From the IMG/VR virus record IMGVR_UViG_3300023179_000032, positions 1 through 64,000 of that record: a stretch of 64,000 nt of DNA; one strand, 5' to 3'. The translations under genes and the position numbers were made by a program. The notes under the pieces are model-generated. The model saw only the letters and a list, made by a program, of their open reading frames with translations, was not told the origin of the DNA and searched no databases. The stretch comes from a virus. Below, one piece after another: positions 1-64,000 of this stretch; positions within the stretch are counted from its first letter, which is position 1; each line of letters starts with the position of its first letter.

Positions 1-27
1 CGAATGGTTTGAAATAGCGGGGCTGAA

Positions 28-108
28 ATGACAGACAGAACTGTATTCATTGGCATTATGACGGCCGCGCTGGCTACGGCCATACTCATACAACAGGGAG
101 TTATCTAA
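28..108 (+). CDS. 26-residue membrane peptide
   Basis: This short open frame reads MTDRTVFIGIMTAALATAIL and six more residues. Residues 5-21 are almost entirely small and hydrophobic, so it is probably a single membrane helix. Its stop TAA shares a base with the ATG of the next gene (TAATG), a translational-coupling arrangement seen again elsewhere in this window. I recognise no family. Membrane micropeptides are common in phage early regions, but the function is unknown, and the upstream signals are partly outside the window. Confidence 0.45.
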   Translation: MTDRTVFIGIMTAALATAILIQQGVI

Positions 109-314
109 TGGTTAAGATTGAAGGACTCACAAAGAACCAAAAGATTATAGCAGAATGCTTATGGAATAAGTGTGATACCCAGCGTGACGTGGAAGCCGTG
201 CTAGAACTTTATGGACGGGACGCTCGTACTGTCTACGAACTGCTGACTGCTACGGCCCTGGATGAATACATGGCGGTAGACGAGGCCCGTGTTATTTTAC
301 AACGATTCCAATAA
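108..314 (+). CDS. hypothetical early protein, 68 aa
   Basis: A small, mildly acidic, probably all-helical protein with no recognised domain. It begins in the TAATG overlap with the upstream membrane peptide, so the two are probably co-translated. It is followed at once by a sigma70-type promoter for the next gene. Size, position and the small-gene neighbourhood suggest an early host-takeover or accessory protein, which is inference only. Confidence 0.6.
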   Translation: MVKIEGLTKNQKIIAECLWNKCDTQRDVEAVLELYGRDARTVYELLTATALDEYMAVDEARVILQRFQ

Positions 315-323
315 CCCTAGAGG

Positions 324-352
324 TTGACAGGTCTCTTGAGCCATGCTACACT
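324..352 (+). promoter_or_regulatory. early sigma70-type promoter
   Basis: TTGACA at 324-329, a 17-base spacer and TACACT at 347-352, followed by an AAAGGAG ribosome site before the gene at 379. It shares the TTGACAGG core with the other early promoters in the window. Confidence 0.85.
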
Positions 353-378
353 ATAGAGACTGAAGCAAAGGAGCACGA

Positions 379-537
379 ATGTATAGCAGATTATTCAATG
401 AACTAGCCGTAGGACGCTTGTTCCGCTGTAAGGGCTACGACTACGTGAAACAATCCACACGAACTGCTCGTAGGCTGGCCAATGGACTAGTCATCTACTT
501 TGGCCAGAACGAGACAATCCACCCCATTGCCTACTAG
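379..537 (+). CDS. hypothetical early protein, 52 aa
   Basis: This frame opens with MYSRLFNELAVGRLF and is basic. An AAAGGAG Shine-Dalgarno sequence lies at 366-372 and a perfect-spacing promoter just before it, so expression is well supported despite the small size. No domain is recognised. Confidence 0.6.
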   Translation: MYSRLFNELAVGRLFRCKGYDYVKQSTRTARRLANGLVIYFGQNETIHPIAY

Positions 538-596
538 GCAACGTCCTTGGACGCCGGGACAACATTTTCAATAAGATAGAAGGTATGGTGACTCAA

Positions 597-740
597 ATGT
601 ATAGATATAAACTTTGGATCCGACTCGACGACTTCAACACCATTGACGCTTATGTCCATGCTGACTCAGACTGGGCGGCTATCCAACTGGGAGAAGCACA
701 ATACGGTAAAGGCAATGTACTGAACTGGACTAGAGACTAG
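597..740 (+). CDS. hypothetical early protein, 47-51 aa
   Basis: The frame starts MYRYKLWIRLDDFNTIDAYV and has an amphipathic, compact beta/alpha look. An in-frame ATG at 585 would add four residues (MVTQ) but sits one base after AGAAGG, too close to be used well; I prefer 597. No clear promoter lies directly upstream, so it may be read through from the promoter at 324. No known family was recognised. Confidence 0.5.
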   Translation: MYRYKLWIRLDDFNTIDAYVHADSDWAAIQLGEAQYGKGNVLNWTRD

Positions 741-771
741 ACTATAGAAACTGACACACAAGGAGCACTAA

Positions 772-1152
772 ATGGGAACGAGATCACTGACTTATGTCTA
801 TGAGGGCAAAAAGCCCGTAGTTTGTCTTTATCGTCATTACGATGGCTATCCCACTGGACACGGAGCAGAACTTGCTGAATTCTTAATGGGCTATGACATC
901 GTCAACGGATTTGGAGAAAAGCGAGCAAAATTGGCTAACGGTATGGGCTGTTTGGCTGCTCAAATGGTTGCTCACTTCAAAACAGAAACGGGCAATTTCT
1001 ATCTTCACGCCCCCATACTCGAGAGAGACGATGGACAAGACTTTGAGTATCATGTCTACGACGAGGAGGTTATTATAATGGACCATAGCGGTGACCCCAT
1101 ATTCAAAGGCACCCACGCTGAGTTCGCTGACTATTGTAAGGAACGGGCATAA
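772..1152 (+). CDS. conserved hypothetical protein, 126 aa
   Basis: The sequence opens MGTRSLTYVYEG and contains LYRHYDGYPTGHGAELAEFL at residues 19-38. I recognise this as a conserved family of unknown function found in phages and some bacteria. The (R/Q)xYDGYPxGHG segment is its hallmark. An ACAAGGAG ribosome site precedes the start. Its TAA stop overlaps the next ATG (TAATG), so the 54-residue neighbour is probably translationally coupled. No enzymatic motif is visible. Confidence 0.75.
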   Translation: MGTRSLTYVYEGKKPVVCLYRHYDGYPTGHGAELAEFLMGYDIVNGFGEKRAKLANGMGCLAAQMVAHFKTETGNFYLHAPILERDDGQDFEYHVYDEEVIIMDHSGDPIFKGTHAEFADYCKERA

Positions 1153-1316
1153 TGGAAGTGGTGAAATATAAGGGCACATTCTACTATCTCAAGGATGGCT
1201 GGATGCCCACAGAACTAGACGCAACCAACTATCTGGATGCGGAGATTGAAGCAGATAGTAAATACGGTGCGAAAACTCTAGTTGAACTGCTTGACAACGA
1301 AGACGAATCCGTGTAA
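1152..1316 (+). CDS. hypothetical early protein, 54 aa, coupled
   Basis: This acidic protein (starts MEVVKYKGTFYYLKDGWMPT) begins inside the stop of the preceding gene (TAATG). The C-terminal half is helical and acidic. There is no independent ribosome site, so it probably depends on translation of the upstream conserved gene. Its 3' end overlaps the promoter of the AAA ATPase gene. No family recognised. Confidence 0.55.
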   Translation: MEVVKYKGTFYYLKDGWMPTELDATNYLDAEIEADSKYGAKTLVELLDNEDESV

Positions 1317-1319
1317 TAT
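1291..1319 (+). promoter_or_regulatory. probable early promoter for the AAA ATPase
   Basis: A perfect TTGACA at 1291-1296, a 17-base spacer and TAATAT at 1314-1319 (four of six matches to TATAAT). It lies inside the end of the preceding gene. Spacing matches the other early promoters, but the -10 element is weaker. Confidence 0.5.
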
Positions 1320-1347
1320 TAAGACTTAACGCAAAGGAGCGACGACT

Positions 1348-2211
1348 ATGCCTAAGATGATTGATGTGATGAACTTGACCCCTAATACTATTGAAATGAC
1401 TGCTAAGAATCCAACGAAACCCCGCGAGACTGACGAAGAAATCATCGAACGACTGCGCGAACGATTTATGATCTTAGATGACATGACTCGTGCGGTGAAG
1501 AAGGGTGACGTACGAGCTATGATTGTCTCTGGCCCCCCGGGTGTGGGCAAGAGCTACGGAGTGGAGAAAGTACTGAGCAGACACGACGTGTTCGCAGACG
1601 TAGCACAAAACGAAAAACTGAAGAAGTACGAAGTGGTCAAAGGCGCAATGAGTGCCATTGGTCTGTACAAGAAACTCTACGAGTTCTCTGCGAAGAAGAA
1701 CATTCTAGTGTTCGACGACTGCGACAGCGTACTGTTAGACGACTTGAGCCTTAACATACTGAAAGCGGCACTGGACAGCTCTGCGAAACGTACTATACAC
1801 TGGAATACGGATAGTCGTAGCCTACACAGCGAAGGAGTACCCAATAAGTTCGAATTCAAAGGCGGTGCTATCTTCATCACCAACATTAAGTTTGAGAACG
1901 TAAGGAGCAAGAAGCTTAGAGATCACTTAGAAGCACTGGAGAGTCGTTGTCACTACTTGGATCTCACTATAGATACTGATCGTGAGAAACTGCTACGAAT
2001 CCGTCAGGTCACACAGGATCATAACCTCTTTGAGACTAATGGCTTCGAGTTCGCAGACTATGAGAAAGAAGAAGTCATTGACTTTATTGACAAGAACAAG
2101 CATATGATGCGTGAACTGAGCTTGCGAATGGTCATTAAGGTTGCGGCACTGAAGGCCTCTATGCCCAACTGGAAGAAAGTAGCACAATTGACTTGCATGA
2201 AAAGAGTATAA
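1348..2211 (+). CDS. AAA-type ATPase
   Basis: A 287-residue P-loop ATPase. Walker A is GPPGVGKSYG at about residues 63-72. Walker B with its acidic pair is ILVFDDCDS at about 118-126. A downstream segment ending FITNIKFENV resembles the sensor strand of AAA proteins. An AAAGGAG sequence precedes the ATG. It is by far the largest gene of the early region and is followed by a strong terminator, so it is a self-contained unit. Related phage ATPases are usually annotated without a function; a remodelling or replication role is possible but unproven. Confidence 0.8.
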   Translation: MPKMIDVMNLTPNTIEMTAKNPTKPRETDEEIIERLRERFMILDDMTRAVKKGDVRAMIVSGPPGVGKSYGVEKVLSRHDVFADVAQNEKLKKYEVVKGAMSAIGLYKKLYEFSAKKNILVFDDCDSVLLDDLSLNILKAALDSSAKRTIHWNTDSRSLHSEGVPNKFEFKGGAIFITNIKFENVRSKKLRDHLEALESRCHYLDLTIDTDREKLLRIRQVTQDHNLFETNGFEFADYEKEEVIDFIDKNKHMMRELSLRMVIKVAALKASMPNWKKVAQLTCMKRV

Positions 2212-2222
2212 TACAACCCCAC

Positions 2223-2283
2223 AAAAAACCTGATTCGCTCCCAGGTTTTTTGATCCCCCGCTTCGCTCCCGGGGGATTTTTTT
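2223..2283 (+). terminator. tandem intrinsic terminators
   Basis: The first hairpin pairs AAAAAACCTG (2223-2232) with CAGGTTTTTT (2242-2251). The second pairs ATCCCCCG (2253-2260) with CGGGGGAT (2270-2277) and is followed by seven T residues. Both contain the loop motif TTCGCTC. They close the transcription unit of the AAA ATPase. Confidence 0.85.
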
Positions 2284-2602
2284 GATTATATAACATAGAA
2301 CATTATGCTTTGTAAGGCTTTTGGACTACACAGACTTTTTGGACTACACAGAGTAACCATTTGAGCATAGTGGCCCGAGACCTCCCTTAACACTTTTCTA
2401 CTACCGTAGCCGCACCGAGCACCGACAGTCTTATGAAGTATAACGCTGATTTTGTCACACTTTTTCACACTTTTTCACACTTTTCTACACCGTTTAGGAG
2501 CCTAAGGACCCTGTGCCTGAGGGCTAGGCTAGGCGAGTGCGGCCGTTGTACTCTAGCAACACCTTGTAGTATATGTACAACACAGGATAAAGACCCTACA
2601 GA
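2284..2602. repeat. non-coding stretch with short direct repeats
   Basis: About 320 bases without a convincing gene. It holds two copies of a CTTTTGGACTACACAGA-like repeat (2318-2352) and three tandem copies of TCACACTTTT spaced ten bases apart (2455-2484), plus a partial fourth. Reverse-strand frames across it lack ribosome sites. A replication origin or protein-binding array is possible, but no further evidence is visible. Confidence 0.4.
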
Positions 2603-2631
2603 TTGACAGGTTTTTGGATTGAACGTATACT
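2603..2631 (+). promoter_or_regulatory. early sigma70-type promoter
   Basis: TTGACA at 2603-2608, a 17-base spacer and TATACT at 2626-2631, upstream of the 82-residue gene at 2661. Confidence 0.85.
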
Positions 2632-2660
2632 TATGAAACTGAAACACAAAGGAGCAAGAG

Positions 2661-2909
2661 ATGGGAATGTGGACTACGCCAAACCAGGACTCACTGAACA
2701 TTGTACTAAAGAAGTTCAGCGAGGCCGCACACCAAAGATATCATCACAGTCATGCCTACGAAGCAGGCTACTTACAGAGTGTTCTAGTACACTACATCCA
2801 GCATCTTCCCGCAAGAAAGCAGAAGCAGTTGATTGCGGACATGATGGAGGCCACTCGCCGGCAGGAGCAGGCAGTCATAGAGCGTATGGCCAAAGACCCT
2901 ATAGGTTGA
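2661..2909 (+). CDS. hypothetical early protein, 82 aa
   Basis: A helical, histidine- and glutamine-rich protein starting MGMWTTPNQDSLNIVLKKFS, preceded by AAAGGAG. A second frame (2603-2920) overlaps it but begins inside the promoter and lacks a ribosome site. The TGA stop (2907-2909) lies within the -35 hexamer of the next promoter. No domain recognised. Confidence 0.6.
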   Translation: MGMWTTPNQDSLNIVLKKFSEAAHQRYHHSHAYEAGYLQSVLVHYIQHLPARKQKQLIADMMEATRRQEQAVIERMAKDPIG

Positions 2910-2934
2910 CAGGGTATTAGAACGGCAGTACAAT
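2906..2934 (+). promoter_or_regulatory. early sigma70-type promoter
   Basis: TTGACA at 2906-2911, a 17-base spacer and TACAAT at 2929-2934. The -35 hexamer contains the stop codon of the preceding gene. Confidence 0.85.
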
Positions 2935-2967
2935 ATGGTTATGGTAAAGAACAAGGAGAAGCAGACT

Positions 2968-3123
2968 GTGGTCAAATACCAAGTTCGTAGCAAGCAAACC
3001 AGGTGGAAGGTCACCTTTAGGACTCTTCGAGAAGCTCGTCTCCATGCAAAGAAGGACTGGGGTTTCGTAAACGATCCCACAGTATACATCGTCAGGATAA
3101 CGGAGAAGAACTTTAGTGTATAA
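2968..3123 (+). CDS. hypothetical early protein, 51 aa, GTG start
   Basis: A basic protein with the segment RWKVTFRTLREARLHAKKDW. An ATG at 2935 directly abuts the -10 element and would precede the transcript start. The AAGGAGA site at 2953-2959 instead points to the in-frame GTG at 2968, as in neighbouring units where AAGGAG marks the start. The repeated T-x-R-x-AR pattern resembles a motif in the 66-residue protein at 4026. No family recognised. Confidence 0.55.
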   Translation: MVKYQVRSKQTRWKVTFRTLREARLHAKKDWGFVNDPTVYIVRITEKNFSV

Positions 3124-3131
3124 CCCTACGG

Positions 3132-3160
3132 TTGACAGGGGTATTGATTGGTAGTACAAT
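3132..3160 (+). promoter_or_regulatory. early sigma70-type promoter
   Basis: TTGACA at 3132-3137, a 17-base spacer and TACAAT at 3155-3160, upstream of the gene at 3192. Confidence 0.85.
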
Positions 3161-3191
3161 ATGGTTATGCTGTTAAACAAAGGAGATGATG

Positions 3192-3383
3192 ATGGACAAG
3201 GAACTGTTTAAGAGAGATCCCAGAGACTTTGCCTTAAGTCTTGTAGAAGATGGCTTGGTAGATCCCATGCTCTTGCTCAATGCGGCCTTGAACTGGCTGA
3301 GCACGGATGAGGTACGTGATATGTTAGATGCCAACGAACTGAGCCCACGCTTTGCCTACGATGAGGAACTAGATGATGAGTAA
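3192..3383 (+). CDS. hypothetical acidic protein, 63 aa
   Basis: Three consecutive ATGs (3186, 3189, 3192) follow AAAGGAG; the third has the best spacing. The protein is acidic and helical, with the segment ALNWLSTDEVRDMLDANELS near the middle. I have an impression of similar small proteins in other T4-like phages but cannot name a function. It overlaps the next gene by 11 bases, implying coupled translation. Confidence 0.6.
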   Translation: MDKELFKRDPRDFALSLVEDGLVDPMLLLNAALNWLSTDEVRDMLDANELSPRFAYDEELDDE

Positions 3384-3561
3384 GGCCTTGGCTTGGACCG
3401 CGGCTCAGATCAGTAATGGTCTAGCTGTGCGTGTGTGTACACATACATACGAGCACATATACATGCCCACCAGTGCGGCTGTTCAAAATGGGCAACGTTT
3501 AACGGCTAAACAATTAGCCAAATTCAATAAGGCAAGGCTTGACAAGTTAGCACATCGATAG
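3373..3561 (+). CDS. hypothetical basic protein, 62 aa
   Basis: A basic protein beginning MMSKALAWTAAQISNGLAVR. It starts within the end of the upstream gene (ATG at 3373 or 3376), so it is probably coupled to it. The last codons encode the next promoter: TTGACA lies inside the gene and the stop TAG directly precedes TACAAT. No domain seen. Confidence 0.55.
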   Translation: MMSKALAWTAAQISNGLAVRVCTHTYEHIYMPTSAAVQNGQRLTAKQLAKFNKARLDKLAHR

Positions 3562-3567
3562 TACAAT
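3539..3567 (+). promoter_or_regulatory. early sigma70-type promoter inside a gene end
   Basis: TTGACA at 3539-3544, a 17-base spacer and TACAAT at 3562-3567, almost wholly inside the preceding coding sequence. A small hairpin (GCTAA/TTAGC) lies shortly downstream. Confidence 0.8.
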
Positions 3568-3605
3568 ATGACTATGCTAAAAGATTAGCATTAATACTAA
3601 CAGAG

Positions 3606-3612
3606 TTAAATA
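3606..3612 (+). promoter_or_regulatory. candidate late promoter TTAAATA
   Basis: TTAAATA lies 15 bases before the ATG at 3628 with AAAGG between. The gene therefore seems to carry both an early and a T4-like late element. Confidence 0.4.
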
Positions 3613-3627
3613 CGAAAGGCAAATAAG

Positions 3628-4026
3628 ATGGCAACCGATAAATTATTCACAGTAGCAGGTATCAGCAAGCTTCCCACCAGTCGTGGCGGAGAGTACAAGA
3701 TTCGATTCGCAAACGATGTCATGCGTGTCAAAGTACTAATGAAGGGTGGACATGAAGATGTTCGTCTAGTAGAGTTGGATCATCCCATGACCAAGCTTGA
3801 GGCTGTTGAGGTATTACGTACAATGGCCGAGTTCAGTGATGTCTTGGCACAGGCTACCTTTGCAGACTTCATTGATGCAAATACTCCTAAGGCACGTACT
3901 GTAAAGCCAGCAAGGACACCTAAGGCTGTGAAGCCTGAGAGCTCACCCCGGGCCACTAAGGCAGAGAAGAAGACGGCAAAGACCTCATATGATGACGTTA
4001 AGGACATGGAGGATGCTCCGTACTAA
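3628..4026 (+). CDS. hypothetical protein with basic tail, 132 aa
   Basis: The first 90 residues form a mixed alpha/beta domain (starts MATDKLFTVAGISKLPTSRG). Residues about 90-120 are a Lys/Ala/Pro/Thr-rich, histone-like tail, and the last dozen residues are acidic. A basic tail of this kind could bind nucleic acid, which is inference. An AAAGG sequence precedes the ATG. Its TAA overlaps the next ATG (TAATG). No family recognised. Confidence 0.6.
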   Translation: MATDKLFTVAGISKLPTSRGGEYKIRFANDVMRVKVLMKGGHEDVRLVELDHPMTKLEAVEVLRTMAEFSDVLAQATFADFIDANTPKARTVKPARTPKAVKPESSPRATKAEKKTAKTSYDDVKDMEDAPY

Positions 4027-4216
4027 TGAGTTGGGAATTGTATGAAGTCATGGCCACAGATGAACGTGGCCATCAAAGTCTGTATTATGCTACAAAGAGT
4101 CTACGAGAAGCAAGACAAATGGCACTACAGAGCTTGAAGGAAGGATTTGTTCACGCCGAAGTCAATAGGGAAACCGAAGATGGAGACAGTGAGCAGGTCT
4201 ATGCTTGCGGTACAAG

Positions 4217-4226
<10 letters not shown>
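4026..4226 (+). CDS. hypothetical protein, 66 aa, ends inside a tRNA
   Basis: Starts MSWELYEVMATDERGHQSLY and overlaps the upstream stop (TAATG). The segment KSLREARQMALQSLKEGFVH resembles the TLREAR segment of the 51-residue early protein at 2968, so the two may be distant paralogues. Its TAG stop at 4224-4226 lies inside the tRNA that follows, so the last ten coding bases are also the tRNA 5' acceptor strand. Confidence 0.6.
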
Positions 4227-4290
<64 letters not shown>

Positions 4291-4295
<5 letters not shown>

Positions 4296-4436
4296 TATTC
4301 TAGCACATTCAACACTGCGGCGTTCTGTCCATCCCTGATTCGAATCGGGATATCGCCAAGCATTTCAAGCCCCGGTCGCTCCGGTCTGGTGCCTAAAAAA
4401 GAGATGGAAGAGTGTGCTAGAATATGGTGTCGGTAA
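4291..4436 (-). ncRNA. candidate structured RNA opposite the tRNA
   Basis: A near-ideal leftward promoter (4443-4471) would start a transcript near 4436. That transcript contains a perfect 17-base inverted repeat (4291-4307 with 4413-4429) enclosing further helices: GGCG/CGCC around ATCCC/GGGAT with a GATTCGAATC core. The left repeat arm starts at the tRNA acceptor end, so a longer transcript would be antisense to the tRNA. An alternative pairing of GGCACCA with TGGTGCC is also possible, which suggests two states. A translated frame across it looks like a spurious antisense-tRNA reading. I do not recognise an RNA family. Confidence 0.45.
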
Positions 4437-4442
4437 CATTCT

Positions 4443-4471
4443 ATTATAATACCAATAACAGGCCCTGTCAA
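4443..4471 (-). promoter_or_regulatory. leftward sigma70-type promoter
   Basis: On the minus strand: TTGACA (4471-4466), a 17-base spacer and a perfect TATAAT (4448-4443). It is one of the two best consensus promoters in the window, yet no credible protein gene lies downstream, which argues for an RNA product. Confidence 0.8.
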
Positions 4472-4510
4472 CCCTAACCATACAGGCTTCCTGGGTATAG
4501 GTTGTAGAAA

Positions 4511-4575
4511 TATAACGTTATAGGTAGTATAACGGTGGCCTAGAACTTGTCATAGGTAGTATAACGGTGTCTAGA
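4511..4575. repeat. dyad repeats, operator-like
   Basis: TATAACGTTATA (4511-4522) is a perfect palindrome. CGTTATA and TATAACG then flank GGTAG (4516-4534). A second, less symmetric copy of the ATAGGTAGTATAACGGTG block follows at about 4551-4569. A third related copy lies at 5471-5500. They could be operators or RNA hairpins. No gene is visible between 4296 and 4769 except promoter modules. Confidence 0.45.
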
Positions 4576-4608
4576 CTGTTGTATTTTCGCAACAAATACC
4601 CACACAGC

Positions 4609-4637
4609 TTGACAGGTCTTTATAGTTGCGCTATACT
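4609..4637 (+). promoter_or_regulatory. early sigma70-type promoter, duplicated cassette
   Basis: TTGACA at 4609-4614, a 17-base spacer and TATACT at 4632-4637. The surrounding cassette (AAATACCCACACAG, promoter core, TATAGTTGCGC) is repeated nearly exactly at 4698-4741. Downstream there is only a 15-codon frame with no ribosome site, so this copy may be redundant. Confidence 0.8.
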
Positions 4638-4712
4638 GTTAACACTATGCAAACAAGCACTGACCCCACAACAGCAACTCGTATAACGCTATAAAGCAAA
4701 TACCCACACAGC

Positions 4713-4741
4713 TTGACAGGACTTTATAGTTGCGCTATACT
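4713..4741 (+). promoter_or_regulatory. early sigma70-type promoter
   Basis: TTGACA at 4713-4718, a 17-base spacer and TATACT at 4736-4741. It is the second copy of the duplicated promoter cassette and serves the gene at 4770. Confidence 0.85.
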
Positions 4742-4769
4742 TATGACACTTAAACACTACGGAACACAA

Positions 4770-4976
4770 ATGCAAGTAAACGGATTTTATGCGCTGAAGA
4801 ATCGGGGCCTTCCCACTGACCCCGAGCAGTGGCACGTGGAGGATTTGGACCCGACGATTGGCCTATACAGGACCCAAACGGAGGCTGAATTGGCTCGTAT
4901 CCGCGCCCAACAGGCTCATATCCAGCGATGGGGTGACTTAGAGGACACAGACTTTGTCATAGAAGTTATAGTATAG
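4770..4976 (+). CDS. hypothetical early protein, 68 aa
   Basis: The open frame extends back into the promoter, so I place the start at the ATG at 4770 (MQVNGFYALKNRGLPTDPEQ). It follows the leader CTTAAACACTACGGAACA, also found in part before the genes at 5062 and 5290. The ...TEAELARIRAQQAHIQRWG... segment and its ending resemble the 81-residue protein at 6446, which has EDALEAQRAAEQQHLSLYG followed by LTDFYI. The two are probably paralogues of unknown function. Confidence 0.55.
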   Translation: MQVNGFYALKNRGLPTDPEQWHVEDLDPTIGLYRTQTEAELARIRAQQAHIQRWGDLEDTDFVIEVIV

Positions 4977-5004
4977 AATACCCACACAGCTTGACGGGTC
5001 TTTA

Positions 5005-5033
5005 TTGACAGCAGCGTATAGTTGCGCTATACT
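5005..5033 (+). promoter_or_regulatory. early sigma70-type promoter with second -35
   Basis: TTGACA at 5005-5010, a 17-base spacer and TATACT at 5028-5033. An additional TTGACG at 4991-4996 sits in the usual CCCACACAGC context, so this promoter looks like a rearranged duplicate. Confidence 0.8.
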
Positions 5034-5061
5034 TATGACACTTAAACAAAAAACGGAACTT

Positions 5062-5220
5062 ATGCTTACATATCACTATATCCAAACGGTAGTTTATACT
5101 TTTGCTGTCCAAGCAGAATCAGAAGAAGCTGCGGACGCAATAGCACTACAAAAGAATATAACAGACCCGGAAGTAGAGGCTTATTGCTACGGCTGGGACG
5201 AAGACGGCGTTACTGAGTAA
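5062..5220 (+). CDS. hypothetical early protein, 52 aa
   Basis: An acidic protein starting MLTYHYIQTVVYTFAVQAES. The frame reaches back into the promoter, but the leader element ending ACGGAAC places the start at 5062. Residues 18-29 (AESEEAADAIAL) are helical. The pattern of a short strand pair followed by an acidic helix recurs in other small proteins here. No known family. Confidence 0.5.
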   Translation: MLTYHYIQTVVYTFAVQAESEEAADAIALQKNITDPEVEAYCYGWDEDGVTE

Positions 5221-5232
5221 TACCCACACAGC

Positions 5233-5261
5233 TTGACAGGTCTTTGGACCTCACGTATAAT
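5233..5261 (+). promoter_or_regulatory. early sigma70-type promoter, perfect consensus
   Basis: TTGACA at 5233-5238, a 17-base spacer and TATAAT at 5256-5261, upstream of the gene at 5290. Confidence 0.9.
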
Positions 5262-5289
5262 ACAACGACTTAAACACTACGGAACATAG

Positions 5290-5463
5290 ATGAAATTATT
5301 TGTAGCAACGGCCCAGGGCATTGGCGATGACGAACTTGCTTTTTATAACGTGGGCGTATATAGTACACGAGCTCTAGCCCAAAGCGCATTGGCCAACTTG
5401 GCTGAGGAGATGGACATTGAACTAGAGACTGCTATAGAAGAGCATACACTGGACTTACAATAA
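5290..5463 (+). CDS. hypothetical early protein, 57 aa
   Basis: A short acidic frame starting MKLFVATAQGIGDDELAFYN. It follows the same CTTAAACACTACGGAACA leader as the gene at 4770 and a perfect promoter. The C-terminal half (about residues 28-57) is an acidic helix. A strong hairpin follows the stop codon at 5471-5500. No family recognised. Confidence 0.5.
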   Translation: MKLFVATAQGIGDDELAFYNVGVYSTRALAQSALANLAEEMDIELETAIEEHTLDLQ

Positions 5464-5470
5464 TAGTAAA

Positions 5471-5500
5471 GGCCACGTTATAGGTACTATGACGGTGGCC
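5471..5500 (+). repeat. hairpin and third copy of the dyad repeat
   Basis: GGCCACGTTATA pairs with TATGACGGTGGCC (one bulge or mismatch) around GGTAC. It is related to the dyads at 4511-4575. There is no T-run after it, so it is unlikely to be a normal terminator; an RNA processing or protein-binding site is possible. Confidence 0.45.
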
Positions 5501-5517
5501 TAGAATACCCACACAGG

Positions 5518-5546
5518 TTGACAGGTCTTTAGAACCCCTGTATAAT
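5518..5546 (+). promoter_or_regulatory. early sigma70-type promoter, perfect consensus
   Basis: TTGACA at 5518-5523, a 17-base spacer and TATAAT at 5541-5546, in the ACCCACACAGG context. Confidence 0.9.
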
Positions 5547-5575
5547 GCAAATATAGTAAACAACAAGGAGCGAAT

Positions 5576-5863
5576 ATGCTAGCAACGACAAAGACAATAA
5601 GACAATTTGCAAGGGCTATTAACGGCAAAGGCTTTGGCTATGCTGGAACCTTTACGGACAAGTGTAAACAGAACAAGGGCTTAAGGCACTTGGCTTTTAG
5701 ACTTTATAGCCGAGCAGAAGCAGATAAGTTGGCTAAAGAACTTGAGGTTATGCTTTTTATAGCAGGCTACACGAACAAGGTGAAACGTACCTCTTGTGAC
5801 TGCGACGTGCAATTGCGAGTTGGCGGTGGAGAGTATGTGCGAGTGAAGGCACTATTAGACTAA
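5576..5863 (+). CDS. hypothetical protein, 95 aa
   Basis: A basic protein starting MLATTKTIRQFARAINGKGF, with a clear AAGGAG site. Cys-x-Cys (SCDCDV) near residues 78-83 and a cysteine at about residue 30 are its only cysteine features, too few for a confident metal site. It is followed after about ten bases by the 108-residue gene, so the two form a small operon with the tRNAs behind. No family recognised. Confidence 0.6.
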   Translation: MLATTKTIRQFARAINGKGFGYAGTFTDKCKQNKGLRHLAFRLYSRAEADKLAKELEVMLFIAGYTNKVKRTSCDCDVQLRVGGGEYVRVKALLD

Positions 5864-5873
5864 GGATTATAAC

Positions 5874-6200
5874 ATGCTAAAGAATATGACTATGACCCAT
5901 TTTGCAGATGGCAGTGTGGAACACTCATTTCTAGTCAATGACACTGCTCGTTGCGATGGCACTAGCCTCTGGATGGACAGTAAAGGCTTGACAGTGGGCG
6001 TACTGGCCTACACCATCAGGCACGTGGCCCTAGCAGACAGGATTGTAACAGAAGTCCTTGTCTCACACGATGGTCCCTGGGAAGTGTATACGGACAGGGG
6101 CTTTGAACAAGATGTCAGCAGGATCGTAGGCTTCCCAGTGAAGTTTACAGAACAAGGCATGCAGGAACTGGGCATAGCCAGCCTGGAACCTGCTAAATAA
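5874..6200 (+). CDS. hypothetical protein, 108 aa
   Basis: A beta-rich protein starting MLKNMTMTHFADGSVEHSFL, second in the operon begun at 5576 and directly followed by two tRNA genes. Segments such as VEHSFLVNDTARCDG and GPWEVYTDRGFEQDV suggest a compact globular fold. No motif with a known function is visible. Confidence 0.6.
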   Translation: MLKNMTMTHFADGSVEHSFLVNDTARCDGTSLWMDSKGLTVGVLAYTIRHVALADRIVTEVLVSHDGPWEVYTDRGFEQDVSRIVGFPVKFTEQGMQELGIASLEPAK

Positions 6201-6206
6201 GATCAG

Positions 6207-6293
6207 GCCCGTATGGTGAAATAGGTAGACACAAGGGACTTAAAATCCCTCGCTGGCAACGGCGTGCTGGTTCGACTCCGGCTACGGGCACCA
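6207..6293 (+). tRNA. tRNA-Leu (TAA)
   Basis: The acceptor stem pairs GCCCGTA with TACGGGC and is followed by an encoded ACCA end. The anticodon loop CTTAAAA gives TAA, and the long variable arm is typical of a class II tRNA. UUA codons are frequent in the AT-rich late genes, so a supplementary role is plausible. Confidence 0.93.
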
Positions 6294-6294
6294 A

Positions 6295-6371
<77 letters not shown>

Positions 6372-6386
6372 AAATACCCACACAGG

Positions 6387-6415
6387 TTGACAGGTCTTTA
6401 GAACGAGCATACAAT
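6387..6415 (+). promoter_or_regulatory. early sigma70-type promoter
   Basis: TTGACA at 6387-6392, a 17-base spacer and TACAAT at 6410-6415, directly downstream of tRNA-Arg. Confidence 0.85.
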
Positions 6416-6445
6416 ACGAACATACAGACACAGAAAGGAACACAC

Positions 6446-6691
6446 TTGTTTGACACTATCCTGATCTACATTCTACAGAACTTGGGCCAACCCACACTGG
6501 CCAGCAGCCTCTTGGACCCAGACTACGATGGCACCTTAGGCTTCTACACTTCCCGGGAAGATGCACTAGAGGCACAACGAGCCGCAGAACAACAACACCT
6601 CAGCCTCTACGGCACACTAGATCTCACTGACTTCTATATTCTTTCAGTGCCCATCCACACTGTGAACTTGGCCAATACCCACACGGGTTGA
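6446..6691 (+). CDS. hypothetical protein, 81 aa, TTG start
   Basis: AAAGGAAC is followed by TTG at 6446, giving MFDTILIYILQNLGQPTLAS after initiation. The central segment with EDALEAQRAAEQQHLSLYG and the LTDFYI ending resembles the 68-residue protein at 4770, so they are probably paralogues. The stop TGA lies inside the -35 hexamer of the next promoter. Confidence 0.55.
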   Translation: MFDTILIYILQNLGQPTLASSLLDPDYDGTLGFYTSREDALEAQRAAEQQHLSLYGTLDLTDFYILSVPIHTVNLANTHTG

Positions 6692-6716
6692 CAGGCTTTT
6701 AGAACCCGCGTATACT
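6688..6716 (+). promoter_or_regulatory. early sigma70-type promoter
   Basis: TTGACA at 6688-6693, a 17-base spacer and TATACT at 6711-6716. The -35 hexamer contains the stop codon of the preceding gene. Confidence 0.85.
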
Positions 6717-6751
6717 ACGAACACTTAGACATTGACACAAAGGACTAGCAA

Positions 6752-7084
6752 ATGGAACAACAGGTACAACAGGCTGTAGAGCAAGCACTCCAGGCCGCTA
6801 ACAGCCAAGCACGTAAGAGCTTAGAGCAACGTGGTGATAGGGACGCTTGTGGCTTTGCTTGGGTAGACGTCTACGGCGTTAGGGCTAACAGTAAACTGGG
6901 TAGAGCACTGTTGGCCTCAGGCTTTAGTCGCAATGGCTATGAGCGTAGCCTACAGTACTGGAACCCCAGCCGACTAGGCGTACAGAGTGTGGGCATACTG
7001 GAGGACGGCGCTGAAGCCTTTGCTCGTGTGATCAAAGAACAACTGGGCCTTGAGCGTGTATACGCAGGCAGCAGACTAGACTAA
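6752..7084 (+). CDS. conserved phage hypothetical protein, 110 aa
   Basis: The N-terminal 25 residues form a glutamine/alanine-rich helix. The rest holds CGFAWVDVYGVRANSKLGRA at about residues 33-52 and an aromatic LQYWNPSRLG segment, which I associate with a conserved phage family of unknown function. It is the last gene of the rightward early series and is closed by a terminator. Confidence 0.65.
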   Translation: MEQQVQQAVEQALQAANSQARKSLEQRGDRDACGFAWVDVYGVRANSKLGRALLASGFSRNGYERSLQYWNPSRLGVQSVGILEDGAEAFARVIKEQLGLERVYAGSRLD

Positions 7085-7119
7085 CATCCTTCATAACTAA
7101 ATCCTCATAAGTAGATTGG

Positions 7120-7153
7120 GTCCTAATGGCTCGGGCTGTTAGGACTTTTTTTT
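7120..7153 (+). terminator. intrinsic terminator
   Basis: GTCCTAA (7120-7126) pairs with TTAGGAC (7139-7145), followed by eight T residues. It ends the rightward early region. Confidence 0.85.
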
Positions 7154-7170
7154 GGCTAGAAAATAGTCAT

Positions 7171-7192
7171 AAAAAAAGGACGCAGTGCGTCC
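7171..7192 (-). terminator. intrinsic terminator for the leftward gene
   Basis: Read leftward, GGACGC and GCGTCC form a hairpin with a three-base loop, followed by seven T residues. It serves the minus-strand gene that ends at 7213. Confidence 0.85.
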
Positions 7193-7212
7193 CTGTTGAT
7201 CGAGCTCTAGGG

Positions 7213-7485
7213 CTAGCAGTCACATACTGCACTGGCCCGCTTACCCCCTAGGGCGTATACACTACCCACTAAGTTATCATAGTCATAGAAGGCTACTTCC
7301 TTGCGTCCCTTATAGTATAGCACGACCCCGCCTACATTACGGCTACGGGTACCCTCTAGGCTAGTAGCATAGTCCCGCTCAAACTGCTCAATGAACTGCT
7401 CCTCAAGCTCCCAGTCCTCGTTGTGTTTGAGTTGCTCATTGAAGCTGAGAGTGTAGTCAATAGTGTAACAGTTGCACATAAGCAT
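7213..7485 (-). CDS. hypothetical protein, 90 aa
   Basis: A longer frame starts at 7521 but overlaps the promoter. The ACGGAG site and the promoter at 7510-7538 support the ATG at 7485 (MLMCNCYTIDYTLSFNEQLK). The middle is an acidic helix; the end is CDC. The promoter and terminator make it a clean single-gene leftward unit, opposite in direction to the other early genes. No domain recognised. Confidence 0.65.
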   Translation of the reverse strand: MLMCNCYTIDYTLSFNEQLKHNEDWELEEQFIEQFERDYATSLEGTRSRNVGGVVLYYKGRKEVAFYDYDNLVGSVYALGGKRASAVCDC

Positions 7486-7509
7486 GGCTCCGTTGTTTAG
7501 TAAAAACAT

Positions 7510-7538
7510 ATAGTAGCACAAGTCCTTGAGCTTGTCAA
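7510..7538 (-). promoter_or_regulatory. leftward sigma70-type promoter
   Basis: On the minus strand: TTGACA (7538-7533), a 17-base spacer and TACTAT (7515-7510). Confidence 0.75.
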
Positions 7539-7794
7539 ATAGTTTACTACTATGGAGGGTTATTATTTTATAACATTATAAATGTTATGGTGGTGGCTTA
7601 TAAAAATAAATTATATATTTTATAGCGCTGCTGCTACAGAACCCATGGTGGCAGAAAAACCCCCTGAAAAGCCTAAGTACTTCATATTAAAATTTCTTAG
7701 CGCAGAATTTTTTTAGCTGTAGACCCGGTTCGCCATCCCGGCCGAATCTGTGTTGTTGCACATTCGTAGTCACCAAGCTGACCATGTACATAAA
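7539..7794. other. intergenic stretch with palindrome and flanking repeat
   Basis: About 250 bases with no strong gene. It contains AACATT-ATA-AATGTT (about 7572-7587), a possible 21-codon minus-strand frame (7620-7685, MKYLGFSGGFSATMGSVAAA and one more residue) without a clear ribosome site, and a 30-base sequence at 7703-7732 that recurs at 8701-8730. Confidence 0.35.
7703..7732 (+). repeat. direct repeat, left copy
   Basis: CAG-A-ATTTTTTTA followed by TGTAGACCC and GTTCG. It matches 8701-8730 closely, with a few differences by eye. The two copies flank the metalloprotease gene. Confidence 0.55.
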
Positions 7795-8634
7795 TCAAGC
7801 CCAGTTTAAACTACTAGCCGGAGGCATAGGACCTGGTTGAGCTAGTTCTGGCATTGCTGCCAATACAGCATTAAGTTGTGATATACCGTGTAGAGCATGT
7901 TGTATATCTTCTTTAGCTTCTGGTGACGGTCCATGACGCTGTAAACTTTGTTGAAAATGCATGTCCATTTCTGGTTCTATTTCGCTACGCCTTTGGTCTG
8001 AGTAGTTCTTTACTGCTTTAGTTATACCAGCTTGTCTTGTATTCCAACTAGGATAATCATCCTTAGGATCCTCAGGCTCTTGTAATTCAGCACGACTAAG
8101 AAAAGCTCTAGCTTCATTAGCGTTATAGCCGCATTTGTAGGCCAATACAGCACCGTAGGCATCTGCATCCAATTCCATTTTTCGGTTCAGCTCTCTCTTT
8201 TGTTTATCCGTAATACCTGGTCTAGATCTATTCTTATAACTTGTAACACCACCTGAGCGTTCCTGTAGAACGTGTCCAATTTCGTGACCCAGTACATAAG
8301 CTAGACAGCTATCGGTCATATTCCAAAATGTGCCTATATCAAATTCTATACCTTTTTTTGCTAGATCGGTAAGATTAGTTTGAGCATAGGCCAATACATC
8401 CACATCCATTGGAGCACTAACAGGCACGCCCTGTATCATTTTTTGATCTTCCTGAGCCATCGAGTTAATTAACACCGCATATATGTTCTTGAGTCGCTGA
8501 GTCAGTTTTTGTCCTCGTGCGACCCACATTGCTCTGTCTTGAGCTGACATCGGCCGCATGGGCGACTGTAAAACCGGTGCGGTTTTGAAACTTGTGGGTT
8601 GTCCTATTTCTGATAATATTTCATGAATTCGCAT
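7795..8634 (-). CDS. predicted zinc metallopeptidase with capsid-targeting-like N-terminus
   Basis: A 279-residue protein. HEIGH at about residues 117-121 is an HExxH zinc site. The helix around MELDADAYGA (about 153-162) supplies the glutamate expected for a third ligand, as in M48-like peptidases. The true start is the ATG at 8634; the frame one codon upstream begins with TTG. The N-terminus MRIHEILSE resembles T4 internal-protein targeting peptides that end in a gp21 cleavage site (Leu/Ile-x-Glu). It may therefore be packaged in the head and injected. A TAAATA element lies four bases before the ATG. The gene is flanked by a 30-base direct repeat. Confidence 0.75.
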   Translation of the reverse strand: MRIHEILSEIGQPTSFKTAPVLQSPMRPMSAQDRAMWVARGQKLTQRLKNIYAVLINSMAQEDQKMIQGVPVSAPMDVDVLAYAQTNLTDLAKKGIEFDIGTFWNMTDSCLAYVLGHEIGHVLQERSGGVTSYKNRSRPGITDKQKRELNRKMELDADAYGAVLAYKCGYNANEARAFLSRAELQEPEDPKDDYPSWNTRQAGITKAVKNYSDQRRSEIEPEMDMHFQQSLQRHGPSPEAKEDIQHALHGISQLNAVLAAMPELAQPGPMPPASSLNWA

Positions 8635-8638
8635 CAAT

Positions 8639-8646
8639 TATTTATT
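8639..8646 (-). promoter_or_regulatory. candidate late promoter, leaderless type
   Basis: AATAAATA on the minus strand ends four bases before the ATG at 8634, and no Shine-Dalgarno sequence lies between. If used like T4 TATAAATA, transcription would begin at about the start codon. Confidence 0.45.
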
Positions 8647-8700
8647 AACTTTTATAAACTTTATGTTATTTTATACTCATGACTAACGTTATTGGCATAT

Positions 8701-8730
8701 CAGGATTTTTTTATTGTAGACCCCAGTTCG
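8701..8730 (+). repeat. direct repeat, right copy
   Basis: CAGGATTTTTTTA followed by TGTAGACCC and GTTCG, the partner of 7703-7732 on the other side of the metalloprotease gene. Confidence 0.55.
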
Positions 8731-8737
8731 GATTCTG

Positions 8738-8744
8738 CTAAATA
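8738..8744 (+). promoter_or_regulatory. candidate late promoter CTAAATA
   Basis: CTAAATA lies 21 bases before the ATG at 8766, with GAAAGGA between. This is the ordinary late arrangement with a leader. Confidence 0.5.
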
Positions 8745-8765
8745 ATTCTTGAAAGGATCTGTATT

Positions 8766-8906
8766 ATGATAGACTATAGTGAGATTGATTTAGTTGTATG
8801 GATTGAGGTCATAGGATTTATCATATTTCTAGCATTTCTAGCCAGTTCTAGTCTGGGCAGTGGGCAAGAGGTTAAAGATTACGATTTAGATCGTTGGAAT
8901 AAGTAA
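8766..8906 (+). CDS. 46-residue single-pass membrane protein
   Basis: Starts MIDYSEIDLVVWIEVIGFII. Residues about 9-30 form one hydrophobic helix, followed by a short acidic tail ending DLDRWNK. A GAAAGGA site and a late-type CTAAATA element precede it, so it is probably expressed late. A lysis or membrane role is possible but not shown. Confidence 0.6.
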   Translation: MIDYSEIDLVVWIEVIGFIIFLAFLASSSLGSGQEVKDYDLDRWNK

Positions 8907-8939
8907 ACTTTGTGTAATCAAAACTCCATAATTCTAGTG

Positions 8940-8945
8940 TAAATA
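8940..8945 (+). promoter_or_regulatory. candidate late promoter, leaderless type
   Basis: GTAAATA lies seven bases before the ATG at 8953 with no Shine-Dalgarno sequence between. Confidence 0.4.
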
Positions 8946-8952
8946 TAGTATT

Positions 8953-9606
8953 ATGGCCAAGCCCCGAGCAGCAGTTTTGCTGAACCACCCCCAGTGTAGC
9001 CTACACAGTGCTCACGGTCTAGTAAGGGTATTGTCATCTTTATATGGACTAGCCAACGTAGACTGTATCAGTCCAGACCAGTTAACCTTACAGAGATTAC
9101 GCAAGTATCAGTTATTCTGTGTGCCCGGTGGCCTAGGGGATGCGGACAGTTGGCATAGATTATTAGAGCCCTCCAAGCCCTTAGTCCAGCAGTACTCTTT
9201 AGAGGGTGGGTATTATCTTGGCATCTGTATGGGAGCCTACTGGGCCGGTCCCTTATATTTTGATCTAGTCAAGGATATCAATCCAGTGCAGTATATTCGG
9301 CGTCCCGGAGCCAGTGTACGTCGTAGTTACAGCACAGTAGTTGATGTTACTTGGATGGGTCATAATGAAACCATGTTTTTTTATGATGGGTGTAGCTTAT
9401 TAGGAGCCAAGCCTTCTAGTAGCATAGCCAGTTATACTAATGGTGATTGTGCGGCCCTAATTGAGGGTAGGGTTGGTCTAATTGGGCCTCATCCAGAGAG
9501 TGACAGTTTTTGGTATATGGATCGCTATATGCAGAAGCATTGGCATCAGTATACTCATCATGCTTTGTTAGCAGATTTCATAAGATTATTGGTTAATAAG
9601 TTGTAA
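8953..9606 (+). CDS. class I glutamine amidotransferase-like protein (BPL_N type)
   Basis: A 217-residue protein resembling the stand-alone N-terminal domain of eukaryotic-type biotin protein ligases. The GATase fold is marked by CVPGGLGDAD (about 56-65), the nucleophile elbow YYLGICMGAYWAG with Cys92 (about 87-99) and IGPHPESD with His180/Glu182 (177-184). The Cys-His-Glu set is therefore complete. The substrate of this family is not known. No partner synthetase domain is present. It lies between two genes for predicted injected proteins, with a TAAATA element seven bases upstream. Confidence 0.75.
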   Translation: MAKPRAAVLLNHPQCSLHSAHGLVRVLSSLYGLANVDCISPDQLTLQRLRKYQLFCVPGGLGDADSWHRLLEPSKPLVQQYSLEGGYYLGICMGAYWAGPLYFDLVKDINPVQYIRRPGASVRRSYSTVVDVTWMGHNETMFFYDGCSLLGAKPSSSIASYTNGDCAALIEGRVGLIGPHPESDSFWYMDRYMQKHWHQYTHHALLADFIRLLVNKL

Positions 9607-9670
9607 TCTGTTTGTAATGGTTTTAAAATTTGGGCTACCGTTTCTACCGCTTCGCGGGAGCCTTCGGCCT

Positions 9671-9678
9671 ACTAAATA
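9671..9678 (+). promoter_or_regulatory. candidate late promoter, leaderless type
   Basis: ACTAAATA ends four bases before the ATG at 9683 without an intervening ribosome site. A small hairpin, CCGC-TTC-GCGG, lies just upstream. Confidence 0.45.
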
Positions 9679-9682
9679 CACA

Positions 9683-10915
9683 ATGAGAGTCTTTGATATA
9701 GTCAGTGAAGAGTATGTTCATCGTGTAAACATAGACATAAAGAACCTAGCCCGAAATATGGCTGCTGCCCGTTTCGCATCTGAACACGGGCAAGGTCTTA
9801 ACTATGCAGACAGTCTAGTCTACTTGGGACTACTAGGGGATCCCAGTTTAGAAATAGTTCTCAAGCCCAAGGCCATTGGTGCATACTATCAAAAAAGGCA
9901 TAGACAAGAGCGGGGTGATGATCAGATTCATCAGGCCTTTAAGACTAGCAGCCCCACAGCGACCACATTGGGAATATATGGTTGGGGAGTGCATCCTGAG
10001 CGTGATAGGGCACGTAACAATCTAAGCCAACAGCAGTATGATCTATACAGAGACAAAGATGTGGAGTATGACCTATTTGTCAGTGTGGAAGATGGGGAGA
10101 ATCTAGAAGATCTAGTCACAGCGCAGCCCAATACCATAGCCAACCTAGCACATGAACTGCGCCATAGAGCCTTTCAACTCACTAACTATATACCAGCACT
10201 AAAAGGTCAACTACCACATTATAGGATTACGGATAGCACTGGTCATGTCTCAGATCCCAATAGTATATACTATATGCAGAAGGTAAGTCAAAGGGCCGGA
10301 GCTAGACATAATATGTATGTTGAACATGCCATGATCTATAGCATTGAACGACACTATGATCGGAGCTTTATGGGTAACTATGACAGTCTTGAACAGATTC
10401 GAGCCTATCAAGAGCTATACAAGGACTCCGAAAAATTTGTAAGAGCCTGGTTGGATCGCAATCAGAACTCGCACAGAGCATGGCAGGATCTTGTTAGTTA
10501 TATAGATGCCAAAACTCCAGGCACGGGCACAGCACGAATAGATAAGGATAAAAATGGTGAGCTCGTTATTATTAATAGAGAACCCGCTACAAATGCCAAT
10601 AAACCTGCACCTACCAAAGCAGAACCAGCTACACCAACAAGGCCTCCTAGTAGACCAGAAGGTCCACCTACAAACACAGATGCCAGACCCAGCCCCACTA
10701 GTACTCAAAATAGTCCTTTAGCGCAGACCAAGCCGCAAATGCCCAGTATACAAGATGGGCCTGTAGGTTGGGGATTATCCCTATTAGGGGTCAACAAGCA
10801 GTTGCGTAACAATCAGCAATTTGTAGATCGTACACTAGGGCCAGGGTATAGAGCAGGCAGTAAAGAAAGTAACATAGCCTTGTTAAAAAAGCTAAGACCA
10901 CAATACGGCAAATAA
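9683..10915 (+). CDS. HExxH protein with capsid-targeting-like N-terminus
   Basis: A 410-residue protein. LAHELRHRAFQ at about 155-165 contains HExxH, and a downstream helix YVEHAMIYSIERHYD (212-226) offers candidate third ligands, so a zinc metallopeptidase is likely. Residues about 305-365 form a Pro/Thr/Ala-rich linker before a short C-terminal domain. I moved the start from 9617 to the ATG at 9683, giving MRVFDIVSE, which parallels MRIHEILSE of the other HExxH protein and T4 targeting peptides ending in a gp21-type site. It converges tail-to-tail with the HemF gene with no gap. Confidence 0.7.
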   Translation: MRVFDIVSEEYVHRVNIDIKNLARNMAAARFASEHGQGLNYADSLVYLGLLGDPSLEIVLKPKAIGAYYQKRHRQERGDDQIHQAFKTSSPTATTLGIYGWGVHPERDRARNNLSQQQYDLYRDKDVEYDLFVSVEDGENLEDLVTAQPNTIANLAHELRHRAFQLTNYIPALKGQLPHYRITDSTGHVSDPNSIYYMQKVSQRAGARHNMYVEHAMIYSIERHYDRSFMGNYDSLEQIRAYQELYKDSEKFVRAWLDRNQNSHRAWQDLVSYIDAKTPGTGTARIDKDKNGELVIINREPATNANKPAPTKAEPATPTRPPSRPEGPPTNTDARPSPTSTQNSPLAQTKPQMPSIQDGPVGWGLSLLGVNKQLRNNQQFVDRTLGPGYRAGSKESNIALLKKLRPQYGK

Positions 10916-11797
10916 TTAAACGTAGTGTTTAGGTATTAGGTTTTTAAGTAGTTCATCTTCCCTACTACCATGGGGTGGATGATAGTCATACTGCCAACGA
11001 GCCAAGGGAGGCATACTCATCAATATACTTTCGGTACGACCATTGCTCTGTAGACCAAATAGAGTGCCTCTGTCGTAGACCAAATTAAACTCTACGTATC
11101 TACCTCTTCGATATAGTTGCCAATCACGTTGTTCTTCAGTCATTAATATATCTAATCTCTGTCCTACAATGGGAGCATAAGCTGGTATAAAGGCCTCGCC
11201 CACTGCTCTAGTTATGTCAAAGGCCTGTTCCATACTAGGTTGGCTAAGATCGTCGAAGAATACACCGCCGATGCCTCTTGATTCGTTTCTATGTTTAAGG
11301 TCGAAGTAGTTGTCACACCATTGTTTGTACTTGGGATATAGGGCTGTGTCAATTGGGTCTAATGCGTCTTTACAGGTGCGATGCCAATGTACAGCGTCTG
11401 CTTTATAGTAGTAATAGGGAGTAAGATCCATACCCCCGCCAAACCATCCTTGTCCTGATTCTGTGATAAACATACGCACGTTCAAATGTACAGTGGGTAT
11501 ATGAGCATTGCGTGGGTGTAAGACCACGCTAACTCCGGCTGCTTCCCAGCTCTGTCCTGCTAGTTCGGGCCTATGTTCGCTGGCACTGGGTGGTAGTTTT
11601 TTACCAAATACGTGACTATAGTTACAGCCCCCACGTTCAAACACATTGCCGTTTTCCAGTAGTATACTAGTACCACCTCCACCTTCTGGTCTGGTCCAGC
11701 TGTCCTTAGTAAATGTTTTACCATCTATATCTTCTAAGTCAGCGATAATATTATCTTGTAGTTCTTTAAAAAATTCTAGAGCTTGATCTTTTAACAT
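10916..11797 (-). CDS. hemF: oxygen-dependent coproporphyrinogen III oxidase
   Basis: A full-length 293-residue member of the family (E. coli HemF has 299). The enzyme oxidatively decarboxylates coproporphyrinogen III to protoporphyrinogen IX in haem and chlorophyll synthesis. Family landmarks are [16 protein letters not shown] (93-108), [12 protein letters not shown] (120-131), [20 protein letters not shown] (232-251) and the ending with [12 protein letters not shown] (273-284). The conserved histidines in these segments are present, so activity is expected. ATTAAATA at 11821-11828 lies 24 bases upstream. The small gene 11834-12265 runs in the same direction upstream and may be co-transcribed. 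Host-derived auxiliary metabolic gene. Confidence 0.95.
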
Positions 11798-11833
11798 AGC
11801 ATTTTATATTATTAAAACACTATTTAATCTAGT

Positions 11834-12265
11834 TCAATCGTCGCTCCACATTTCTCGAAATTGTCCTTGGCTATGTATAACGGTCCAAGCCACCTCAGCA
11901 AGAAAGTCAAAGTGACGAATCATCAATTCAAGTGTAGTGTCTGGGCCTATATAGTGCAGTAGGCGACTATAGCAGCCTTGTCCTAAGTCTGTGTAGTAGC
12001 TGGCCGTAATGCCTCTGCGTGTGCCTAGTTTGGGAAATACTGCACGAGTAAACCAACAAGTATCCCCTAAACTGCGTAGTGCTACAGGTGAACGTGCCAA
12101 GAGGTATTGTTCAGCGTAGCTGGGTTGAGGTTGCCAAGGATTTTTATCTACTTTACTTATCAGAATAGAAACCATAGTCCTTTGCAAGGTTTTTGGGACC
12201 ATCCATCCCTGATGTTCTAGAGTTTCAGAGAACAGTTGGTCAAAAGCTTGTTCAAGTTCTTTCAA
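11834..12265 (-). CDS. hypothetical protein, 143 aa, upstream of hemF
   Basis: A soluble mixed protein starting from TTG (MKELEQAFDQLFSETLEHQG). It has several tryptophans, and its LGDTCWFTRAVFPKLGTRRG segment (about residues 66-85) suggests a conserved core. AGGATC acts as ribosome site, and CTTAAATA lies 18 bases upstream of the start. It lies in the same direction as hemF, 36 bases before it, so the two may form an operon. I do not recognise the family; a haem-related role is speculation from position only. Confidence 0.6.
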   Translation of the reverse strand: MKELEQAFDQLFSETLEHQGWMVPKTLQRTMVSILISKVDKNPWQPQPSYAEQYLLARSPVALRSLGDTCWFTRAVFPKLGTRRGITASYYTDLGQGCYSRLLHYIGPDTTLELMIRHFDFLAEVAWTVIHSQGQFREMWSDD

Positions 12266-12283
12266 ACTAGATCCTGTATAATG

Positions 12284-12291
12284 TATTTAAG
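12284..12291 (-). promoter_or_regulatory. candidate late promoter CTTAAATA
   Basis: CTTAAATA on the minus strand lies 18 bases before the TTG start at 12265, with AGGATC between. Confidence 0.4.
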
Positions 12292-12325
12292 TGATAAGTA
12301 ATCTAAACAGTATATAAGGGGAAAA

Positions 12326-12553
12326 ATGAAGAACTTAATTCAAAATCAATATAATGTAGAATCTAGTTTAGATAATAGACATAGTCCCCTAAGTATGGGC
12401 AGTGACAATGTGGCCAAGAACCCACAGGATTATGATCTTATGCGTATGTTGCAGCGTCAAATCAATACTCTGCAACAGGAGATTCGTCGCCTGCACAATA
12501 GACATAAAGAATTGCACAACGAGGTGACTAGATTACGTAGCCAAATCAAATAA
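12326..12553 (+). CDS. coiled-coil protein, 75 aa
   Basis: Starts MKNLIQNQYNVESSLDNRHS. Residues about 38-75 are a Leu/Gln/Arg/His-rich helix with heptad-like spacing, ending in RLRSQIK, so it probably oligomerises as a coiled coil. AAGGGG precedes the ATG. It is eight bases upstream of the cyclase gene and in the same direction. No family recognised; a regulatory or structural partner is possible. Confidence 0.6.
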   Translation: MKNLIQNQYNVESSLDNRHSPLSMGSDNVAKNPQDYDLMRMLQRQINTLQQEIRRLHNRHKELHNEVTRLRSQIK

Positions 12554-12556
12554 ATA
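12551..12556 (+). promoter_or_regulatory. candidate late promoter, leaderless type
   Basis: TAAATA overlaps the stop of the preceding gene and ends five bases before the cyclase ATG at 12562. This spacing would put the T4-style transcript start exactly at the A of the ATG. Confidence 0.45.
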
Positions 12557-12561
12557 CCTGT

Positions 12562-13794
12562 ATGGAAACCAAACTAGCCACCATTATCTGTAGTGATGTT
12601 ATTGGCTATAGCGCACTGATGCAGCAAGATGAAGCAGGGACGTTGGCCAAGTTAGATGCCTGTCGTGCTGTTATTGATCCTTTAATTGACCGTAGTAGGG
12701 GTCGATTGTTCAACACAGGAGGAGACAGTGTACTCATTGAGTTTGCCAGTGCAGTAGATGCTGTACGTTTCGGCATAGAAATGCAAGCAAGTATAAGCAG
12801 TATGAATAATGGCATGCGTTGGCGTGTGGGTATGCACATGGGCGAAGTATGGATCTATGGTACTAACCTCATGGGCGATGCTGTGAATCTTGCTGCTCGT
12901 TGTGAAAGTCTAGCCGACTATGGTGGTGTTACCATGACCGATGCTGTCTATCGTCTAGTAGCTCCTAAGATAAAAAATCATAAATTTATCAGTAGAGGCA
13001 TACAAGAGTTTAAGAATGTAGCACCTATGGAAATATGGAGTGTGGATATTGAAGGTGCAGAGCCCAATCCACATCTCAATAAAACAGTAAAAAAGACTCA
13101 AGCTCAAACTATATCTAGGAGTCACAGTGAACTAGTAGCCGCTGTGGTCAATGATCAAGCAGCCCGTAATCGCACATTACATGATGCCCTGTCATTAAAG
13201 CATGATGCCAAGTATGGCCCAGCTACACGTATCATGATGTGGCGTGTGAGCAAGCAGGATAGTCAAGCATTAGATGAATTAATCAATATGGTACAAAAAA
13301 ACCTAGTGCCAACAGAGTTAAAACCCTATGTACAGGCTGTATTCAGAGAGTTTTGTCAAAAGGTCAATAGTGATCTAGCCCTACGTATAGTAGACCTAGT
13401 TGAAGGTGAAAGTCGTAGCCTAGCCTTGCAGTTTCTACGACAAGCGGCCAAGGTCAATGAACAGGCCAGTTATAGATTAGCCATAATGGTGTTTACTGAT
13501 CCCAACAGTAGCGATAGTGAAATAGAAAGTGTAATAGGTGATCTCAAGGAAGGTGCAATGAAGCGTAAGATACCAGCTATGCTAAGTCTTGGAAAATATT
13601 ATACACAGATAGGTGATAAGAAAAATGCCTTCCGTTGGTTATATGCTGCTCGTGCTGAGCATAATGCTGAGGCACAGAAATTATTAGAAGAGCTCAATAA
13701 GACCATCACTCGAAGTGATTTTAATAATTTCAAAACTGATGCGGATGCCCTAGTGGATGAAATTAAATTTATTGATGATAACAGAATGAAATAA
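12562..13794 (+). CDS. class III nucleotide cyclase with helical-repeat C-terminus
   Basis: A 410-residue protein. Residues 1-165 form a class III cyclase domain. Metal aspartates are Asp12 (ICSDVIGYS) and Asp55 (NTGGDSVLIEF). The transition-state Asn109 and Arg113 are in GDAVNLAAR (105-113), so the catalytic set looks complete. The order and wording resemble cyclases common in alphaproteobacteria. Residues about 180-400 are helical, with a Sel1/TPR-like unit near 335-380 (MLSLGKYYTQIGDKKNAFRW). The base used (ATP, GTP, CTP or UTP) cannot be read by eye. Its stop overlaps the ATG of a membrane protein gene (TAATG), implying a coupled pair. Confidence 0.88.
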   Translation: METKLATIICSDVIGYSALMQQDEAGTLAKLDACRAVIDPLIDRSRGRLFNTGGDSVLIEFASAVDAVRFGIEMQASISSMNNGMRWRVGMHMGEVWIYGTNLMGDAVNLAARCESLADYGGVTMTDAVYRLVAPKIKNHKFISRGIQEFKNVAPMEIWSVDIEGAEPNPHLNKTVKKTQAQTISRSHSELVAAVVNDQAARNRTLHDALSLKHDAKYGPATRIMMWRVSKQDSQALDELINMVQKNLVPTELKPYVQAVFREFCQKVNSDLALRIVDLVEGESRSLALQFLRQAAKVNEQASYRLAIMVFTDPNSSDSEIESVIGDLKEGAMKRKIPAMLSLGKYYTQIGDKKNAFRWLYAARAEHNAEAQKLLEELNKTITRSDFNNFKTDADALVDEIKFIDDNRMK

Positions 13795-14009
13795 TGATGG
13801 TGTTAGCTGCCCTATATACAGTATTTTTAATCTACGGATCAATATTATTTGTTACAGGATCTAGTACATTAAGCAAGGAAGTAAGACAAAGTTTAAACCC
13901 TAAAGAGATTGAATTATTTGAAGCGGAAATGGTTCAGAGACGAATGGTGGGTCTACTACTGTTGTATGTTCCCGTTTTCAGTTTTATTTGGTGGCTCATT
14001 ATTAATTAA
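13794..14009 (+). CDS. two-helix membrane protein coupled to the cyclase
   Basis: A 71-residue protein. Residues about 3-22 (VLAALYTVFLIYGSILFVTG) and 51-70 are hydrophobic helices joined by an acidic/polar loop. The start lies in the cyclase stop (TAATG). The tight coupling suggests it acts with the cyclase, for example as a membrane anchor, sensor or effector, but it has no visible nucleotide-binding domain. Its 3' end overlaps the convergent gene at 13956 by 54 bases. Confidence 0.6.
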   Translation: MMVLAALYTVFLIYGSILFVTGSSTLSKEVRQSLNPKEIELFEAEMVQRRMVGLLLLYVPVFSFIWWLIIN

Positions 14010-14279
14010 GTCTTCATATTGATCGGTTTCTTTTTCAATACGTTCGCCTCTGAGTTCTATCACAGTCTCTACTTTTTGATTCAGTCTTATTAGGTCGTTA
14101 TCCAACATGCGTATTCGATCAATAAGTTCTAGCAGTGTGTCATTGGCCTGACCTATGACTGGTTTAATTTCTTTTGTTACCCAATTCCAAATATACCAAA
14201 TCAGTGCGCCTAGACAGCCTGAGAACACGATGGGAAATCCATATTTGTTTATAAAAATTGTAATGTCATTAGTGTCCAT
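13956..14279 (-). CDS. membrane protein with coiled coil, 107 aa
   Basis: One N-terminal hydrophobic helix (about residues 14-33, FPIVFSGCLGALIWYIWNWV) is followed by an amphipathic heptad-like helix (about 45-88) and a polar tail. The architecture resembles small phage holin- or spanin-associated proteins, but no lipobox is seen. It starts at the stop of the upstream membrane gene (shared base at 14279), so the two are probably coupled. Confidence 0.55.
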   Translation of the reverse strand: MDTNDITIFINKYGFPIVFSGCLGALIWYIWNWVTKEIKPVIGQANDTLLELIDRIRMLDNDLIRLNQKVETVIELRGERIEKETDQYEDLINNEPPNKTENGNIQQ

Positions 14280-14563
14280 CAGTCTTTTCTTCGATCCCTC
14301 AATTCTGATCTACTTATACGATCGTAATCAGGATTAAGTCCTAGAGCTGTACTTACCTTAATATCAATTATGATCAATTGATTAGTCATAGTAAAGACTC
14401 TACTATCTAATCCTCTGATGATCTTGGCCATTCCATTAACACTATTGGTCACGCCGGCTAGAATGAATTTTATAGTAAGATATACAAAATAAAAGGCAAT
14501 AATAGCAGCCGCAATAGGGCTGCCAATTTCCAGTAGTTTAGTTATAGCACCAATCTCAGCCAT
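14279..14563 (-). CDS. membrane protein, 94 aa
   Basis: Residues about 16-38 form one hydrophobic helix. A long amphipathic region follows, ending in a highly charged RSELRDRRKD tail. It lies directly upstream of and coupled to another one-helix protein. The pair could be a lysis module (holin/antiholin-like) or envelope proteins; the sequence does not decide. TAAATA ends four bases before its ATG. Confidence 0.55.
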   Translation of the reverse strand: MAEIGAITKLLEIGSPIAAAIIAFYFVYLTIKFILAGVTNSVNGMAKIIRGLDSRVFTMTNQLIIIDIKVSTALGLNPDYDRISRSELRDRRKD

Positions 14564-14567
14564 ACTG

Positions 14568-14573
14568 TATTTA
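14568..14573 (-). promoter_or_regulatory. candidate late promoter, leaderless type
   Basis: GTAAATA on the minus strand, four bases before the ATG at 14563 and without a ribosome site. Confidence 0.4.
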
Positions 14574-14601
14574 CAGATACAGATATAGACTTAAAGTGCT
14601 A

Positions 14602-16011
14602 CTAAAACTCTTCCGTATTCAAACCATTAAGTAGTTGTCTCAGTTTAGTACTTTCCACTTGAACTTGTGAACTTTTTACATTAGAACCTATTGTGGGATC
14701 ATCTCTCACAGTTTGACTGCGCTGTTTGATAGCATCTAAAATATTACTGGCTGGTTTATATTCTGTAGCATCATCTTCATTTAAGTTAGTAATACGTAGT
14801 GTATCAATATTAAATTCCAAATCAATCTTCTGTCCTACGCCGCTACTACTACGAGTTTTCATCAGTTGTATTTGATATCTACCTTTTTCTCTCATACTGC
14901 GGCTAGTAAAGATACCAAACACATTATCAGCAGTCTGTATTTTACTAAGTCCACCACTGATATGACTATGATCAAATTCAATCTCCTCTACTGCACCCCT
15001 GTTTAACTGTGCAGCAGTTACTAGTACCACATTCTTTTCTACGGCCAAGTTCCTCAACTCTTCTGAAACAAACTTATCCTTAATAAACAAGTTTTCTGCA
15101 CTGATCTTACGACTTATAGGCATTAACAAATCTAAGTAATCAACCAATAGCACATCAATCTTAGTACCAGTTTTAACTTCAAGCTCTTTCATAAAACTGC
15201 GAATGTCATTAGTATTTTTTCCACTAGGCATGTATTTAATTTGAAATCGTCCACTCTTTTTGCCCATGACACGAACTTTCATTTCAACATCGTCAATCTG
15301 TTTAAAGATTTCCTTAGTGGGAACATCAGTTACCATACTATCAATACGCATACTGACTAGTTCTTCACTGAGCTCTAAGGTTAAATATACAACATTTAAT
15401 CCAGCCAAACTCCAATTTAGTCCTAAGTTAGCTAAGAACAAACTCTTACCTGCTCCACTACCACCAGCAAATATATTAAGTTCTCCTCTGTTGAATCCAC
15501 CAAATAGTCTACTATCTAGCACAGCCCAACCAGTACTAACTTGACCATTTTTATCTTTAATACGTAATAATCTTGATCTTGGATCCTCATAGTAGTTTGT
15601 GCCCATATCTTTTTGCAAACCTATCTGTACAGCCTTCTTGATGATGTCCTCAACAGGGCCATATTCACCTTTTTCTAATAGATCGGCACTGGTTAGTATG
15701 GCACGCTCTAAACCTTTGTGTCTAATAAAAGTTTCAAAGTCCTGTAACAGCCAATCATAGTGTTCTTCCCTAAGATCAATATGTGGACTCAGAGATACAT
15801 TGGTAGCAGCATTAACAATTTCCAATGTTGGTAATATATTATGATCTACAACATATTCGTTAATGAATTTAGCTGTGGACTGTAGCTTTCTATCAAAGAG
15901 TTCATGATCAAAAATACTTTGACACCTTACAAATGTTTCTGCATCATGTAGCATCATTTCTAAGTATAACTTTTGTATATCGTATCCGTAGTCTGCGTTT
16001 TGTCTGGTCAT
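14602..16011 (-). CDS. 41: replicative DNA helicase, T4 gp41 type
   Basis: A 469-residue DnaB-family helicase that would unwind DNA 5' to 3' at the fork with the primase. Walker A is GGSGAGKS (183-190) and Walker B LLVDYLDLL (about 288-296). A sensor-type strand VLVTAAQLNRGAVE follows, and then a HISGG segment typical of RecA-like hexameric helicases. Length and order match T4 gp41 (475 residues). The primase gene lies upstream in the same direction, separated by carbamoyltransferase and a 41-residue gene. Confidence 0.92.
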   Translation of the reverse strand: MTRQNADYGYDIQKLYLEMMLHDAETFVRCQSIFDHELFDRKLQSTAKFINEYVVDHNILPTLEIVNAATNVSLSPHIDLREEHYDWLLQDFETFIRHKGLERAILTSADLLEKGEYGPVEDIIKKAVQIGLQKDMGTNYYEDPRSRLLRIKDKNGQVSTGWAVLDSRLFGGFNRGELNIFAGGSGAGKSLFLANLGLNWSLAGLNVVYLTLELSEELVSMRIDSMVTDVPTKEIFKQIDDVEMKVRVMGKKSGRFQIKYMPSGKNTNDIRSFMKELEVKTGTKIDVLLVDYLDLLMPISRKISAENLFIKDKFVSEELRNLAVEKNVVLVTAAQLNRGAVEEIEFDHSHISGGLSKIQTADNVFGIFTSRSMREKGRYQIQLMKTRSSSGVGQKIDLEFNIDTLRITNLNEDDATEYKPASNILDAIKQRSQTVRDDPTIGSNVKSSQVQVESTKLRQLLNGLNTEEF

Positions 16012-16025
16012 TGTTTATCCATTGT

Positions 16026-17480
16026 TTAAATAAAAACTTTAACTTTATGTAATCTTTCAAATTCTTCTGCATCACTTACATCGTGTACTAGAGGTTGTCC
16101 TTTTATATTTAGACTAGTGTTTAATAAAATAGGACAGCCAGTTTTAAGAAACCATTTTTCTAAAAGTTGTCTTATTCTAGATCCATCATTAGGCACTGAT
16201 TGTACACGACTAGTTCCATCTTTATGTATGATAGCAGGAAACATATCAGGTTGTAAACACTTACTGGTATATTGCATAAATCTATGGTGTCTAGGTTTAC
16301 CAATAATATCAAAATATTGTTTAATATATTCTTCTAATATTATTGGGGCAAAGGGTCTAAACTCCTGTCTCTTTTTGATTTGATTTACTCTATCCTTAAC
16401 GTCCTTACCTCTAGGATCAGCCAATAAACTTCGGTTACCCAATGCTCTTGGCCCAAACTCTTCTCTTCCTTGGGCTAAGCCGCATATTTTGTGTTCAAAC
16501 AAATAATCTACCACGTCATCCAAGTTTGTTTTAGGTTCTATATTATATCCTAAGAAACAATCCGTAAAGTCAATGTGTTGTTGTGTATGTGCTAGCATAG
16601 CACCTAAACTACTGCCTGCGTCACCAGGATTAGGCATAATCCATACGTCATCAAAATGATTGAAAGCTAGGCTGTTAGCACTGCAATTCAATGCACACCC
16701 ACCCATCAACACTAGATTTTTGCTAGGCACCAAAGATTTAGCCTTAGTCAATACTATATCAAATATTTTTTCATAAACTTGTTGAGTTGCAGCAGCCACG
16801 TGGAAATAATCACTATCCTTTAACATAGGCATCCAATCTCTACAACCTCTATGTAGATTTTTTTTAAGTTTAAAACTTTCTAAGTCTTCAAAAAAATCTC
16901 TTATGATAGCTTTTTCAAAATAATCTTTATCGCCGTATGCAGCCATACCCATAAGTATATATTCTTCTTCATTTGCTTTGAGATCAATACGATCTGTCAT
17001 AGCACTGTACCATAGACCTATACTATCTGGATACTTCAAACTGAATTTTCTAGTTAGATTAGGTCCTTGGGCCTGCCAAATACTCATAGTTTCAAATTCA
17101 CCTATGGCATCTATAACAACCACACAGGCTTCATCAAACTTGCTGGTATAATATCCAGCGGCTGCATGGCTCAAGTGATGATTCATAGTTATGAATTTCG
17201 TTTTATGTAAAACTTTCTTAATCAAAGTTTTAGGATTATTATCATGTAATCCTTGACCTGCAAACAGTTGTCTTAAAGTTTTGAACCAATGATTCTCATG
17301 TAAAACTATGAGATCAGGATGACCATAGTCTAATGCATTTTTTATTAGTTTAACATCAAGTTCACTGTCATTTTTCTTCCCACTATATCTTTCACTATGG
17401 GCAGCAAAGATCAGTTGATTATCTTGAATAATAGCTAAAGAGCTATCATGATTTTTAGAATTAATACCCCAGATATTCAT
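16026..17480 (-). CDS. carbamoyltransferase, NodU/CmcH type
   Basis: A 484-residue enzyme expected to transfer a carbamoyl group from carbamoyl phosphate, via a carbamoyl-adenylate, to a sugar or other hydroxyl. The Kae1-like part shows HHLSH (101-105) and GGCALNCSAN (260-269). The C-terminal part shows EFGPRALGNRSLLADPRG (341-358), a family hallmark. The start ATG overlaps the stop of the 41-residue gene (ATGA). Such genes recur in marine T4-like phages and may modify host or phage glycans; the substrate is unknown. Confidence 0.92.
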   Translation of the reverse strand: MNIWGINSKNHDSSLAIIQDNQLIFAAHSERYSGKKNDSELDVKLIKNALDYGHPDLIVLHENHWFKTLRQLFAGQGLHDNNPKTLIKKVLHKTKFITMNHHLSHAAAGYYTSKFDEACVVVIDAIGEFETMSIWQAQGPNLTRKFSLKYPDSIGLWYSAMTDRIDLKANEEEYILMGMAAYGDKDYFEKAIIRDFFEDLESFKLKKNLHRGCRDWMPMLKDSDYFHVAAATQQVYEKIFDIVLTKAKSLVPSKNLVLMGGCALNCSANSLAFNHFDDVWIMPNPGDAGSSLGAMLAHTQQHIDFTDCFLGYNIEPKTNLDDVVDYLFEHKICGLAQGREEFGPRALGNRSLLADPRGKDVKDRVNQIKKRQEFRPFAPIILEEYIKQYFDIIGKPRHHRFMQYTSKCLQPDMFPAIIHKDGTSRVQSVPNDGSRIRQLLEKWFLKTGCPILLNTSLNIKGQPLVHDVSDAEEFERLHKVKVFI

Positions 17481-17602
17481 TTGTAGATAAAAGGATCTCT
17501 TTTACGTAGTTCTTCAATTCTTGCTTTAATTCTTTTATTTTCTTTATATCTATAGTAAGGATATAAAAGATAGTTTTTGATTCGTCTAAGTATGTTCAAC
17601 AT
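17477..17602 (-). CDS. conserved small basic protein, 41 aa
   Basis: Reads MLNILRRIKNYLLYPYYRYK and ends RKRDPFIYK. It is strongly basic and aromatic and begins inside the end of the primase gene. Its TGA overlaps the ATG of the carbamoyltransferase (ATGA), so it is translationally coupled. I recall similar tiny proteins with the RDPFIYK ending in T4-like phages; function unknown. Confidence 0.65.
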   Translation of the reverse strand: MLNILRRIKNYLLYPYYRYKENKRIKARIEELRKRDPFIYK

Positions 17603-18557
17603 TTATCCATTCCTTTTGTAAAAGGTTTATTTTTATTTCGGAGCTATGTGTATTGTGTCTAATATTTAATAATGTATTAACTTTACCATTTTTTATAACA
17701 GCATCATTAATATCTTTGATACCGTCTTCCCATTGAGGAAAGCTCACGTTCCATTTATTATTAATAGCACACTGTATAAGTTTAGTTCCTGCATGATCTC
17801 TATCTGGAACTACTATAACTTCTTTACCTAACTGTTTAATAAGTAAACTTTGAGTTTCGTTGATTTCATTATTCATCACAGCTACGCCACCAATACTAAT
17901 GGCATCTATTTGACCTTCACACACTATAACAAATCTTCTATCTATATTTTGATTATCAAGATTAAAAACATATCCAGGTTGTTGATCTGCTAGGTATTTG
18001 GGTTTACCTTGATCTATTCTTCTACACGTATATCCTACGGTCAATCCTCTGTAATAATAAGGTATAATTAAACGTTTATCAAATCCTTGTTCATCACTCC
18101 AGTGAAAATCATAGTCATCCAAGGTTAACCCTCTAGAATAAATGTATTCTATCACTGCTAAAAGTTTTTCGCTAGGATTATCCAATAGGTCCAATATAGG
18201 TTTACTACCTCTAGGTAAAGTTTTAGGAATAAACTTTGGTATAACTGTTTCTGTTTTGTTTACTTCAACATCCTTATGTTTAAGAGCCTCCATGGACATT
18301 TTAATGATAGATTCATCTGGTATGTTTAGGAGATTGAACAGCTTTTTTAGTTTTATACTAACAGTTCTACCTGGTTGCCAACTAGCCTTGAATCCACAGT
18401 TGAAACAATGATAACTTACTGCTTCTCCGTCGAAAATCAATCCACCTCTATTTCTTTTATCATCACAACACACAGCGTTAAAACTTAACCATCCACTGGG
18501 TGTTTGACGTCTACGAAAAGGTAGATGATCTAGGATAGTTTCTTTTATCAAGCTCAT
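17586..18557 (-). CDS. 61: DNA primase, T4 gp61 type
   Basis: A 323-residue primase that would make RNA primers for lagging-strand synthesis with gp41. The N-terminal zinc-binding part has Cys30/Cys31 and YHCFNCGF (Cys51, Cys54). The TOPRIM part has FVIVCEGQIDAISIGG (209-224) and VVPDRDHAG (249-257), with the expected Glu and DxD acids. A close AAGGG precedes the ATG. Its last bases overlap the 41-residue coupled gene. Confidence 0.88.
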   Translation of the reverse strand: MSLIKETILDHLPFRRRQTPSGWLSFNAVCCDDKRNRGGLIFDGEAVSYHCFNCGFKASWQPGRTVSIKLKKLFNLLNIPDESIIKMSMEALKHKDVEVNKTETVIPKFIPKTLPRGSKPILDLLDNPSEKLLAVIEYIYSRGLTLDDYDFHWSDEQGFDKRLIIPYYYRGLTVGYTCRRIDQGKPKYLADQQPGYVFNLDNQNIDRRFVIVCEGQIDAISIGGVAVMNNEINETQSLLIKQLGKEVIVVPDRDHAGTKLIQCAINNKWNVSFPQWEDGIKDINDAVIKNGKVNTLLNIRHNTHSSEIKINLLQKEWINVEHT

Positions 18558-18565
18558 CCCTTATT

Positions 18566-19378
18566 TTAGTTATTAACTTTTAAGTAGTCAATATTTCCGG
18601 CAGATTTTGTGAATCTTATTCTAATGTAAGTAAGATCCTCTACATTTAGGTTGGGTATGATCAAAGGTCCAGTTTGATTGGTTGGCACTATCAAACTATT
18701 CAATATTTTAGGATTCAAAAATGCTTCATTGCCTGTGACTTCATTTTTAGTACCTTGAACTTCAATCTCACCTTTAAAGTTATCCAAATATAAGGTAAGA
18801 CTCATTAGAGTAACCAGTTGAGCCTTATAGGTTTGTATAGGTATAGCTTCACTATAGAAGTTTATTTTCCTATCTTCATAACGAGCAGCAGTATAGTTGG
18901 TCTCTTTAGTAAATCTATCATATTTCACTGTAACTGTGGTATCTGTATTCATTCCGTTAAGTAGCTCTATTGTTCCTATGGCCCCAAAATGGCTATCAGT
19001 GTAAGTTAAAGTATTTTCTGAAGTTTGTCTATAAACTAAAAATCTTAAGTATTGCGGACTAAAATCTTCTAAATCAAAAGCTGGTATTCTTACTTTAGCC
19101 AAACCTTTGATAGTGCTGTCTTCCAAGCTATCAGCAGTATATGTGGCTATTTGATTACGTGATTGATCCATTAAAACTAGTTTTAACTCTGCTGTACCTA
19201 TTTCTACACGTTTCTGATCTAGATTTTTAAGTTCTAGTTCTATTATATTATCTATACCTTTATATATTTTGATATTGCGTTGATACACTATTTTCCACTC
19301 CGTATTAGCAGAATCATCTTCCAAATTGATTATCATTGTGATACGATTTGGATATAAATAAACTGGAATTTTAATCAT
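18566..19378 (-). CDS. putative virion structural protein, 270 aa
   Basis: A beta-rich protein starting MIKIPVYLYPNRITMIINLE, with few charged clusters and many Thr/Ile/Asn residues. I recognise it as a type conserved in marine T4-like phages and usually called structural. A TATAAATA late promoter 15 bases upstream with AGGGA between supports late, virion-related expression, although it sits among replication genes. Confidence 0.55.
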   Translation of the reverse strand: MIKIPVYLYPNRITMIINLEDDSANTEWKIVYQRNIKIYKGIDNIIELELKNLDQKRVEIGTAELKLVLMDQSRNQIATYTADSLEDSTIKGLAKVRIPAFDLEDFSPQYLRFLVYRQTSENTLTYTDSHFGAIGTIELLNGMNTDTTVTVKYDRFTKETNYTAARYEDRKINFYSEAIPIQTYKAQLVTLMSLTLYLDNFKGEIEVQGTKNEVTGNEAFLNPKILNSLIVPTNQTGPLIIPNLNVEDLTYIRIRFTKSAGNIDYLKVNN

Positions 19379-19393
19379 TTGGGTCCCTAATAC

Positions 19394-19401
19394 TATTTAT
19401 A
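19394..19401 (-). promoter_or_regulatory. late promoter TATAAATA
   Basis: An exact T4 late consensus on the minus strand, 15 bases before the ATG at 19378. It overlaps the ATG of the divergent gene at 19401. Confidence 0.75.
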
Positions 19402-19775
19402 TGGCTAAAAAGCTAAAAGACACTACAAAAGAGCAACTACCCTTTATCAGCGTCTTAAACTACGGTGAGCAGGAGTATGTTGGTATAATAATCAATCAAG
19501 ATCAGTTTGTCACCACATTCTACGATATAGACGCAATTAAAACTGCCGAAGAAAAGAATCAGTTTTTATTAATGGGAGAAACTTGGTGGTGGGAAAGTAA
19601 TAGACAAATTCCCATTAATATATTTTTAAAAAATGAAATTGAAAATTTTAAATATTGTATAAAAACTTTCAATAGTAAGGGAGTTAGAATAGTTTTTGGG
19701 CCCACAGTAAATATATTGAACATGAGTCTAAAACGAGCTAAAAGACGTAGTGTAGAACTTGTTCGTAAAGTCTAA
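19401..19775 (+). CDS. conserved hypothetical protein, 124 aa
   Basis: The only rightward gene in this leftward block. It starts MAKKLKDTTKEQLPFISVLN and includes TWWWESNRQIPINIFLKNEI at about residues 55-74, a segment I associate with a conserved T4-like phage family of unknown role. The C-terminal end is very basic, which could suit nucleic acid binding. It converges with the DnaE-like gene (four-base overlap). No clear ribosome site is seen, so it may be leaderless. Confidence 0.6.
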   Translation: MAKKLKDTTKEQLPFISVLNYGEQEYVGIIINQDQFVTTFYDIDAIKTAEEKNQFLLMGETWWWESNRQIPINIFLKNEIENFKYCIKTFNSKGVRIVFGPTVNILNMSLKRAKRRSVELVRKV

Positions 19776-20350
19776 CTGTAATCGTAACTAATACTTTCGC
19801 AAATCAAATTCATCTGCACAACCACAGCCATAGCATAGGCTACGGCATGTGATTTCTTAAAATAATACTCGTCATTCTCTGGTTTCGTCCAAACTTCCAT
19901 CAAGATCTCGGGCCAAGATTTTCCTATTAAGTGCCTCTTCGATGGTCGGATCATAGCTAGGACGGCAGCTAATTGTTCCACGGAAGTAGGTTGGGTCTTC
20001 TTCAGAATAGTCCCATGCCCGTTCAAATGAAATAGTAGATCCGTAAACTCGTCTTGTAGTAATAGTTCCCATATTGGTTCTGTCTCCATCAATTTAATCA
20101 AATGATCTTCGTTTCTTACACCTTTATAAACATTTACGTTAAGAAAATCTATTTTAAAGTAACCCCTTGATTCTGCATCTTTGTAATCAATTCCTGCTAG
20201 ATTAGTTACAGGATCGTGAGGTATGTATTGTGTGTAAACACCTGTGTTATGTGTTGTAGGTCCGTTAGGAGTCATTCTCATAGCTGAGATATGATCAATA
20301 ACTTCTAATATTTTACTTCGATCAGTAAAATCAATATCAATATCAGGCAT
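19772..20350 (-). CDS. miniature DnaE-like protein
   Basis: A 192-residue protein that retains three landmarks of bacterial DNA polymerase III alpha. MPDIDIDFTDR (1-11) matches the PDxDxDF metal site. FKIDFLNVNVYKG (about 65-77) matches the KFDFLG region. FKKSHAVAYAMA near residues 163-174 matches the FNKSHA(V/A)AYA motif. The intervening domains, PHP domain and C-terminal part are missing (a full DnaE exceeds 1,000 residues). The start overlaps the preceding 58-residue gene (ATGA). It may be a conserved remodelled accessory rather than a polymerase. Confidence 0.75.
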   Translation of the reverse strand: MPDIDIDFTDRSKILEVIDHISAMRMTPNGPTTHNTGVYTQYIPHDPVTNLAGIDYKDAESRGYFKIDFLNVNVYKGVRNEDHLIKLMETEPIWELLLQDEFTDLLFHLNGHGTILKKTQPTSVEQLAAVLAMIRPSKRHLIGKSWPEILMEVWTKPENDEYYFKKSHAVAYAMAVVVQMNLICESISYDYS

Positions 20351-20526
20351 CAGTGTTTAACTTCACTATTGAATAACATCAAAGGTAAATGTCCAGCCAA
20401 ATATTCACCGTAAGCATTTGCATCTTCCAAATTGTCAAACCCAGTAATTTTTACGAATACAGCATTATCTTCTTCACTTAGGATCACTTCCAACCCTAAT
20501 TCAATTTCTCTTTGTTCAGTACTCAT
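20350..20526 (-). CDS. hypothetical acidic protein, 58 aa
   Basis: Starts MSTEQREIELGLEVILSEED and continues with a beta/alpha pattern (FVKITGFDNLEDANAYGEYL). It overlaps the zinc-finger gene upstream and the DnaE-like gene downstream by a few bases each, so it is part of a coupled replication operon. No family recognised. Confidence 0.6.
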   Translation of the reverse strand: MSTEQREIELGLEVILSEEDNAVFVKITGFDNLEDANAYGEYLAGHLPLMLFNSEVKH

Positions 20527-21203
20527 ATGCCGCTTTCCTTTATAACCTGTCGCACTAATTCAATATCTTCTGGGCTTACTTTAAATCTTTTAATCCAAAA
20601 TTGAGGATCTATTACAGGAGATATACCTGCAAGTTGCTCATCATTTAATGAGCCTAATAATGCTTTCCCATTACTACTATTTAATAATATCCAAGGACTA
20701 ATTTTTCCATCTTTAATATCAAAAGTTGCTCTATTAGGGCTTACATATAAGAAATAATGATTCCATACACTAGAATGATTATCTGCCCATTCCATCATAG
20801 TGGCTATGCTTCTTTGTAGAGCAGTTTCGACATTTTCACTTTTAATTAGTTGTAAAACATAAGTTTCATAAAGTTTATCTTGACACCAATGATCAATTTT
20901 TACCCCACTGGTAACTACATAATCTACAAAATAATCTGGATATAATGGGTTAACATTATGTACAAAACTGCCAAATTTTACAAAAGCGTTATAGTACTGA
21001 CTTTTGGCAAATTCTTCATAAGTTTTTTGTACATCAACTTTTTGTGTCAGTTTATAAAAACGATTAAAAGCCAAAAAGCCCATTTGTACGTGTTTTTCAG
21101 GTCTTGCCAAATGACGTCTTTTTTGTTCACACATATGCACCATCAAAGTACGTTCTTTTGAGAACATACTGTGACAGTGTTCACAAACGAATGCCTTACC
21201 CAT
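20523..21203 (-). CDS. zinc-finger protein of the replication block, 226 aa
   Basis: CEHCHSMFSKERTLMVHMC at residues 7-25 is a C2H2-type or related zinc finger. The remaining 200 residues are helical and aromatic with no further motif. It is packed between the gp62-like gene and the small 58-residue gene with start/stop overlaps, implying coupled expression. Conserved proteins of this kind occur in T4-like marine phages; a DNA-binding or replication role is inferred. Confidence 0.6.
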   Translation of the reverse strand: MGKAFVCEHCHSMFSKERTLMVHMCEQKRRHLARPEKHVQMGFLAFNRFYKLTQKVDVQKTYEEFAKSQYYNAFVKFGSFVHNVNPLYPDYFVDYVVTSGVKIDHWCQDKLYETYVLQLIKSENVETALQRSIATMMEWADNHSSVWNHYFLYVSPNRATFDIKDGKISPWILLNSSNGKALLGSLNDEQLAGISPVIDPQFWIKRFKVSPEDIELVRQVIKESGI

Positions 21204-21694
21204 TAGATATATTGCCCAATTTCTTTTTCAGTCATACCGTAACTTCTTCCTAAATCTTTTAACTCCTTATCTGTATTGATTTCAGCTAATACTTCCAAGT
21301 CTACAAGTTTTCTATTAGGAAAAAGCATTTTTAAAAAATTTATTCTTTTATTATCATTTCTTTGTAACTTTATATATTCATGAAATATAACTTCTCTATC
21401 TTCGTGACTACATTGACACAATAGTAACCAAAGTAGTTTAGGATGTTTGCTAATAGCAAAATAATGTTTGTTATAATATTCGTTCACAGCCAATACATAA
21501 TGTTCTTGTATTTCTCTTTTACTAAATGCTCCAGCACTGCTAATATATCTATTCAATGTGAAAAAATTGACACAATCTTTTTCTTGATCATTAAGTTGAT
21601 CCCAAACTTCACTGGCTTTTAGATCAATGGCACCTAATATTTCTTTCAATGCCAGTGCAGGAGGATTTTTTTCTTTAGTTTGTTTCTTGGCCAT
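21203..21694 (-). CDS. 62: probable clamp-loader small subunit, gp62 type
   Basis: A 163-residue helical protein. ALKEILGAIDLKASEVWDQL at about 15-34 and KHPKLLWLLLCQCS at about 82-95 match my memory of gp62 in T4-like cyanophages. In T4, gp62 with gp44 loads the gp45 sliding clamp. Sequence identity to T4 gp62 itself is low, so the call rests on length, position and these segments. It is coupled at both ends to neighbours; gp44 is outside the window. Confidence 0.65.
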   Translation of the reverse strand: MAKKQTKEKNPPALALKEILGAIDLKASEVWDQLNDQEKDCVNFFTLNRYISSAGAFSKREIQEHYVLAVNEYYNKHYFAISKHPKLLWLLLCQCSHEDREVIFHEYIKLQRNDNKRINFLKMLFPNRKLVDLEVLAEINTDKELKDLGRSYGMTEKEIGQYI

Positions 21695-21908
21695 TTTCTT
21701 TGCTTAGTCTATAGATCATTATAACACGTTCTACGGCTCTTTGTAAAGCAGGGTTGGAATCTTTTTTATACCATATTTCATTCCATTCTAATTGATTTCT
21801 CCTATCTATAGCATATTGATCCATACTGACAAGAGCTCTTTCGGTGCTATTAGGTTTCCTTACAAATACAGTATGACCACCATCTGGACTTTCAAAAATG
21901 TTTGTCAT
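21675..21908 (-). CDS. conserved T4-like hypothetical protein, 77 aa
   Basis: Starts MTNIFESPDGGHTVFVRKPN. Small proteins with this opening are conserved next to clamp-loader genes in T4-like phages. It overlaps the gp62-type gene by 20 bases and the upstream gene by four (ATGA type), so it belongs to the same coupled operon. The C-terminal half is helical. Function unknown. Confidence 0.65.
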   Translation of the reverse strand: MTNIFESPDGGHTVFVRKPNSTERALVSMDQYAIDRRNQLEWNEIWYKKDSNPALQRAVERVIMIYRLSKENGQETN

Positions 21909-22411
21909 AGTAGTCTACTGATATCAATCAATTCGCTTTGTCTACTGACTTCTTTTACAAAAAAGGCACAATTTGGTTTTTCATCAAATCCCAAGGGTGT
22001 TACAAGTAAATGGTTATTTCGCATCTTAGGAAAATACCATTTTACATCATTATAAAAATTTACAATTTCAATTGGTTTGTATTCAATTTTAAAACTACTC
22101 AAAGGGTTAAAAATTACTGCATCAAATCCACGATCATTTAAACTGGTTAAGGGCAGAATTTCAGCATCTACATTGCTGGTTCCGTCGCCTACTACTATGC
22201 TCCAATCTATGGGCATACTGATCTCTTGATCTCCGATTTTCAATACAATAGCAGGGCTATTAAAGCTTTCTAAAAAGATTAATGGTACAAAGAAAAAATC
22301 TGGGTTCTTTGGATCACTGTTATCTAATACGGCAAATCTTGTATTGTCATCAACTTCATCAGGTAAATTGTTTAATGAGAATAATTTATTTTCTAAGGTT
22401 AATATTTGCAT
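21905..22411 (-). CDS. conserved T4-like hypothetical protein, 168 aa
   Basis: A beta-rich acidic protein with DDNTRFAVLDNSDPKNPDFF near residues 21-40 and EILPLTSLNDRGFDAVIFNP near 83-102. I recognise this as a strongly conserved protein found beside uvsW in T4-like phages, but I know of no assigned function. It directly follows the helicase gene, with one base between. Confidence 0.65.
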   Translation of the reverse strand: MQILTLENKLFSLNNLPDEVDDNTRFAVLDNSDPKNPDFFFVPLIFLESFNSPAIVLKIGDQEISMPIDWSIVVGDGTSNVDAEILPLTSLNDRGFDAVIFNPLSSFKIEYKPIEIVNFYNDVKWYFPKMRNNHLLVTPLGFDEKPNCAFFVKEVSRQSELIDISRLL

Positions 22412-22412
22412 G

Positions 22413-23882
22413 TTATTGCCAATCCACTTTTTCCATACTGAATGGATATTTGGCCTCCTTGTAGTATTTTTTGCGTTCTGTTAAATGGCGTTTCGCGAAC
22501 TTACAACTGCTGGTTATGTCGTAGATTTCAACATGGTCTTTGTCTTCGGCTTTACGGATACCCCTGCCAATCGATTGTATAACACGTACAAAGGACTTGC
22601 CAGGCTCAATAAGAACCAAATTAAAAATGCGAGGAATATTGATCCCAACTGCCGCCACACCGTAGGTTGCGATGATAATTTTATTTTGTGACGTTGCCAC
22701 TTCGTCATATTCTTCTTTCCTATCTTTTGTCTTTACATTGCCTGATATGAATACACTGCCTTCGATTTCATTTACTAAAAATTTGCCTGTGTCAATTCTA
22801 TTTACTAATACTAGGGTGTTTCCTTTTTCTGATATTTTCTTTACTAGTTTACTAACATAAATCATTCTGTTCTCATCTGTAACCAAATACTTTAATTCTT
22901 CTGCATAATTCTTAAATTCTGGTAAATCAATTAATTGTACAATGTTTACATGGCAATTACTGAGTACACCACGCTCTTGTAGATCACTGGCCTGTATGCC
23001 ACCAACGACAGGTCCAATACTAGCAAATATCTGTTCTGCTTCGTGTGCGTGTTTAGGTATTGTACCAGTTAAACCCCAACGAATACAGGCATTGTTTAAG
23101 TTGCGTGTGAGTAAATTCTTTAAAACTTCAGCTTTGGCCATATGAACTTCATCGACAATTACAGCCTTTACGCCATCTAAAAACTCAGCCAAAGTATATT
23201 GTTCATCAGCGGACTCCTTACTCTTTTTATCCAATATGTTTAAACTTTGCCAAGTGCAGATAGTATGAGTACAATTTAAATCTTTTTTATCACCATAATA
23301 TACTCCGACATCTAAACCTACATTAGCGTAATCTTCTAGTGTTTGTTCTACTAGACTTTTATTTGGAACTATAACTATAGTTCTGCCATATTTTTCACAT
23401 AATTGACTTAGTGTAGCTGTAGTAATAGTTTTTCCAGCACCAGTAGCGATCTCTTGTAGGCTTTGATGATTAGTTAGAAAAGTGTTGATTGCAGCAACCT
23501 GATAATCTCTCAGCATAATGGGTTTGCCTTCATTAATATGACCTTCAGGCCATACTTTACCCTGATCAGCCCAATAACTTTCTGTAATAGGCTCAAATTC
23601 AATTTTACTGCTAGTCCTACGGTCATCTATATCACTTACTTCAATATTCAAATCATTTAATATTTCAAGTATACGTTCAATATGATTCAAATATCCACTA
23701 CCACCAATACCAAATAGGCTAGTTGATCCATCCCAACGTCCCAATTTATAACTTGGACGAAATCTAGCTGTAGGATCTATGTATTTGAAAGTATTTGCCA
23801 ATTTTCGTCGTGCTTCTATTGGCAATCCTTCTAATTTGATGTTTACTTCATCTTTAATTACTAGTTTACAGGATTTCATCAT
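22413..23882 (-). CDS. uvsW: UvsW-type SF2 helicase
   Basis: A 489-residue RNA-DNA and branched-DNA helicase. In T4, UvsW unwinds R-loops and processes recombination and stalled-fork intermediates, helping the switch to recombination-dependent replication. The Q-region LRDYQVAAI is near 125-133, Walker A ATGAGKT at 146-152, DEVH at 244-247, and motif VI QSIGRGIRK near 436-444. An N-terminal DNA-binding part precedes it. Two adjacent ATGs (23882, 23879) open the gene, overlapping the 393-residue gene by 17 bases. Confidence 0.9.
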   Translation of the reverse strand: MMKSCKLVIKDEVNIKLEGLPIEARRKLANTFKYIDPTARFRPSYKLGRWDGSTSLFGIGGSGYLNHIERILEILNDLNIEVSDIDDRRTSSKIEFEPITESYWADQGKVWPEGHINEGKPIMLRDYQVAAINTFLTNHQSLQEIATGAGKTITTATLSQLCEKYGRTIVIVPNKSLVEQTLEDYANVGLDVGVYYGDKKDLNCTHTICTWQSLNILDKKSKESADEQYTLAEFLDGVKAVIVDEVHMAKAEVLKNLLTRNLNNACIRWGLTGTIPKHAHEAEQIFASIGPVVGGIQASDLQERGVLSNCHVNIVQLIDLPEFKNYAEELKYLVTDENRMIYVSKLVKKISEKGNTLVLVNRIDTGKFLVNEIEGSVFISGNVKTKDRKEEYDEVATSQNKIIIATYGVAAVGINIPRIFNLVLIEPGKSFVRVIQSIGRGIRKAEDKDHVEIYDITSSCKFAKRHLTERKKYYKEAKYPFSMEKVDWQ

Positions 23883-25047
23883 AATAACTTATTAACGGTT
23901 TAGTAGTTGTATAGTATATGACAAGATCACAGTTATTGCAATATACATCTGTTCGATTATTTCTTAGATTATTTGTGAAACTTATAACGGCATCTGGATA
24001 CCAATCATTTTTTAATAAAAATTTAGGTAAGGTACCATTAGAAAGTCCTACAATTTGTGTGTTAGGTTCTAGTTGTTTATTGAATTTGTATTCAGCAACA
24101 AGTTTATTGAAATTTATACCTTCTGTTTTGTTATCAAAACGAAAATATATTCCAATATTTGAAATATTATTGTCATCCACTAGGTTTTTCACTAATTTTA
24201 AATTAGTGATACATTCATTTATGCTATATGTGTCAAAAAATACTAAGATTTTTTTCCTTTCTAATCTGTTTAAACTTTGAACAAGACTACTTAAATTATA
24301 GTCAAATTGATTAATAAAAATTTTATGATCTTTTCTATTAGCAATTTTATAACTTAATGTTTTTTGTTCATCTTCACTAAAATTATGAGTAAAATTGTAT
24401 TGATACTGAATTTTTCTATCTAGTATCAATAATGGATCATGGTTGATAGTAGGTGATTCTGTATTTTTTAATTTTAAATCATAAAAATTTTGAAACTCAA
24501 ATTCTTCGATAATTTTAGATTTGTTGAACTGAACAATTTTTTTGTGTAAATCTAAAAATTCTGAAGAAAAATGAAATTTCAATGGTTTTAGATTATTATA
24601 AATTTCTACTATGTTTTTTTCTAACAACAGATGACATAGTTCATTTGTAGTATTTACGAATCCACTGGAATTAATATTCTTATTGATTACTCCAAGTGCC
24701 TTTTTCACATCTTTGTCAAAGGTATATTTGATTTTGATCCTAGAAACCCCATCATCTTCTTGAAATATGCTAACCTCTCTAATTTTTAGAATTTTTCTAA
24801 ATTCCTTTCCCCAAAGTGGAACATTTAGGACATATTCTAATTCAGGCAATGTTAATTGCAATACTTTTGAATTTTCAGATAAAATCTTTATTAACAACTT
24901 TCCCTGATTTTCTGTAATGTAGGATGGTCTTTTTAGCAATTCTGTGATATTTTTCATTATTTTTATATCACGTGCCGGTATGAACCAATTTAAGTTTTCA
25001 TATCCTTGATTTTCTAAATTAAGCATTAGGCTATCAACTGTTTTCAT
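23866..25047 (-). CDS. conserved hypothetical protein, 393 aa
   Basis: A lysine- and asparagine-rich soluble protein starting MKTVDSLMLNLENQGYENLN. It has an alpha/beta C-terminal part (KKILVFFDTYSINECITNLK around 265-284; later CNNCDLVIYYTTTKP). The two cysteines CNNC are the only metal-site hint. It is translationally coupled upstream of uvsW, which suggests a recombination or replication link. I do not recognise a domain. Confidence 0.55.
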   Translation of the reverse strand: MKTVDSLMLNLENQGYENLNWFIPARDIKIMKNITELLKRPSYITENQGKLLIKILSENSKVLQLTLPELEYVLNVPLWGKEFRKILKIREVSIFQEDDGVSRIKIKYTFDKDVKKALGVINKNINSSGFVNTTNELCHLLLEKNIVEIYNNLKPLKFHFSSEFLDLHKKIVQFNKSKIIEEFEFQNFYDLKLKNTESPTINHDPLLILDRKIQYQYNFTHNFSEDEQKTLSYKIANRKDHKIFINQFDYNLSSLVQSLNRLERKKILVFFDTYSINECITNLKLVKNLVDDNNISNIGIYFRFDNKTEGINFNKLVAEYKFNKQLEPNTQIVGLSNGTLPKFLLKNDWYPDAVISFTNNLRNNRTDVYCNNCDLVIYYTTTKPLISYYDEIL

Positions 25048-25069
25048 AGCGTATTATAGTTTTTTAGTA

Positions 25070-25921
25070 CTAAGAAGTCAAGCTCAAATGTTCAATCAAC
25101 CTTTGTATTGGCAATCCATCCTCTATTTCTTCAACTAACCACTCTGTGTGTAATATCCTTTTAAACCATTCACCTCTATCTGGAAATTTTAGTTGATTCA
25201 AGTCTGTGTAATTTATGGAAACATCACTGGCCAAACTAGAACTATCACAAATCACAGGAATTCCATTTAAAGCACCCCATATACCTACACCACTATTATA
25301 GTTAATTACTGCCTTATACTTAGCATTAAGATCGTATTGATCATAACTACCAATAATTTTTTTCGGATGTTCTAAAAGTGTATTCGGTCCGAAATTTTCA
25401 ATAAAAAAATTTCTTGGATGTGGTCTAATATGAATTAGATCCGATGAAAATTGTCTAACATGACGTATTGATTCTCTAGTCCATTCAATTATATCTAAAC
25501 TAGCAGTCCATTGCAAACTTTGGTCGTGTTGCCCAGCTATTAAAATGGGCAGATGATTAATATTTGATACAGTACCTAATTTTAAACCTAATTTTTTATC
25601 TCTATCTAAAATAAAATTAGACTGATTTGCATACGTGCCATTTTTAGTGATATTATTTAGGCAAATTTTCCAAGTTTTTCCTCTGATTAAACTGCCAACT
25701 TCACATATGAATACAGGTTTGTTTAAATTTCTATAATGTTGATATATTTGTTGGTTAGCTGCCAGTCTACCTCGCCAAAGTACACTCCAAATTAGTAAAC
25801 AGTCAGCATCTAATGAATTTTCAATAGGCTCCATACCGTATTTTTTACAACTTATTAGGAAATTTTTCCAGACTGGTTCACTCTGTAGTGCCATCTGTTT
25901 TGGAAAGTATGAAATTTTCAT
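25070..25921 (-). CDS. capsule-synthesis (KpsC/KpsS)-like glycosyltransferase
   Basis: A 283-residue protein. The C-terminal half has IHIRPHPRNF (163-172), VINYNSGVGIWGALNGIPVI (205-224) and FPDRGEWFKRILHTEW near 246-261. This resembles the nucleotide-sugar-binding half of Kps-type transferases, which add KDO to capsule lipid linkers. It shares these segments with the protein at 26730-27644, so they are paralogues. With kdsA nearby, a KDO-like donor is plausible. The start faces a divergent gene across a palindromic TAAATATTTA. Confidence 0.6.
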   Translation of the reverse strand: MKISYFPKQMALQSEPVWKNFLISCKKYGMEPIENSLDADCLLIWSVLWRGRLAANQQIYQHYRNLNKPVFICEVGSLIRGKTWKICLNNITKNGTYANQSNFILDRDKKLGLKLGTVSNINHLPILIAGQHDQSLQWTASLDIIEWTRESIRHVRQFSSDLIHIRPHPRNFFIENFGPNTLLEHPKKIIGSYDQYDLNAKYKAVINYNSGVGIWGALNGIPVICDSSSLASDVSINYTDLNQLKFPDRGEWFKRILHTEWLVEEIEDGLPIQRLIEHLSLTS

Positions 25922-25925
25922 ATAG

Positions 25926-25935
25926 TAAATATTTA
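25926..25935. promoter_or_regulatory. palindromic bidirectional late-promoter candidate
   Basis: TAAATATTTA reads TAAATA on both strands. It is seven bases before the rightward ATG at 25939 and eight before the leftward ATG at 25921. There is no ribosome site on either side. Confidence 0.45.
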
Positions 25936-25938
25936 ACT

Positions 25939-26742
25939 ATGGATATGCCTACACTTTTTGGTAATTTACCTGATTCTGATTCTTTATTTTATATTGCTGC
26001 TGATGAAAACTATTTTAATGACTATGGAAAAGCCTTAGCCAACAGTATTCGTACTTATTTTAATTTAGAAATACACTTTCATCTATATAACCCCAGTAAA
26101 GAAACTTTAGACTATTGTAAAAATAGAAATTATTCAGTATCTTATGAATACTTTAGCCATCAATTTGTAGAAAGAGCATTTGAATATTATAAATTACCTA
26201 ATAGAGATATAGAGATTAATCGAAGACGAGATAAAATGATAAAATTAGGCGAAGACATTGAAAAGATTAGATCAGAGCTAGTTAAAACCTATTACGCCTG
26301 TGCAAGATTCGTAAGATTACATCAATTATTGACTAGGCCTACTTATATAATAATGTTAGATACTGATAGTTTAGTAAGAAAGTCCTTTCCATTGCCAGAT
26401 AATCAATATGACATACATATTTTTGAAAAAACACATAGTAAACATGTTGATTATACACAACATTTGGCTAGTACAATTTTTTATACTGGAACTTTGGCCA
26501 GTAGACGTCTAATTAGAGATCATGCTAACTTAATTTTAGAAGAATTTAAGAAAGATACTTTTTATTGGTTCCTAGATCAGGAAACTTTAGATATTGTTAT
26601 ACAAAAATATAGAAAAAATCCATTATTACAAGAATTTGTGGATTTTGAGTTCAGTAATCACAGTCATATTTGGTGTGCTAAGGGTCCTAGGAAAAATTTA
26701 ACTCTCTGGCATAGAGAAATCACCAAATTTCAAAGTTCATAA
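25939..26742 (+). CDS. DxD glycosyltransferase, 267 aa
   Basis: The frame is open further back (to 25888), but those codons overlap the divergent gene, so I use the ATG at 25939 (MDMPTLFGNLPDSDSLFYIA). A GT-A type DxD site lies in IIMLDTDSLV (DTD at about 141-143). A late HSHIWCAKG segment resembles the metal-binding end of GT8-like enzymes. It is the lone rightward gene of the glycan module and converges on the Kps-like gene at 26730 with 13 bases of overlap. Confidence 0.65.
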   Translation: MDMPTLFGNLPDSDSLFYIAADENYFNDYGKALANSIRTYFNLEIHFHLYNPSKETLDYCKNRNYSVSYEYFSHQFVERAFEYYKLPNRDIEINRRRDKMIKLGEDIEKIRSELVKTYYACARFVRLHQLLTRPTYIIMLDTDSLVRKSFPLPDNQYDIHIFEKTHSKHVDYTQHLASTIFYTGTLASRRLIRDHANLILEEFKKDTFYWFLDQETLDIVIQKYRKNPLLQEFVDFEFSNHSHIWCAKGPRKNLTLWHREITKFQSS

Positions 26743-27644
26743 AAGTTTTTGAATCTATTCCAGTATTTTCCTGACTTAATTTCTTCATTACTCCAATGAA
26801 TATTGGCAATTTTGTGCAACCAAGTATTTCTATCAGGTAGAGGGGGATCTTCTAGTTGGCTCAAGTTTGAAAATGACATTTCTCTGGCCCAACTATTCAA
26901 ACTATTGTCCAAATAAACTGGAATTCCCTCAATTACACTGGCACAATTAGGTGTGCTATTGTATCCTATACTACACCAAGCATTTTTCAGGTCAAATTTA
27001 ATAGACTCGTTGGAAGAAACTGAAACATTACTCTTTCCAAACAGTTCTAAAATTTTTTTCTTGTTTTCATTGTTGTATGTATGGTCTCCTGGGTGTAATC
27101 TAACCACAATCTTTCTATCTGTCTTTTCTTTCAAGCGAATAATCATAGAAATTATCCAATTTAGACCATTTTTGTTTAACATATTCCAACTTAGGGTTCG
27201 CTGACCTAAAATTAAGATATGTTCACCATTTTTACGCCAAGGCTCTACGATTATTTTATGTTCTTTCAATATTTTTTCTAATTTTTCAGGATCTTTACTA
27301 TCCCCTAAAAAATATTCACCATCTGTTGGATAAACGCTATCAACACTGTATCTATGATAAGAATAACTGGGATAACTATAGCTAAAAATATTGCTATCAA
27401 CAAATATAATTTTTGCCTTCATTAATTTTAAGGTATCAATTATTTTTCGTCTATAATTATTTTCCAAAGTGTAGCCTAAGACAAATCCAGCATCTAAATG
27501 GTCTATAATCTGAGGCCTATTCCTATATTCCTTGATAATATCACCGTGTTTTGCCACCCCATCCCTAAAAACATCCATTAGTAGCTGTTTGTGTGGAGCT
27601 TTATGAATATTACTGATAGAACTATAAAATATTCCAACTTTCAT
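26730..27644 (-). CDS. second capsule-synthesis (Kps)-like protein
   Basis: A 304-residue paralogue of the protein at 25070. It has VVRLHPGDHTY (180-190), WCSIGYNSTPNCASVIEGIP (223-242) and LPDRNTWLHKI in the same order. The N-terminal half is diverged. It overlaps the end of kdsA by 23 bases, so the two are coupled. Role: probable sugar transferase using an activated KDO-like or related sugar, by inference. Confidence 0.55.
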   Translation of the reverse strand: MKVGIFYSSISNIHKAPHKQLLMDVFRDGVAKHGDIIKEYRNRPQIIDHLDAGFVLGYTLENNYRRKIIDTLKLMKAKIIFVDSNIFSYSYPSYSYHRYSVDSVYPTDGEYFLGDSKDPEKLEKILKEHKIIVEPWRKNGEHILILGQRTLSWNMLNKNGLNWIISMIIRLKEKTDRKIVVRLHPGDHTYNNENKKKILELFGKSNVSVSSNESIKFDLKNAWCSIGYNSTPNCASVIEGIPVYLDNSLNSWAREMSFSNLSQLEDPPLPDRNTWLHKIANIHWSNEEIKSGKYWNRFKNFYEL

Positions 27645-28464
27645 TTTTAACTAGCCTATCAATACCAATTAATTGAGTCAATAATGACTCCATGTTATCC
27701 ATTTTGATCATATTAGGACCATCACTAGGAGCCTTGTCTGGATCATCATGGCATTCAATAAAAACACCTGCCAAACAGCCTGTTGCTACTGCTGCTCGGG
27801 CAAGATATGAGACCATCCTGCGATCCCCGCCAGTAGAGGAACCCAATCCTCCAGGCTGTTGTACGCTGTGCGTACAATCAAATATAATAGGGTATTCAGT
27901 GCTAGCCATAATAGGCAAACTACGCATATCGACCACCAAATTGTTATATCCATGGGTATATCCTCTCTCACATAACATAATGTTATGATTGCCAGTGCTG
28001 ACTATTTTTTCTGCTACATTCTTCATATCGTGAGGGGCTAAGAATTGACCTTTCTTAACGTTAATTGCCGACCCAGTCTCACCTGCCGCTATTAATAAGT
28101 CAGTTTGGCGACATAGATAAGCAGGTATTTGTAATACGTCTATTCCAGCATCAGCCACTATACGTGCTTGATAACTTTCATGTATGTCAGTGAGTACAGG
28201 AATGTTAAAGTTATCCTTAATATCTCTAAGTATGCGTAGCCCACGATCTATACCAATGCCTCTTTTACCATTCACACTGGATCGGTTGGCTTTATCAAAA
28301 CTACTTTTAAAAATTAAAGATATACCCAATTTCTCTGTTATACCCTTTAATTCTAATGCTAGATAAAAAGCATGATCACGTGATTCTATTTGACAGGGTC
28401 CTGCTATCAATACTATGGGTAATTTATTAGATATTGATATATTCCCAACTTTAAATTCTTTCAT
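27622..28464 (-). CDS. kdsA: 3-deoxy-8-phosphooctulonate (KDO-8-P) synthase
   Basis: A complete 280-residue enzyme that condenses phosphoenolpyruvate with arabinose-5-phosphate to give KDO-8-phosphate in the cytoplasm. Family segments are IAGPCQIESRDHA (20-32), FKSSFDKANRSS (52-63), PVLTDIHE (about 89-96), DVLQIPAYLCRQTDLL (109-124), KKGQFLAPHDM, and a C-terminal FIECHDDPDKAPSDGPNM. It is coupled to the Kps-like gene downstream and overlaps the glycosyltransferase gene upstream. Its presence argues that the host makes KDO (Gram-negative) or that the phage alters this pathway. Confidence 0.94.
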   Translation of the reverse strand: MKEFKVGNISISNKLPIVLIAGPCQIESRDHAFYLALELKGITEKLGISLIFKSSFDKANRSSVNGKRGIGIDRGLRILRDIKDNFNIPVLTDIHESYQARIVADAGIDVLQIPAYLCRQTDLLIAAGETGSAINVKKGQFLAPHDMKNVAEKIVSTGNHNIMLCERGYTHGYNNLVVDMRSLPIMASTEYPIIFDCTHSVQQPGGLGSSTGGDRRMVSYLARAAVATGCLAGVFIECHDDPDKAPSDGPNMIKMDNMESLLTQLIGIDRLVKNESWNIL

Positions 28465-29212
28465 TTATTTGTCTTTCAATTTCTAAAATTAATTCATCAT
28501 TTACTAATTTAGCTTTTTCTTCAATCATATCATTAATTATAAAAGTTTTATCATTATAAAAAGCTCGTAGTAATTTGGGAATTTTACTTCCGTAGTGTAC
28601 GGTTCCTAGCTCATATGTATGTAGACCACCACCATGATCTGTGTTTTTAATTTTATAACTAGGATATTTACTGAATAAACTTTCTACAGCCTGTCCATCA
28701 TAATATCTTTTAAATTCAAAAATTTTTCCGCTTTCCCAAATGTTTTCATAATCAAAAATTAGTTGATCTAATCTTTTATCTCTCATATTAACTATAATAT
28801 GACCTGCATCTAATTTGTTTAATTGACTTTGTCCTGTTGCCCAAATTAAATTATTTTCTTTTATATTGTTTAATATATTATAAAATTCGTTAAGGTTAAA
28901 ATTAAAAACTTCAACGTCTGTATCCAGCAATACTACCCAATTATATTGACGTAAATTTTTTAATGCCCAAATTTGACTCTGCATTTTACGCCAAAAATTT
29001 AAAGGTTTAGTACGTCTACATTTTTTAACAAAGTTGCTTTCTCTATTATAAGAATATTCCCAATCTATAATTTTAATATCTTTTATATCTATGTCATAAC
29101 TATCGTGTACTATATACTTGTTACCTGGAAGCTTAGTCCAAGAGGGTATACAATACTGTGCAATTAATTTAAAATAGCTGGCATCAGCTAATCCTGACCA
29201 AGCGATACTCAA
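28451..29212 (-). CDS. DxD glycosyltransferase, 253 aa
   Basis: A GT-A type candidate with VVLLDTDVEVF (93-103, DTD at 97-99). Downstream are GHIIVNMRDKRLDQ and GTVHYGSKI, which resemble the acceptor- and metal-binding parts of GT8-like enzymes. Cytoplasmic, no membrane helix. A GATAAATA element 22 bases upstream and AAGGAA support a separate late start. Confidence 0.65.
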   Translation of the reverse strand: MSIAWSGLADASYFKLIAQYCIPSWTKLPGNKYIVHDSYDIDIKDIKIIDWEYSYNRESNFVKKCRRTKPLNFWRKMQSQIWALKNLRQYNWVVLLDTDVEVFNFNLNEFYNILNNIKENNLIWATGQSQLNKLDAGHIIVNMRDKRLDQLIFDYENIWESGKIFEFKRYYDGQAVESLFSKYPSYKIKNTDHGGGLHTYELGTVHYGSKIPKLLRAFYNDKTFIINDMIEEKAKLVNDELILEIERQINERI

Positions 29213-29234
29213 GATAAATTCCTTAACTATGGAA

Positions 29235-29242
29235 TATTTATC
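29235..29242 (-). promoter_or_regulatory. candidate late promoter GATAAATA
   Basis: On the minus strand, 22 bases before the ATG at 29212, with AAGGAA between. Confidence 0.5.
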
Positions 29243-29786
29243 AAGTGCTTTTTTTGAAAAATAATCCTGTTCTTTGTATAAAAGGTTTTTTCATTGTGCT
29301 AATTTTACGGATTGTTGCAGTTATAACATCGTCGTAAATTAGATCATATTTTTTAAAAACATCTATCCAATATTCAGCAGTTTGACAATTTACATGATGA
29401 TAACCTGGTGCTCCTGGTGGGGCGTGGGTAATTACAGCTATTTTTCCTGCTGCTATAGTTTGCATAAAATTATCAACATATTGTTCTTCAACGTGCTCAA
29501 CAAATTCACAGCTCCAACATACGTCATATTCTTCATCTAATTTTAAAGGACCTACGGTATAGTCATGAATTATAAATTTATCTTTATCAAATCTTTTTAA
29601 TGTGTAGTCACCATCAATACCTAATGATTTCAGCCCTTTACGATGGGCCAGTTCTACCATACCACCGGGTCCACACCCTACATCTAAAAATGATCGTATA
29701 TCATAATTCTTAATAAGATATTTAAAAGTTCCCTCATCAACGTGAGTTTTATTTAAATGACCACCTAAATGTGTTGGTAAATTCAT
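29241..29786 (-). CDS. SAM-dependent methyltransferase, 181 aa
   Basis: A small class I methyltransferase. FLDVGCGPGGMVELA at 33-47 is motif I for S-adenosylmethionine, and an acidic residue after SLGIDGD ends strand 2. CWSCEFVEHVEE corresponds to motif IV of the type 11 group. It lies between two glycosyltransferases and overlaps the upstream one by four bases, so the acceptor is probably a sugar. Confidence 0.75.
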   Translation of the reverse strand: MNLPTHLGGHLNKTHVDEGTFKYLIKNYDIRSFLDVGCGPGGMVELAHRKGLKSLGIDGDYTLKRFDKDKFIIHDYTVGPLKLDEEYDVCWSCEFVEHVEEQYVDNFMQTIAAGKIAVITHAPPGAPGYHHVNCQTAEYWIDVFKKYDLIYDDVITATIRKISTMKKPFIQRTGLFFKKST

Positions 29787-30466
29787 TTTGAAATTTGCTC
29801 ACAATAGATAGTTTTTTCATATTCACGTTGCCAATCTTCAGCCATATCTGTGTTTTTAAATTCGTTAAAACTAGGGGCGCCCAATGTATAGTGTAAAAGA
29901 TTTGCCTGATCATTTGGACCAAACTCGTCTGGTAGCCAATTCCACTCTATAGGTAATTCGCCTATCATGTCATCCTTCAACCATTCAAATCTATGTAAAT
30001 GACTTCCCGTAGATTTCATAACATATTCAGGTGTTAATATCCTATTAGCTTGTGTAAAACAGTTCCAAATAATCACACTACTCCAGTTTTTCCTAGGATA
30101 ATCTTCATTTTTACTGCCAAGGTATTTTACAGGCATACGTGTTTTATAATTATGCTTAACTACTTGAACATCATAGCCTATTTCTCTTTGATTCCATAAT
30201 TCCACTATATCTCTTTTGATGATCATGTCTCCATCTATATAGATAGCATATCCATCATAACCTGTAAGGTACGGAACTAAGAATCTACTATAGATAAAAG
30301 CATTACTGCCGTCTTTATGCGTTTCTTCGTATTCTTTAAATAAATTTAGAGCTAGAGGAATAATACTAACAGGTTGGCTAGCATATCTTATTATGCTATT
30401 TGCACAAACGTGAAATACAATAGCTTCCCGCGGATCATAGCCTATAAATATAGGAATTGTATTCAT
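29783..30466 (-). CDS. GT8-like glycosyltransferase, 227 aa
   Basis: The N-terminus MNTIPIFIGYDPREAIVFHV and the DxD site YAIYIDGDMII (73-83) fit GT-A enzymes with retained metal binding. The end has NDQANLLHYTLGAP, again GT8-like. It overlaps the stop of the cupin gene upstream by four bases and of the methyltransferase gene downstream, making one coupled operon. Confidence 0.7.
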   Translation of the reverse strand: MNTIPIFIGYDPREAIVFHVCANSIIRYASQPVSIIPLALNLFKEYEETHKDGSNAFIYSRFLVPYLTGYDGYAIYIDGDMIIKRDIVELWNQREIGYDVQVVKHNYKTRMPVKYLGSKNEDYPRKNWSSVIIWNCFTQANRILTPEYVMKSTGSHLHRFEWLKDDMIGELPIEWNWLPDEFGPNDQANLLHYTLGAPSFNEFKNTDMAEDWQREYEKTIYCEQISK

Positions 30467-30804
30467 TTACGTTCAATATCTTCTTCGACACACTTGCGTC
30501 CGTATTGAATTTCAACAATCTTAATAGGTACATCACCTTCATTGACTAGCTGATGCCATTCTTCGTAATCAATGAACAAACTATCAAATTCTTTATATGG
30601 TCCCATACGAACAATCTCACCATTTGAGTTCAATGTGTTTACATACCCCTCGCCTTCCATAAAGAACCAAAATTCTTTACGATCAAAATGTCTCTGTAGG
30701 CTTAATTTACTATGTGGATTGCAAACTAGTTCTTTTACCTTAGTTGCAGGACCATTTTCATAAAATACTGTATAATGACCCCAAGTTTTATCTACTTTTT
30801 CCAT
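30463..30804 (-). CDS. mannose-6-phosphate isomerase-like cupin
   Basis: A 113-residue cupin matching the C-terminal type II mannose-6-phosphate isomerase domain. It opens with WGHYTVFYENG and continues VKELVCNPHSKLSLQRHFDR (23-42) with His residues for metal, then a FWFFMEGEGYV strand pair. The GDP-mannose pyrophosphorylase domain often fused to it is absent. It probably supplies fructose-6-P/mannose-6-P interconversion or another sugar step for the glycan module. Confidence 0.75.
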   Translation of the reverse strand: MEKVDKTWGHYTVFYENGPATKVKELVCNPHSKLSLQRHFDRKEFWFFMEGEGYVNTLNSNGEIVRMGPYKEFDSLFIDYEEWHQLVNEGDVPIKIVEIQYGRKCVEEDIERK

Positions 30805-30808
30805 AGAT

Positions 30809-30816
30809 TATTTATG
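30809..30816 (-). promoter_or_regulatory. candidate late promoter, leaderless type
   Basis: CATAAATA on the minus strand, four bases before the ATG at 30804, with no ribosome site. Confidence 0.4.
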
Positions 30817-30818
30817 GA

Positions 30819-31775
30819 TTAGGTTTGATTCCAAGTTGTAGGTATTGAATATAAAACAGGACTTACTGAGACATAACTACCACTTGCATGATCCTGTGTA
30901 TAAAAACTATTCATTGTTCCTTTGACTGGCTCATCTTCAGCTGGTCCTGCTAAAAATCCAGGCCTTTGATCTCCAGTATCTATGTCATACCAAGTGCATT
31001 TAAAATCAATATATCCACTAAATCTTTGAGCTGTGATATTAAAATAGTTCTCCGTGTACACATTTTCACCAGAAGCATTTCTTCTATAAATTTCAACAGC
31101 TGATCCACCTAATGTTAACCCATAAAATCCTGCAGGTGGTGTTACACTATTACCTGATCCTGAAACAGAATTATGATTAATAGTAATAGTTGAAACATTT
31201 GTCATTAAAGTTTGCCAATTTAAACTCTTTGAATAACTAGCATCATTGGAGGCAGGGAGAGATGTTAAAGAAAATCTTAATTTTAATACTCCACCTGCAT
31301 TAAAAAAATATTTTAATCCTCTCTCTTGACCATCACTGTTCATGTCAGCACCAGTAACACGTATGGTCAAACTTAATCTACCTGTCGAGCCGCCACCTCC
31401 CCAACTAGTAATTGAGGAAGCACTGGTTCCTTCTGCTGGAGTACTATATTGACTACTGTGTATGACTCTATTATTTGTGACACAGGCATCTGCCATGGTG
31501 TTTATCGCCTGTAATTGAGTAGCATAAGTTATAATATCTCCAGATGAGATTGATGCTAAAGTTGCTGATGTACCTATTTGATGAACTCTTGAATTTAAAA
31601 CATAATTTCTAAGATTTTGCCATTCTGTTGCCGAAATCACTACATCATTGGCTGCGGGGTTAGCCGCCATTGTTTGCCCATATCCTGTATCATTTCTGCC
31701 ATAAACAGGAACTATTTTATTATATACTGAAGTATAATCTGTGTCCTCAACGAGTTGACCTTGACCAAATGCCAT
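30819..31775 (-). CDS. putative virion/tail structural protein, 318 aa
   Basis: Starts MAFGQGQLVEDTDYTSVYNK. It is rich in Ser, Thr, Asn and Gly and predicted beta-rich, as expected for tail-fibre material. The middle contains SSITSWGGGGSTGRLSLTIR. AAAGGAAC precedes the ATG. It is the last member of the leftward fibre block, directly downstream of the fibre paralogue at 31788. No named domain. Confidence 0.6.
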   Translation of the reverse strand: MAFGQGQLVEDTDYTSVYNKIVPVYGRNDTGYGQTMAANPAANDVVISATEWQNLRNYVLNSRVHQIGTSATLASISSGDIITYATQLQAINTMADACVTNNRVIHSSQYSTPAEGTSASSITSWGGGGSTGRLSLTIRVTGADMNSDGQERGLKYFFNAGGVLKLRFSLTSLPASNDASYSKSLNWQTLMTNVSTITINHNSVSGSGNSVTPPAGFYGLTLGGSAVEIYRRNASGENVYTENYFNITAQRFSGYIDFKCTWYDIDTGDQRPGFLAGPAEDEPVKGTMNSFYTQDHASGSYVSVSPVLYSIPTTWNQT

Positions 31776-31787
31776 GATTGTTCCTTT

Positions 31788-33638
31788 TTATAATATTACT
31801 GCTTCAATTAGTTTTACATTATGGTCATCTGATGCTTCCAGTGCAATGGCGAACACATCGCCAGAATACACAGGACTTACTGTCGCTGCCCCATCTTCAC
31901 CTGCTATTAGTTTTTGACCTTTAATCACTGCACCACGTACTTTCACTGGTACACGCCCCTTCAGTGCTACTGCTGTTCCATCTTTCAATTCACTATTCAT
32001 TAGATAGGCAGGTTTAGCACTGACAACTCCAATTGCCCTACGACCTACCTGACAAGCTGTTACTTCTTTTTCGCCACCTATCATTAAAACTGTTCCTATT
32101 TCATATTCATTATCGGCTAGATAATTCTCTGCCAAGTCTGCATATTTAGCTCTATTAGCAGTACCGTCTAAAAAATCTACTGTTAGAGTTCTATTTCCTG
32201 GATTATAAGTAATACCTGTTGTATGAACTTTAAAACTTTGTGGACCTGTAGTACTGCCTACAAATGTCATAAAATAATTACCTGGATTAGTCTCGTTAGC
32301 TACTAACAGCTGACTAGCCTGTATACTAGGTAATAAATCTAAAACATTTTTCCAAACCAGTGTATTGGAAGGACCTGCTGTTAAAACTTGATTTGATGAT
32401 CCTAAATTTAAAAAAGCAGTAACATTCTCTGCACTTTGATATAAAAGTTTGCCAGTATCACCCCCCACTACGTTATTAGCACGTTGGGCGGTACCAATAA
32501 ATTGATTAGCAGTTAAATTGCCTGAGCCATCTCTTACGGCCACTGTGTTAATAGTAGCTGCATCCGTAGCAGTTCTATAGTTTCCATTGACTAATAGTTC
32601 TATAGCCTTATCTGCAACACCACGGAATGTGCCGTAAAAATTTTCAGAATATACTTCAGAAAATCTGTTATTTGATCCTGTACCAATTTTAGATACACCG
32701 TGTTCTCCAGGAAGAATATCAGTACCTAATAGTTTTAAGCTTGTTTTTGGTATTGTGCTAGTACTAAGTTTAGTTTTAAAAATTAATCCTATATCATTTG
32801 CACTGTTATAAAGAACAGGACCTGTTTCTGCTCCTCGTTGATAGGTGAAACTTATTTCATCATTGTTACCTAATATCCAACCAGGATCCTTAAATCTTAC
32901 CACCGTATTAAATATAACATCACCTGATTTTATAAAATCTTCAGCAGTTAATAAAGCACCAGTGCTGTCTACAAGACCTCTTGCAGAACTAGCAGTGGCC
33001 CATAATATCCAAGGATTATTACTGAGATTATCACTAATACCATAGCTGTTTGTGTTGGCCAGTGTAATACCTTTCTTTATCAATGTGAAAGCATTGTCAG
33101 TTCTAAGAGGACTATCTGATCTTAGATTAAACCCACTGTTACTGATAATAAAAACTACAGCAGCATTTACATATGCTTTTACAATGGGTCTGGCAATATT
33201 TTGATCATCAAAAACACTTTCACTACGTAATTCAGTAGCACCTGCATTTTCTACAGCCTGAGGTCCGACTAGGATGTATTCATCACCATCCCAAGCAAAC
33301 AATTGATTAGTGCTGGTATTAAACCAAAAATCACCCACACTTAATCCGCTGGGCTGTGTTTGTCCTACTTCAGCGCCACCAGTAGTTCTAAACTGCGTAC
33401 CATCATAAAATTTAAGTTTTTTACCTAAACTATCATACCATAATTGACCTGTAACTTTACGAGGTGGCGCTGTGGTCCCTGCAAAGTTTTCCAGCATATG
33501 GACCATGTTTTCATTTTGAATTTCGCCATAACCAGCATAATTTTTACCCACTAGTCTAATATCTAGTGTGTTATCTACAGTTCCGTCCTCTACTGTAGCG
33601 ACTTTTACGCCGTTAAATTTATTAATATTATATGGCAT
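31788..33638 (-). CDS. tail-fibre protein, paralogue 1
   Basis: A 616-residue fibre. The N-terminal module has DGTVDNTLDIRLVGKNYAGY, LENFAG, GQLWYDS and VGDFWFNTSTNQLFAWDG, shared with the next two genes. The shaft is Ser/Thr/Asn-rich. The C-terminal 110 residues (from YADLAENYLADNEYEIGTVL) resemble ends seen on fibres of marine T4-like phages, possibly a folding or receptor domain. AAAGGGG and AATAAATA precede the start. Confidence 0.75.
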   Translation of the reverse strand: MPYNINKFNGVKVATVEDGTVDNTLDIRLVGKNYAGYGEIQNENMVHMLENFAGTTAPPRKVTGQLWYDSLGKKLKFYDGTQFRTTGGAEVGQTQPSGLSVGDFWFNTSTNQLFAWDGDEYILVGPQAVENAGATELRSESVFDDQNIARPIVKAYVNAAVVFIISNSGFNLRSDSPLRTDNAFTLIKKGITLANTNSYGISDNLSNNPWILWATASSARGLVDSTGALLTAEDFIKSGDVIFNTVVRFKDPGWILGNNDEISFTYQRGAETGPVLYNSANDIGLIFKTKLSTSTIPKTSLKLLGTDILPGEHGVSKIGTGSNNRFSEVYSENFYGTFRGVADKAIELLVNGNYRTATDAATINTVAVRDGSGNLTANQFIGTAQRANNVVGGDTGKLLYQSAENVTAFLNLGSSNQVLTAGPSNTLVWKNVLDLLPSIQASQLLVANETNPGNYFMTFVGSTTGPQSFKVHTTGITYNPGNRTLTVDFLDGTANRAKYADLAENYLADNEYEIGTVLMIGGEKEVTACQVGRRAIGVVSAKPAYLMNSELKDGTAVALKGRVPVKVRGAVIKGQKLIAGEDGAATVSPVYSGDVFAIALEASDDHNVKLIEAVIL

Positions 33639-33656
33639 CGCCCAACCCCTTTAACA

Positions 33657-33664
33657 TATTTATT
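33657..33664 (-). promoter_or_regulatory. candidate late promoter AATAAATA
   Basis: On the minus strand, 18 bases before the ATG at 33638, with AAAGGGG between. Confidence 0.55.
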
Positions 33665-36600
33665 TTAAACTGTATCATCGTAACACCAACCTCTTTCTGA
33701 CCCTGTGTAAACTAAGGTTAGTGCAGCGCCAGCAGTATTCAATGTTAAATCTGCACCAGAACCGTTTATTTTATTACCATTTCTTATGACTTCTACTTCA
33801 AAAACACTTAAATTCTTAGCATCAATTAATCTTATTTCATCACCTGGTATTGGTTGTGTTGGATTAGTAAGATTTGGTGGTAAGCGTACTTCAAAAGCAC
33901 CATTTGTAGTGTCTATAAGTAATCTATCACCTGCATACGCATCATAATTTGTAGTTACAGATTTCCAAACTGGGCGTAATCTACCTACTATGTTTACGTT
34001 AGATGTACTGCCCCCTAAGTTTAAACTACTGTTAAGAGCTCCGCCAATTGTGAGATTATTAACCCCTGTAAACATGGATTTGTTTACATCTGTACTAACA
34101 ACATCCCCAACTACTTCTAAATTATTATTAATTTTAGCAGCATACATAACAACCGGTGATGTTGCTGTTGCCCCATACACTAGACCTAAGAAGTTAGTTG
34201 TGCCCCCTACCGTCAAATTACCGTCTTCATCAGTAGTTATGGCACTAGTTGACACCATTTCCATATCATTATTTCTAAATAATAGGCCACCGGTCGCATA
34301 ATGTTGATCATTAGGTATCAATAACATTTTACGAACTAATAAATTATTTCTTGCAATTACTACAGGAAATTGAGTTCTAGTAATATCAAAATAGCTCGTT
34401 CCCTGTTGGATTCTTCTAACAAACACGTTATTTCTTGGAGCTATAGTTAAGCCATCCTGATTAAGAGTACTATTAGTAGTAGGATATGGAGTGGTCCACC
34501 AAGATTCATTTTCTGAACCTGGTACAGGATTATCAGGAGCTCCATATTGTGAACCTGGACCAATCTGTATATTATCACACTGCCTTCCTAAATATACATT
34601 TTCTAAACTACTACCTGCAAATTCAAAAGCCTGCACATTAGAACTAGCGCTTACAAGACCTGTAATTTTACCTGCAATAGTTAAAGTACGTAATGTAACA
34701 TTACCAGTACTACCAACAGTTACTTGACCGCCAAATTCTGTTATTGTTGCGGATCCACCAGCAATAATATTTGCACTATTATTACCTATTTTTAGTGTAA
34801 GAACGTTATTAAATATACTTCCTTCTTGACTAGTACAAAAAATATCTGACCCTTGTATTTCAAGGTCACCTTCAATTACAACATTGCTAGCATTAATGTT
34901 TAGGTTACGTGAAGTTTTTCTTGTACTACCTAATTCACCAAATATATCAATAGTTAATGAATTTTGTCCTAATACTAATTGTTCAGTATTTGGAATAATA
35001 TTTGCTGTAGTTGCAGGTACCTGTGTGGTTAATACAGCGTTGAGCCCCGTTTCATCACCTATAACTAAATCTTTATATGTTTGTATTTTATTTAATACAT
35101 GAGTTTTACTTTCTGGATCATTACCGTTGCCAACATATATTCCGCCTTGATATCCTCCTGTAGCTCCACCAAAAAATATCTTTCTTGCTGTAGTATTAAG
35201 TAGATAAAAATTTCCTGTAAAGGCTGGATCCACTTTGATTTCACCAATATCTGATAATGTTAGGCCTTTTTTAGTTATTAGGTCTTCCTGAGCAGTGGTC
35301 CTGTCCATAAATTTAATACCGTAGTTAACCTGATTAGCTCCAAGTTCTAAATCAAAATTACCAATTGATGCAACTAGATTATTCTTAATTTGTATGTTGT
35401 CAATTTGATAGACACCGGTAATGTTTAAGTCACCGTTAATTTGTACATTATTTCTAAAAGTTACAACTCCATTGTTGTCACCAATAGAAATACTAGTGGC
35501 CTGCTGACCAAAATTAATAGTCTGTACAGTTTGATTCAGTAAGTTAAAAATTGAATTATCAGTTAATAAATTTTGCCCATTAATCTTTAAAGTTTTATTT
35601 ACAATAGCATCACTAATCACTTTAGTTGTGCCTAAAGTTTTGCCAATTGTAATATCATCCGCTGCACCACCAAAATTTATTATTCTTGCATCACTATTAA
35701 AAACATTGATAGTGGCTTCTAATGTAGTGGTTAAGTCACCTCTAATTTTAGTTTCACCACCAATATCTAAAGTAGATTCTGGACTGCTATTAAAAATTCC
35801 TACTTTAGATCCAGCTGCTTTGATAAACACCGCATCGTGGAAGGTAGTTCCATCTTTTACAGTTATTAAAAAGTTTTGATCAGCTCTATTATTTCTTAGC
35901 CTAACAGGAGGATTTAGTGTACTGGCTTCAGGTGGACGTTCCATCTCAAAAGTTAAATTCGGTCCCCACCCTAAACTTAATGGTTTGTTAAGTAAGTCTC
36001 CAGGACTAAGAGTATTTGCTCCGGATACACTTAATCTACCATCAATAAGGTTATTTCCAGTAACTTTAACAAACTCGTCTACACTAATTGGTTGACCAAA
36101 GTTGTCAACTAAACTTTTAGCTCTAGCTGCTGTGACATCGAACTCAAAACCTATGCTTAATGGTGTAAACCCTTTCTTTATGTCACCTGTAACTAATTCA
36201 CTAGCTAGTTTGACACCCTCACCTACTGTATAGTTTGGTGTGAATTCTTCATTACTAAACACACCTACTAGAATATTTCCTAATTTAAGTTTGGCAATTA
36301 TATGGTTGCTGCCTGTTATATCTTTTACAGTGGCTATTTCAAAACCAGATACACCTTGTTGTTCTGTGTATAAAGGACCTGCTAATCTTAATCCGTTACC
36401 ATCATTAAAAAATAACTGCCTTGTTTCGTTATTAAACCAAAAATCACCAACCGTTGTGCTGGGTTGTGAGCTACTAACTATAGGTCTAGCAAATGCTATA
36501 AATTCATTGCCATTATAAATTTTAAGAGTATTGTCACTTGAATCAAACCATAATTGACCCTTTAATGGGCTGGTTGGAGGTTCATTATTAGAAAAGTTTT

Positions 36601-36751
36601 CCAATAATTTTACAAAATTTTCATTAAATAGTTCACCATAATTTTCAGTATTTTTACCTATTAGATTTAGATCCGTAGTAATTTTATCTACAGTACCGTC
36701 CAAGATATCTGTTAGTATAGTACCATTAGTTTTATTCAGTGTATATGGCAT
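33665..36751 (-). CDS. tail-fibre protein, paralogue 2 (long shaft)
   Basis: A 1,028-residue fibre. The N-terminal module (DGTVDKITTDLNLIGKNTEN; LLENFSNN; GQLWFDS; VGDFWFNNETRQLFFNDG) matches its neighbours. A long beta-repetitive shaft of about 800 residues follows, with many N-G-D, I-x-I and GN-x-T segments (e.g. TINFGQQATSISIGDNNGVV). The C-terminal 90 residues are globular. It starts at the stop of the collar-fibre gene. Confidence 0.75.
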   Translation of the reverse strand: MPYTLNKTNGTILTDILDGTVDKITTDLNLIGKNTENYGELFNENFVKLLENFSNNEPPTSPLKGQLWFDSSDNTLKIYNGNEFIAFARPIVSSSQPSTTVGDFWFNNETRQLFFNDGNGLRLAGPLYTEQQGVSGFEIATVKDITGSNHIIAKLKLGNILVGVFSNEEFTPNYTVGEGVKLASELVTGDIKKGFTPLSIGFEFDVTAARAKSLVDNFGQPISVDEFVKVTGNNLIDGRLSVSGANTLSPGDLLNKPLSLGWGPNLTFEMERPPEASTLNPPVRLRNNRADQNFLITVKDGTTFHDAVFIKAAGSKVGIFNSSPESTLDIGGETKIRGDLTTTLEATINVFNSDARIINFGGAADDITIGKTLGTTKVISDAIVNKTLKINGQNLLTDNSIFNLLNQTVQTINFGQQATSISIGDNNGVVTFRNNVQINGDLNITGVYQIDNIQIKNNLVASIGNFDLELGANQVNYGIKFMDRTTAQEDLITKKGLTLSDIGEIKVDPAFTGNFYLLNTTARKIFFGGATGGYQGGIYVGNGNDPESKTHVLNKIQTYKDLVIGDETGLNAVLTTQVPATTANIIPNTEQLVLGQNSLTIDIFGELGSTRKTSRNLNINASNVVIEGDLEIQGSDIFCTSQEGSIFNNVLTLKIGNNSANIIAGGSATITEFGGQVTVGSTGNVTLRTLTIAGKITGLVSASSNVQAFEFAGSSLENVYLGRQCDNIQIGPGSQYGAPDNPVPGSENESWWTTPYPTTNSTLNQDGLTIAPRNNVFVRRIQQGTSYFDITRTQFPVVIARNNLLVRKMLLIPNDQHYATGGLLFRNNDMEMVSTSAITTDEDGNLTVGGTTNFLGLVYGATATSPVVMYAAKINNNLEVVGDVVSTDVNKSMFTGVNNLTIGGALNSSLNLGGSTSNVNIVGRLRPVWKSVTTNYDAYAGDRLLIDTTNGAFEVRLPPNLTNPTQPIPGDEIRLIDAKNLSVFEVEVIRNGNKINGSGADLTLNTAGAALTLVYTGSERGWCYDDTV

Positions 36752-38793
36752 TATATTTTTCCAGTATAAATTATATAGTGCATACCGTCAGTTAATCTTG
36801 CTAGACCAGAGCCAGTTCCAGCTGCTATAGCCGTAAATACTGCATTAACTGTAGGTGTTCCAGTAAAACCAAGAGCCACCCAATCTGTAGTGCCTAATTC
36901 TGTAATTGTGTAACTTAGTCCTGGAATAAATTCTCCAGCATAAAAATTAGGAACCTGTTTTCTAAGGTCTGGCAGTGCAAAAGTTAAAACCCCTGTGTTA
37001 AAGCTGGGTAAGGATCCTTGAGGCATATATTTGTAGCCCACCTTACTAAAAAGATCAGCATATAGGCTTTGTGGTACTTCCCTTCCATCACAGGGCAAAT
37101 AACCATTAGGTAAATTACTTAGTCCAGCACCAAATAATATTACAGTACCAGTAGGTATTACTGATAAGCTTTCTGAAATAGATTTTTTACTTACTTTGTA
37201 ATAAAGATCATCTTCACTACTTTGAATTAAAAATACATCGTTATTCTTAACATAATTTACTGGCTCTTTGTTTTTATAAAAGGATGTAGTTATTTCTGTT
37301 TTTATACTGATTGTAGCAGGAGCATTTTTAATACTAATAGGTAAATTTGGTGCTGCCTCATTAGTTAAATTTATATCACTATTGGTAGCTGTTGTTATAG
37401 TAACTGCTTCACCAAACCCTAAACTATATCCATTTATAGTACCAGTACCATTGCCAATTGTAAAATTATTAGCTGTAAAATTTCCAAAAATTTGAGGATA
37501 GTTATTGAGACTGCCTATAGAATTAACATATATAGTTTGCCAAGGATTGTCCTCAGAACCTAATGTTTGAGTAGCTACTCCAATATCATTAACTCTTGGT
37601 ATTATATCACCCACATTAACTATATTTCCGTAAACAGATTCAAATGTAGGATCCAATGTATTCCAAGTTATATCACCTATAATACTTAAATCTTGACCTA
37701 TTTCTACAGATCCATCAGCAGTAATACTATTGCCTTGGATATCCCCGCTAGCTTTCAAATCCCCATTAATATCTAATGTAGCCTGAGGGTTAGTATTGTT
37801 AATACCTACTCTACCATTATTATCGCCACTCATTCTCACTACAGTTCTGTAGTCAGCACTATTTTCTTTCTTAATTCTAAAATCTATACTTGAGTCAGCG
37901 TTTTTGTTGTAGATATATGCACCAGTAGTATCTTTAGCTAGAATATATGAACTATCAGATCCTAATACAATACCGTTATCAGCCTTTACATTGAATTGAT
38001 AATTTGTAGTGCTAATTACATCTGATCTTAAAAAGTTATTAGCACCTACAACATCACTGCCAATAATTAAGGATAATGCTTTTTCGCTAGTACCCCAATA
38101 TCTCGTATTAATATCAAATGAACTGGAACTTAAATTAAAGCCTTGTTTAAGTTCTTTAAATCCTTCATAAATTAATTTTGGTGTAAACGCTTTGTCACTT
38201 ATTATAGCTATTCTTCTAGCTTTAAGAAAGAATGAAATTACAGCAACAGGCTGATTATCTAAATTGTTAATAATTTCTTCAACTTCAATACCTGTTTTTT
38301 CAAACGCATTAAACAGCGGTCCAACTAAACTGTATCCAGTACCATTCCAAATATATAATTGATTTTTACTAGTATCAACGTATAGGTCGCCCTTTTTAAG
38401 ATTAGTACTAGGCAGGTTTAATGTCGTTGGAGATACTGCGGCTTTCTTGATTATGCCTACAGATAACCAAGTTATACCATCAAAAACTTTTAATCCGTAT
38501 GTATCTTCACTATCTGCTGGAGATGGGGTTGGGTCAACTTCTTGTAGTGTATTAGTATTAAACCAAAGCTGTCCTCTTTCAGGATTACGTGGAGCTGTAT
38601 TTGACGCAAAATTTTCTAATAAATGTAGAAAGTTTTCAGCAATATCTTTTGAATAACTTGCTGCATATTTTTTTCCTAAAAATACTAGGGAAGTTGTATC
38701 ATCACTGCTGCCATCTGGGATCACAATATTATTGGATAATCTACCATTACTATTAGGTCTTGTTGGATCTGAAAATTCTATTTCAATACTCAT
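36751..38793 (-). CDS. tail-fibre protein with phage tail-collar domain
   Basis: About 680 residues from the ATG at 38793 (MSIEIEFSDPTRPNSNGRLS); a GTG at 38802 is also in frame. The N-terminal module (DGSSDDTTSLVFLGKKYAAS; LLENFAS; GQLWFNT; KGDLYVDTSKNQLYIWNG) links it to the two other fibres. The C-terminal region has PTGTVILFGAGLSNLPNGYL and PCDGREVPQSLYADLFSKVG, a tail-collar domain typical of receptor-side fibre ends. The following residues contain an LPDLRKQVPNFYAGE stretch as expected. Confidence 0.85.
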   Translation of the reverse strand: MSIEIEFSDPTRPNSNGRLSNNIVIPDGSSDDTTSLVFLGKKYAASYSKDIAENFLHLLENFASNTAPRNPERGQLWFNTNTLQEVDPTPSPADSEDTYGLKVFDGITWLSVGIIKKAAVSPTTLNLPSTNLKKGDLYVDTSKNQLYIWNGTGYSLVGPLFNAFEKTGIEVEEIINNLDNQPVAVISFFLKARRIAIISDKAFTPKLIYEGFKELKQGFNLSSSSFDINTRYWGTSEKALSLIIGSDVVGANNFLRSDVISTTNYQFNVKADNGIVLGSDSSYILAKDTTGAYIYNKNADSSIDFRIKKENSADYRTVVRMSGDNNGRVGINNTNPQATLDINGDLKASGDIQGNSITADGSVEIGQDLSIIGDITWNTLDPTFESVYGNIVNVGDIIPRVNDIGVATQTLGSEDNPWQTIYVNSIGSLNNYPQIFGNFTANNFTIGNGTGTINGYSLGFGEAVTITTATNSDINLTNEAAPNLPISIKNAPATISIKTEITTSFYKNKEPVNYVKNNDVFLIQSSEDDLYYKVSKKSISESLSVIPTGTVILFGAGLSNLPNGYLPCDGREVPQSLYADLFSKVGYKYMPQGSLPSFNTGVLTFALPDLRKQVPNFYAGEFIPGLSYTITELGTTDWVALGFTGTPTVNAVFTAIAAGTGSGLARLTDGMHYIIYTGKI

Positions 38794-38794
38794 A

Positions 38795-39403
38795 TCAAGC
38801 ACCCATCAAGCCAGTTAAACTCTGTACTCTAACTGTATAATCAATTTGAATAAGTCTATTCAAACTTTTTTGTACAGGGTGAAAAATTACGTGCGTAAGT
38901 AATCTTTCACCTCCTGATTCATTATCTGTTACTAATCCTAGTTCATCAAATGTATATAAACTATTATTATCTGTAGTATTGTCAAATGCTTCCTGACCAT
39001 TAGGTTCACCATAATCTAGTAAACAGGTAACAAAAACATCTGTATAAGTTGTGCCGGTAACATGACGTGTTTCAATGTAATTTCTTACTGGATCTACGTT
39101 GGCCTTGTTAGCATCATCCACAATTTTGCTATATGTTTGGTTATATAAATTAGCATTGATTCCAGTAGTATTTGGGGTTAGATATGTAATAATTCCAGTA
39201 GGATCTACAGCAGTTCCTCCATTTCCAAAGATCATTTTAGTGATAAACCCACTTCCTGCGTTGGATAAACTGTTGGCTAGTGCAATACTCATATTTTCAT
39301 AATGAATAGCATTTCTTTTATTGATGTAGACTTTTTCAGATTGTGGATCCCAAATCTTAATGTGCCCTTCTATATGAATACCGCTATGATCTCTATTTTG
39401 CAT
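38795..39403 (-). CDS. putative virion structural protein, 202 aa
   Basis: Starts MQNRDHSGIHIEGHIKIWDP. A mixed protein with a hydrophobic, Thr/Asn-rich middle, preceded by an exact TATAAATA 18 bases upstream. It sits one base before the collar-fibre ATG, so the genes are co-transcribed. I associate this type with conserved structural proteins of marine T4-like phages, perhaps a fibre adaptor. Confidence 0.6.
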   Translation of the reverse strand: MQNRDHSGIHIEGHIKIWDPQSEKVYINKRNAIHYENMSIALANSLSNAGSGFITKMIFGNGGTAVDPTGIITYLTPNTTGINANLYNQTYSKIVDDANKANVDPVRNYIETRHVTGTTYTDVFVTCLLDYGEPNGQEAFDNTTDNNSLYTFDELGLVTDNESGGERLLTHVIFHPVQKSLNRLIQIDYTVRVQSLTGLMGA

Positions 39404-39421
39404 ATATTTTCTCTATCAAAA

Positions 39422-39429
39422 TATTTATA
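39422..39429 (-). promoter_or_regulatory. late promoter TATAAATA
   Basis: An exact T4 late consensus on the minus strand, 18 bases before the ATG at 39403. It heads the fibre operon. Confidence 0.8.
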
Positions 39430-39446
39430 ATTATTATTAACTGCTA

Positions 39447-41045
39447 CTATTTCAATCTTCTTCTTTGTCTGGGATAAACTCTGCCATTAGTGGGTCTAGC
39501 CTTATAGTTTAACTTGGGCCAAGTAGTACCCGAATCTGCTCTTTCTTTATTATAATATAAGTACCTATTAACTGATCCCTGTAAATTAGATGGATCAGCG
39601 AAATTACCCGAACTTTCAGTCATTTGATTATATTTACTGGTTTTGTAGATATAATCTAATGCTTCTGCCTGTGTCATATCTGGATATACTTCTAAGATAC
39701 AGGCTAAAACCCCTGTGACCTGAGGACTAGCCATACTAGTTCCACTATCTTTTAATATTTTATATGTCGAATTTCTAGGATCATTTACTCCACCAGTATG
39801 TACACTACTTATGATACTACGACCTGGAGCATATACATCTACTCTAGGTCCAGAATTACTAAAAGGAGCTTTACTATCGTTAATACTTCTTCCTACGGCA
39901 CCTACATTAATTTGTCCAGTAGCTTTGACTGGGCTGGTTCCTCGGTGATAATAAACAATAAAATTATTCCAAATATAATAATTATTATAGTCAACGCCTG
40001 TAGGAATATCTATTTTGCTATAGGAATTTCCAGCTGCACCTACCATAATAATACCATCATTCATAGCACTTATAGCATCAGCGTCTATAGCCAAGTATTC
40101 TGAACTAGTATATGTGTTTGCGCCATCGTTATAAACACCATATGTACCATATAGTGTACTACTTGTAAGGCCACTAGTATAATTTACTCCCCTAAAATTA
40201 ACTCTAGTAATGCCGGCGATATTTAGTTGAGCAACATACCCCCAACTATTATTAACAATAGTGGGATTACGTCTCCCTGTAATAGGATTGATAGGTTTGC
40301 TGTTGTGCCAGGCTCTGATATAATCAAATAACAATAATGTATCTATTCCATTAGAATCACCACCGTATGGATATATGTTATAAACATTAGCGCTTCTAGC
40401 CCAACCTTGTGTATTACCAGTAGCAGTTCCAGCTACGTGCATACCGTGATTATTATTTGCTTCTATAGTAGGATCGGTATATGGTCCATATACATAAGTT
40501 CCCGAAGTTGCTGCGTGTTGCAACCAATTATATTGTATGACTCTTGTTCCACCAGTACCATCACTGTTAACAGCCATTTCTGGATGATTTGGATTAATAA
40601 AACCATCAACAATAACAATGTCAACATTACGACCTTCAGCATTAACTGTTATAGTTCCTGATACTGTTTTTGTCGTTAATATACTATCATCACCCCAGTT
40701 TTCTCTTTGTTGACCTTCCACACAACGTAATAATCCCCAATTTTTATAATTAGAATTATTTGCAGTAGATTTATTCCAAAACGAACTGGTTTGAGTCCAT
40801 TGGGGCATTGGTTTGAGACCTAATTCTGTAGGAGTTAATTCACAGGCTAAAACTCTAGGATCATTCCTAACTTGTACTGCTTCTTCTTCAGTAAGATAAT
40901 AATGTGTATTAACACTAATAGGTCTACGATTAGCAACTTCTACACAACGATCTGGTATGTATAAGTTTCCACCAAGTGTTTCCATATCCTCATAGAAACT
41001 ATCTAAGTCATCGTGATTTTTTAATGTGACTACATATTCTTTCAT
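39447..41045 (-). CDS. subtilisin-like serine protease (S8)
   Basis: A 532-residue protein with a complete S8 triad: Asp147 in VDIVIVDGFIN, His200 in NNNHGMHVAGTATG, Ser437 in KDSGTSMASPQVTG. The oxyanion Asn340 in VGAAGNS is also present. Residues 1-85 are an inhibitor-like propeptide or attachment part. There is no signal peptide. It lies between a collagen-like fibre gene and fibre genes, overlapping the former by four bases. It may process fibres or act as a virion-borne protease at the host surface. Confidence 0.9.
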   Translation of the reverse strand: MKEYVVTLKNHDDLDSFYEDMETLGGNLYIPDRCVEVANRRPISVNTHYYLTEEEAVQVRNDPRVLACELTPTELGLKPMPQWTQTSSFWNKSTANNSNYKNWGLLRCVEGQQRENWGDDSILTTKTVSGTITVNAEGRNVDIVIVDGFINPNHPEMAVNSDGTGGTRVIQYNWLQHAATSGTYVYGPYTDPTIEANNNHGMHVAGTATGNTQGWARSANVYNIYPYGGDSNGIDTLLLFDYIRAWHNSKPINPITGRRNPTIVNNSWGYVAQLNIAGITRVNFRGVNYTSGLTSSTLYGTYGVYNDGANTYTSSEYLAIDADAISAMNDGIIMVGAAGNSYSKIDIPTGVDYNNYYIWNNFIVYYHRGTSPVKATGQINVGAVGRSINDSKAPFSNSGPRVDVYAPGRSIISSVHTGGVNDPRNSTYKILKDSGTSMASPQVTGVLACILEVYPDMTQAEALDYIYKTSKYNQMTESSGNFADPSNLQGSVNRYLYYNKERADSGTTWPKLNYKARPTNGRVYPRQRRRLK

Positions 41046-42166
41046 ATTTCAGCCTGCAATAAAGTTAGAGTTACTGTAATCGTAGCAGCTGATCCACTTA
41101 GATTGGTAACTGCTACAGGAATGTTAGTAGTTGGTGTTGCTTCATCATTAAAGCCAAATACTGCCGGAGCAAGTATTACTGTTTGTGATCCAGTTGTAAT
41201 AACTTCTGCAATTACTCCTGCATCGTAACTTGGATCAATTCCTTGTGCTCTACTAGCATCTGCGGTTCTTGTTGCATTACTTACATATAGTCTTACCCAA
41301 GCAGCATGGCTCGTTGTAATTTTGTATAGCATATAACCTTTAAATCCAACAATATCTAAGTCAGCAGAGCTGTTATTTGCTATACTTGATGATGTGGAAT
41401 TTGACGTAGTCCTTGATCCTAGTAATATACTGCCCTGTATACCTTGAGCACCCTGTATACCTTGAATACCTTGAGCCGATGTTTCACCAGATAATCCTTG
41501 AAATCCTAGTATACCCTGTATACCCTGTATACCTTGACTACCTTCAATTCCTTGAACTCCGTCATTGCCTGTTATACCCTGTACACCTTGTATACCTTGA
41601 CTACCTTTAATTCCTTGAACTCCGTCATTGCCTGTTATACCCTGTACACCTTGTATACCTTGACTACCTGGAGGACCTGTATTTCCTGAATTACCAGTTC
41701 GCCCTTCTAATCCTTGTATTCCTTGTATACCTTGATTTCCTATAATACCACTAGTGCCTTGAAACCCTTGTGGTCCTTCTGATCCCTGAATACCTTGTAT
41801 ACCTTGAGATGCTGTTGCACCTTTTACACCCTGAATACCTTGGACACCTTGATTTCCATCAACACCTATGATACCATCTTGTCCTCTGATACCTTGTATA
41901 CCTTGACGACCTTGAGTACCTTGGCTTCCATTACTGCCTACAAATCCATCCTGACCTCTGATACCCTGTGTACCTTGATTACCTTTTATACCTTGTACAC
42001 CCTGTAAACCTTGCATTAAAGAAAGATTTTGAATACTGTATTCTAAAGACTGAATAGTATCATAAGTTTCAGTAAAATTTTGATTAATTTTTATAGCCGC
42101 TGCTCTGATAGTATCACCAGTTCCATCATTAGCTCTTGTTCCTACACTAATCGTTTGCTTTGCCAT
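41042..42166 (-). CDS. collagen-like tail-fibre protein, 374 aa
   Basis: The N-terminal 45 residues include MAKQTISVGTRANDGTGDTI and KINQNFTETYDT, an opening shared with fibre proteins of marine T4-like phages. Residues about 55-250 are Gly-x-Gln/Ile repeats (GIQGIQG, NQGTQG), predicted to form a collagen triple helix. The C-terminal 120 residues are a globular beta domain. It probably forms a trimeric fibre. It is three bases downstream of the giant gene. Confidence 0.85.
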   Translation of the reverse strand: MAKQTISVGTRANDGTGDTIRAAAIKINQNFTETYDTIQSLEYSIQNLSLMQGLQGVQGIKGNQGTQGIRGQDGFVGSNGSQGTQGRQGIQGIRGQDGIIGVDGNQGVQGIQGVKGATASQGIQGIQGSEGPQGFQGTSGIIGNQGIQGIQGLEGRTGNSGNTGPPGSQGIQGVQGITGNDGVQGIKGSQGIQGVQGITGNDGVQGIEGSQGIQGIQGILGFQGLSGETSAQGIQGIQGAQGIQGSILLGSRTTSNSTSSSIANNSSADLDIVGFKGYMLYKITTSHAAWVRLYVSNATRTADASRAQGIDPSYDAGVIAEVITTGSQTVILAPAVFGFNDEATPTTNIPVAVTNLSGSAATITVTLTLLQAEI

Positions 42167-42168
42167 TT

Positions 42169-45100
42169 TTATTCCTCATCTGTCCTTGCAATATCAGAAT
42201 CAAAAGTATAGTTTGTACTATCTAAAGTAGCCTTTGTTCCTTCATAAGTATCTACATCAATCTGTAAAAATTCTGCAATCTTATTATTAGATTCACTCAA
42301 ACTTTTACCAATATCACCCCAAACTGTTCCTTGTTTTCTTACTATGGTTATTCGTTTATTTAATGGATCTTCACGTAATTTTATAAACCCAAGGTCTTTG
42401 TTTACACTAGCTCCATGATTTACCCCATCTGTTATTAGATCAGCTGCATAAGATATGTCACCTTCTGGGCTATGCGGACTAATAGTTTTATCGTGTATAC
42501 TATACGGAATCTTTTTCAATCTATTAGTTCCAACAAATACCTCTAAATCTAGTACACGTTTATTATAGTTTGTTGTACTATCTGGATCATCTACTATAGG
42601 TTCCCAAGGTACAACCAATGTATTTGAAGAATCATCTAAAAATGCTAGATCAGTACGTGCCCAATTAAGATTTTTTACACTTGGATAATGTGTTATATCA
42701 CTTTCTACTAGTTCCCACCAAGTTGGTTCAAGATTAGGTGTTTTGGAAACATTTAGATTCTGTTTACTTCTATAAAGCTTTTCGTTATATATGACCTGTT
42801 GATTTAAAATATAAGTTTTACTTGATTCCCAAAGTTTATAATTAATTCCAGTAATCTGCTGCCAACTTTGTCCGTTGTAATTTACTACCTCATCCTGCAA
42901 GTACCTATAATTCGGATCCCAAATACCTAACCATTTGTAAGTTTTTGTTTCATCCTTATATGGTACTGTTTCTCTAAAACCAATATCATATACTTCTGTT
43001 CCTAACTTATGAACCTTAGGAACTCCTGTTCCCATAGTGCCTCTGCGTAGTTCTGTTATTTTATTACCAATACGACTCATATATTCAATACGTTCACCAT
43101 TAATGTACACGACCCCAGGTACGTTTGATATTCTATTAGCTTCAGATATTACTGATGAATCTTCAATATAGATGTCTTTATCTGTAGCATTTAAATTGCG
43201 TAATAATCTAGTAGTTCTATTTTTATTCAATCTAATATATGAATAATTGTTTAACATATCCTTAAAAATCATAAAACGCACAGGTATTCTATTAACATTA
43301 CTACTAAAAGTGATGATACCAAATCTATCATCTTCATTAGGAGTTTCAGTAAATCTAATACTGCGTCTATCTTCTCTTAAGATATAATCTGTTAAGGGTA
43401 CTAATAGTTTTTGATTTTTTGTTACCCAAACATAATTTGAGTTTTTAATTTGTGTATCAAAATACAATACTCCGCCACTAGCCTCAATTAAAACAGGATA
43501 ATATATGCTATCTATTAGATTGTTTACATTTTTTTCTATAGTTAAGTAAAATCTACCAATATCCAATAGGTCGTGATTAGTCATTGCTAAAATTTCTACC
43601 TGTGTGCCTAAAGGATAAACTGTCCTTAGTCTTATTCTACTATAACCTAAATCATTATCTATACGATATTCAGCAAACTTAGTAATAGAAACTGTAACTT
43701 CTGCATTTTCCTTATAATAATTAGGCTTAATTGTAATAGTCTTTTCTAACAAATTTAAAGAATAAGCAATAGCATCTGGAACTTTTATGCTATTAATAAA
43801 AACTTCATAATCAGTAGTACTGTATACATCAAGATCACCTTTGTTTAAAGGAATAGGATAAGTTACTTGTCTATTCTTTAGTATAAACCTAAATTGATCC
43901 ACACTATCTAAAATAGTATCACCAACTCTAACTAGTGTGTTTGGACCTAAAGGAGTTTTGTATCCAACAATATTATCTAAACGATAGAATTGATTAACAC
44001 CATCAGTTGTAATAATTTCTCTAGTTAATATACTTTGATCTGAACTACTGCCTAAAAATACACTGTATAGTACAACATCACCTACATTTAATACTTCGGG
44101 GAATGTTACACCAATTTTTCCAACTTTAATGTATGATTCTACATCATCTAAAATTTTAACCCAATATTTAGAATTTACTACAAAATCTCTATCTTCTTGG
44201 CTATAGACTAAGGGTAAATTGCTAAAATTATTATCTATTAAGGATTGATATACTTTAGTTTGATAAACAACCTCATCATTTAATTTATAACTAACATTGG
44301 ATTGCCAAGCACCTCTAGTTTTAAAAGGAATATTTGATATTGGTTTACCAGCTACTACAGTATAAACACTGATATTGTCCTGATAATCTGCATCCAATAC
44401 TATAGTAGTGTTTTCTTCAGTTGCTACAATACTATCAATAGTAATTAAATTAGTACCATTAAAACCAAATCCTAAAATAGATAAGTTTTGACCAGCAGGT
44501 GGAGTATTTAAAAGTATAACATTTAAATTATTATAATCAAAATAATAATCATCACCTATTAATATGTCATCGTTTAATTTTACAATGATAGCTTTTTCAT
44601 TATTTGGATATGACGTTAATTTAAACTCTTTAGTAACGCCATCTGTAATATACCTAATACAATTAATTTCACTAGTAACAGTTATATTTCTTTCAAATAC
44701 TTTAATAGCCAATGTATCAGCAACATGCCCTGGAATCATTTCTTCAGGTGCTGGACTGGTCATTGGGGTGATAAATCCATCTCCATCAATTATGATATCA
44801 TCAGCACGTATACCAGAAGCTGTTCTATATGTTGGGTTGGCTGCTAGATTACCACCTTCTATAATGGTATCATAAATTTCATCGTCTGTTGGTTCTCCTG
44901 AATCCCATCCTTTACTGGCCCAACTAAATTCTCCATCCCACAGGTTTAACTTACTAAATCCAATACTGCTGATACTTACTCCACCATAATCAATACCAGT
45001 CATTAATTGATCAAAATCAATTCCTAGCATACCAGCAGTTGGCTTATAAAAATGCTTGATTCTTTCCAATGCGTTTAAATTATTGAAATCTTTTTGATAC

Positions 45101-48100
45101 TCAATGCGTATAGGCAAGTTTTCACCTGGAGGATAGTCAAACGTCACACTACCATAATAAACAGTATAACCCTTTTTTTGTGATGTTAACTTTTGAACTT
45201 CATATTCTGTAACAAAAATTTCTACATTATCTACAAAAACTTTAAATTTAGTTCTATCTATATCTGGGCTGTATCTTAGTTCGAAAGTTATAGTACTGCC
45301 ATCACCCGTAAATGTATCAATCACATTGACATTTAGGACATCATCAATACTTTCTTTTTCATATCTATCAAATTTTACTGCTAATCTACTATTTCTAATT
45401 AGACTATTGCCTAAAATAGCATATACACTTGCTTCTCTGCCAGTTTCAGTAAATTGACCTCTAATTCTAATTTGCGGAGCTATATAATAACCTTCTCCTG
45501 GATCCAGTATATCTACCTGTACAATTTTGCCTCTATTGATGTAAAATTTAATTTTTAAAGGTCTAGTACATTCACCTGTTATTTCTACTGTGGGGTAGCT
45601 AGTATATCCTTCACCTTGATCAATAATCTGTACTTTGGCCACATTAAAGGTTGTATTATTAAGCCAAGAATTCCAAGGTTGCAACTTAAACAAATTTTCA
45701 TTTTCAATAAACACAGAATTTTTTTCAAATTGTGTAAACAATGTGCGTATTTTACCTGTTTTATTAATATAAGATGGTAGATCAAAATCAGTTATTAGAC
45801 TATTACTACTTTCTATAGTGTCATATACACTTACGAATTCTCTTATTTTAGTTCTAAAGGGCTTTACTTCTTTAATATAACTTTCGTAATCTTCTAAATT
45901 ATCGTTATTAAAATTAACTTTTTGACGTAAAGGACCTACAAAATGTAAGACCTTAATAAAACTAGTCTTAAAAATCCAATCTACAAAGGGTTGTTCTTTT
46001 AAAATATATCTAATAGAAGCAAAGAATAAATCTATATAAATCTTTCTTCTATTATCTACTAAAATTTTATTTTTTAAACTGTTTAATATAATTCTTAATT
46101 CTTGTGAACCAACCCTATCATATAAATCACTATCATATAGTAATCCATCATAGCCTTGATCATTTATTCTAAAATTATAAAAATCAGTGCTAAGTTGTAT
46201 AGCTCCGTTTTTTCGACCTACTATTCGATATATTTGGGTATAATCTACAGCTATATCATTAGATATTTTAAGAGCTAGCACCCAATCATCAGACGAACCA
46301 ATATTGTTAACTTTAACAATATCACCAATATTTGATTGTACTTTTAATAGTTCATCATAATCATTAACAAGATGATTAATCTTTGTGAATTGATTATAGC
46401 CATCTTCATACCAATCAATAAAGTACCAATATTTTGTTACATCAAAATCTTTAGTTTTTACCTTAACCCAATTATTATTGATAAAATGGTAAATGGCCCA
46501 TTCATTTAGTGTATTTTCATCACTGCGAACAACTACACTTAAAGGTCTTACAGTAATAGTTGTGCTAGCACTATAGTTAAGACCCTTATTTAGAACTTCC
46601 ACATTTGTGATAGATCCTACAGAATTTATAGTTAATTTTAATTCGGCATTAGTACCTGTGCCAGATATAGTAACTGATGGAGGTACTTGATAACCATAAC
46701 CTTTCTCTATAATCTTAACCTGTGTTATTTTTCCTTGGAATACAACTGGTTCTAATTTAGCCTGAACAAATCTTTGTGATACTACAAATCTTAATTCACC
46801 ATAAACATCTTTTATATAATCGTAAAGACCAAAGCTTATGTGTGGTATTTCATCTTTTATATAAAAATCACTTAGATCAATATTATCAACCTGTATAGAT
46901 TTAAAATCATTATTAAACTTTTCAACTAGTAGTTTTACTGCTTCTAGTCTATTAACAAACATTGTTTGATTGGGGTTAAATTCAATACCGTAACGCAGTT
47001 TAGGTGGTATGTTTAATCTAGGTAACATAACACCGCTATCATCAAATCCAATTAAACTATCAAACCATTTCTTTTCAATATAGGGTGGTATGGATGTTTT
47101 TTCATTGTTTGATATAATCTTGTATTCATTGTGTACCTGTAGATTTTTAGGATCTTGTATCCAATATTGTAAACTTAATAGTATATTGTCCTTATCTAAC
47201 AAAGGAGTTACATTGGCCAAACTAAATGCATTTTTATCTAAAAATTTAATATATTTGATATTAGCATTTTTAGGATTTTCAATAATTGTTGTACAATCTA
47301 TAGATGCTATTTTTCTGCCATGCTTGTTAGGTATTATTTTTTTATTTTTTACCCAAAAATAGTAGGTTAAATTTACCTTATTACTTAGATTATCATAACT
47401 TTTTTTAATGCTATAAGCTTTATCACCATATAAGCTAAGACCACTTATTCCTAAACTTATACCATCAACAGTGTCAGCAAGTTCGTCCCATTGACTAGGT
47501 AAAAATCTAGATTCTACCCATTCGTAAACATCTATACTTGCAGTTGGGAATAAGGTGTTCCAAACACTGTTATTGTATACAACATCACCTATTGTCGCAT
47601 CTAAAAACTTAGCTCTACGTAGATCCCACCATAACATACCAACCTGTGCATCTGTCCAAGCCAAACCATCATCAACACTGATAGGACTGATGAACCCACT
47701 GTTTTTATAACTATAATTTGCAGGATCATAGTAAGTTTTAAATTTAATTTCTTGTTCGGCTATGCCTGCAATTTTACCCATTTTTGGATTAATAATATCC
47801 AAATATGTAATTAAATTATTATTTTTTCTATTATATAAGAATATTTTTTTGAACCAGTCTAAACTAATAGGGTCCTTTTCATGTAATTCTTCATTCCAGC
47901 TATAGGTGTTTCTTTTCTTTTCATGAATATATACAACACCATCTCTACTGTTTTGACTATTAGTTAGATTATGATTACCTATTATAATAGTATTATCGCC
48001 TATAGTTATGCTAGGTATTTCAGTAGTAACTGTAGGACTTATTGATAACGATTCTGAAAATATAAATTTTGTATTATATCTATCAAAAATATCAACTCTT

Positions 48101-51100
48101 CCGACATCAGTTAAAAAATTAGAATCTGTTATATTTGTATAATTTACATCAATAGATGGTGCGTCACCTTTTCTACTTAGGATTACTAATGTTTTAGGCG
48201 TATCAGAATTATCATCATTAACAAACTTAACTTGGTAACCAAATTCCTCATTACTTTCTGCATTTCTATTATTAATAGTTTGAAATAATGCAAAATTACC
48301 ACTAGTCTTTTTATAAATTCTAACAGCACCTTGATTAGTAAAATTATTAGTATCCTCTAAATTAGCACCTACAGCAAGATATTGATTATTACTGCTTATT
48401 GATACACTATGTCCAAATCTATCCACAGTGTTTTCCACTGTTTGTATTAAACTATATGAATTATTATATACATAAACTTTTTTAGTAACTGCATCTGAAA
48501 TTACTATATTATTATAATCTTTACTAACGTCAAAATCTGAACAAAAACCTATGCTTGGTGTAACTAATTCTATTTTAATTCTTAATGATGCATCTACAGG
48601 ATTAAAAATATACAACCCATCACCTAAACAATTAACAAATAAATTATATTCTACTAAATTTGGGTTAGGATTTTCTTTTACAATAAATTTTAATTTAGTA
48701 CCAAAATTTAAGTTTACGTTTCCAGGTTTAATAATTGTAGTTTTATAAGTGTAATCTTGATTAGATTTTAAATTTGTTAGATAGTGTACACCTGGTAAAC
48801 TTTTCTTTAATGTTAAAACTTCCTGTAGCTCAACATCCTTAGTTAAAATAAAACTGTTAGAATCAATGACTTTCACATAGTATTCTTGATCATCCTCTGT
48901 TCCTACAATAGTATTAGTTAAACTTGTTAATTTAACTAACGTACCGTCAGCTAAACCATGTTGATTTATAACAATTCTATTATTTAAATAATCTAACCTA
49001 TTACCTGTAGTCAAAGTAAAATCACTATTGAATACTAAAGTTTGTTGTGGTATTGAGTAAACAAGAATAACTCTTTCTAAAGTTGTAGCATTACGTTTTC
49101 TTATGCCACTAATTGCTATAAATCGAAAATCTTCACTTACTGCTGTAACATCACCATAATCAAATACGTTATTTTCAGAAAATAAAAGTTGTTTTTTCAC
49201 CCATAAAGGTGTAAGATAAGGTTTTGAATATACTAATACTTGTCGATTACTACTTGTAGTTTCTGTCCAAAACAAATTATCTGTAGGAACATTAGTTGTG
49301 TTAGATATACAAACATAAAACTTGCCATCTGTAGGATAAAAAACTACATCATTAACTGTATAAGATGTGCCTAAATTAAAATTATATTTGAAAACTTCTT
49401 TTTTTCGTAATGTAACTAATAACAAAGTAGTCAAACTATTAGTACTAACTCTATAACCAAATTCTTGATTGGGTTCAATATTATAATTGCTTAAATTTGT
49501 TTTTTTGTATACTTTTTTATTTTTCCAAATGCTTTCATAACTTTCATTACTAATCCAAGCTAGTTCACCATAAGGCCAATCATTAATTTCTAAATTAATA
49601 TACTTAGGTACTAACAAATTATCTATATTACTAAATCTATGTTCTGTAAAATTATATGTTATTACGGTAGGTATATTTAAATTATTAAGTTGAAATCCTA
49701 CAGGTATAGCAATTTTAAAAGTTTTAGCTACTGCATCTACTGCTGTAACTATATAAAATCCAAATAATTTATCGTAATCTGATGTGATAGCTAGTATGTC
49801 GTTGACCTGTATATTTGGAAAAATATTATAAGTAAATTGCACTTGATTACTAACAACAACAACATTTGTAATTGTAGAATAAAGTTTATTATATCTAAAA
49901 ATATTCCAATCATCATTAAATTGATTTATTTTCTTTTGAAAACCACACCATACATAATCACCTGAAACTAGATCAGATGGGGAAATCAAACTATCTTCCT
50001 GCATGGTTATTAGATCACTTAGATCATCTAATATTACTTTGGCCATTTCAACTTTACAAAATCCTGGTGTTTTTAATAAAGGATAGGGAGTATCATCAAC
50101 AGGCCATAAATTTTTGTCGTAATTTTTTGGTTTTAGATAGATATCGTTAGCTGTGTATCTTATAACAAAATCATTTTTACTAGGATCGATCTCGTCTACT
50201 ATTTCAAATGGCTGTGGATCTAATTTAAAAAATGTTTCATCTAGTGCAAATTCCACTTCATCATATGATTCAGTTGATCCAAATCTACCTACACGTATGG
50301 CCCATTCTTCTAAAAATTCAAAGCTATCTTTACCATCAGAACTTAGTACATCAAATAGTTTGTTAAGGCTGTTAACTGTGCCTTTTTCTGTGATCATTCC
50401 CTGATAAAATTTAAACTCACTGACATCATTTTTAATAATATTGCTTAGATATTGGCGTTTTTGATATCCTATTAGATGTTGAGCTATTCGCTGTTGATCA
50501 ATGTCAAAGTTATCACTATCTAAATCATAAAAATCTAAAAATTGTAAAGACTTATAATCCCAATTAGGTATTAATTTAGATTCAGGAGCAGTGGCCAGTT
50601 TATTCCATTGTGTATTATCAAAATTTTCACTACCAATTATTTTTGTTAAAGCACTGTAATAAAATTCTTTATACTTAACTATATCACCTATATTATAATC
50701 AATCCAAGAAGTCCATTCTTGGATATGTGCTTCATCATATACAAAGCCTGGGCTATCAAAACTACCATTCCAGTCTATAGTTTTATACCCGTATACCTTA
50801 AGTCTTTCCTGTCTATATCCTGTTGATTTATTAAAAATTACATCGTTAAACTGTGTAACATTATCTATAATAAGTACGTGTTCTTTTTGTACTAGATATA
50901 GTCCCAATCCGTAGATACCTAGCTCAGTATTTTTAGGTTTGACTATAAATTTTCCGTTTTCTCTATAAAAATTTAAATCTTCTGGCTTATATTTTCCACC
51001 ATCTGCTCTAAAAATTTCATATTCATAACTATTCAAAATGTCATTTACTACATTATATTCCAAGTTAACAGAAATTTCTAGTGCGGAAGGACTTAAACTT

Positions 51101-54100
51101 ATAGCACTGGCTCCATCACTATTAATGTTATCAATCTGTAAAAAATATTGTTCTTCGAAATTATTTTGACTTATATGAGGTACAATAGTTCTATAAAATT
51201 GTCTATTATATAAAACTATGTCATTGTACAAATAATTTGTTAATTGAAGCCAATCTCTATAGCTATCTGATCCAGCACTCCAGTTTTGAGTAGTCCAAAA
51301 CAAAAATTCTTTAACACTCAAACTCCAATCACCTATAGAATTAATTTCTGAAATATAATTAGTAAAGATAAAACCTTGACTTTTTAAATATTCTTGATAT
51401 CCTAAAAGAAAATCTACAACTTCTTGTTTACTATAAATGATAGATCCATAAGTTAATATAGTAGGAGTAGGATCAAATTCACTTCTTATATTTGCATCTG
51501 CTCCACCAACAATAGGTAGAGCTGCTAGTTTAGCCAATAAATTATAGCTAGGATTACTACTGCTAGTATGAGATGTTTTTACTCTATAGTATCCATCCCC
51601 TATTCTAACAATATTACCCGCAACATATCTTTGTTGTGCTTCCCAAACAATAAAGCTTTCACTAATTCCACCTACATTGATGTCATAGCCTTTTTTGGTC
51701 CAAGGAAAATAATAAAAGTATGGTTGACTTAGACTATAACCTTTAATTTCATAACCTAATCCTAATTTTGTAACAACTTTTGTTACAATAACACCACTAT
51801 AAAATAGCTTTTTAGTTGGACTACTAGTGTTTAATATAACTTTATAATTTTCTTTTGGCACAAATACACTAGTTTTTGAATTAACATTCCTACTATCTAA
51901 TATTAAATTAAATTTTTCTTCACTAGTATAACCACTTATTCTGTGACTGAGCTTATTGGTTAATTGTGAAAGTATAGTCTTATAATCTGAAAGTGCTTTC
52001 TTTTCATTAGATAATAGATAATCAACAACATAATTAACTAATCCGCTAGTTTGTATTCTTTCGCTATCAGATGCTACACTTGTTATTTTTAAATCTTTAA
52101 GTTGTAGTCTTAAACCTGTTTCTGTGTAAACTAATTGATCAGAAGGATCTCTTTCTATTCTTGATCTGTCAAAATACACACTAAACACCTTATTAGGTGT
52201 CATTAATATCATATTTTTTAGAAAGCAAAAAGAATAATAACTACTTCTTCTCCAAGCGTTTTCAACTGGTCCAATGTCACCAAATATATAATTTTTATCT
52301 ACTCTATTATTAAACAATCCAGTTGCAATATTAGTTGCTATAGGATCTAATAATGCTCCTTGATCAGTAGTAGGAATATTATCTAAAATTGGTTTGACAA
52401 ATTTACTGTTTACTCTTAAAGGTTTATTAGGCTCTCTAATTACGCCATCTCTAAGATCATTCCAAAGCACATAATTATCACTAGTATATGGCGCAAGTCC
52501 GTACACTTCGTCCCACCATTTTGGTTTAATACTAAATCCTAAACTTTCCCAAGGAGCAATATGTATACGATCAGTATCAAAATACCATTTATAAATTCCA
52601 CGCCAATAACCATCTAGAGTAGTTTTATCAAAACTTTGACACTCAGAATAATTATAAGTAAATGGATTTGAACTCTTATAATTAACAGTTCTACTAAAAT
52701 CTTGATCTATTAGTAAAGTCCATTTAAAGAAATTAGAACTTATTATTTGATTAAATTCTTGTTTAGAATAATCTGTATTTCTATTAGAACCTTCAATATA
52801 ATTGTATATGTCAATAACATTTGGATCATATTCTATTTTAATATTATTAAAAATACGTTTTTCTAATTCTAAAATAAGATCATCTCTAAAATCATCAAAT
52901 GCTGCAATAATACTCCCATCGTGTCCTTGTATAACATTTTGAGGATACTGTAATGTTGTATCTAAATATTTTTTTGGTTCAAATTTTGGATACAAACCTA
53001 AACTTGTTGGGGTAGGTGGTATAAAACAACCATCTGTACTATCATACTCAAACATATCAACAATGTCATCTTCCTTTAATTTAACGAAGACTTTTACAAA
53101 TCCTTGATCAGTAAATTCGTAATCTCTTTTGTAAAGTAACTGTTGATTATTAACATATATGTAGGTAGCACCTGTACTTAACTTGTTTAAATTAAATAGC
53201 CTACTAAGAGGAAATTGATCTTGTACAAATTCTTTTATTTTAAATTGCGTATGTTTTTGTCCATTATATGCCAGCATATCACTAAAATAATAAGGCATTG
53301 ATTTTGTTTTATTAAGATTAATATTACGTAGTAGATCGTCAACAGAAACTTTAATATTTTCTATATCTTCTAAATATTCACTGTTGAAAATGAATGATCT
53401 TTTAAATTTATTATAATCATTCATTGCCATATCTATTGCTTTTAATATATTGGCATTGTTATCAGTAAGATGATACAATGATAAATTCATACTACCACTG
53501 TGCTGTATAAACTTAGTTCCTCTTTCTGTTAAGTTACCTATATCACGTAGGTTACCAGGTCCTGGATATACTCCCTTAAAATTGTCAAGACTGTCTATTA
53601 TTGAATCTACATGATCAATTACTTCGCCTAGTGTAAATGACTCTACATTTTCATTTAGTGGGTTATTTTGAAAACTTAATGGAAATTCATAGTATCCATT
53701 AGCATTTTTAGGTTGACTAGTATAACATTTTAAAGTAACAACATCGTTTTCAGTTATATCTTCTGCTAATTTTACAAGTTTATAAACTACACCGTCTCTT
53801 ATTTGAAATTGATTAAAATCTAATCTTTTTCCGTTAATATAAACTTTTAATCTTAAGTCATCTAAATTATCCTTATCATCAAACATATCTAAAGGAAAAT
53901 CATTAACAATTAATTTATTTGTAGTGTTAACTAGTTCATATTCATTTTTATATACTCGAATAACTGGCTGAGTATTTTCTAATACGTTCTTTTCCCAACC
54001 ATTAACTAATACTTTTTCATTTGATGTGTTTAATATTTGTAAAAACTTATTAGATGTAATGTCTGTTATAGTTGTAGTAACTATTTTATATTTGAAAATA

Positions 54101-56262
54101 TCCGTTGCAAGATTAAAATCAAATACAATATCCCCTATATTATTAATATTTTTATAGGTTAGGCTGAAGCCTAGTTCTTTATCAATAGATCCTTCGCCTT
54201 CGTTATAACTAAAAAGTCTGCATCCTTTAAAATTGGAACCTTCGTATTTTGAAGTATCATTTAGATGGAACCCTTCTTTGTCAAACAAATCAAACAAAGG
54301 TGATTGATTAAGTTTTAATTTTTGTTGACCATAGGTCCAAGTTGTGCCATTAAACCAAAACATTTTACCAGAATAAGTATTTCCACCAAGAACTAACACA
54401 GTTTGATCTAGCAGTGGATCTGTATCTTCTTCTTCAACCAAATGTATCCTACGTTTGCTTAAACCTAGATCTTCTTCATAAATGTTTAAATATTCTACTC
54501 TAAATACTTTATTTTTAACTTTTGGATCAGTGTCGGCAGTGAATATAACTCTATGTCCATTTATTAAACTTTGTCCATCAACATTATATCCTAAACTACC
54601 TTCTACAATACTAAAGACATCTTTAGTAAAATCATCAAATAGATCAATATTCTTTTTACTTCTATTCCCAAAATTAAATAATCTTAAATTAGGTTCAAAT
54701 TCTATAATAGGTCTTATAGCTCTTTGTGTTTGATCAAATATTGGTTGTTTGCCTAATATGCGAGCAGTTGTTTCTATAATATCTTTATGAAACCATCTAT
54801 TATATCTTGACCATGCATTTCTATCTAAACTACTACGATTAATAGTAATATATTCTTTGTCTAGTGCAGCATAACTTATGTTATTGTATGCAAACTGATC
54901 AAAACCACTTTGATCAAAATTTACTGGTACATTATAAGTTAAGTCTGTTACTTCCTCTAAAGTTTTTACATCTATTAATTTTATAGCAGAACCTACACCT
55001 TCTACATAAAAATCTTTATCTCTATAAAATTCAGGATATACGATTCCTCTAAACCTGATTTTCATTCCATTAGAAAATTGTAGTCCATTACCAAAAAAAT
55101 CTTTTTTACCAACTATTTCATTTTCAACATCTATAGTTGTATTTTCATCTAAATCAAATATTTTTATGATTCCACTAGTATCTGGATTAGTTTCACTAAC
55201 ATAATACAATAAATCAGGAGTTTTTGGACTAATTTTTAATTCTAAAACACCATTTTTAACATTAAAATTTTTAGTTTCAACTAGTTTATTGTTTACATAT
55301 TCATAAGTTTTTATACCATCAATAAACCTAAACCTATCATTAAGTTTAATCTTAAAAAAATCCACAATAACTACATCATTAGTTGTAATGTTGGTTTCTA
55401 AAATAAGGACTTTTTTATTGTTTTCATTTATAACAAATGTAAATTTGTCTTGATTTAGTTTAACACCGTTAATGTATACTTCAGTTAGTAGTTGTGTAAC
55501 ATCCTCTGTATCTGTTAATACTTCAATAACAAAATTATTTTCGCCGTGTTGTGTAAAATTAAACTCTTGAGTTGCATAAAAATTAGGAATACCACTACTA
55601 ACACGTTCTGTTTTTATACTAAATGGATGATCAGGTGCATTAATTTCAAATCTATAAGTTTCACCTCTATATAATCTTAAATCAGGGTTACGTGTTAGTG
55701 CATCTGGTGTAAACAAATAAGCAAAATTATCACCCTCATCTACTAGTTCAACTTTTAAAGTACTAACTATGTCTAAAGTTTTTGTTCCTTTAAAAGGAAT
55801 AGCTTCTGGTCCATAAGGTAACCAATAGTATTGTAAGTAATTTACAAACTTATCCCAATTAATATGTGGATTCCAACTATAGAATTCCTCTTTATTTAGG
55901 CGTTGATGATTATTAACTATACCACCTAATACCTCAATATTGTTAATATAGTCAATATAGTCTTTATAAAATACAGTATCACCTAGATAATTTTCGTAGA
56001 CTAAACAAGGTTCAAGTTGATAAGCTGCACGATTAGATGTGACTTCATCTAAAAATATATCAGTTCCTATATTAGCTTTACTATTTTGTCTGCCAATATA
56101 ACCGTTTAATTTTTTTGCAGTTCCACGTTGAATAAGATTATCAATAGTTCCTGCTAAAAACTTCTTATTGCTGTCAGTTCTATAGTAGGTAGGTAAAAAT
56201 TTTTCAGATTTTCTTTTGTCAGTATTGTTTAAAGGAACTTCAAATTGGTTTTCTTCGGACAT
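42169..56262 (-). CDS. giant baseplate/tail protein, 4,697 aa
   Basis: An intact frame of 14 kb, about 22% of the window, starting MSEENQFEVPLNNTDKRKSE. It sits between gp6 and the collagen fibre, where T4 has gp7-gp8 and fibre genes, so a wedge or peripheral baseplate role is likely. By eye it has carbohydrate-binding-like modules of the form W-x-Y-x-GD-x-V-x-Y-x-x-x-x-Y near residues 1541, 1851, 2300, 4000 and 4440-4520. An FG-GAP-like beta-propeller segment lies near 2600-2680, and GYGY/GEGY-x-P-x-V-x-I repeats near 3190 and 3540-3600. These could bind sugars and receptors. Start overlaps the gp6 stop (shared base at 56262). Confidence 0.8.
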   Translation of the reverse strand: MSEENQFEVPLNNTDKRKSEKFLPTYYRTDSNKKFLAGTIDNLIQRGTAKKLNGYIGRQNSKANIGTDIFLDEVTSNRAAYQLEPCLVYENYLGDTVFYKDYIDYINNIEVLGGIVNNHQRLNKEEFYSWNPHINWDKFVNYLQYYWLPYGPEAIPFKGTKTLDIVSTLKVELVDEGDNFAYLFTPDALTRNPDLRLYRGETYRFEINAPDHPFSIKTERVSSGIPNFYATQEFNFTQHGENNFVIEVLTDTEDVTQLLTEVYINGVKLNQDKFTFVINENNKKVLILETNITTNDVVIVDFFKIKLNDRFRFIDGIKTYEYVNNKLVETKNFNVKNGVLELKISPKTPDLLYYVSETNPDTSGIIKIFDLDENTTIDVENEIVGKKDFFGNGLQFSNGMKIRFRGIVYPEFYRDKDFYVEGVGSAIKLIDVKTLEEVTDLTYNVPVNFDQSGFDQFAYNNISYAALDKEYITINRSSLDRNAWSRYNRWFHKDIIETTARILGKQPIFDQTQRAIRPIIEFEPNLRLFNFGNRSKKNIDLFDDFTKDVFSIVEGSLGYNVDGQSLINGHRVIFTADTDPKVKNKVFRVEYLNIYEEDLGLSKRRIHLVEEEDTDPLLDQTVLVLGGNTYSGKMFWFNGTTWTYGQQKLKLNQSPLFDLFDKEGFHLNDTSKYEGSNFKGCRLFSYNEGEGSIDKELGFSLTYKNINNIGDIVFDFNLATDIFKYKIVTTTITDITSNKFLQILNTSNEKVLVNGWEKNVLENTQPVIRVYKNEYELVNTTNKLIVNDFPLDMFDDKDNLDDLRLKVYINGKRLDFNQFQIRDGVVYKLVKLAEDITENDVVTLKCYTSQPKNANGYYEFPLSFQNNPLNENVESFTLGEVIDHVDSIIDSLDNFKGVYPGPGNLRDIGNLTERGTKFIQHSGSMNLSLYHLTDNNANILKAIDMAMNDYNKFKRSFIFNSEYLEDIENIKVSVDDLLRNINLNKTKSMPYYFSDMLAYNGQKHTQFKIKEFVQDQFPLSRLFNLNKLSTGATYIYVNNQQLLYKRDYEFTDQGFVKVFVKLKEDDIVDMFEYDSTDGCFIPPTPTSLGLYPKFEPKKYLDTTLQYPQNVIQGHDGSIIAAFDDFRDDLILELEKRIFNNIKIEYDPNVIDIYNYIEGSNRNTDYSKQEFNQIISSNFFKWTLLIDQDFSRTVNYKSSNPFTYNYSECQSFDKTTLDGYWRGIYKWYFDTDRIHIAPWESLGFSIKPKWWDEVYGLAPYTSDNYVLWNDLRDGVIREPNKPLRVNSKFVKPILDNIPTTDQGALLDPIATNIATGLFNNRVDKNYIFGDIGPVENAWRRSSYYSFCFLKNMILMTPNKVFSVYFDRSRIERDPSDQLVYTETGLRLQLKDLKITSVASDSERIQTSGLVNYVVDYLLSNEKKALSDYKTILSQLTNKLSHRISGYTSEEKFNLILDSRNVNSKTSVFVPKENYKVILNTSSPTKKLFYSGVIVTKVVTKLGLGYEIKGYSLSQPYFYYFPWTKKGYDINVGGISESFIVWEAQQRYVAGNIVRIGDGYYRVKTSHTSSSNPSYNLLAKLAALPIVGGADANIRSEFDPTPTILTYGSIIYSKQEVVDFLLGYQEYLKSQGFIFTNYISEINSIGDWSLSVKEFLFWTTQNWSAGSDSYRDWLQLTNYLYNDIVLYNRQFYRTIVPHISQNNFEEQYFLQIDNINSDGASAISLSPSALEISVNLEYNVVNDILNSYEYEIFRADGGKYKPEDLNFYRENGKFIVKPKNTELGIYGLGLYLVQKEHVLIIDNVTQFNDVIFNKSTGYRQERLKVYGYKTIDWNGSFDSPGFVYDEAHIQEWTSWIDYNIGDIVKYKEFYYSALTKIIGSENFDNTQWNKLATAPESKLIPNWDYKSLQFLDFYDLDSDNFDIDQQRIAQHLIGYQKRQYLSNIIKNDVSEFKFYQGMITEKGTVNSLNKLFDVLSSDGKDSFEFLEEWAIRVGRFGSTESYDEVEFALDETFFKLDPQPFEIVDEIDPSKNDFVIRYTANDIYLKPKNYDKNLWPVDDTPYPLLKTPGFCKVEMAKVILDDLSDLITMQEDSLISPSDLVSGDYVWCGFQKKINQFNDDWNIFRYNKLYSTITNVVVVSNQVQFTYNIFPNIQVNDILAITSDYDKLFGFYIVTAVDAVAKTFKIAIPVGFQLNNLNIPTVITYNFTEHRFSNIDNLLVPKYINLEINDWPYGELAWISNESYESIWKNKKVYKKTNLSNYNIEPNQEFGYRVSTNSLTTLLLVTLRKKEVFKYNFNLGTSYTVNDVVFYPTDGKFYVCISNTTNVPTDNLFWTETTSSNRQVLVYSKPYLTPLWVKKQLLFSENNVFDYGDVTAVSEDFRFIAISGIRKRNATTLERVILVYSIPQQTLVFNSDFTLTTGNRLDYLNNRIVINQHGLADGTLVKLTSLTNTIVGTEDDQEYYVKVIDSNSFILTKDVELQEVLTLKKSLPGVHYLTNLKSNQDYTYKTTIIKPGNVNLNFGTKLKFIVKENPNPNLVEYNLFVNCLGDGLYIFNPVDASLRIKIELVTPSIGFCSDFDVSKDYNNIVISDAVTKKVYVYNNSYSLIQTVENTVDRFGHSVSISSNNQYLAVGANLEDTNNFTNQGAVRIYKKTSGNFALFQTINNRNAESNEEFGYQVKFVNDDNSDTPKTLVILSRKGDAPSIDVNYTNITDSNFLTDVGRVDIFDRYNTKFIFSESLSISPTVTTEIPSITIGDNTIIIGNHNLTNSQNSRDGVVYIHEKKRNTYSWNEELHEKDPISLDWFKKIFLYNRKNNNLITYLDIINPKMGKIAGIAEQEIKFKTYYDPANYSYKNSGFISPISVDDGLAWTDAQVGMLWWDLRRAKFLDATIGDVVYNNSVWNTLFPTASIDVYEWVESRFLPSQWDELADTVDGISLGISGLSLYGDKAYSIKKSYDNLSNKVNLTYYFWVKNKKIIPNKHGRKIASIDCTTIIENPKNANIKYIKFLDKNAFSLANVTPLLDKDNILLSLQYWIQDPKNLQVHNEYKIISNNEKTSIPPYIEKKWFDSLIGFDDSGVMLPRLNIPPKLRYGIEFNPNQTMFVNRLEAVKLLVEKFNNDFKSIQVDNIDLSDFYIKDEIPHISFGLYDYIKDVYGELRFVVSQRFVQAKLEPVVFQGKITQVKIIEKGYGYQVPPSVTISGTGTNAELKLTINSVGSITNVEVLNKGLNYSASTTITVRPLSVVVRSDENTLNEWAIYHFINNNWVKVKTKDFDVTKYWYFIDWYEDGYNQFTKINHLVNDYDELLKVQSNIGDIVKVNNIGSSDDWVLALKISNDIAVDYTQIYRIVGRKNGAIQLSTDFYNFRINDQGYDGLLYDSDLYDRVGSQELRIILNSLKNKILVDNRRKIYIDLFFASIRYILKEQPFVDWIFKTSFIKVLHFVGPLRQKVNFNNDNLEDYESYIKEVKPFRTKIREFVSVYDTIESSNSLITDFDLPSYINKTGKIRTLFTQFEKNSVFIENENLFKLQPWNSWLNNTTFNVAKVQIIDQGEGYTSYPTVEITGECTRPLKIKFYINRGKIVQVDILDPGEGYYIAPQIRIRGQFTETGREASVYAILGNSLIRNSRLAVKFDRYEKESIDDVLNVNVIDTFTGDGSTITFELRYSPDIDRTKFKVFVDNVEIFVTEYEVQKLTSQKKGYTVYYGSVTFDYPPGENLPIRIEYQKDFNNLNALERIKHFYKPTAGMLGIDFDQLMTGIDYGGVSISSIGFSKLNLWDGEFSWASKGWDSGEPTDDEIYDTIIEGGNLAANPTYRTASGIRADDIIIDGDGFITPMTSPAPEEMIPGHVADTLAIKVFERNITVTSEINCIRYITDGVTKEFKLTSYPNNEKAIIVKLNDDILIGDDYYFDYNNLNVILLNTPPAGQNLSILGFGFNGTNLITIDSIVATEENTTIVLDADYQDNISVYTVVAGKPISNIPFKTRGAWQSNVSYKLNDEVVYQTKVYQSLIDNNFSNLPLVYSQEDRDFVVNSKYWVKILDDVESYIKVGKIGVTFPEVLNVGDVVLYSVFLGSSSDQSILTREIITTDGVNQFYRLDNIVGYKTPLGPNTLVRVGDTILDSVDQFRFILKNRQVTYPIPLNKGDLDVYSTTDYEVFINSIKVPDAIAYSLNLLEKTITIKPNYYKENAEVTVSITKFAEYRIDNDLGYSRIRLRTVYPLGTQVEILAMTNHDLLDIGRFYLTIEKNVNNLIDSIYYPVLIEASGGVLYFDTQIKNSNYVWVTKNQKLLVPLTDYILREDRRSIRFTETPNEDDRFGIITFSSNVNRIPVRFMIFKDMLNNYSYIRLNKNRTTRLLRNLNATDKDIYIEDSSVISEANRISNVPGVVYINGERIEYMSRIGNKITELRRGTMGTGVPKVHKLGTEVYDIGFRETVPYKDETKTYKWLGIWDPNYRYLQDEVVNYNGQSWQQITGINYKLWESSKTYILNQQVIYNEKLYRSKQNLNVSKTPNLEPTWWELVESDITHYPSVKNLNWARTDLAFLDDSSNTLVVPWEPIVDDPDSTTNYNKRVLDLEVFVGTNRLKKIPYSIHDKTISPHSPEGDISYAADLITDGVNHGASVNKDLGFIKLREDPLNKRITIVRKQGTVWGDIGKSLSESNNKIAEFLQIDVDTYEGTKATLDSTNYTFDSDIARTDEE

Positions 56263-59200
56263 TAACGTAATCCTGCCTTACTTATAATATATTGTTGACT
56301 GACTATATTAGTATTAGTTGTGCTCATTTTGGCATTTAAAGCACTGGCTGTTACACTTTCTATAATTTCTAAATCGTCTGTAGTAGCGCCGTTAATAAAA
56401 ATTTCATCATTTTCTGCTGTAATTTCAAATAAACTACCAAATTCCAGTGTTTCCATGCGTGGCACAATTAAAATATTAACTAAAAATGGTGCTGTTCTAT
56501 TCATAACATAAGCAACTAATTCACTAAAATAAAAACTATCACCAAAATCCCAATTATCTAAAGTAAAAAACTCGTTAATTGCAGCCAGTACTTTAGATTT
56601 AAGATCATTGTCACTTATAGTTTGTTCAATATTCTTAATTAATTTAAAGCTGGCACGCAGGCTTGGTATAGCCTTAGCACCAAATAATACCTTAAATCTT
56701 ATGGGATGATATACTACTTCATCACTCATTGCCTTAATTTGGTTTAAACTTGATGCCAAGATTAAATTTAGCTGCTCTGTACTAGGTGGCATGGGTTCTT
56801 CACTTATAGATCCTAATAACCATTGTCTAAAACTTACATCATATTGTTTGGTTAATACATACAAATCCATTAGATTAGTTTGTCCAGGGTCTATTCTAGC
56901 TTCATAATCTGCACTATGAACATATTGAAATTTAATTTTATCTCTACCTTGAAATACTTTATAATCAAAATTTAGTTCCCACTTTGACTCAATTTCATTA
57001 TATCTATATAATAAACTCTCCTCAAAACTAAAAACATATTGACCATCTTTTAATAAACTTGAACTAACTTGATTCATATTTTCTAAAACAGTAACAATGG
57101 CCAAACCATCTTCTCTTTCATTGTAAACATATGAATAATCATACTGTCCTGTACTTGTTTCATATCTTTTTAATACAACAAAATTATTAAAATCTACATT
57201 TCCAATACTGGTTGTTGGGGCTACTGTATTATTAAAGATATCTGGATCATCTACAATACCATCATCATTACTGTCTTTAAAGGACAATTCAATTTTTTTA
57301 CTATTAGTGTAGCCGTCTGCTCCTAATAGTTCGTTAGTTATTTCCCAGTCAATGTCATAATTGTAAATTTGTTGTATATTAATTTTATTATTAATATTCA
57401 AAATACTAATTAGATCCTTAACTACAGTGTTAGTTTTTGTATCATAAACTTTATTTGTTTTATCAAAAAAGAATCTAATTTTCCTATCACTTTCAAAAAT
57501 ATATCTTAATTTGCGTACTTTAACTGTATAATTTTCTAAATCGCTGGTAAACAATAACAGCCAACTTGCATCTAATTTTTGATTTGATATATCACCAGTT
57601 CTAGTTACACTAAAATTATCAATTTGATTTAGATTAACTTCAAATATAACTTGCCAACTTTTAGTATCTATGTCATATCTTAATCCAAATGGCTTATTAG
57701 CAAATATTAATTCACTAATAATTGTGACTACATTATCAGTAAGGTTAGTACGCCATTTAGGTATAATTTCTTCTAGTATAGCTCCTGTTGGTAATTTTTC
57801 ATTAAAACTGATACTGCCTGTACCATCTTCTAATATTCCAGTGTTATTCAACCCCAATCCATTATTATTAATAGCAATTAGTTTAACCCAGATATAATTT
57901 GATGTATTTTCTTTATTTGCTACAAAATCAACTAGTTGATTATTACGTGTTTTTAAAAACATTTTTCCATTAGGTGCAACAAATTTTAATAAAGCCCCTA
58001 TTTCTAAATGCTTTAAATTATTATTGATATTGTAACCAATCACACTATTGTTAGTATCTTTTAGAAATCCAGTTGATAAATTACTAGCTTGAGTTTTTTG
58101 TGTCCAAGTTATATTAAAATCGTTACCAATATACTTTCTAGCAAATTTAAGATAGTAATAATTTCTTATGCTAATTTCACTAAGTGTAGGTAAAATTTTG
58201 TTTAGAACAATACCTTGAATGTCAACTTTATTTCTATAGCTAAATCTAAAACTATCTTCGTATTCTTCACGATAAAGTACACCATCATCGCTAAACAATA
58301 TTGTGTTACTATACTTGCCTGTAGGATCAATTAGATCAAAGTATCTACTAATTCCGCTACTAGTCCTGTTAATAGTTTTAATTTTTAATACATCTTGATC
58401 TACACTTAAAGGACTAATATTATAATCCTCAGCAGTGATCATTCTATTTTGAGTATAGTATGTAGCTGGTGCTTTAACTTTAACTTCTTCATCACTCTCA
58501 GTTGCACTACTATTAGCTACGCTGGTTTGTAAGCTCATTGATATACTTAAAACTTCTAACTGTCCAGTATTACTTAGATAAGAAAGATCAACACTAACAT
58601 TACGCATATCTTTTGGATTAATTGTATATGTTAGTCCATTACTAGTTCTATAATATAGCCTAAATGATCCAAACGGGATAGTAGCAAATACGCCATCACC
58701 AAATGCTAGACTAATACGATCATTAGTTCTTGTAATAACATTGTAGATGTTTTTTATATTCTTTTTAACACTATTGTATATAATATTGTTAGATTCTAAA
58801 TTAGGAACTCTTTCCCAATACTCACTTTCTATACCGTTAGCATTTAGTTTATATAACCATACATCAGTATCATTAATATTTGTGCTATCAATATCTACAA
58901 TATCATTACTTACTGGTTGTGTAAGATTAAATGAACCAGTATTCAATGTTCCTTGTTTGAACATTGTAAAGAATCCACTATTAACACTGCCTGCGCCTCT
59001 ACCATCATCTTTATATATGAATGATAATCTTCTTCCTGCAAGTGGCGGTTCTTCTGTTATTGATCCATCTTTAATTATTGTGCTTACAACTTCAAAATTC
59101 ATATTACGACCATCTACTGCTTTGCTAAAACCGTATACTGGTACACTGGTTCCTAAAGTTTGTAGCCTATATTGCTCAGATGGAATACCTATTACTTGAG

Positions 59201-59729
59201 CAGAATTATTAGGACTGCCAAACTGTGCAGTAATTGGTAATGCTGCGTTGACTACTCTAATAAATTGATCGAGCCAGTTAGGGTTTGATGGGTCATTCCA
59301 TATAATTTCTTGATTGCTTACGTTGCGTCCATTGCCATCAATTACATCTTCAGTAGTGCTTATACTTTCCCATTTCAATAATCCTGTAGCTGTCTTATTC
59401 CTTTTAGCATTATAGCTCAGTGTTCTTGATAGTCTTAATATACTTTCTCTACGTTCTGCTAGTTCTAAAAAATTTTCTCTAGCGTTTAAATCCACTCTAA
59501 AAGCAAAACTTTGCCCTAAAAAAGCCATCATATCAATCAAGGCTAGATATTCACTGCTTTCAATATAATCATTAAAATCTTCTGGATAGTTTTCACGTAT
59601 ATAATTAATCATCACTCTACGCAGATTTTCAAAGTCATAGCTGGTAAAATCAGCGTTTTTATAGCTTTGATAAATTCTTTTCCAGTCTTCGGCTATGAGT
59701 AATCTGTTTTGTCTATCGGTGGCTGACAT
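56262..59729 (-). CDS. 6: baseplate wedge protein gp6
   Basis: A 1,155-residue protein with the gp6 opening SATDRQNRLLIAEDWKRIYQ and the NYPEDFNDYIESSEYLALID and MAFLGQSFAFRVDLNARENF segments. In T4, gp6 joins wedges into the baseplate ring and contains a baseplate-J core. It is longer than T4 gp6 (660), as seen in related marine phages; the extra C-terminal part is unassigned. AAGGATAG precedes the ATG. Confidence 0.88.
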   Translation of the reverse strand: MSATDRQNRLLIAEDWKRIYQSYKNADFTSYDFENLRRVMINYIRENYPEDFNDYIESSEYLALIDMMAFLGQSFAFRVDLNARENFLELAERRESILRLSRTLSYNAKRNKTATGLLKWESISTTEDVIDGNGRNVSNQEIIWNDPSNPNWLDQFIRVVNAALPITAQFGSPNNSAQVIGIPSEQYRLQTLGTSVPVYGFSKAVDGRNMNFEVVSTIIKDGSITEEPPLAGRRLSFIYKDDGRGAGSVNSGFFTMFKQGTLNTGSFNLTQPVSNDIVDIDSTNINDTDVWLYKLNANGIESEYWERVPNLESNNIIYNSVKKNIKNIYNVITRTNDRISLAFGDGVFATIPFGSFRLYYRTSNGLTYTINPKDMRNVSVDLSYLSNTGQLEVLSISMSLQTSVANSSATESDEEVKVKAPATYYTQNRMITAEDYNISPLSVDQDVLKIKTINRTSSGISRYFDLIDPTGKYSNTILFSDDGVLYREEYEDSFRFSYRNKVDIQGIVLNKILPTLSEISIRNYYYLKFARKYIGNDFNITWTQKTQASNLSTGFLKDTNNSVIGYNINNNLKHLEIGALLKFVAPNGKMFLKTRNNQLVDFVANKENTSNYIWVKLIAINNNGLGLNNTGILEDGTGSISFNEKLPTGAILEEIIPKWRTNLTDNVVTIISELIFANKPFGLRYDIDTKSWQVIFEVNLNQIDNFSVTRTGDISNQKLDASWLLLFTSDLENYTVKVRKLRYIFESDRKIRFFFDKTNKVYDTKTNTVVKDLISILNINNKINIQQIYNYDIDWEITNELLGADGYTNSKKIELSFKDSNDDGIVDDPDIFNNTVAPTTSIGNVDFNNFVVLKRYETSTGQYDYSYVYNEREDGLAIVTVLENMNQVSSSLLKDGQYVFSFEESLLYRYNEIESKWELNFDYKVFQGRDKIKFQYVHSADYEARIDPGQTNLMDLYVLTKQYDVSFRQWLLGSISEEPMPPSTEQLNLILASSLNQIKAMSDEVVYHPIRFKVLFGAKAIPSLRASFKLIKNIEQTISDNDLKSKVLAAINEFFTLDNWDFGDSFYFSELVAYVMNRTAPFLVNILIVPRMETLEFGSLFEITAENDEIFINGATTDDLEIIESVTASALNAKMSTTNTNIVSQQYIISKAGLR

Positions 59730-59747
59730 TAAACTATCCTTATTTGA

Positions 59748-59755
59748 TATTTATT
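59748..59755 (-). promoter_or_regulatory. candidate late promoter AATAAATA
   Basis: On the minus strand, 18 bases before the gp6 ATG at 59729, with AAGGATAG between. Confidence 0.55.
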
Positions 59756-59774
59756 ACGACCATTATCTACTAGT

Positions 59775-60215
59775 TTAACCCACTAGCCCCAAGCTTTGAT
59801 CGAACCTAAATTGTAACTTTTCACTAACATTATAGGGCAGATAGGTTAATTCACATTCGATTTGTATGCCAGTTTCATAAGCAGTGACAATGACATTATC
59901 TGCTGAAATTCTAGGATCATAATTTATAATTGCTGTAACATTCTCTAATACTAGTCTTTTAACATCATCAGTAAGAGGTTCAAAAATCAAGTCCCAAATT
60001 ACAGTGCCAAATGTAGGATCGCTGAGTTTTTCACCTTGTCTAATATGAAAATGATTTAACAAATCCTGTTTGATAAGACTAAGATCATATATAGTAAAAT
60101 TTTCACTATCTGGACTTACTGTGCTAAATCCTCTATAGGTACGTGGAAGAGGTGGTTGTTCAGACTGATATTTTCCCTTGACTATAATATTATCGTATAA
60201 TCGTTGTATGCTCAT
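59775..60215 (-). CDS. 25: baseplate wedge protein gp25
   Basis: A 146-residue gp25, slightly longer than T4 (132). The core RQGEKLSDPTFGTVIWDLIF (about 77-96) and EPLTDDVKRLV are family hallmarks. With gp6 it forms the conserved inner wedge, and the same fold occurs in contractile injection systems. Its start overlaps the gp5-like gene by four bases. Confidence 0.93.
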   Translation of the reverse strand: MSIQRLYDNIIVKGKYQSEQPPLPRTYRGFSTVSPDSENFTIYDLSLIKQDLLNHFHIRQGEKLSDPTFGTVIWDLIFEPLTDDVKRLVLENVTAIINYDPRISADNVIVTAYETGIQIECELTYLPYNVSEKLQFRFDQSLGLVG

Positions 60216-61852
60216 TTTTTCACCTTACTAAAAGTGTCATATTTTGTAGTATATTTCTTAAAATATTCAGGAGTCAATAAGAAATCACTATTATCTTCAT
60301 ACCGTCCATCTACATCCCTATCTGTTTTATCTGGTTTAAATTCAGTGGGATCCAAGTTTTCATGGTGTGGCCAAGGTTCTTTAATGGGTAAACGTCGCAA
60401 TATACTTTCTACTAATTTTTGACCTTCTTGGTCTGGTAAACTATAAGTTTTTAATTTTTGTGGCTTTTCTGCTTCTTGAGCGTTAGCTGCGGTGGCCGCC
60501 CTTGGCCCGTTCATATGAATCTGTGGTGCTGTTTCTATAATATTTCCTCCAGCTTGTGTTTCATTACTGCCACCACTAGTCATATAGATATGACCATTAA
60601 CTAATGTATCATAGTCACCACCAGTATATTGTTTATAATTTGAAGAATGCATAACATCAACATTACCCATTACTCTTTGTAATAATTCCTGTTCAATAGT
60701 TTCATGTTTTTTCATTTTAATTTGTATTTTTTGATTTTTGTCAATCATCAAGATATGATCTTCTAAAACATGAGTATGCATTTCTTTGGCTACTTTGATG
60801 TTAAAATTACGCCCTGCCTCCATATTAATATCACGATCAGCATAAAAATTAAGATCATTTTTAGTATGAACACTGATACTATCAGCAGCATATATGTCCA
60901 TCTTACCATCACTAGTAAGTTCTATCCAAGCAGTTCCTCTAGCATTACCTATATAGATTAAATCTTCTGTGTTATGCAATAATATTTGATGTCCAGTACG
61001 GGTACGTATGCGTACCAATTCATTGTGTAGTAATGTACGATCACCGTTTACTTCTCCATCTTCTACAGCAGCATATTCTGGAGGACCTTCACTAGCATTT
61101 TTAGTACGTAAAAACTTGTCATCACCATCATCCATAACAAAACTAGTACCACCTAGTCTACTGAATGGCATATTGTTTATTTCGTATTCTTTTTTACCAT
61201 ATTTGTGCATGGGTCCATCTTTATCTACTGGTCCTGGGGTACTGATACCAAATACAGCACTGGGCCATTCTCTACGTGCGCTGCTGGTTGTTATGCCTCT
61301 AATATCATCAAGTAATAATCCTTGCTCTTTATAAACTGTTGTAAATGGATGTTGTGGTTTTTCAATTCTTGTTGTATCTTTTTTAATTTGCAAGTCTGCT
61401 TTTTTATTATATTCAGCAACAGGTACACGTTCCTCTTCCCCATCAGCATGAAAACTAGTAGCAGCATAACCAGGAATCATAAAATTCATATCTTTTTCCT
61501 GTATACAGCCTAAATAATAGCCTCTTGATGGATCACCCTCTACAAACATACATACTACAACGGTACCAATATCTGGTGGCACCATCCACATGCCATAACT
61601 TTTTTGAGTTCCATCGTAGACGTTTTCTTTACTATTGGACTCACCGTTAGTAATACCTAAAAAAGGACTTATGTATTTTACACTGGCTAATTGACCAGTT
61701 CTTTTAGCATCGTTACCTACCTGTCTTAATTTTTCAACCTGTAGTGAACCCATATAGTCAGGATCTAAATGACTAACAACAATAGCTAGAACAAGTCCAG
61801 TTTCCTTACTAGATGAATCTTCATCTAAGGATTTCCTTTTCATCTCAGGCAT
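60212..61852 (-). CDS. 5: gp5-like baseplate hub spike
   Basis: A 546-residue protein. Residues about 15-130 form an OB-fold-like part with VSHLDPDYMGSLQVEKLRQV and PPDIGTVVVCMFVEGDPSRG. Residues about 290-440 are a repetitive beta region (e.g. DINMEAGRNFNIKV, GDYDTLVNGHIYMTSGG) as in the T4 gp5 needle. No lysozyme motif (E-x8-D/C-x5-T) is visible, so the needle lacks the muramidase of T4. It lies between hub and gp25 genes, overlapping both. Confidence 0.85.
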   Translation of the reverse strand: MPEMKRKSLDEDSSSKETGLVLAIVVSHLDPDYMGSLQVEKLRQVGNDAKRTGQLASVKYISPFLGITNGESNSKENVYDGTQKSYGMWMVPPDIGTVVVCMFVEGDPSRGYYLGCIQEKDMNFMIPGYAATSFHADGEEERVPVAEYNKKADLQIKKDTTRIEKPQHPFTTVYKEQGLLLDDIRGITTSSARREWPSAVFGISTPGPVDKDGPMHKYGKKEYEINNMPFSRLGGTSFVMDDGDDKFLRTKNASEGPPEYAAVEDGEVNGDRTLLHNELVRIRTRTGHQILLHNTEDLIYIGNARGTAWIELTSDGKMDIYAADSISVHTKNDLNFYADRDINMEAGRNFNIKVAKEMHTHVLEDHILMIDKNQKIQIKMKKHETIEQELLQRVMGNVDVMHSSNYKQYTGGDYDTLVNGHIYMTSGGSNETQAGGNIIETAPQIHMNGPRAATAANAQEAEKPQKLKTYSLPDQEGQKLVESILRRLPIKEPWPHHENLDPTEFKPDKTDRDVDGRYEDNSDFLLTPEYFKKYTTKYDTFSKVKK

Positions 61853-64000
61853 TACTGAAATCCTCCTTCTGAATCCACTATTAATCTTTCTTCATCTGAT
61901 TCTGGTGGGGCTTGGAATGTCTGTCCTGTATAACCTTCATTTTGACTTTCCATTTCATTACTGCCACCTAGACCTGATTCTGCTTGATCCTGATTTGGTA
62001 TTCTTGATAATTCTAATGTTTGTGCAAATAATCCTCGGTCAAAAGTGCTTTCTAACATATTGACCTTGTATAGCCCGCTTATTATGGGTACAGCTTTTGG
62101 TCCAGGAAAATCATACATATGTCCGTTAATATCAACAGGATTTCTAAAATTTATATTAATATAAACCATGCTACGTTCATAGTTTATTGCACCATCTTTA
62201 TTGATATCATCATTAGTAGTACCTTGAGCTGTGTAATTACCAAAACCACTATCACCTAAATAGAATGGATCACCTAGAATTTTCATTGTTACAGTGATCA
62301 TATCCCCACCTTGATTAATAGCATTTTGAAATTGATGCACAATAATAGTACCAGCATCTTGTGGCATTATACCACCACCAGTTTTTTTATATTCTGTTTC
62401 ACTTGGTCTTACTAATAACTTAGTAGCTGAACTACCAATTTGTACATCACCATGTTTACCCTGTTTATATTCTTCTGTAGCATCATATAGAGTACCATCT
62501 TCTCTGCGTCTAAAATTAGTAACCTTACCACCTTCTACATGAGCTGAGGTAGTGGGTGTTGCTGTAGTGGCATTTCTATCACGTTGTTTAGCATCTTGAT
62601 TATTAGTTCCTGCATCTGATACTGTGGCTGTATAAAATGTTGCAGCGAATTTTATTTGAAAGTCTAAAATTTCTGTGTTTTTTCCAGTGTAAAAATAGTT
62701 ATATTCTTTCAGTGCTTGTTCTTTTTCTAATTTAATATCTAAAGGCTTAGCTCCTGATGGCATAAAAAGAGCTCTACTTACTCTAAAAGGTACTATTCTA
62801 AACACTGTAACTGTGGGCATTCTACCAGTAGTATTCATATTAGCATTAGTATCCAAGAGATAGTACTGGCTGCTAATTTTATACCAATCTATTTTATCAC
62901 CTTGTATATTTTCTGGCTGTAGAGCAGATATTCCATAATAACTACTGCTGATAACTTCATTAATGATAGTGCTAATCTGTGTACCTTGTTTAAAGTGTGC
63001 CTGACCTTTGTCACTTTCTATTTTTAATTGGCCACGTGTGAAAACTTTTTTATCTTTATCCCATGTAATATTATCTTTACCAAATATAGCCTCTACTTTT
63101 CTTCTATCTGTAAATCCTAAACTGGCCTTGCCTATTGGATTCACTCCACTTTTTTGTACATAATTTCCAGTATCTCCGGCTAATTCTAATCCTAATTTTT
63201 TAAAAACATTGCCTTGTCTTTCACCTGGGCTTATAGTGGCTCCAGTAGGACTACTAGTATCATCAGTTGAATTAGACTCTTTAATAGTACTAGTATCAGT
63301 AGGAAATAAAATAATAACTTTATCTGGTATAGGTATTTTGTTTTTTAAGGCCTGTTCTAGTAATAAATCATTTATTGTTCTTTGCAAACTATGTACACCA
63401 GTCTGTAACATTTCTTGAACAGTGCTTCCCTGTATGTTCATGTCAGTTTTGATGGAACTAATTTCTTCACTGTATGCTTCATCATTCCATGCTACTGCTG
63501 AACAATCATATTGACTACCTCTATCAGTAACTTTTAATTCAATATTAGTAATTTTTATAGGAAAATGTCTAACATTTATTACCTTGTCTTGAAATTGCAT
63601 GTCTGGGCCATAGTGACCCTTAAATTCTAATGTCAACAAAACAGGCATAACTACCCAGTTTTCATATCCTTCTAGGGCAGCTGCCATTTGTAAACTTTGA
63701 AAAAATAATCCTATGCTATATGGTTCAAACACTGAAAATGTCATTGTGGTCGAATTAGTATTCTTAGTCATCTCATCTAAGCCAATCACGCCTGCAATTT
63801 TTACATTATCAATAAAAAAATCAAATTTACCATCTGGATTATAATCTGGTGGATTTTTATCCACATCCCCTAGTCCAGGACTAGCATAAGCAGGCAATGA
63901 CACTCTATTTTCTGGATCTGCACTACCACTCTTAAAAATAATACGACCTAATTGACCTTTTTTATAACTTTCATCAGGAAAATTTATAGCAAACGGTGAC
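61852..64000 (-). CDS. baseplate hub protein, partial (continues past the right edge)
   Basis: An internal GTG at 63903 can start it, but the frame is open with no stop to the window end and reads plausible protein there (e.g. IIFKSGSADPENRVSLPAYA). The true start lies outside. The visible part is over 700 residues. IGLFFQSLQMAAALEGYENW and a beta-rich middle are seen. The context (before gp5 and gp25) suggests the gp27-like hub subunit, probably larger than T4 gp27 (391). The C-terminal 50 residues are acidic and Gln/Gly-rich. Confidence 0.7.
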   Translation of the reverse strand, partial: SPFAINFPDESYKKGQLGRIIFKSGSADPENRVSLPAYASPGLGDVDKNPPDYNPDGKFDFFIDNVKIAGVIGLDEMTKNTNSTTMTFSVFEPYSIGLFFQSLQMAAALEGYENWVVMPVLLTLEFKGHYGPDMQFQDKVINVRHFPIKITNIELKVTDRGSQYDCSAVAWNDEAYSEEISSIKTDMNIQGSTVQEMLQTGVHSLQRTINDLLLEQALKNKIPIPDKVIILFPTDTSTIKESNSTDDTSSPTGATISPGERQGNVFKKLGLELAGDTGNYVQKSGVNPIGKASLGFTDRRKVEAIFGKDNITWDKDKKVFTRGQLKIESDKGQAHFKQGTQISTIINEVISSSYYGISALQPENIQGDKIDWYKISSQYYLLDTNANMNTTGRMPTVTVFRIVPFRVSRALFMPSGAKPLDIKLEKEQALKEYNYFYTGKNTEILDFQIKFAATFYTATVSDAGTNNQDAKQRDRNATTATPTTSAHVEGGKVTNFRRREDGTLYDATEEYKQGKHGDVQIGSSATKLLVRPSETEYKKTGGGIMPQDAGTIIVHQFQNAINQGGDMITVTMKILGDPFYLGDSGFGNYTAQGTTNDDINKDGAINYERSMVYININFRNPVDINGHMYDFPGPKAVPIISGLYKVNMLESTFDRGLFAQTLELSRIPNQDQAESGLGGSNEMESQNEGYTGQTFQAPPESDEERLIVDSEGGFQ

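Follow-up and report, generated by a model that had tools for sequence, protein, structure and literature searches.

Two neighboring genes of an uncultured phage encode predicted zinc metallopeptidases, here called P1 and P2, that are probably internal head proteins of the T4 type, packaged in the head and injected with the DNA to act against a host protein. The window analyzed is a stretch of 64,000 bases (bases 1–64,000 of the 121,982-base viral record IMGVR_UViG_3300023179_000032, hereafter G000), and its nearest relative is the 183-kb record IMGVR_UViG_3300022752_000018 (G001). Both proteins open with a nine-residue peptide (the tag) resembling the capsid targeting sequence of T4, and we infer their packaging, cutting after the ninth residue (E9), injection, catalysis, and target. 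An earlier note that had read them as head-packaged, injected proteases is supported as far as the sequence goes.

The phage is T4-like by its sequence. The same record contains a gp21-type prohead protease gene (Peptidase_S77, record positions 81586–82035, E = 1.9e-26), downstream of which lie a scaffold-like gene, recognized by reading, and then gp23, recognized by homology; a gp55-like late sigma factor is also encoded (E = 1.7e-6). The cultured phages nearest in gp23 are Sinorhizobium phage Phosso (69%), a Vibrio phage (68%), and the jumbo phage groups of CBB and PA5oct (approximately 65%). The gp23 of the relatives has a conserved YLxE site followed by S or T, whose L-x-E form is that of the tag, and cutting between the E and the S or T would be expected from T4.

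P1 and its surroundings comprise the following features:

7795–8634, minus strand: P1, a predicted zinc metallopeptidase of 279 amino acids, in an open frame from the ATG at 8634, with a head-targeting-like N-terminus
8608–8634, minus strand: MRIHEILSE, P1 residues 1–9, the predicted targeting peptide with a predicted cut after E9 (start-site enrichment; gp23 site match)
8272–8286, minus strand: HEIGH, P1 residues 117–121, predicted zinc ligands and catalytic Glu, after the gluzincin pattern
8173–8175, minus strand: E154 of P1, the likely third ligand, after the same pattern
8639–8644, minus strand: TAAATA, late-promoter-like, 4 nt before the P1 ATG (motif search; spacing peak in 13 contigs)
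about 7500–8655, no strand: the P1 block, 97–100% identical to G001, non-coding DNA included (sliding identity; limits approximate)
7709–7726, plus strand: left copy of a weak 18-nt repeat that may be due to chance (right copy at 8706–8723)

The HExxH protein opening MRIHEILSE that the earlier note had described was recovered with the same gene, start, and motif. P1 scores over the Pfam cut-offs for both Zn_peptidase and M48 and has a weak NCBIfam match of the YpfJ type; HEIGH, the distal E154, and a Pfam profile over its cut-off together mark it as a predicted gluzincin. No other domain was found in its 279 residues by Pfam and NCBIfam profile searches. Across all collections searched, a single homologue was found, 98% identical, and a PDB sequence search gave no useful match. 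The AlphaFold model of P1, built from two sequences, was not usable at a pLDDT of 41, and Foldseek with that model returned nothing meaningful. The DNA flanking the P1 block is mostly 70–95% identical between G000 and G001 by sliding identity, and by sequence comparison the block is recently exchanged or shared. P1 had also been described as flanked by a repeat: two 18-nt copies 997 nt apart do exist, but at 83% likeness they are weak, and the repeat was rejected as a mobility signal.

The features of P2 are as follows:

9683–10915, plus strand: P2, a predicted metallopeptidase of 410 amino acids, in an open frame with HELRH and a Pro-rich region near the C-terminus, without a family match
9683–9709, plus strand: MRVFDIVSE, P2 residues 1–9, the predicted targeting peptide (start-site enrichment)
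10151–10165, plus strand: HELRH, P2 residues 157–161, putative zinc ligands
10322–10324, plus strand: E214 of P2, a possible third ligand by its presumed role
9673–9678, plus strand: TAAATA, late-promoter-like, 4 nt before the P2 ATG (motif search)
9669–10914, plus strand: the P2 cassette, promoter element and gene, cleanly absent from G001 (G000/G001 comparison)

The longest P2 frame opens at 9617, 22 codons upstream of the ATG at 9683. In the alignment, G001 shares the sequence as far as 9668 and again from 10915, with everything between missing; the stretch 9617–9668 is therefore read as leader rather than gene. A start at 9617 was rejected, most of that stretch being present in G001 without P2, and the ATG at 9683 is the better start because most of the 22-codon extension falls in DNA that G001 has despite lacking P2 and because TAAATA stands 4 nt before it, which upholds the corrected start, and the opening MRVFDIVSE, proposed earlier for this HExxH protein. 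The cassette may have been gained by G000 or lost by G001, either direction being consistent with the comparison. HELRH and E214 of P2 are seen in the sequence itself; Pfam, NCBIfam, and other profile searches gave no family match, and those of Pfam and NCBIfam no other domain in its 410 residues. None of the collections searched yielded a homologue of P2, and AlphaFold on the single sequence (residues 1–295) gave a pLDDT of 32.

Each of the two genes has its own TAAATA element, as had been claimed, exactly 4 nt before its ATG. In 13 related contigs, 68 ORF starts have TAAATA 4 or 5 nt before the ATG, with a second peak at 18 nt, compared with one to six for scrambled hexamers not overlapping TAAATA at that spacing; the T4 genome has no peak of TAAATA 4–5 nt before the ATG. 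The geometry of T4 late promoters would put the mRNA start at or next to the A of the ATG for such spacing, and by this analogy genes with TAAATA 4–5 nt before the ATG would be leaderless late genes. More close-spaced sites occur at 12551 (plus), 14573 (minus), and 30814 (minus), at record positions 70509 and 78969, and in 12 related contigs. The gene between P1 and P2 (8953–9606, plus strand), which has TAAATA 7 nt before its ATG, matches the biotin-protein-ligase N-terminal (glutamine-amidotransferase-like) family.

The pattern scanned for the tag, M[RK]xx[EDQKS][FILV][FILV]xE, was drawn up after the examples were known, and the control at internal Met positions uses it too. In the 13 related contigs (1,173 ORFs), there are 17 matches to this 9-mer no more than 35 residues from the first start codon and none at the 5,888 Met positions deeper in those ORFs (p = 7e-12); with the four seeding examples removed, the counts are 13 and 0 (p = 3e-9). 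In 300 rounds of shuffled N-termini, the mean was 0.28 occurrences and the maximum was 2. A coincidental likeness between the N-termini of P1 and P2, which a permissive pattern defined after the examples were seen might favor, is rejected by these start-versus-internal counts and retains next to no probability. When one extra residue was allowed, a scan of T4 matched only ipII and ipIII (MKTYQEFIAE), both real internal proteins; gp24 (MAKINELLRES) and Alt (MELITELFDE) of T4 show this layout with different residues, which the pattern does not catch. The earlier reading of the two N-termini as T4-like targeting sequences is supported by the start-only enrichment and by what the T4 scan picks. 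Strict matches number one in CBB, three in PA5oct, and none in B23, even though T4-form tags occur in B23; the letters of the tag thus differ by lineage. A third tagged protein of G000 opens MKVNELLSE (record 70519–71442, outside the window); it has no HExxH, and its gene has TAAATA at the same 4-nt spacing before the ATG.

Presence of the motif on other proteins of related genomes had been set beforehand as a test, and it was found on unrelated proteins, including two further HExxH families. The tagged proteins are mostly mutually unrelated, the exceptions being the P1 orthologue, a GH19 pair, and one marginal match, and the types in relatives include LysM + GH19 wall hydrolases, small basic proteins, and membrane-like proteins approximately 9–14 kb from gp23. 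The LysM + GH19 proteins (L104 at 13179 in G002 and L115 at 8754 in G003, over the Pfam cut-off) are, by sequence, wall hydrolases with a head-targeting-like N-terminus. HExxH is found in three of 16 distinct tagged proteins versus four of 740 length-matched others (p = 2.6e-4). The third tagged HExxH family, from G003, opens MRAKEFVTE and has HELNH, and its kin at 69% identity open MRSYEILKE, keeping the pattern with changed letters. The fourth came from a function-blind promoter scan of the viral collection (TATAAATANNNNATGARAGT) with 101 matches, of which three have the tag by the pattern above, and all three are small HExxH proteins of one family. These small zincins comprise 26 loci with 20 distinct sequences; HExxH is present in all, L7 and E9 are invariant, residue 10 is always G or S, and many have TAAATA 4 or 5 nt before the ATG. 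A cultured homologue is gp332 of Synechococcus phage B23, which opens MNYKQFLRES, while other B23 proteins open MKTYSQFITE and MKTYREFISE, near the T4 tag; the homologue in S-SRM01 has no tag. Two unlike tagged zincins together with at least two tagged families in relatives suggest that such phages may deliver proteases into the host along with their DNA. That the tag is real while HExxH arose by chance in P2 (or, with lower likelihood, in P1), leaving one or both as non-enzymatic internal proteins, is very improbable: P2 has neither a family match nor a usable model, but HExxH is enriched among tagged proteins, a Glu follows it at a plausible distance, and P1 exceeds two Pfam cut-offs.

Mature tagged proteins are basic, with a median pI of 9.5 versus 5.7 for other ORFs (p = 4e-7), and pI played no part in choosing them. 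Likewise, ipII and ipIII of T4 have pI values of 9.6 and 9.7; P2 has 9.1, and P1, at 6.3, is the exception. Tagged proteins have also been reported in the virions of CBB and PA5oct. By mass spectrometry, CBB_210 was detected in the CBB virion (13 unique peptides, 60.5% coverage; PMC5259590); this protein opens MNKLQKILTE, and two relatives have a tagged protein homologous to it (E = 7e-10 and 3e-7). The tagged gp333 of PA5oct (MKINDIITE) is marked ESI-MS/MS, and another tagged PA5oct protein is without a virion-detection mark. Detection of CBB_210 and gp333 speaks for the tag rather than for P1 and P2 directly. A second annotated head maturation protease of PA5oct (NC_071039, 179881–181020, L204; ESI-MS/MS) adjoins a hypothetical protein opening MKIKEIILE.

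The nine residues might instead form an amphipathic helix with another role, in proteins that act in the cell late in infection, for example in lysis or host shut-off, and never enter the head. Lysozyme e of T4, which is not a head protein, opens superficially alike (MNIFEMLRIDE), and the tag is carried by GH19 + LysM proteins; against this stand the invariant L7 and E9 in the 20 small zincins, the match to the gp23 site, the basic mature proteins, and the tagged relatives found in virions, which make such a role quite improbable. The residues after the predicted cut, I in P1 and E in P2, count against reading the two proteins as internal head proteins with peptidase cargo, being neither the S/T of gp23 nor the G/S of the small zincins; so do the pI of P1, the missing family match of P2, the unmarked PA5oct protein, and the untagged S-SRM01 homologue.

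Homologues of P1 and P2 are absent from the other relatives searched, including CBB and PA5oct, and P2 is absent from G001 as well. The third tagged protein of G000 is not the same protein as the tagged one that G001 encodes near gp46. The exchanged P1 block, the presence or absence of P2, and the differing tagged proteins of G000 and G001 fit a modular, swapped cargo. The same targeting evidence (start enrichment, gp23 site, and Peptidase_S77) would also serve peptidases that are packed by the tag and act inside the prohead or on virion proteins, in maturation or trimming of core fragments, rather than as effectors in the next host, and for the zincins of polyvalent proteins a role in protein processing, either ahead of delivery or following it, has been proposed (PMC5512222). 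This is unlikely given the diversity of the cargo behind the tag and the distribution of the two genes; absence from relatives, for P2 including the nearest, argues that neither is a core maturation enzyme.

As injected internal proteins, P1 and P2 would be expressed late in infection from gp55-dependent TAAATA promoters. The peptide M[RK]xx[ED][ILFV][ILV]xE would dock each protein into the prohead core, where the prohead protease gp21 would cut after E9. The mature peptidase would stay with the packaged DNA, enter the next host alongside it, and cleave a host protein, most likely a defense or takeover target. The tag would thus act as a portable label on different, exchangeable cargo genes.

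The internal proteins IPI, IPII, IPIII, and Alt of T4 have a capsid targeting sequence (reviewed in PMC3012670; for IPIII, PMC9391042). P1 and P2 resemble them in the short N-terminal peptide ending in x-x-E with diverse bodies behind one tag, the presence of a prohead protease, and a gene content that varies between relatives, and the tagged mature proteins are basic as in IPII and IPIII (P1 excepted). They differ in their cargo, here a zinc peptidase predicted from sequence, and in the letters, M[RK]VxEILxE-like here versus MKTYxEFIxE in T4. Of the T4 internal proteins, IPI is known to inhibit restriction, whereas most of the others have no known function.

Zincin-like metallopeptidase domains have been proposed to be virion-carried and injected in the case of polyvalent proteins, the N4 virion RNA polymerase, and DdrB of phage P1 (PMC5512222). 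These zincins are domains of large multidomain proteins, fused to several others, whereas the gene products P1 and P2 are small and neither is such a fusion; the T4-type tag is a feature of the latter, not of polyvalent zincins. An early-acting effector role against a host protein is likely by analogy with T4 internal proteins and polyvalent-protein zincins. In the giant phage SPN3US, the prohead protease cuts N-terminal propeptides after Glu on ejected proteins (PMC5694885); its propeptides are mostly far longer with the motif AxE, and the likeness lies in an N-terminal cut after Glu by the prohead protease, as predicted for P1 and P2. CBB and PA5oct differ from the present phage by their much larger genomes.

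In T4-like phages at large, the tag may be an exchangeable label by which zinc metallopeptidases from four or more unrelated families, traveling between genomes as promoter-tag-enzyme cassettes, are injected against host defense or takeover proteins, a tentative extension about which we are slightly more doubtful than convinced. T4-type internal proteins were already known, and what looks new is zinc peptidases as recurring cargo; a literature search of incomplete coverage turned up no stand-alone injected metallopeptidases with such a tag. If peptidases commonly serve as cargo, proteolysis may let phages disarm first-response defenses upon DNA entry. The tag also provides a simple and testable rule for recognizing proteins of uncultured phages that are head-packaged and possibly injected.

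Other features were observed in the same record. Adjoining P2, a coproporphyrinogen III oxidase gene, hemF (10916–11797, minus strand; Pfam E = 1.6e-123), is a haem gene in a phage; a host assignment from it was rejected, the lone 57% match, to a gammaproteobacterial MAG, being too distant. A 410-aa protein at 12562–13794 (plus strand) resembles, by reading, a class III nucleotide cyclase. The structural region has giant open frames at 42169–56262 (minus strand, 4,697 aa) and record 93412–113790 (plus strand, 6,792 aa), and collagen-like repeats are found at 41444–41974 and record 119461–121674.
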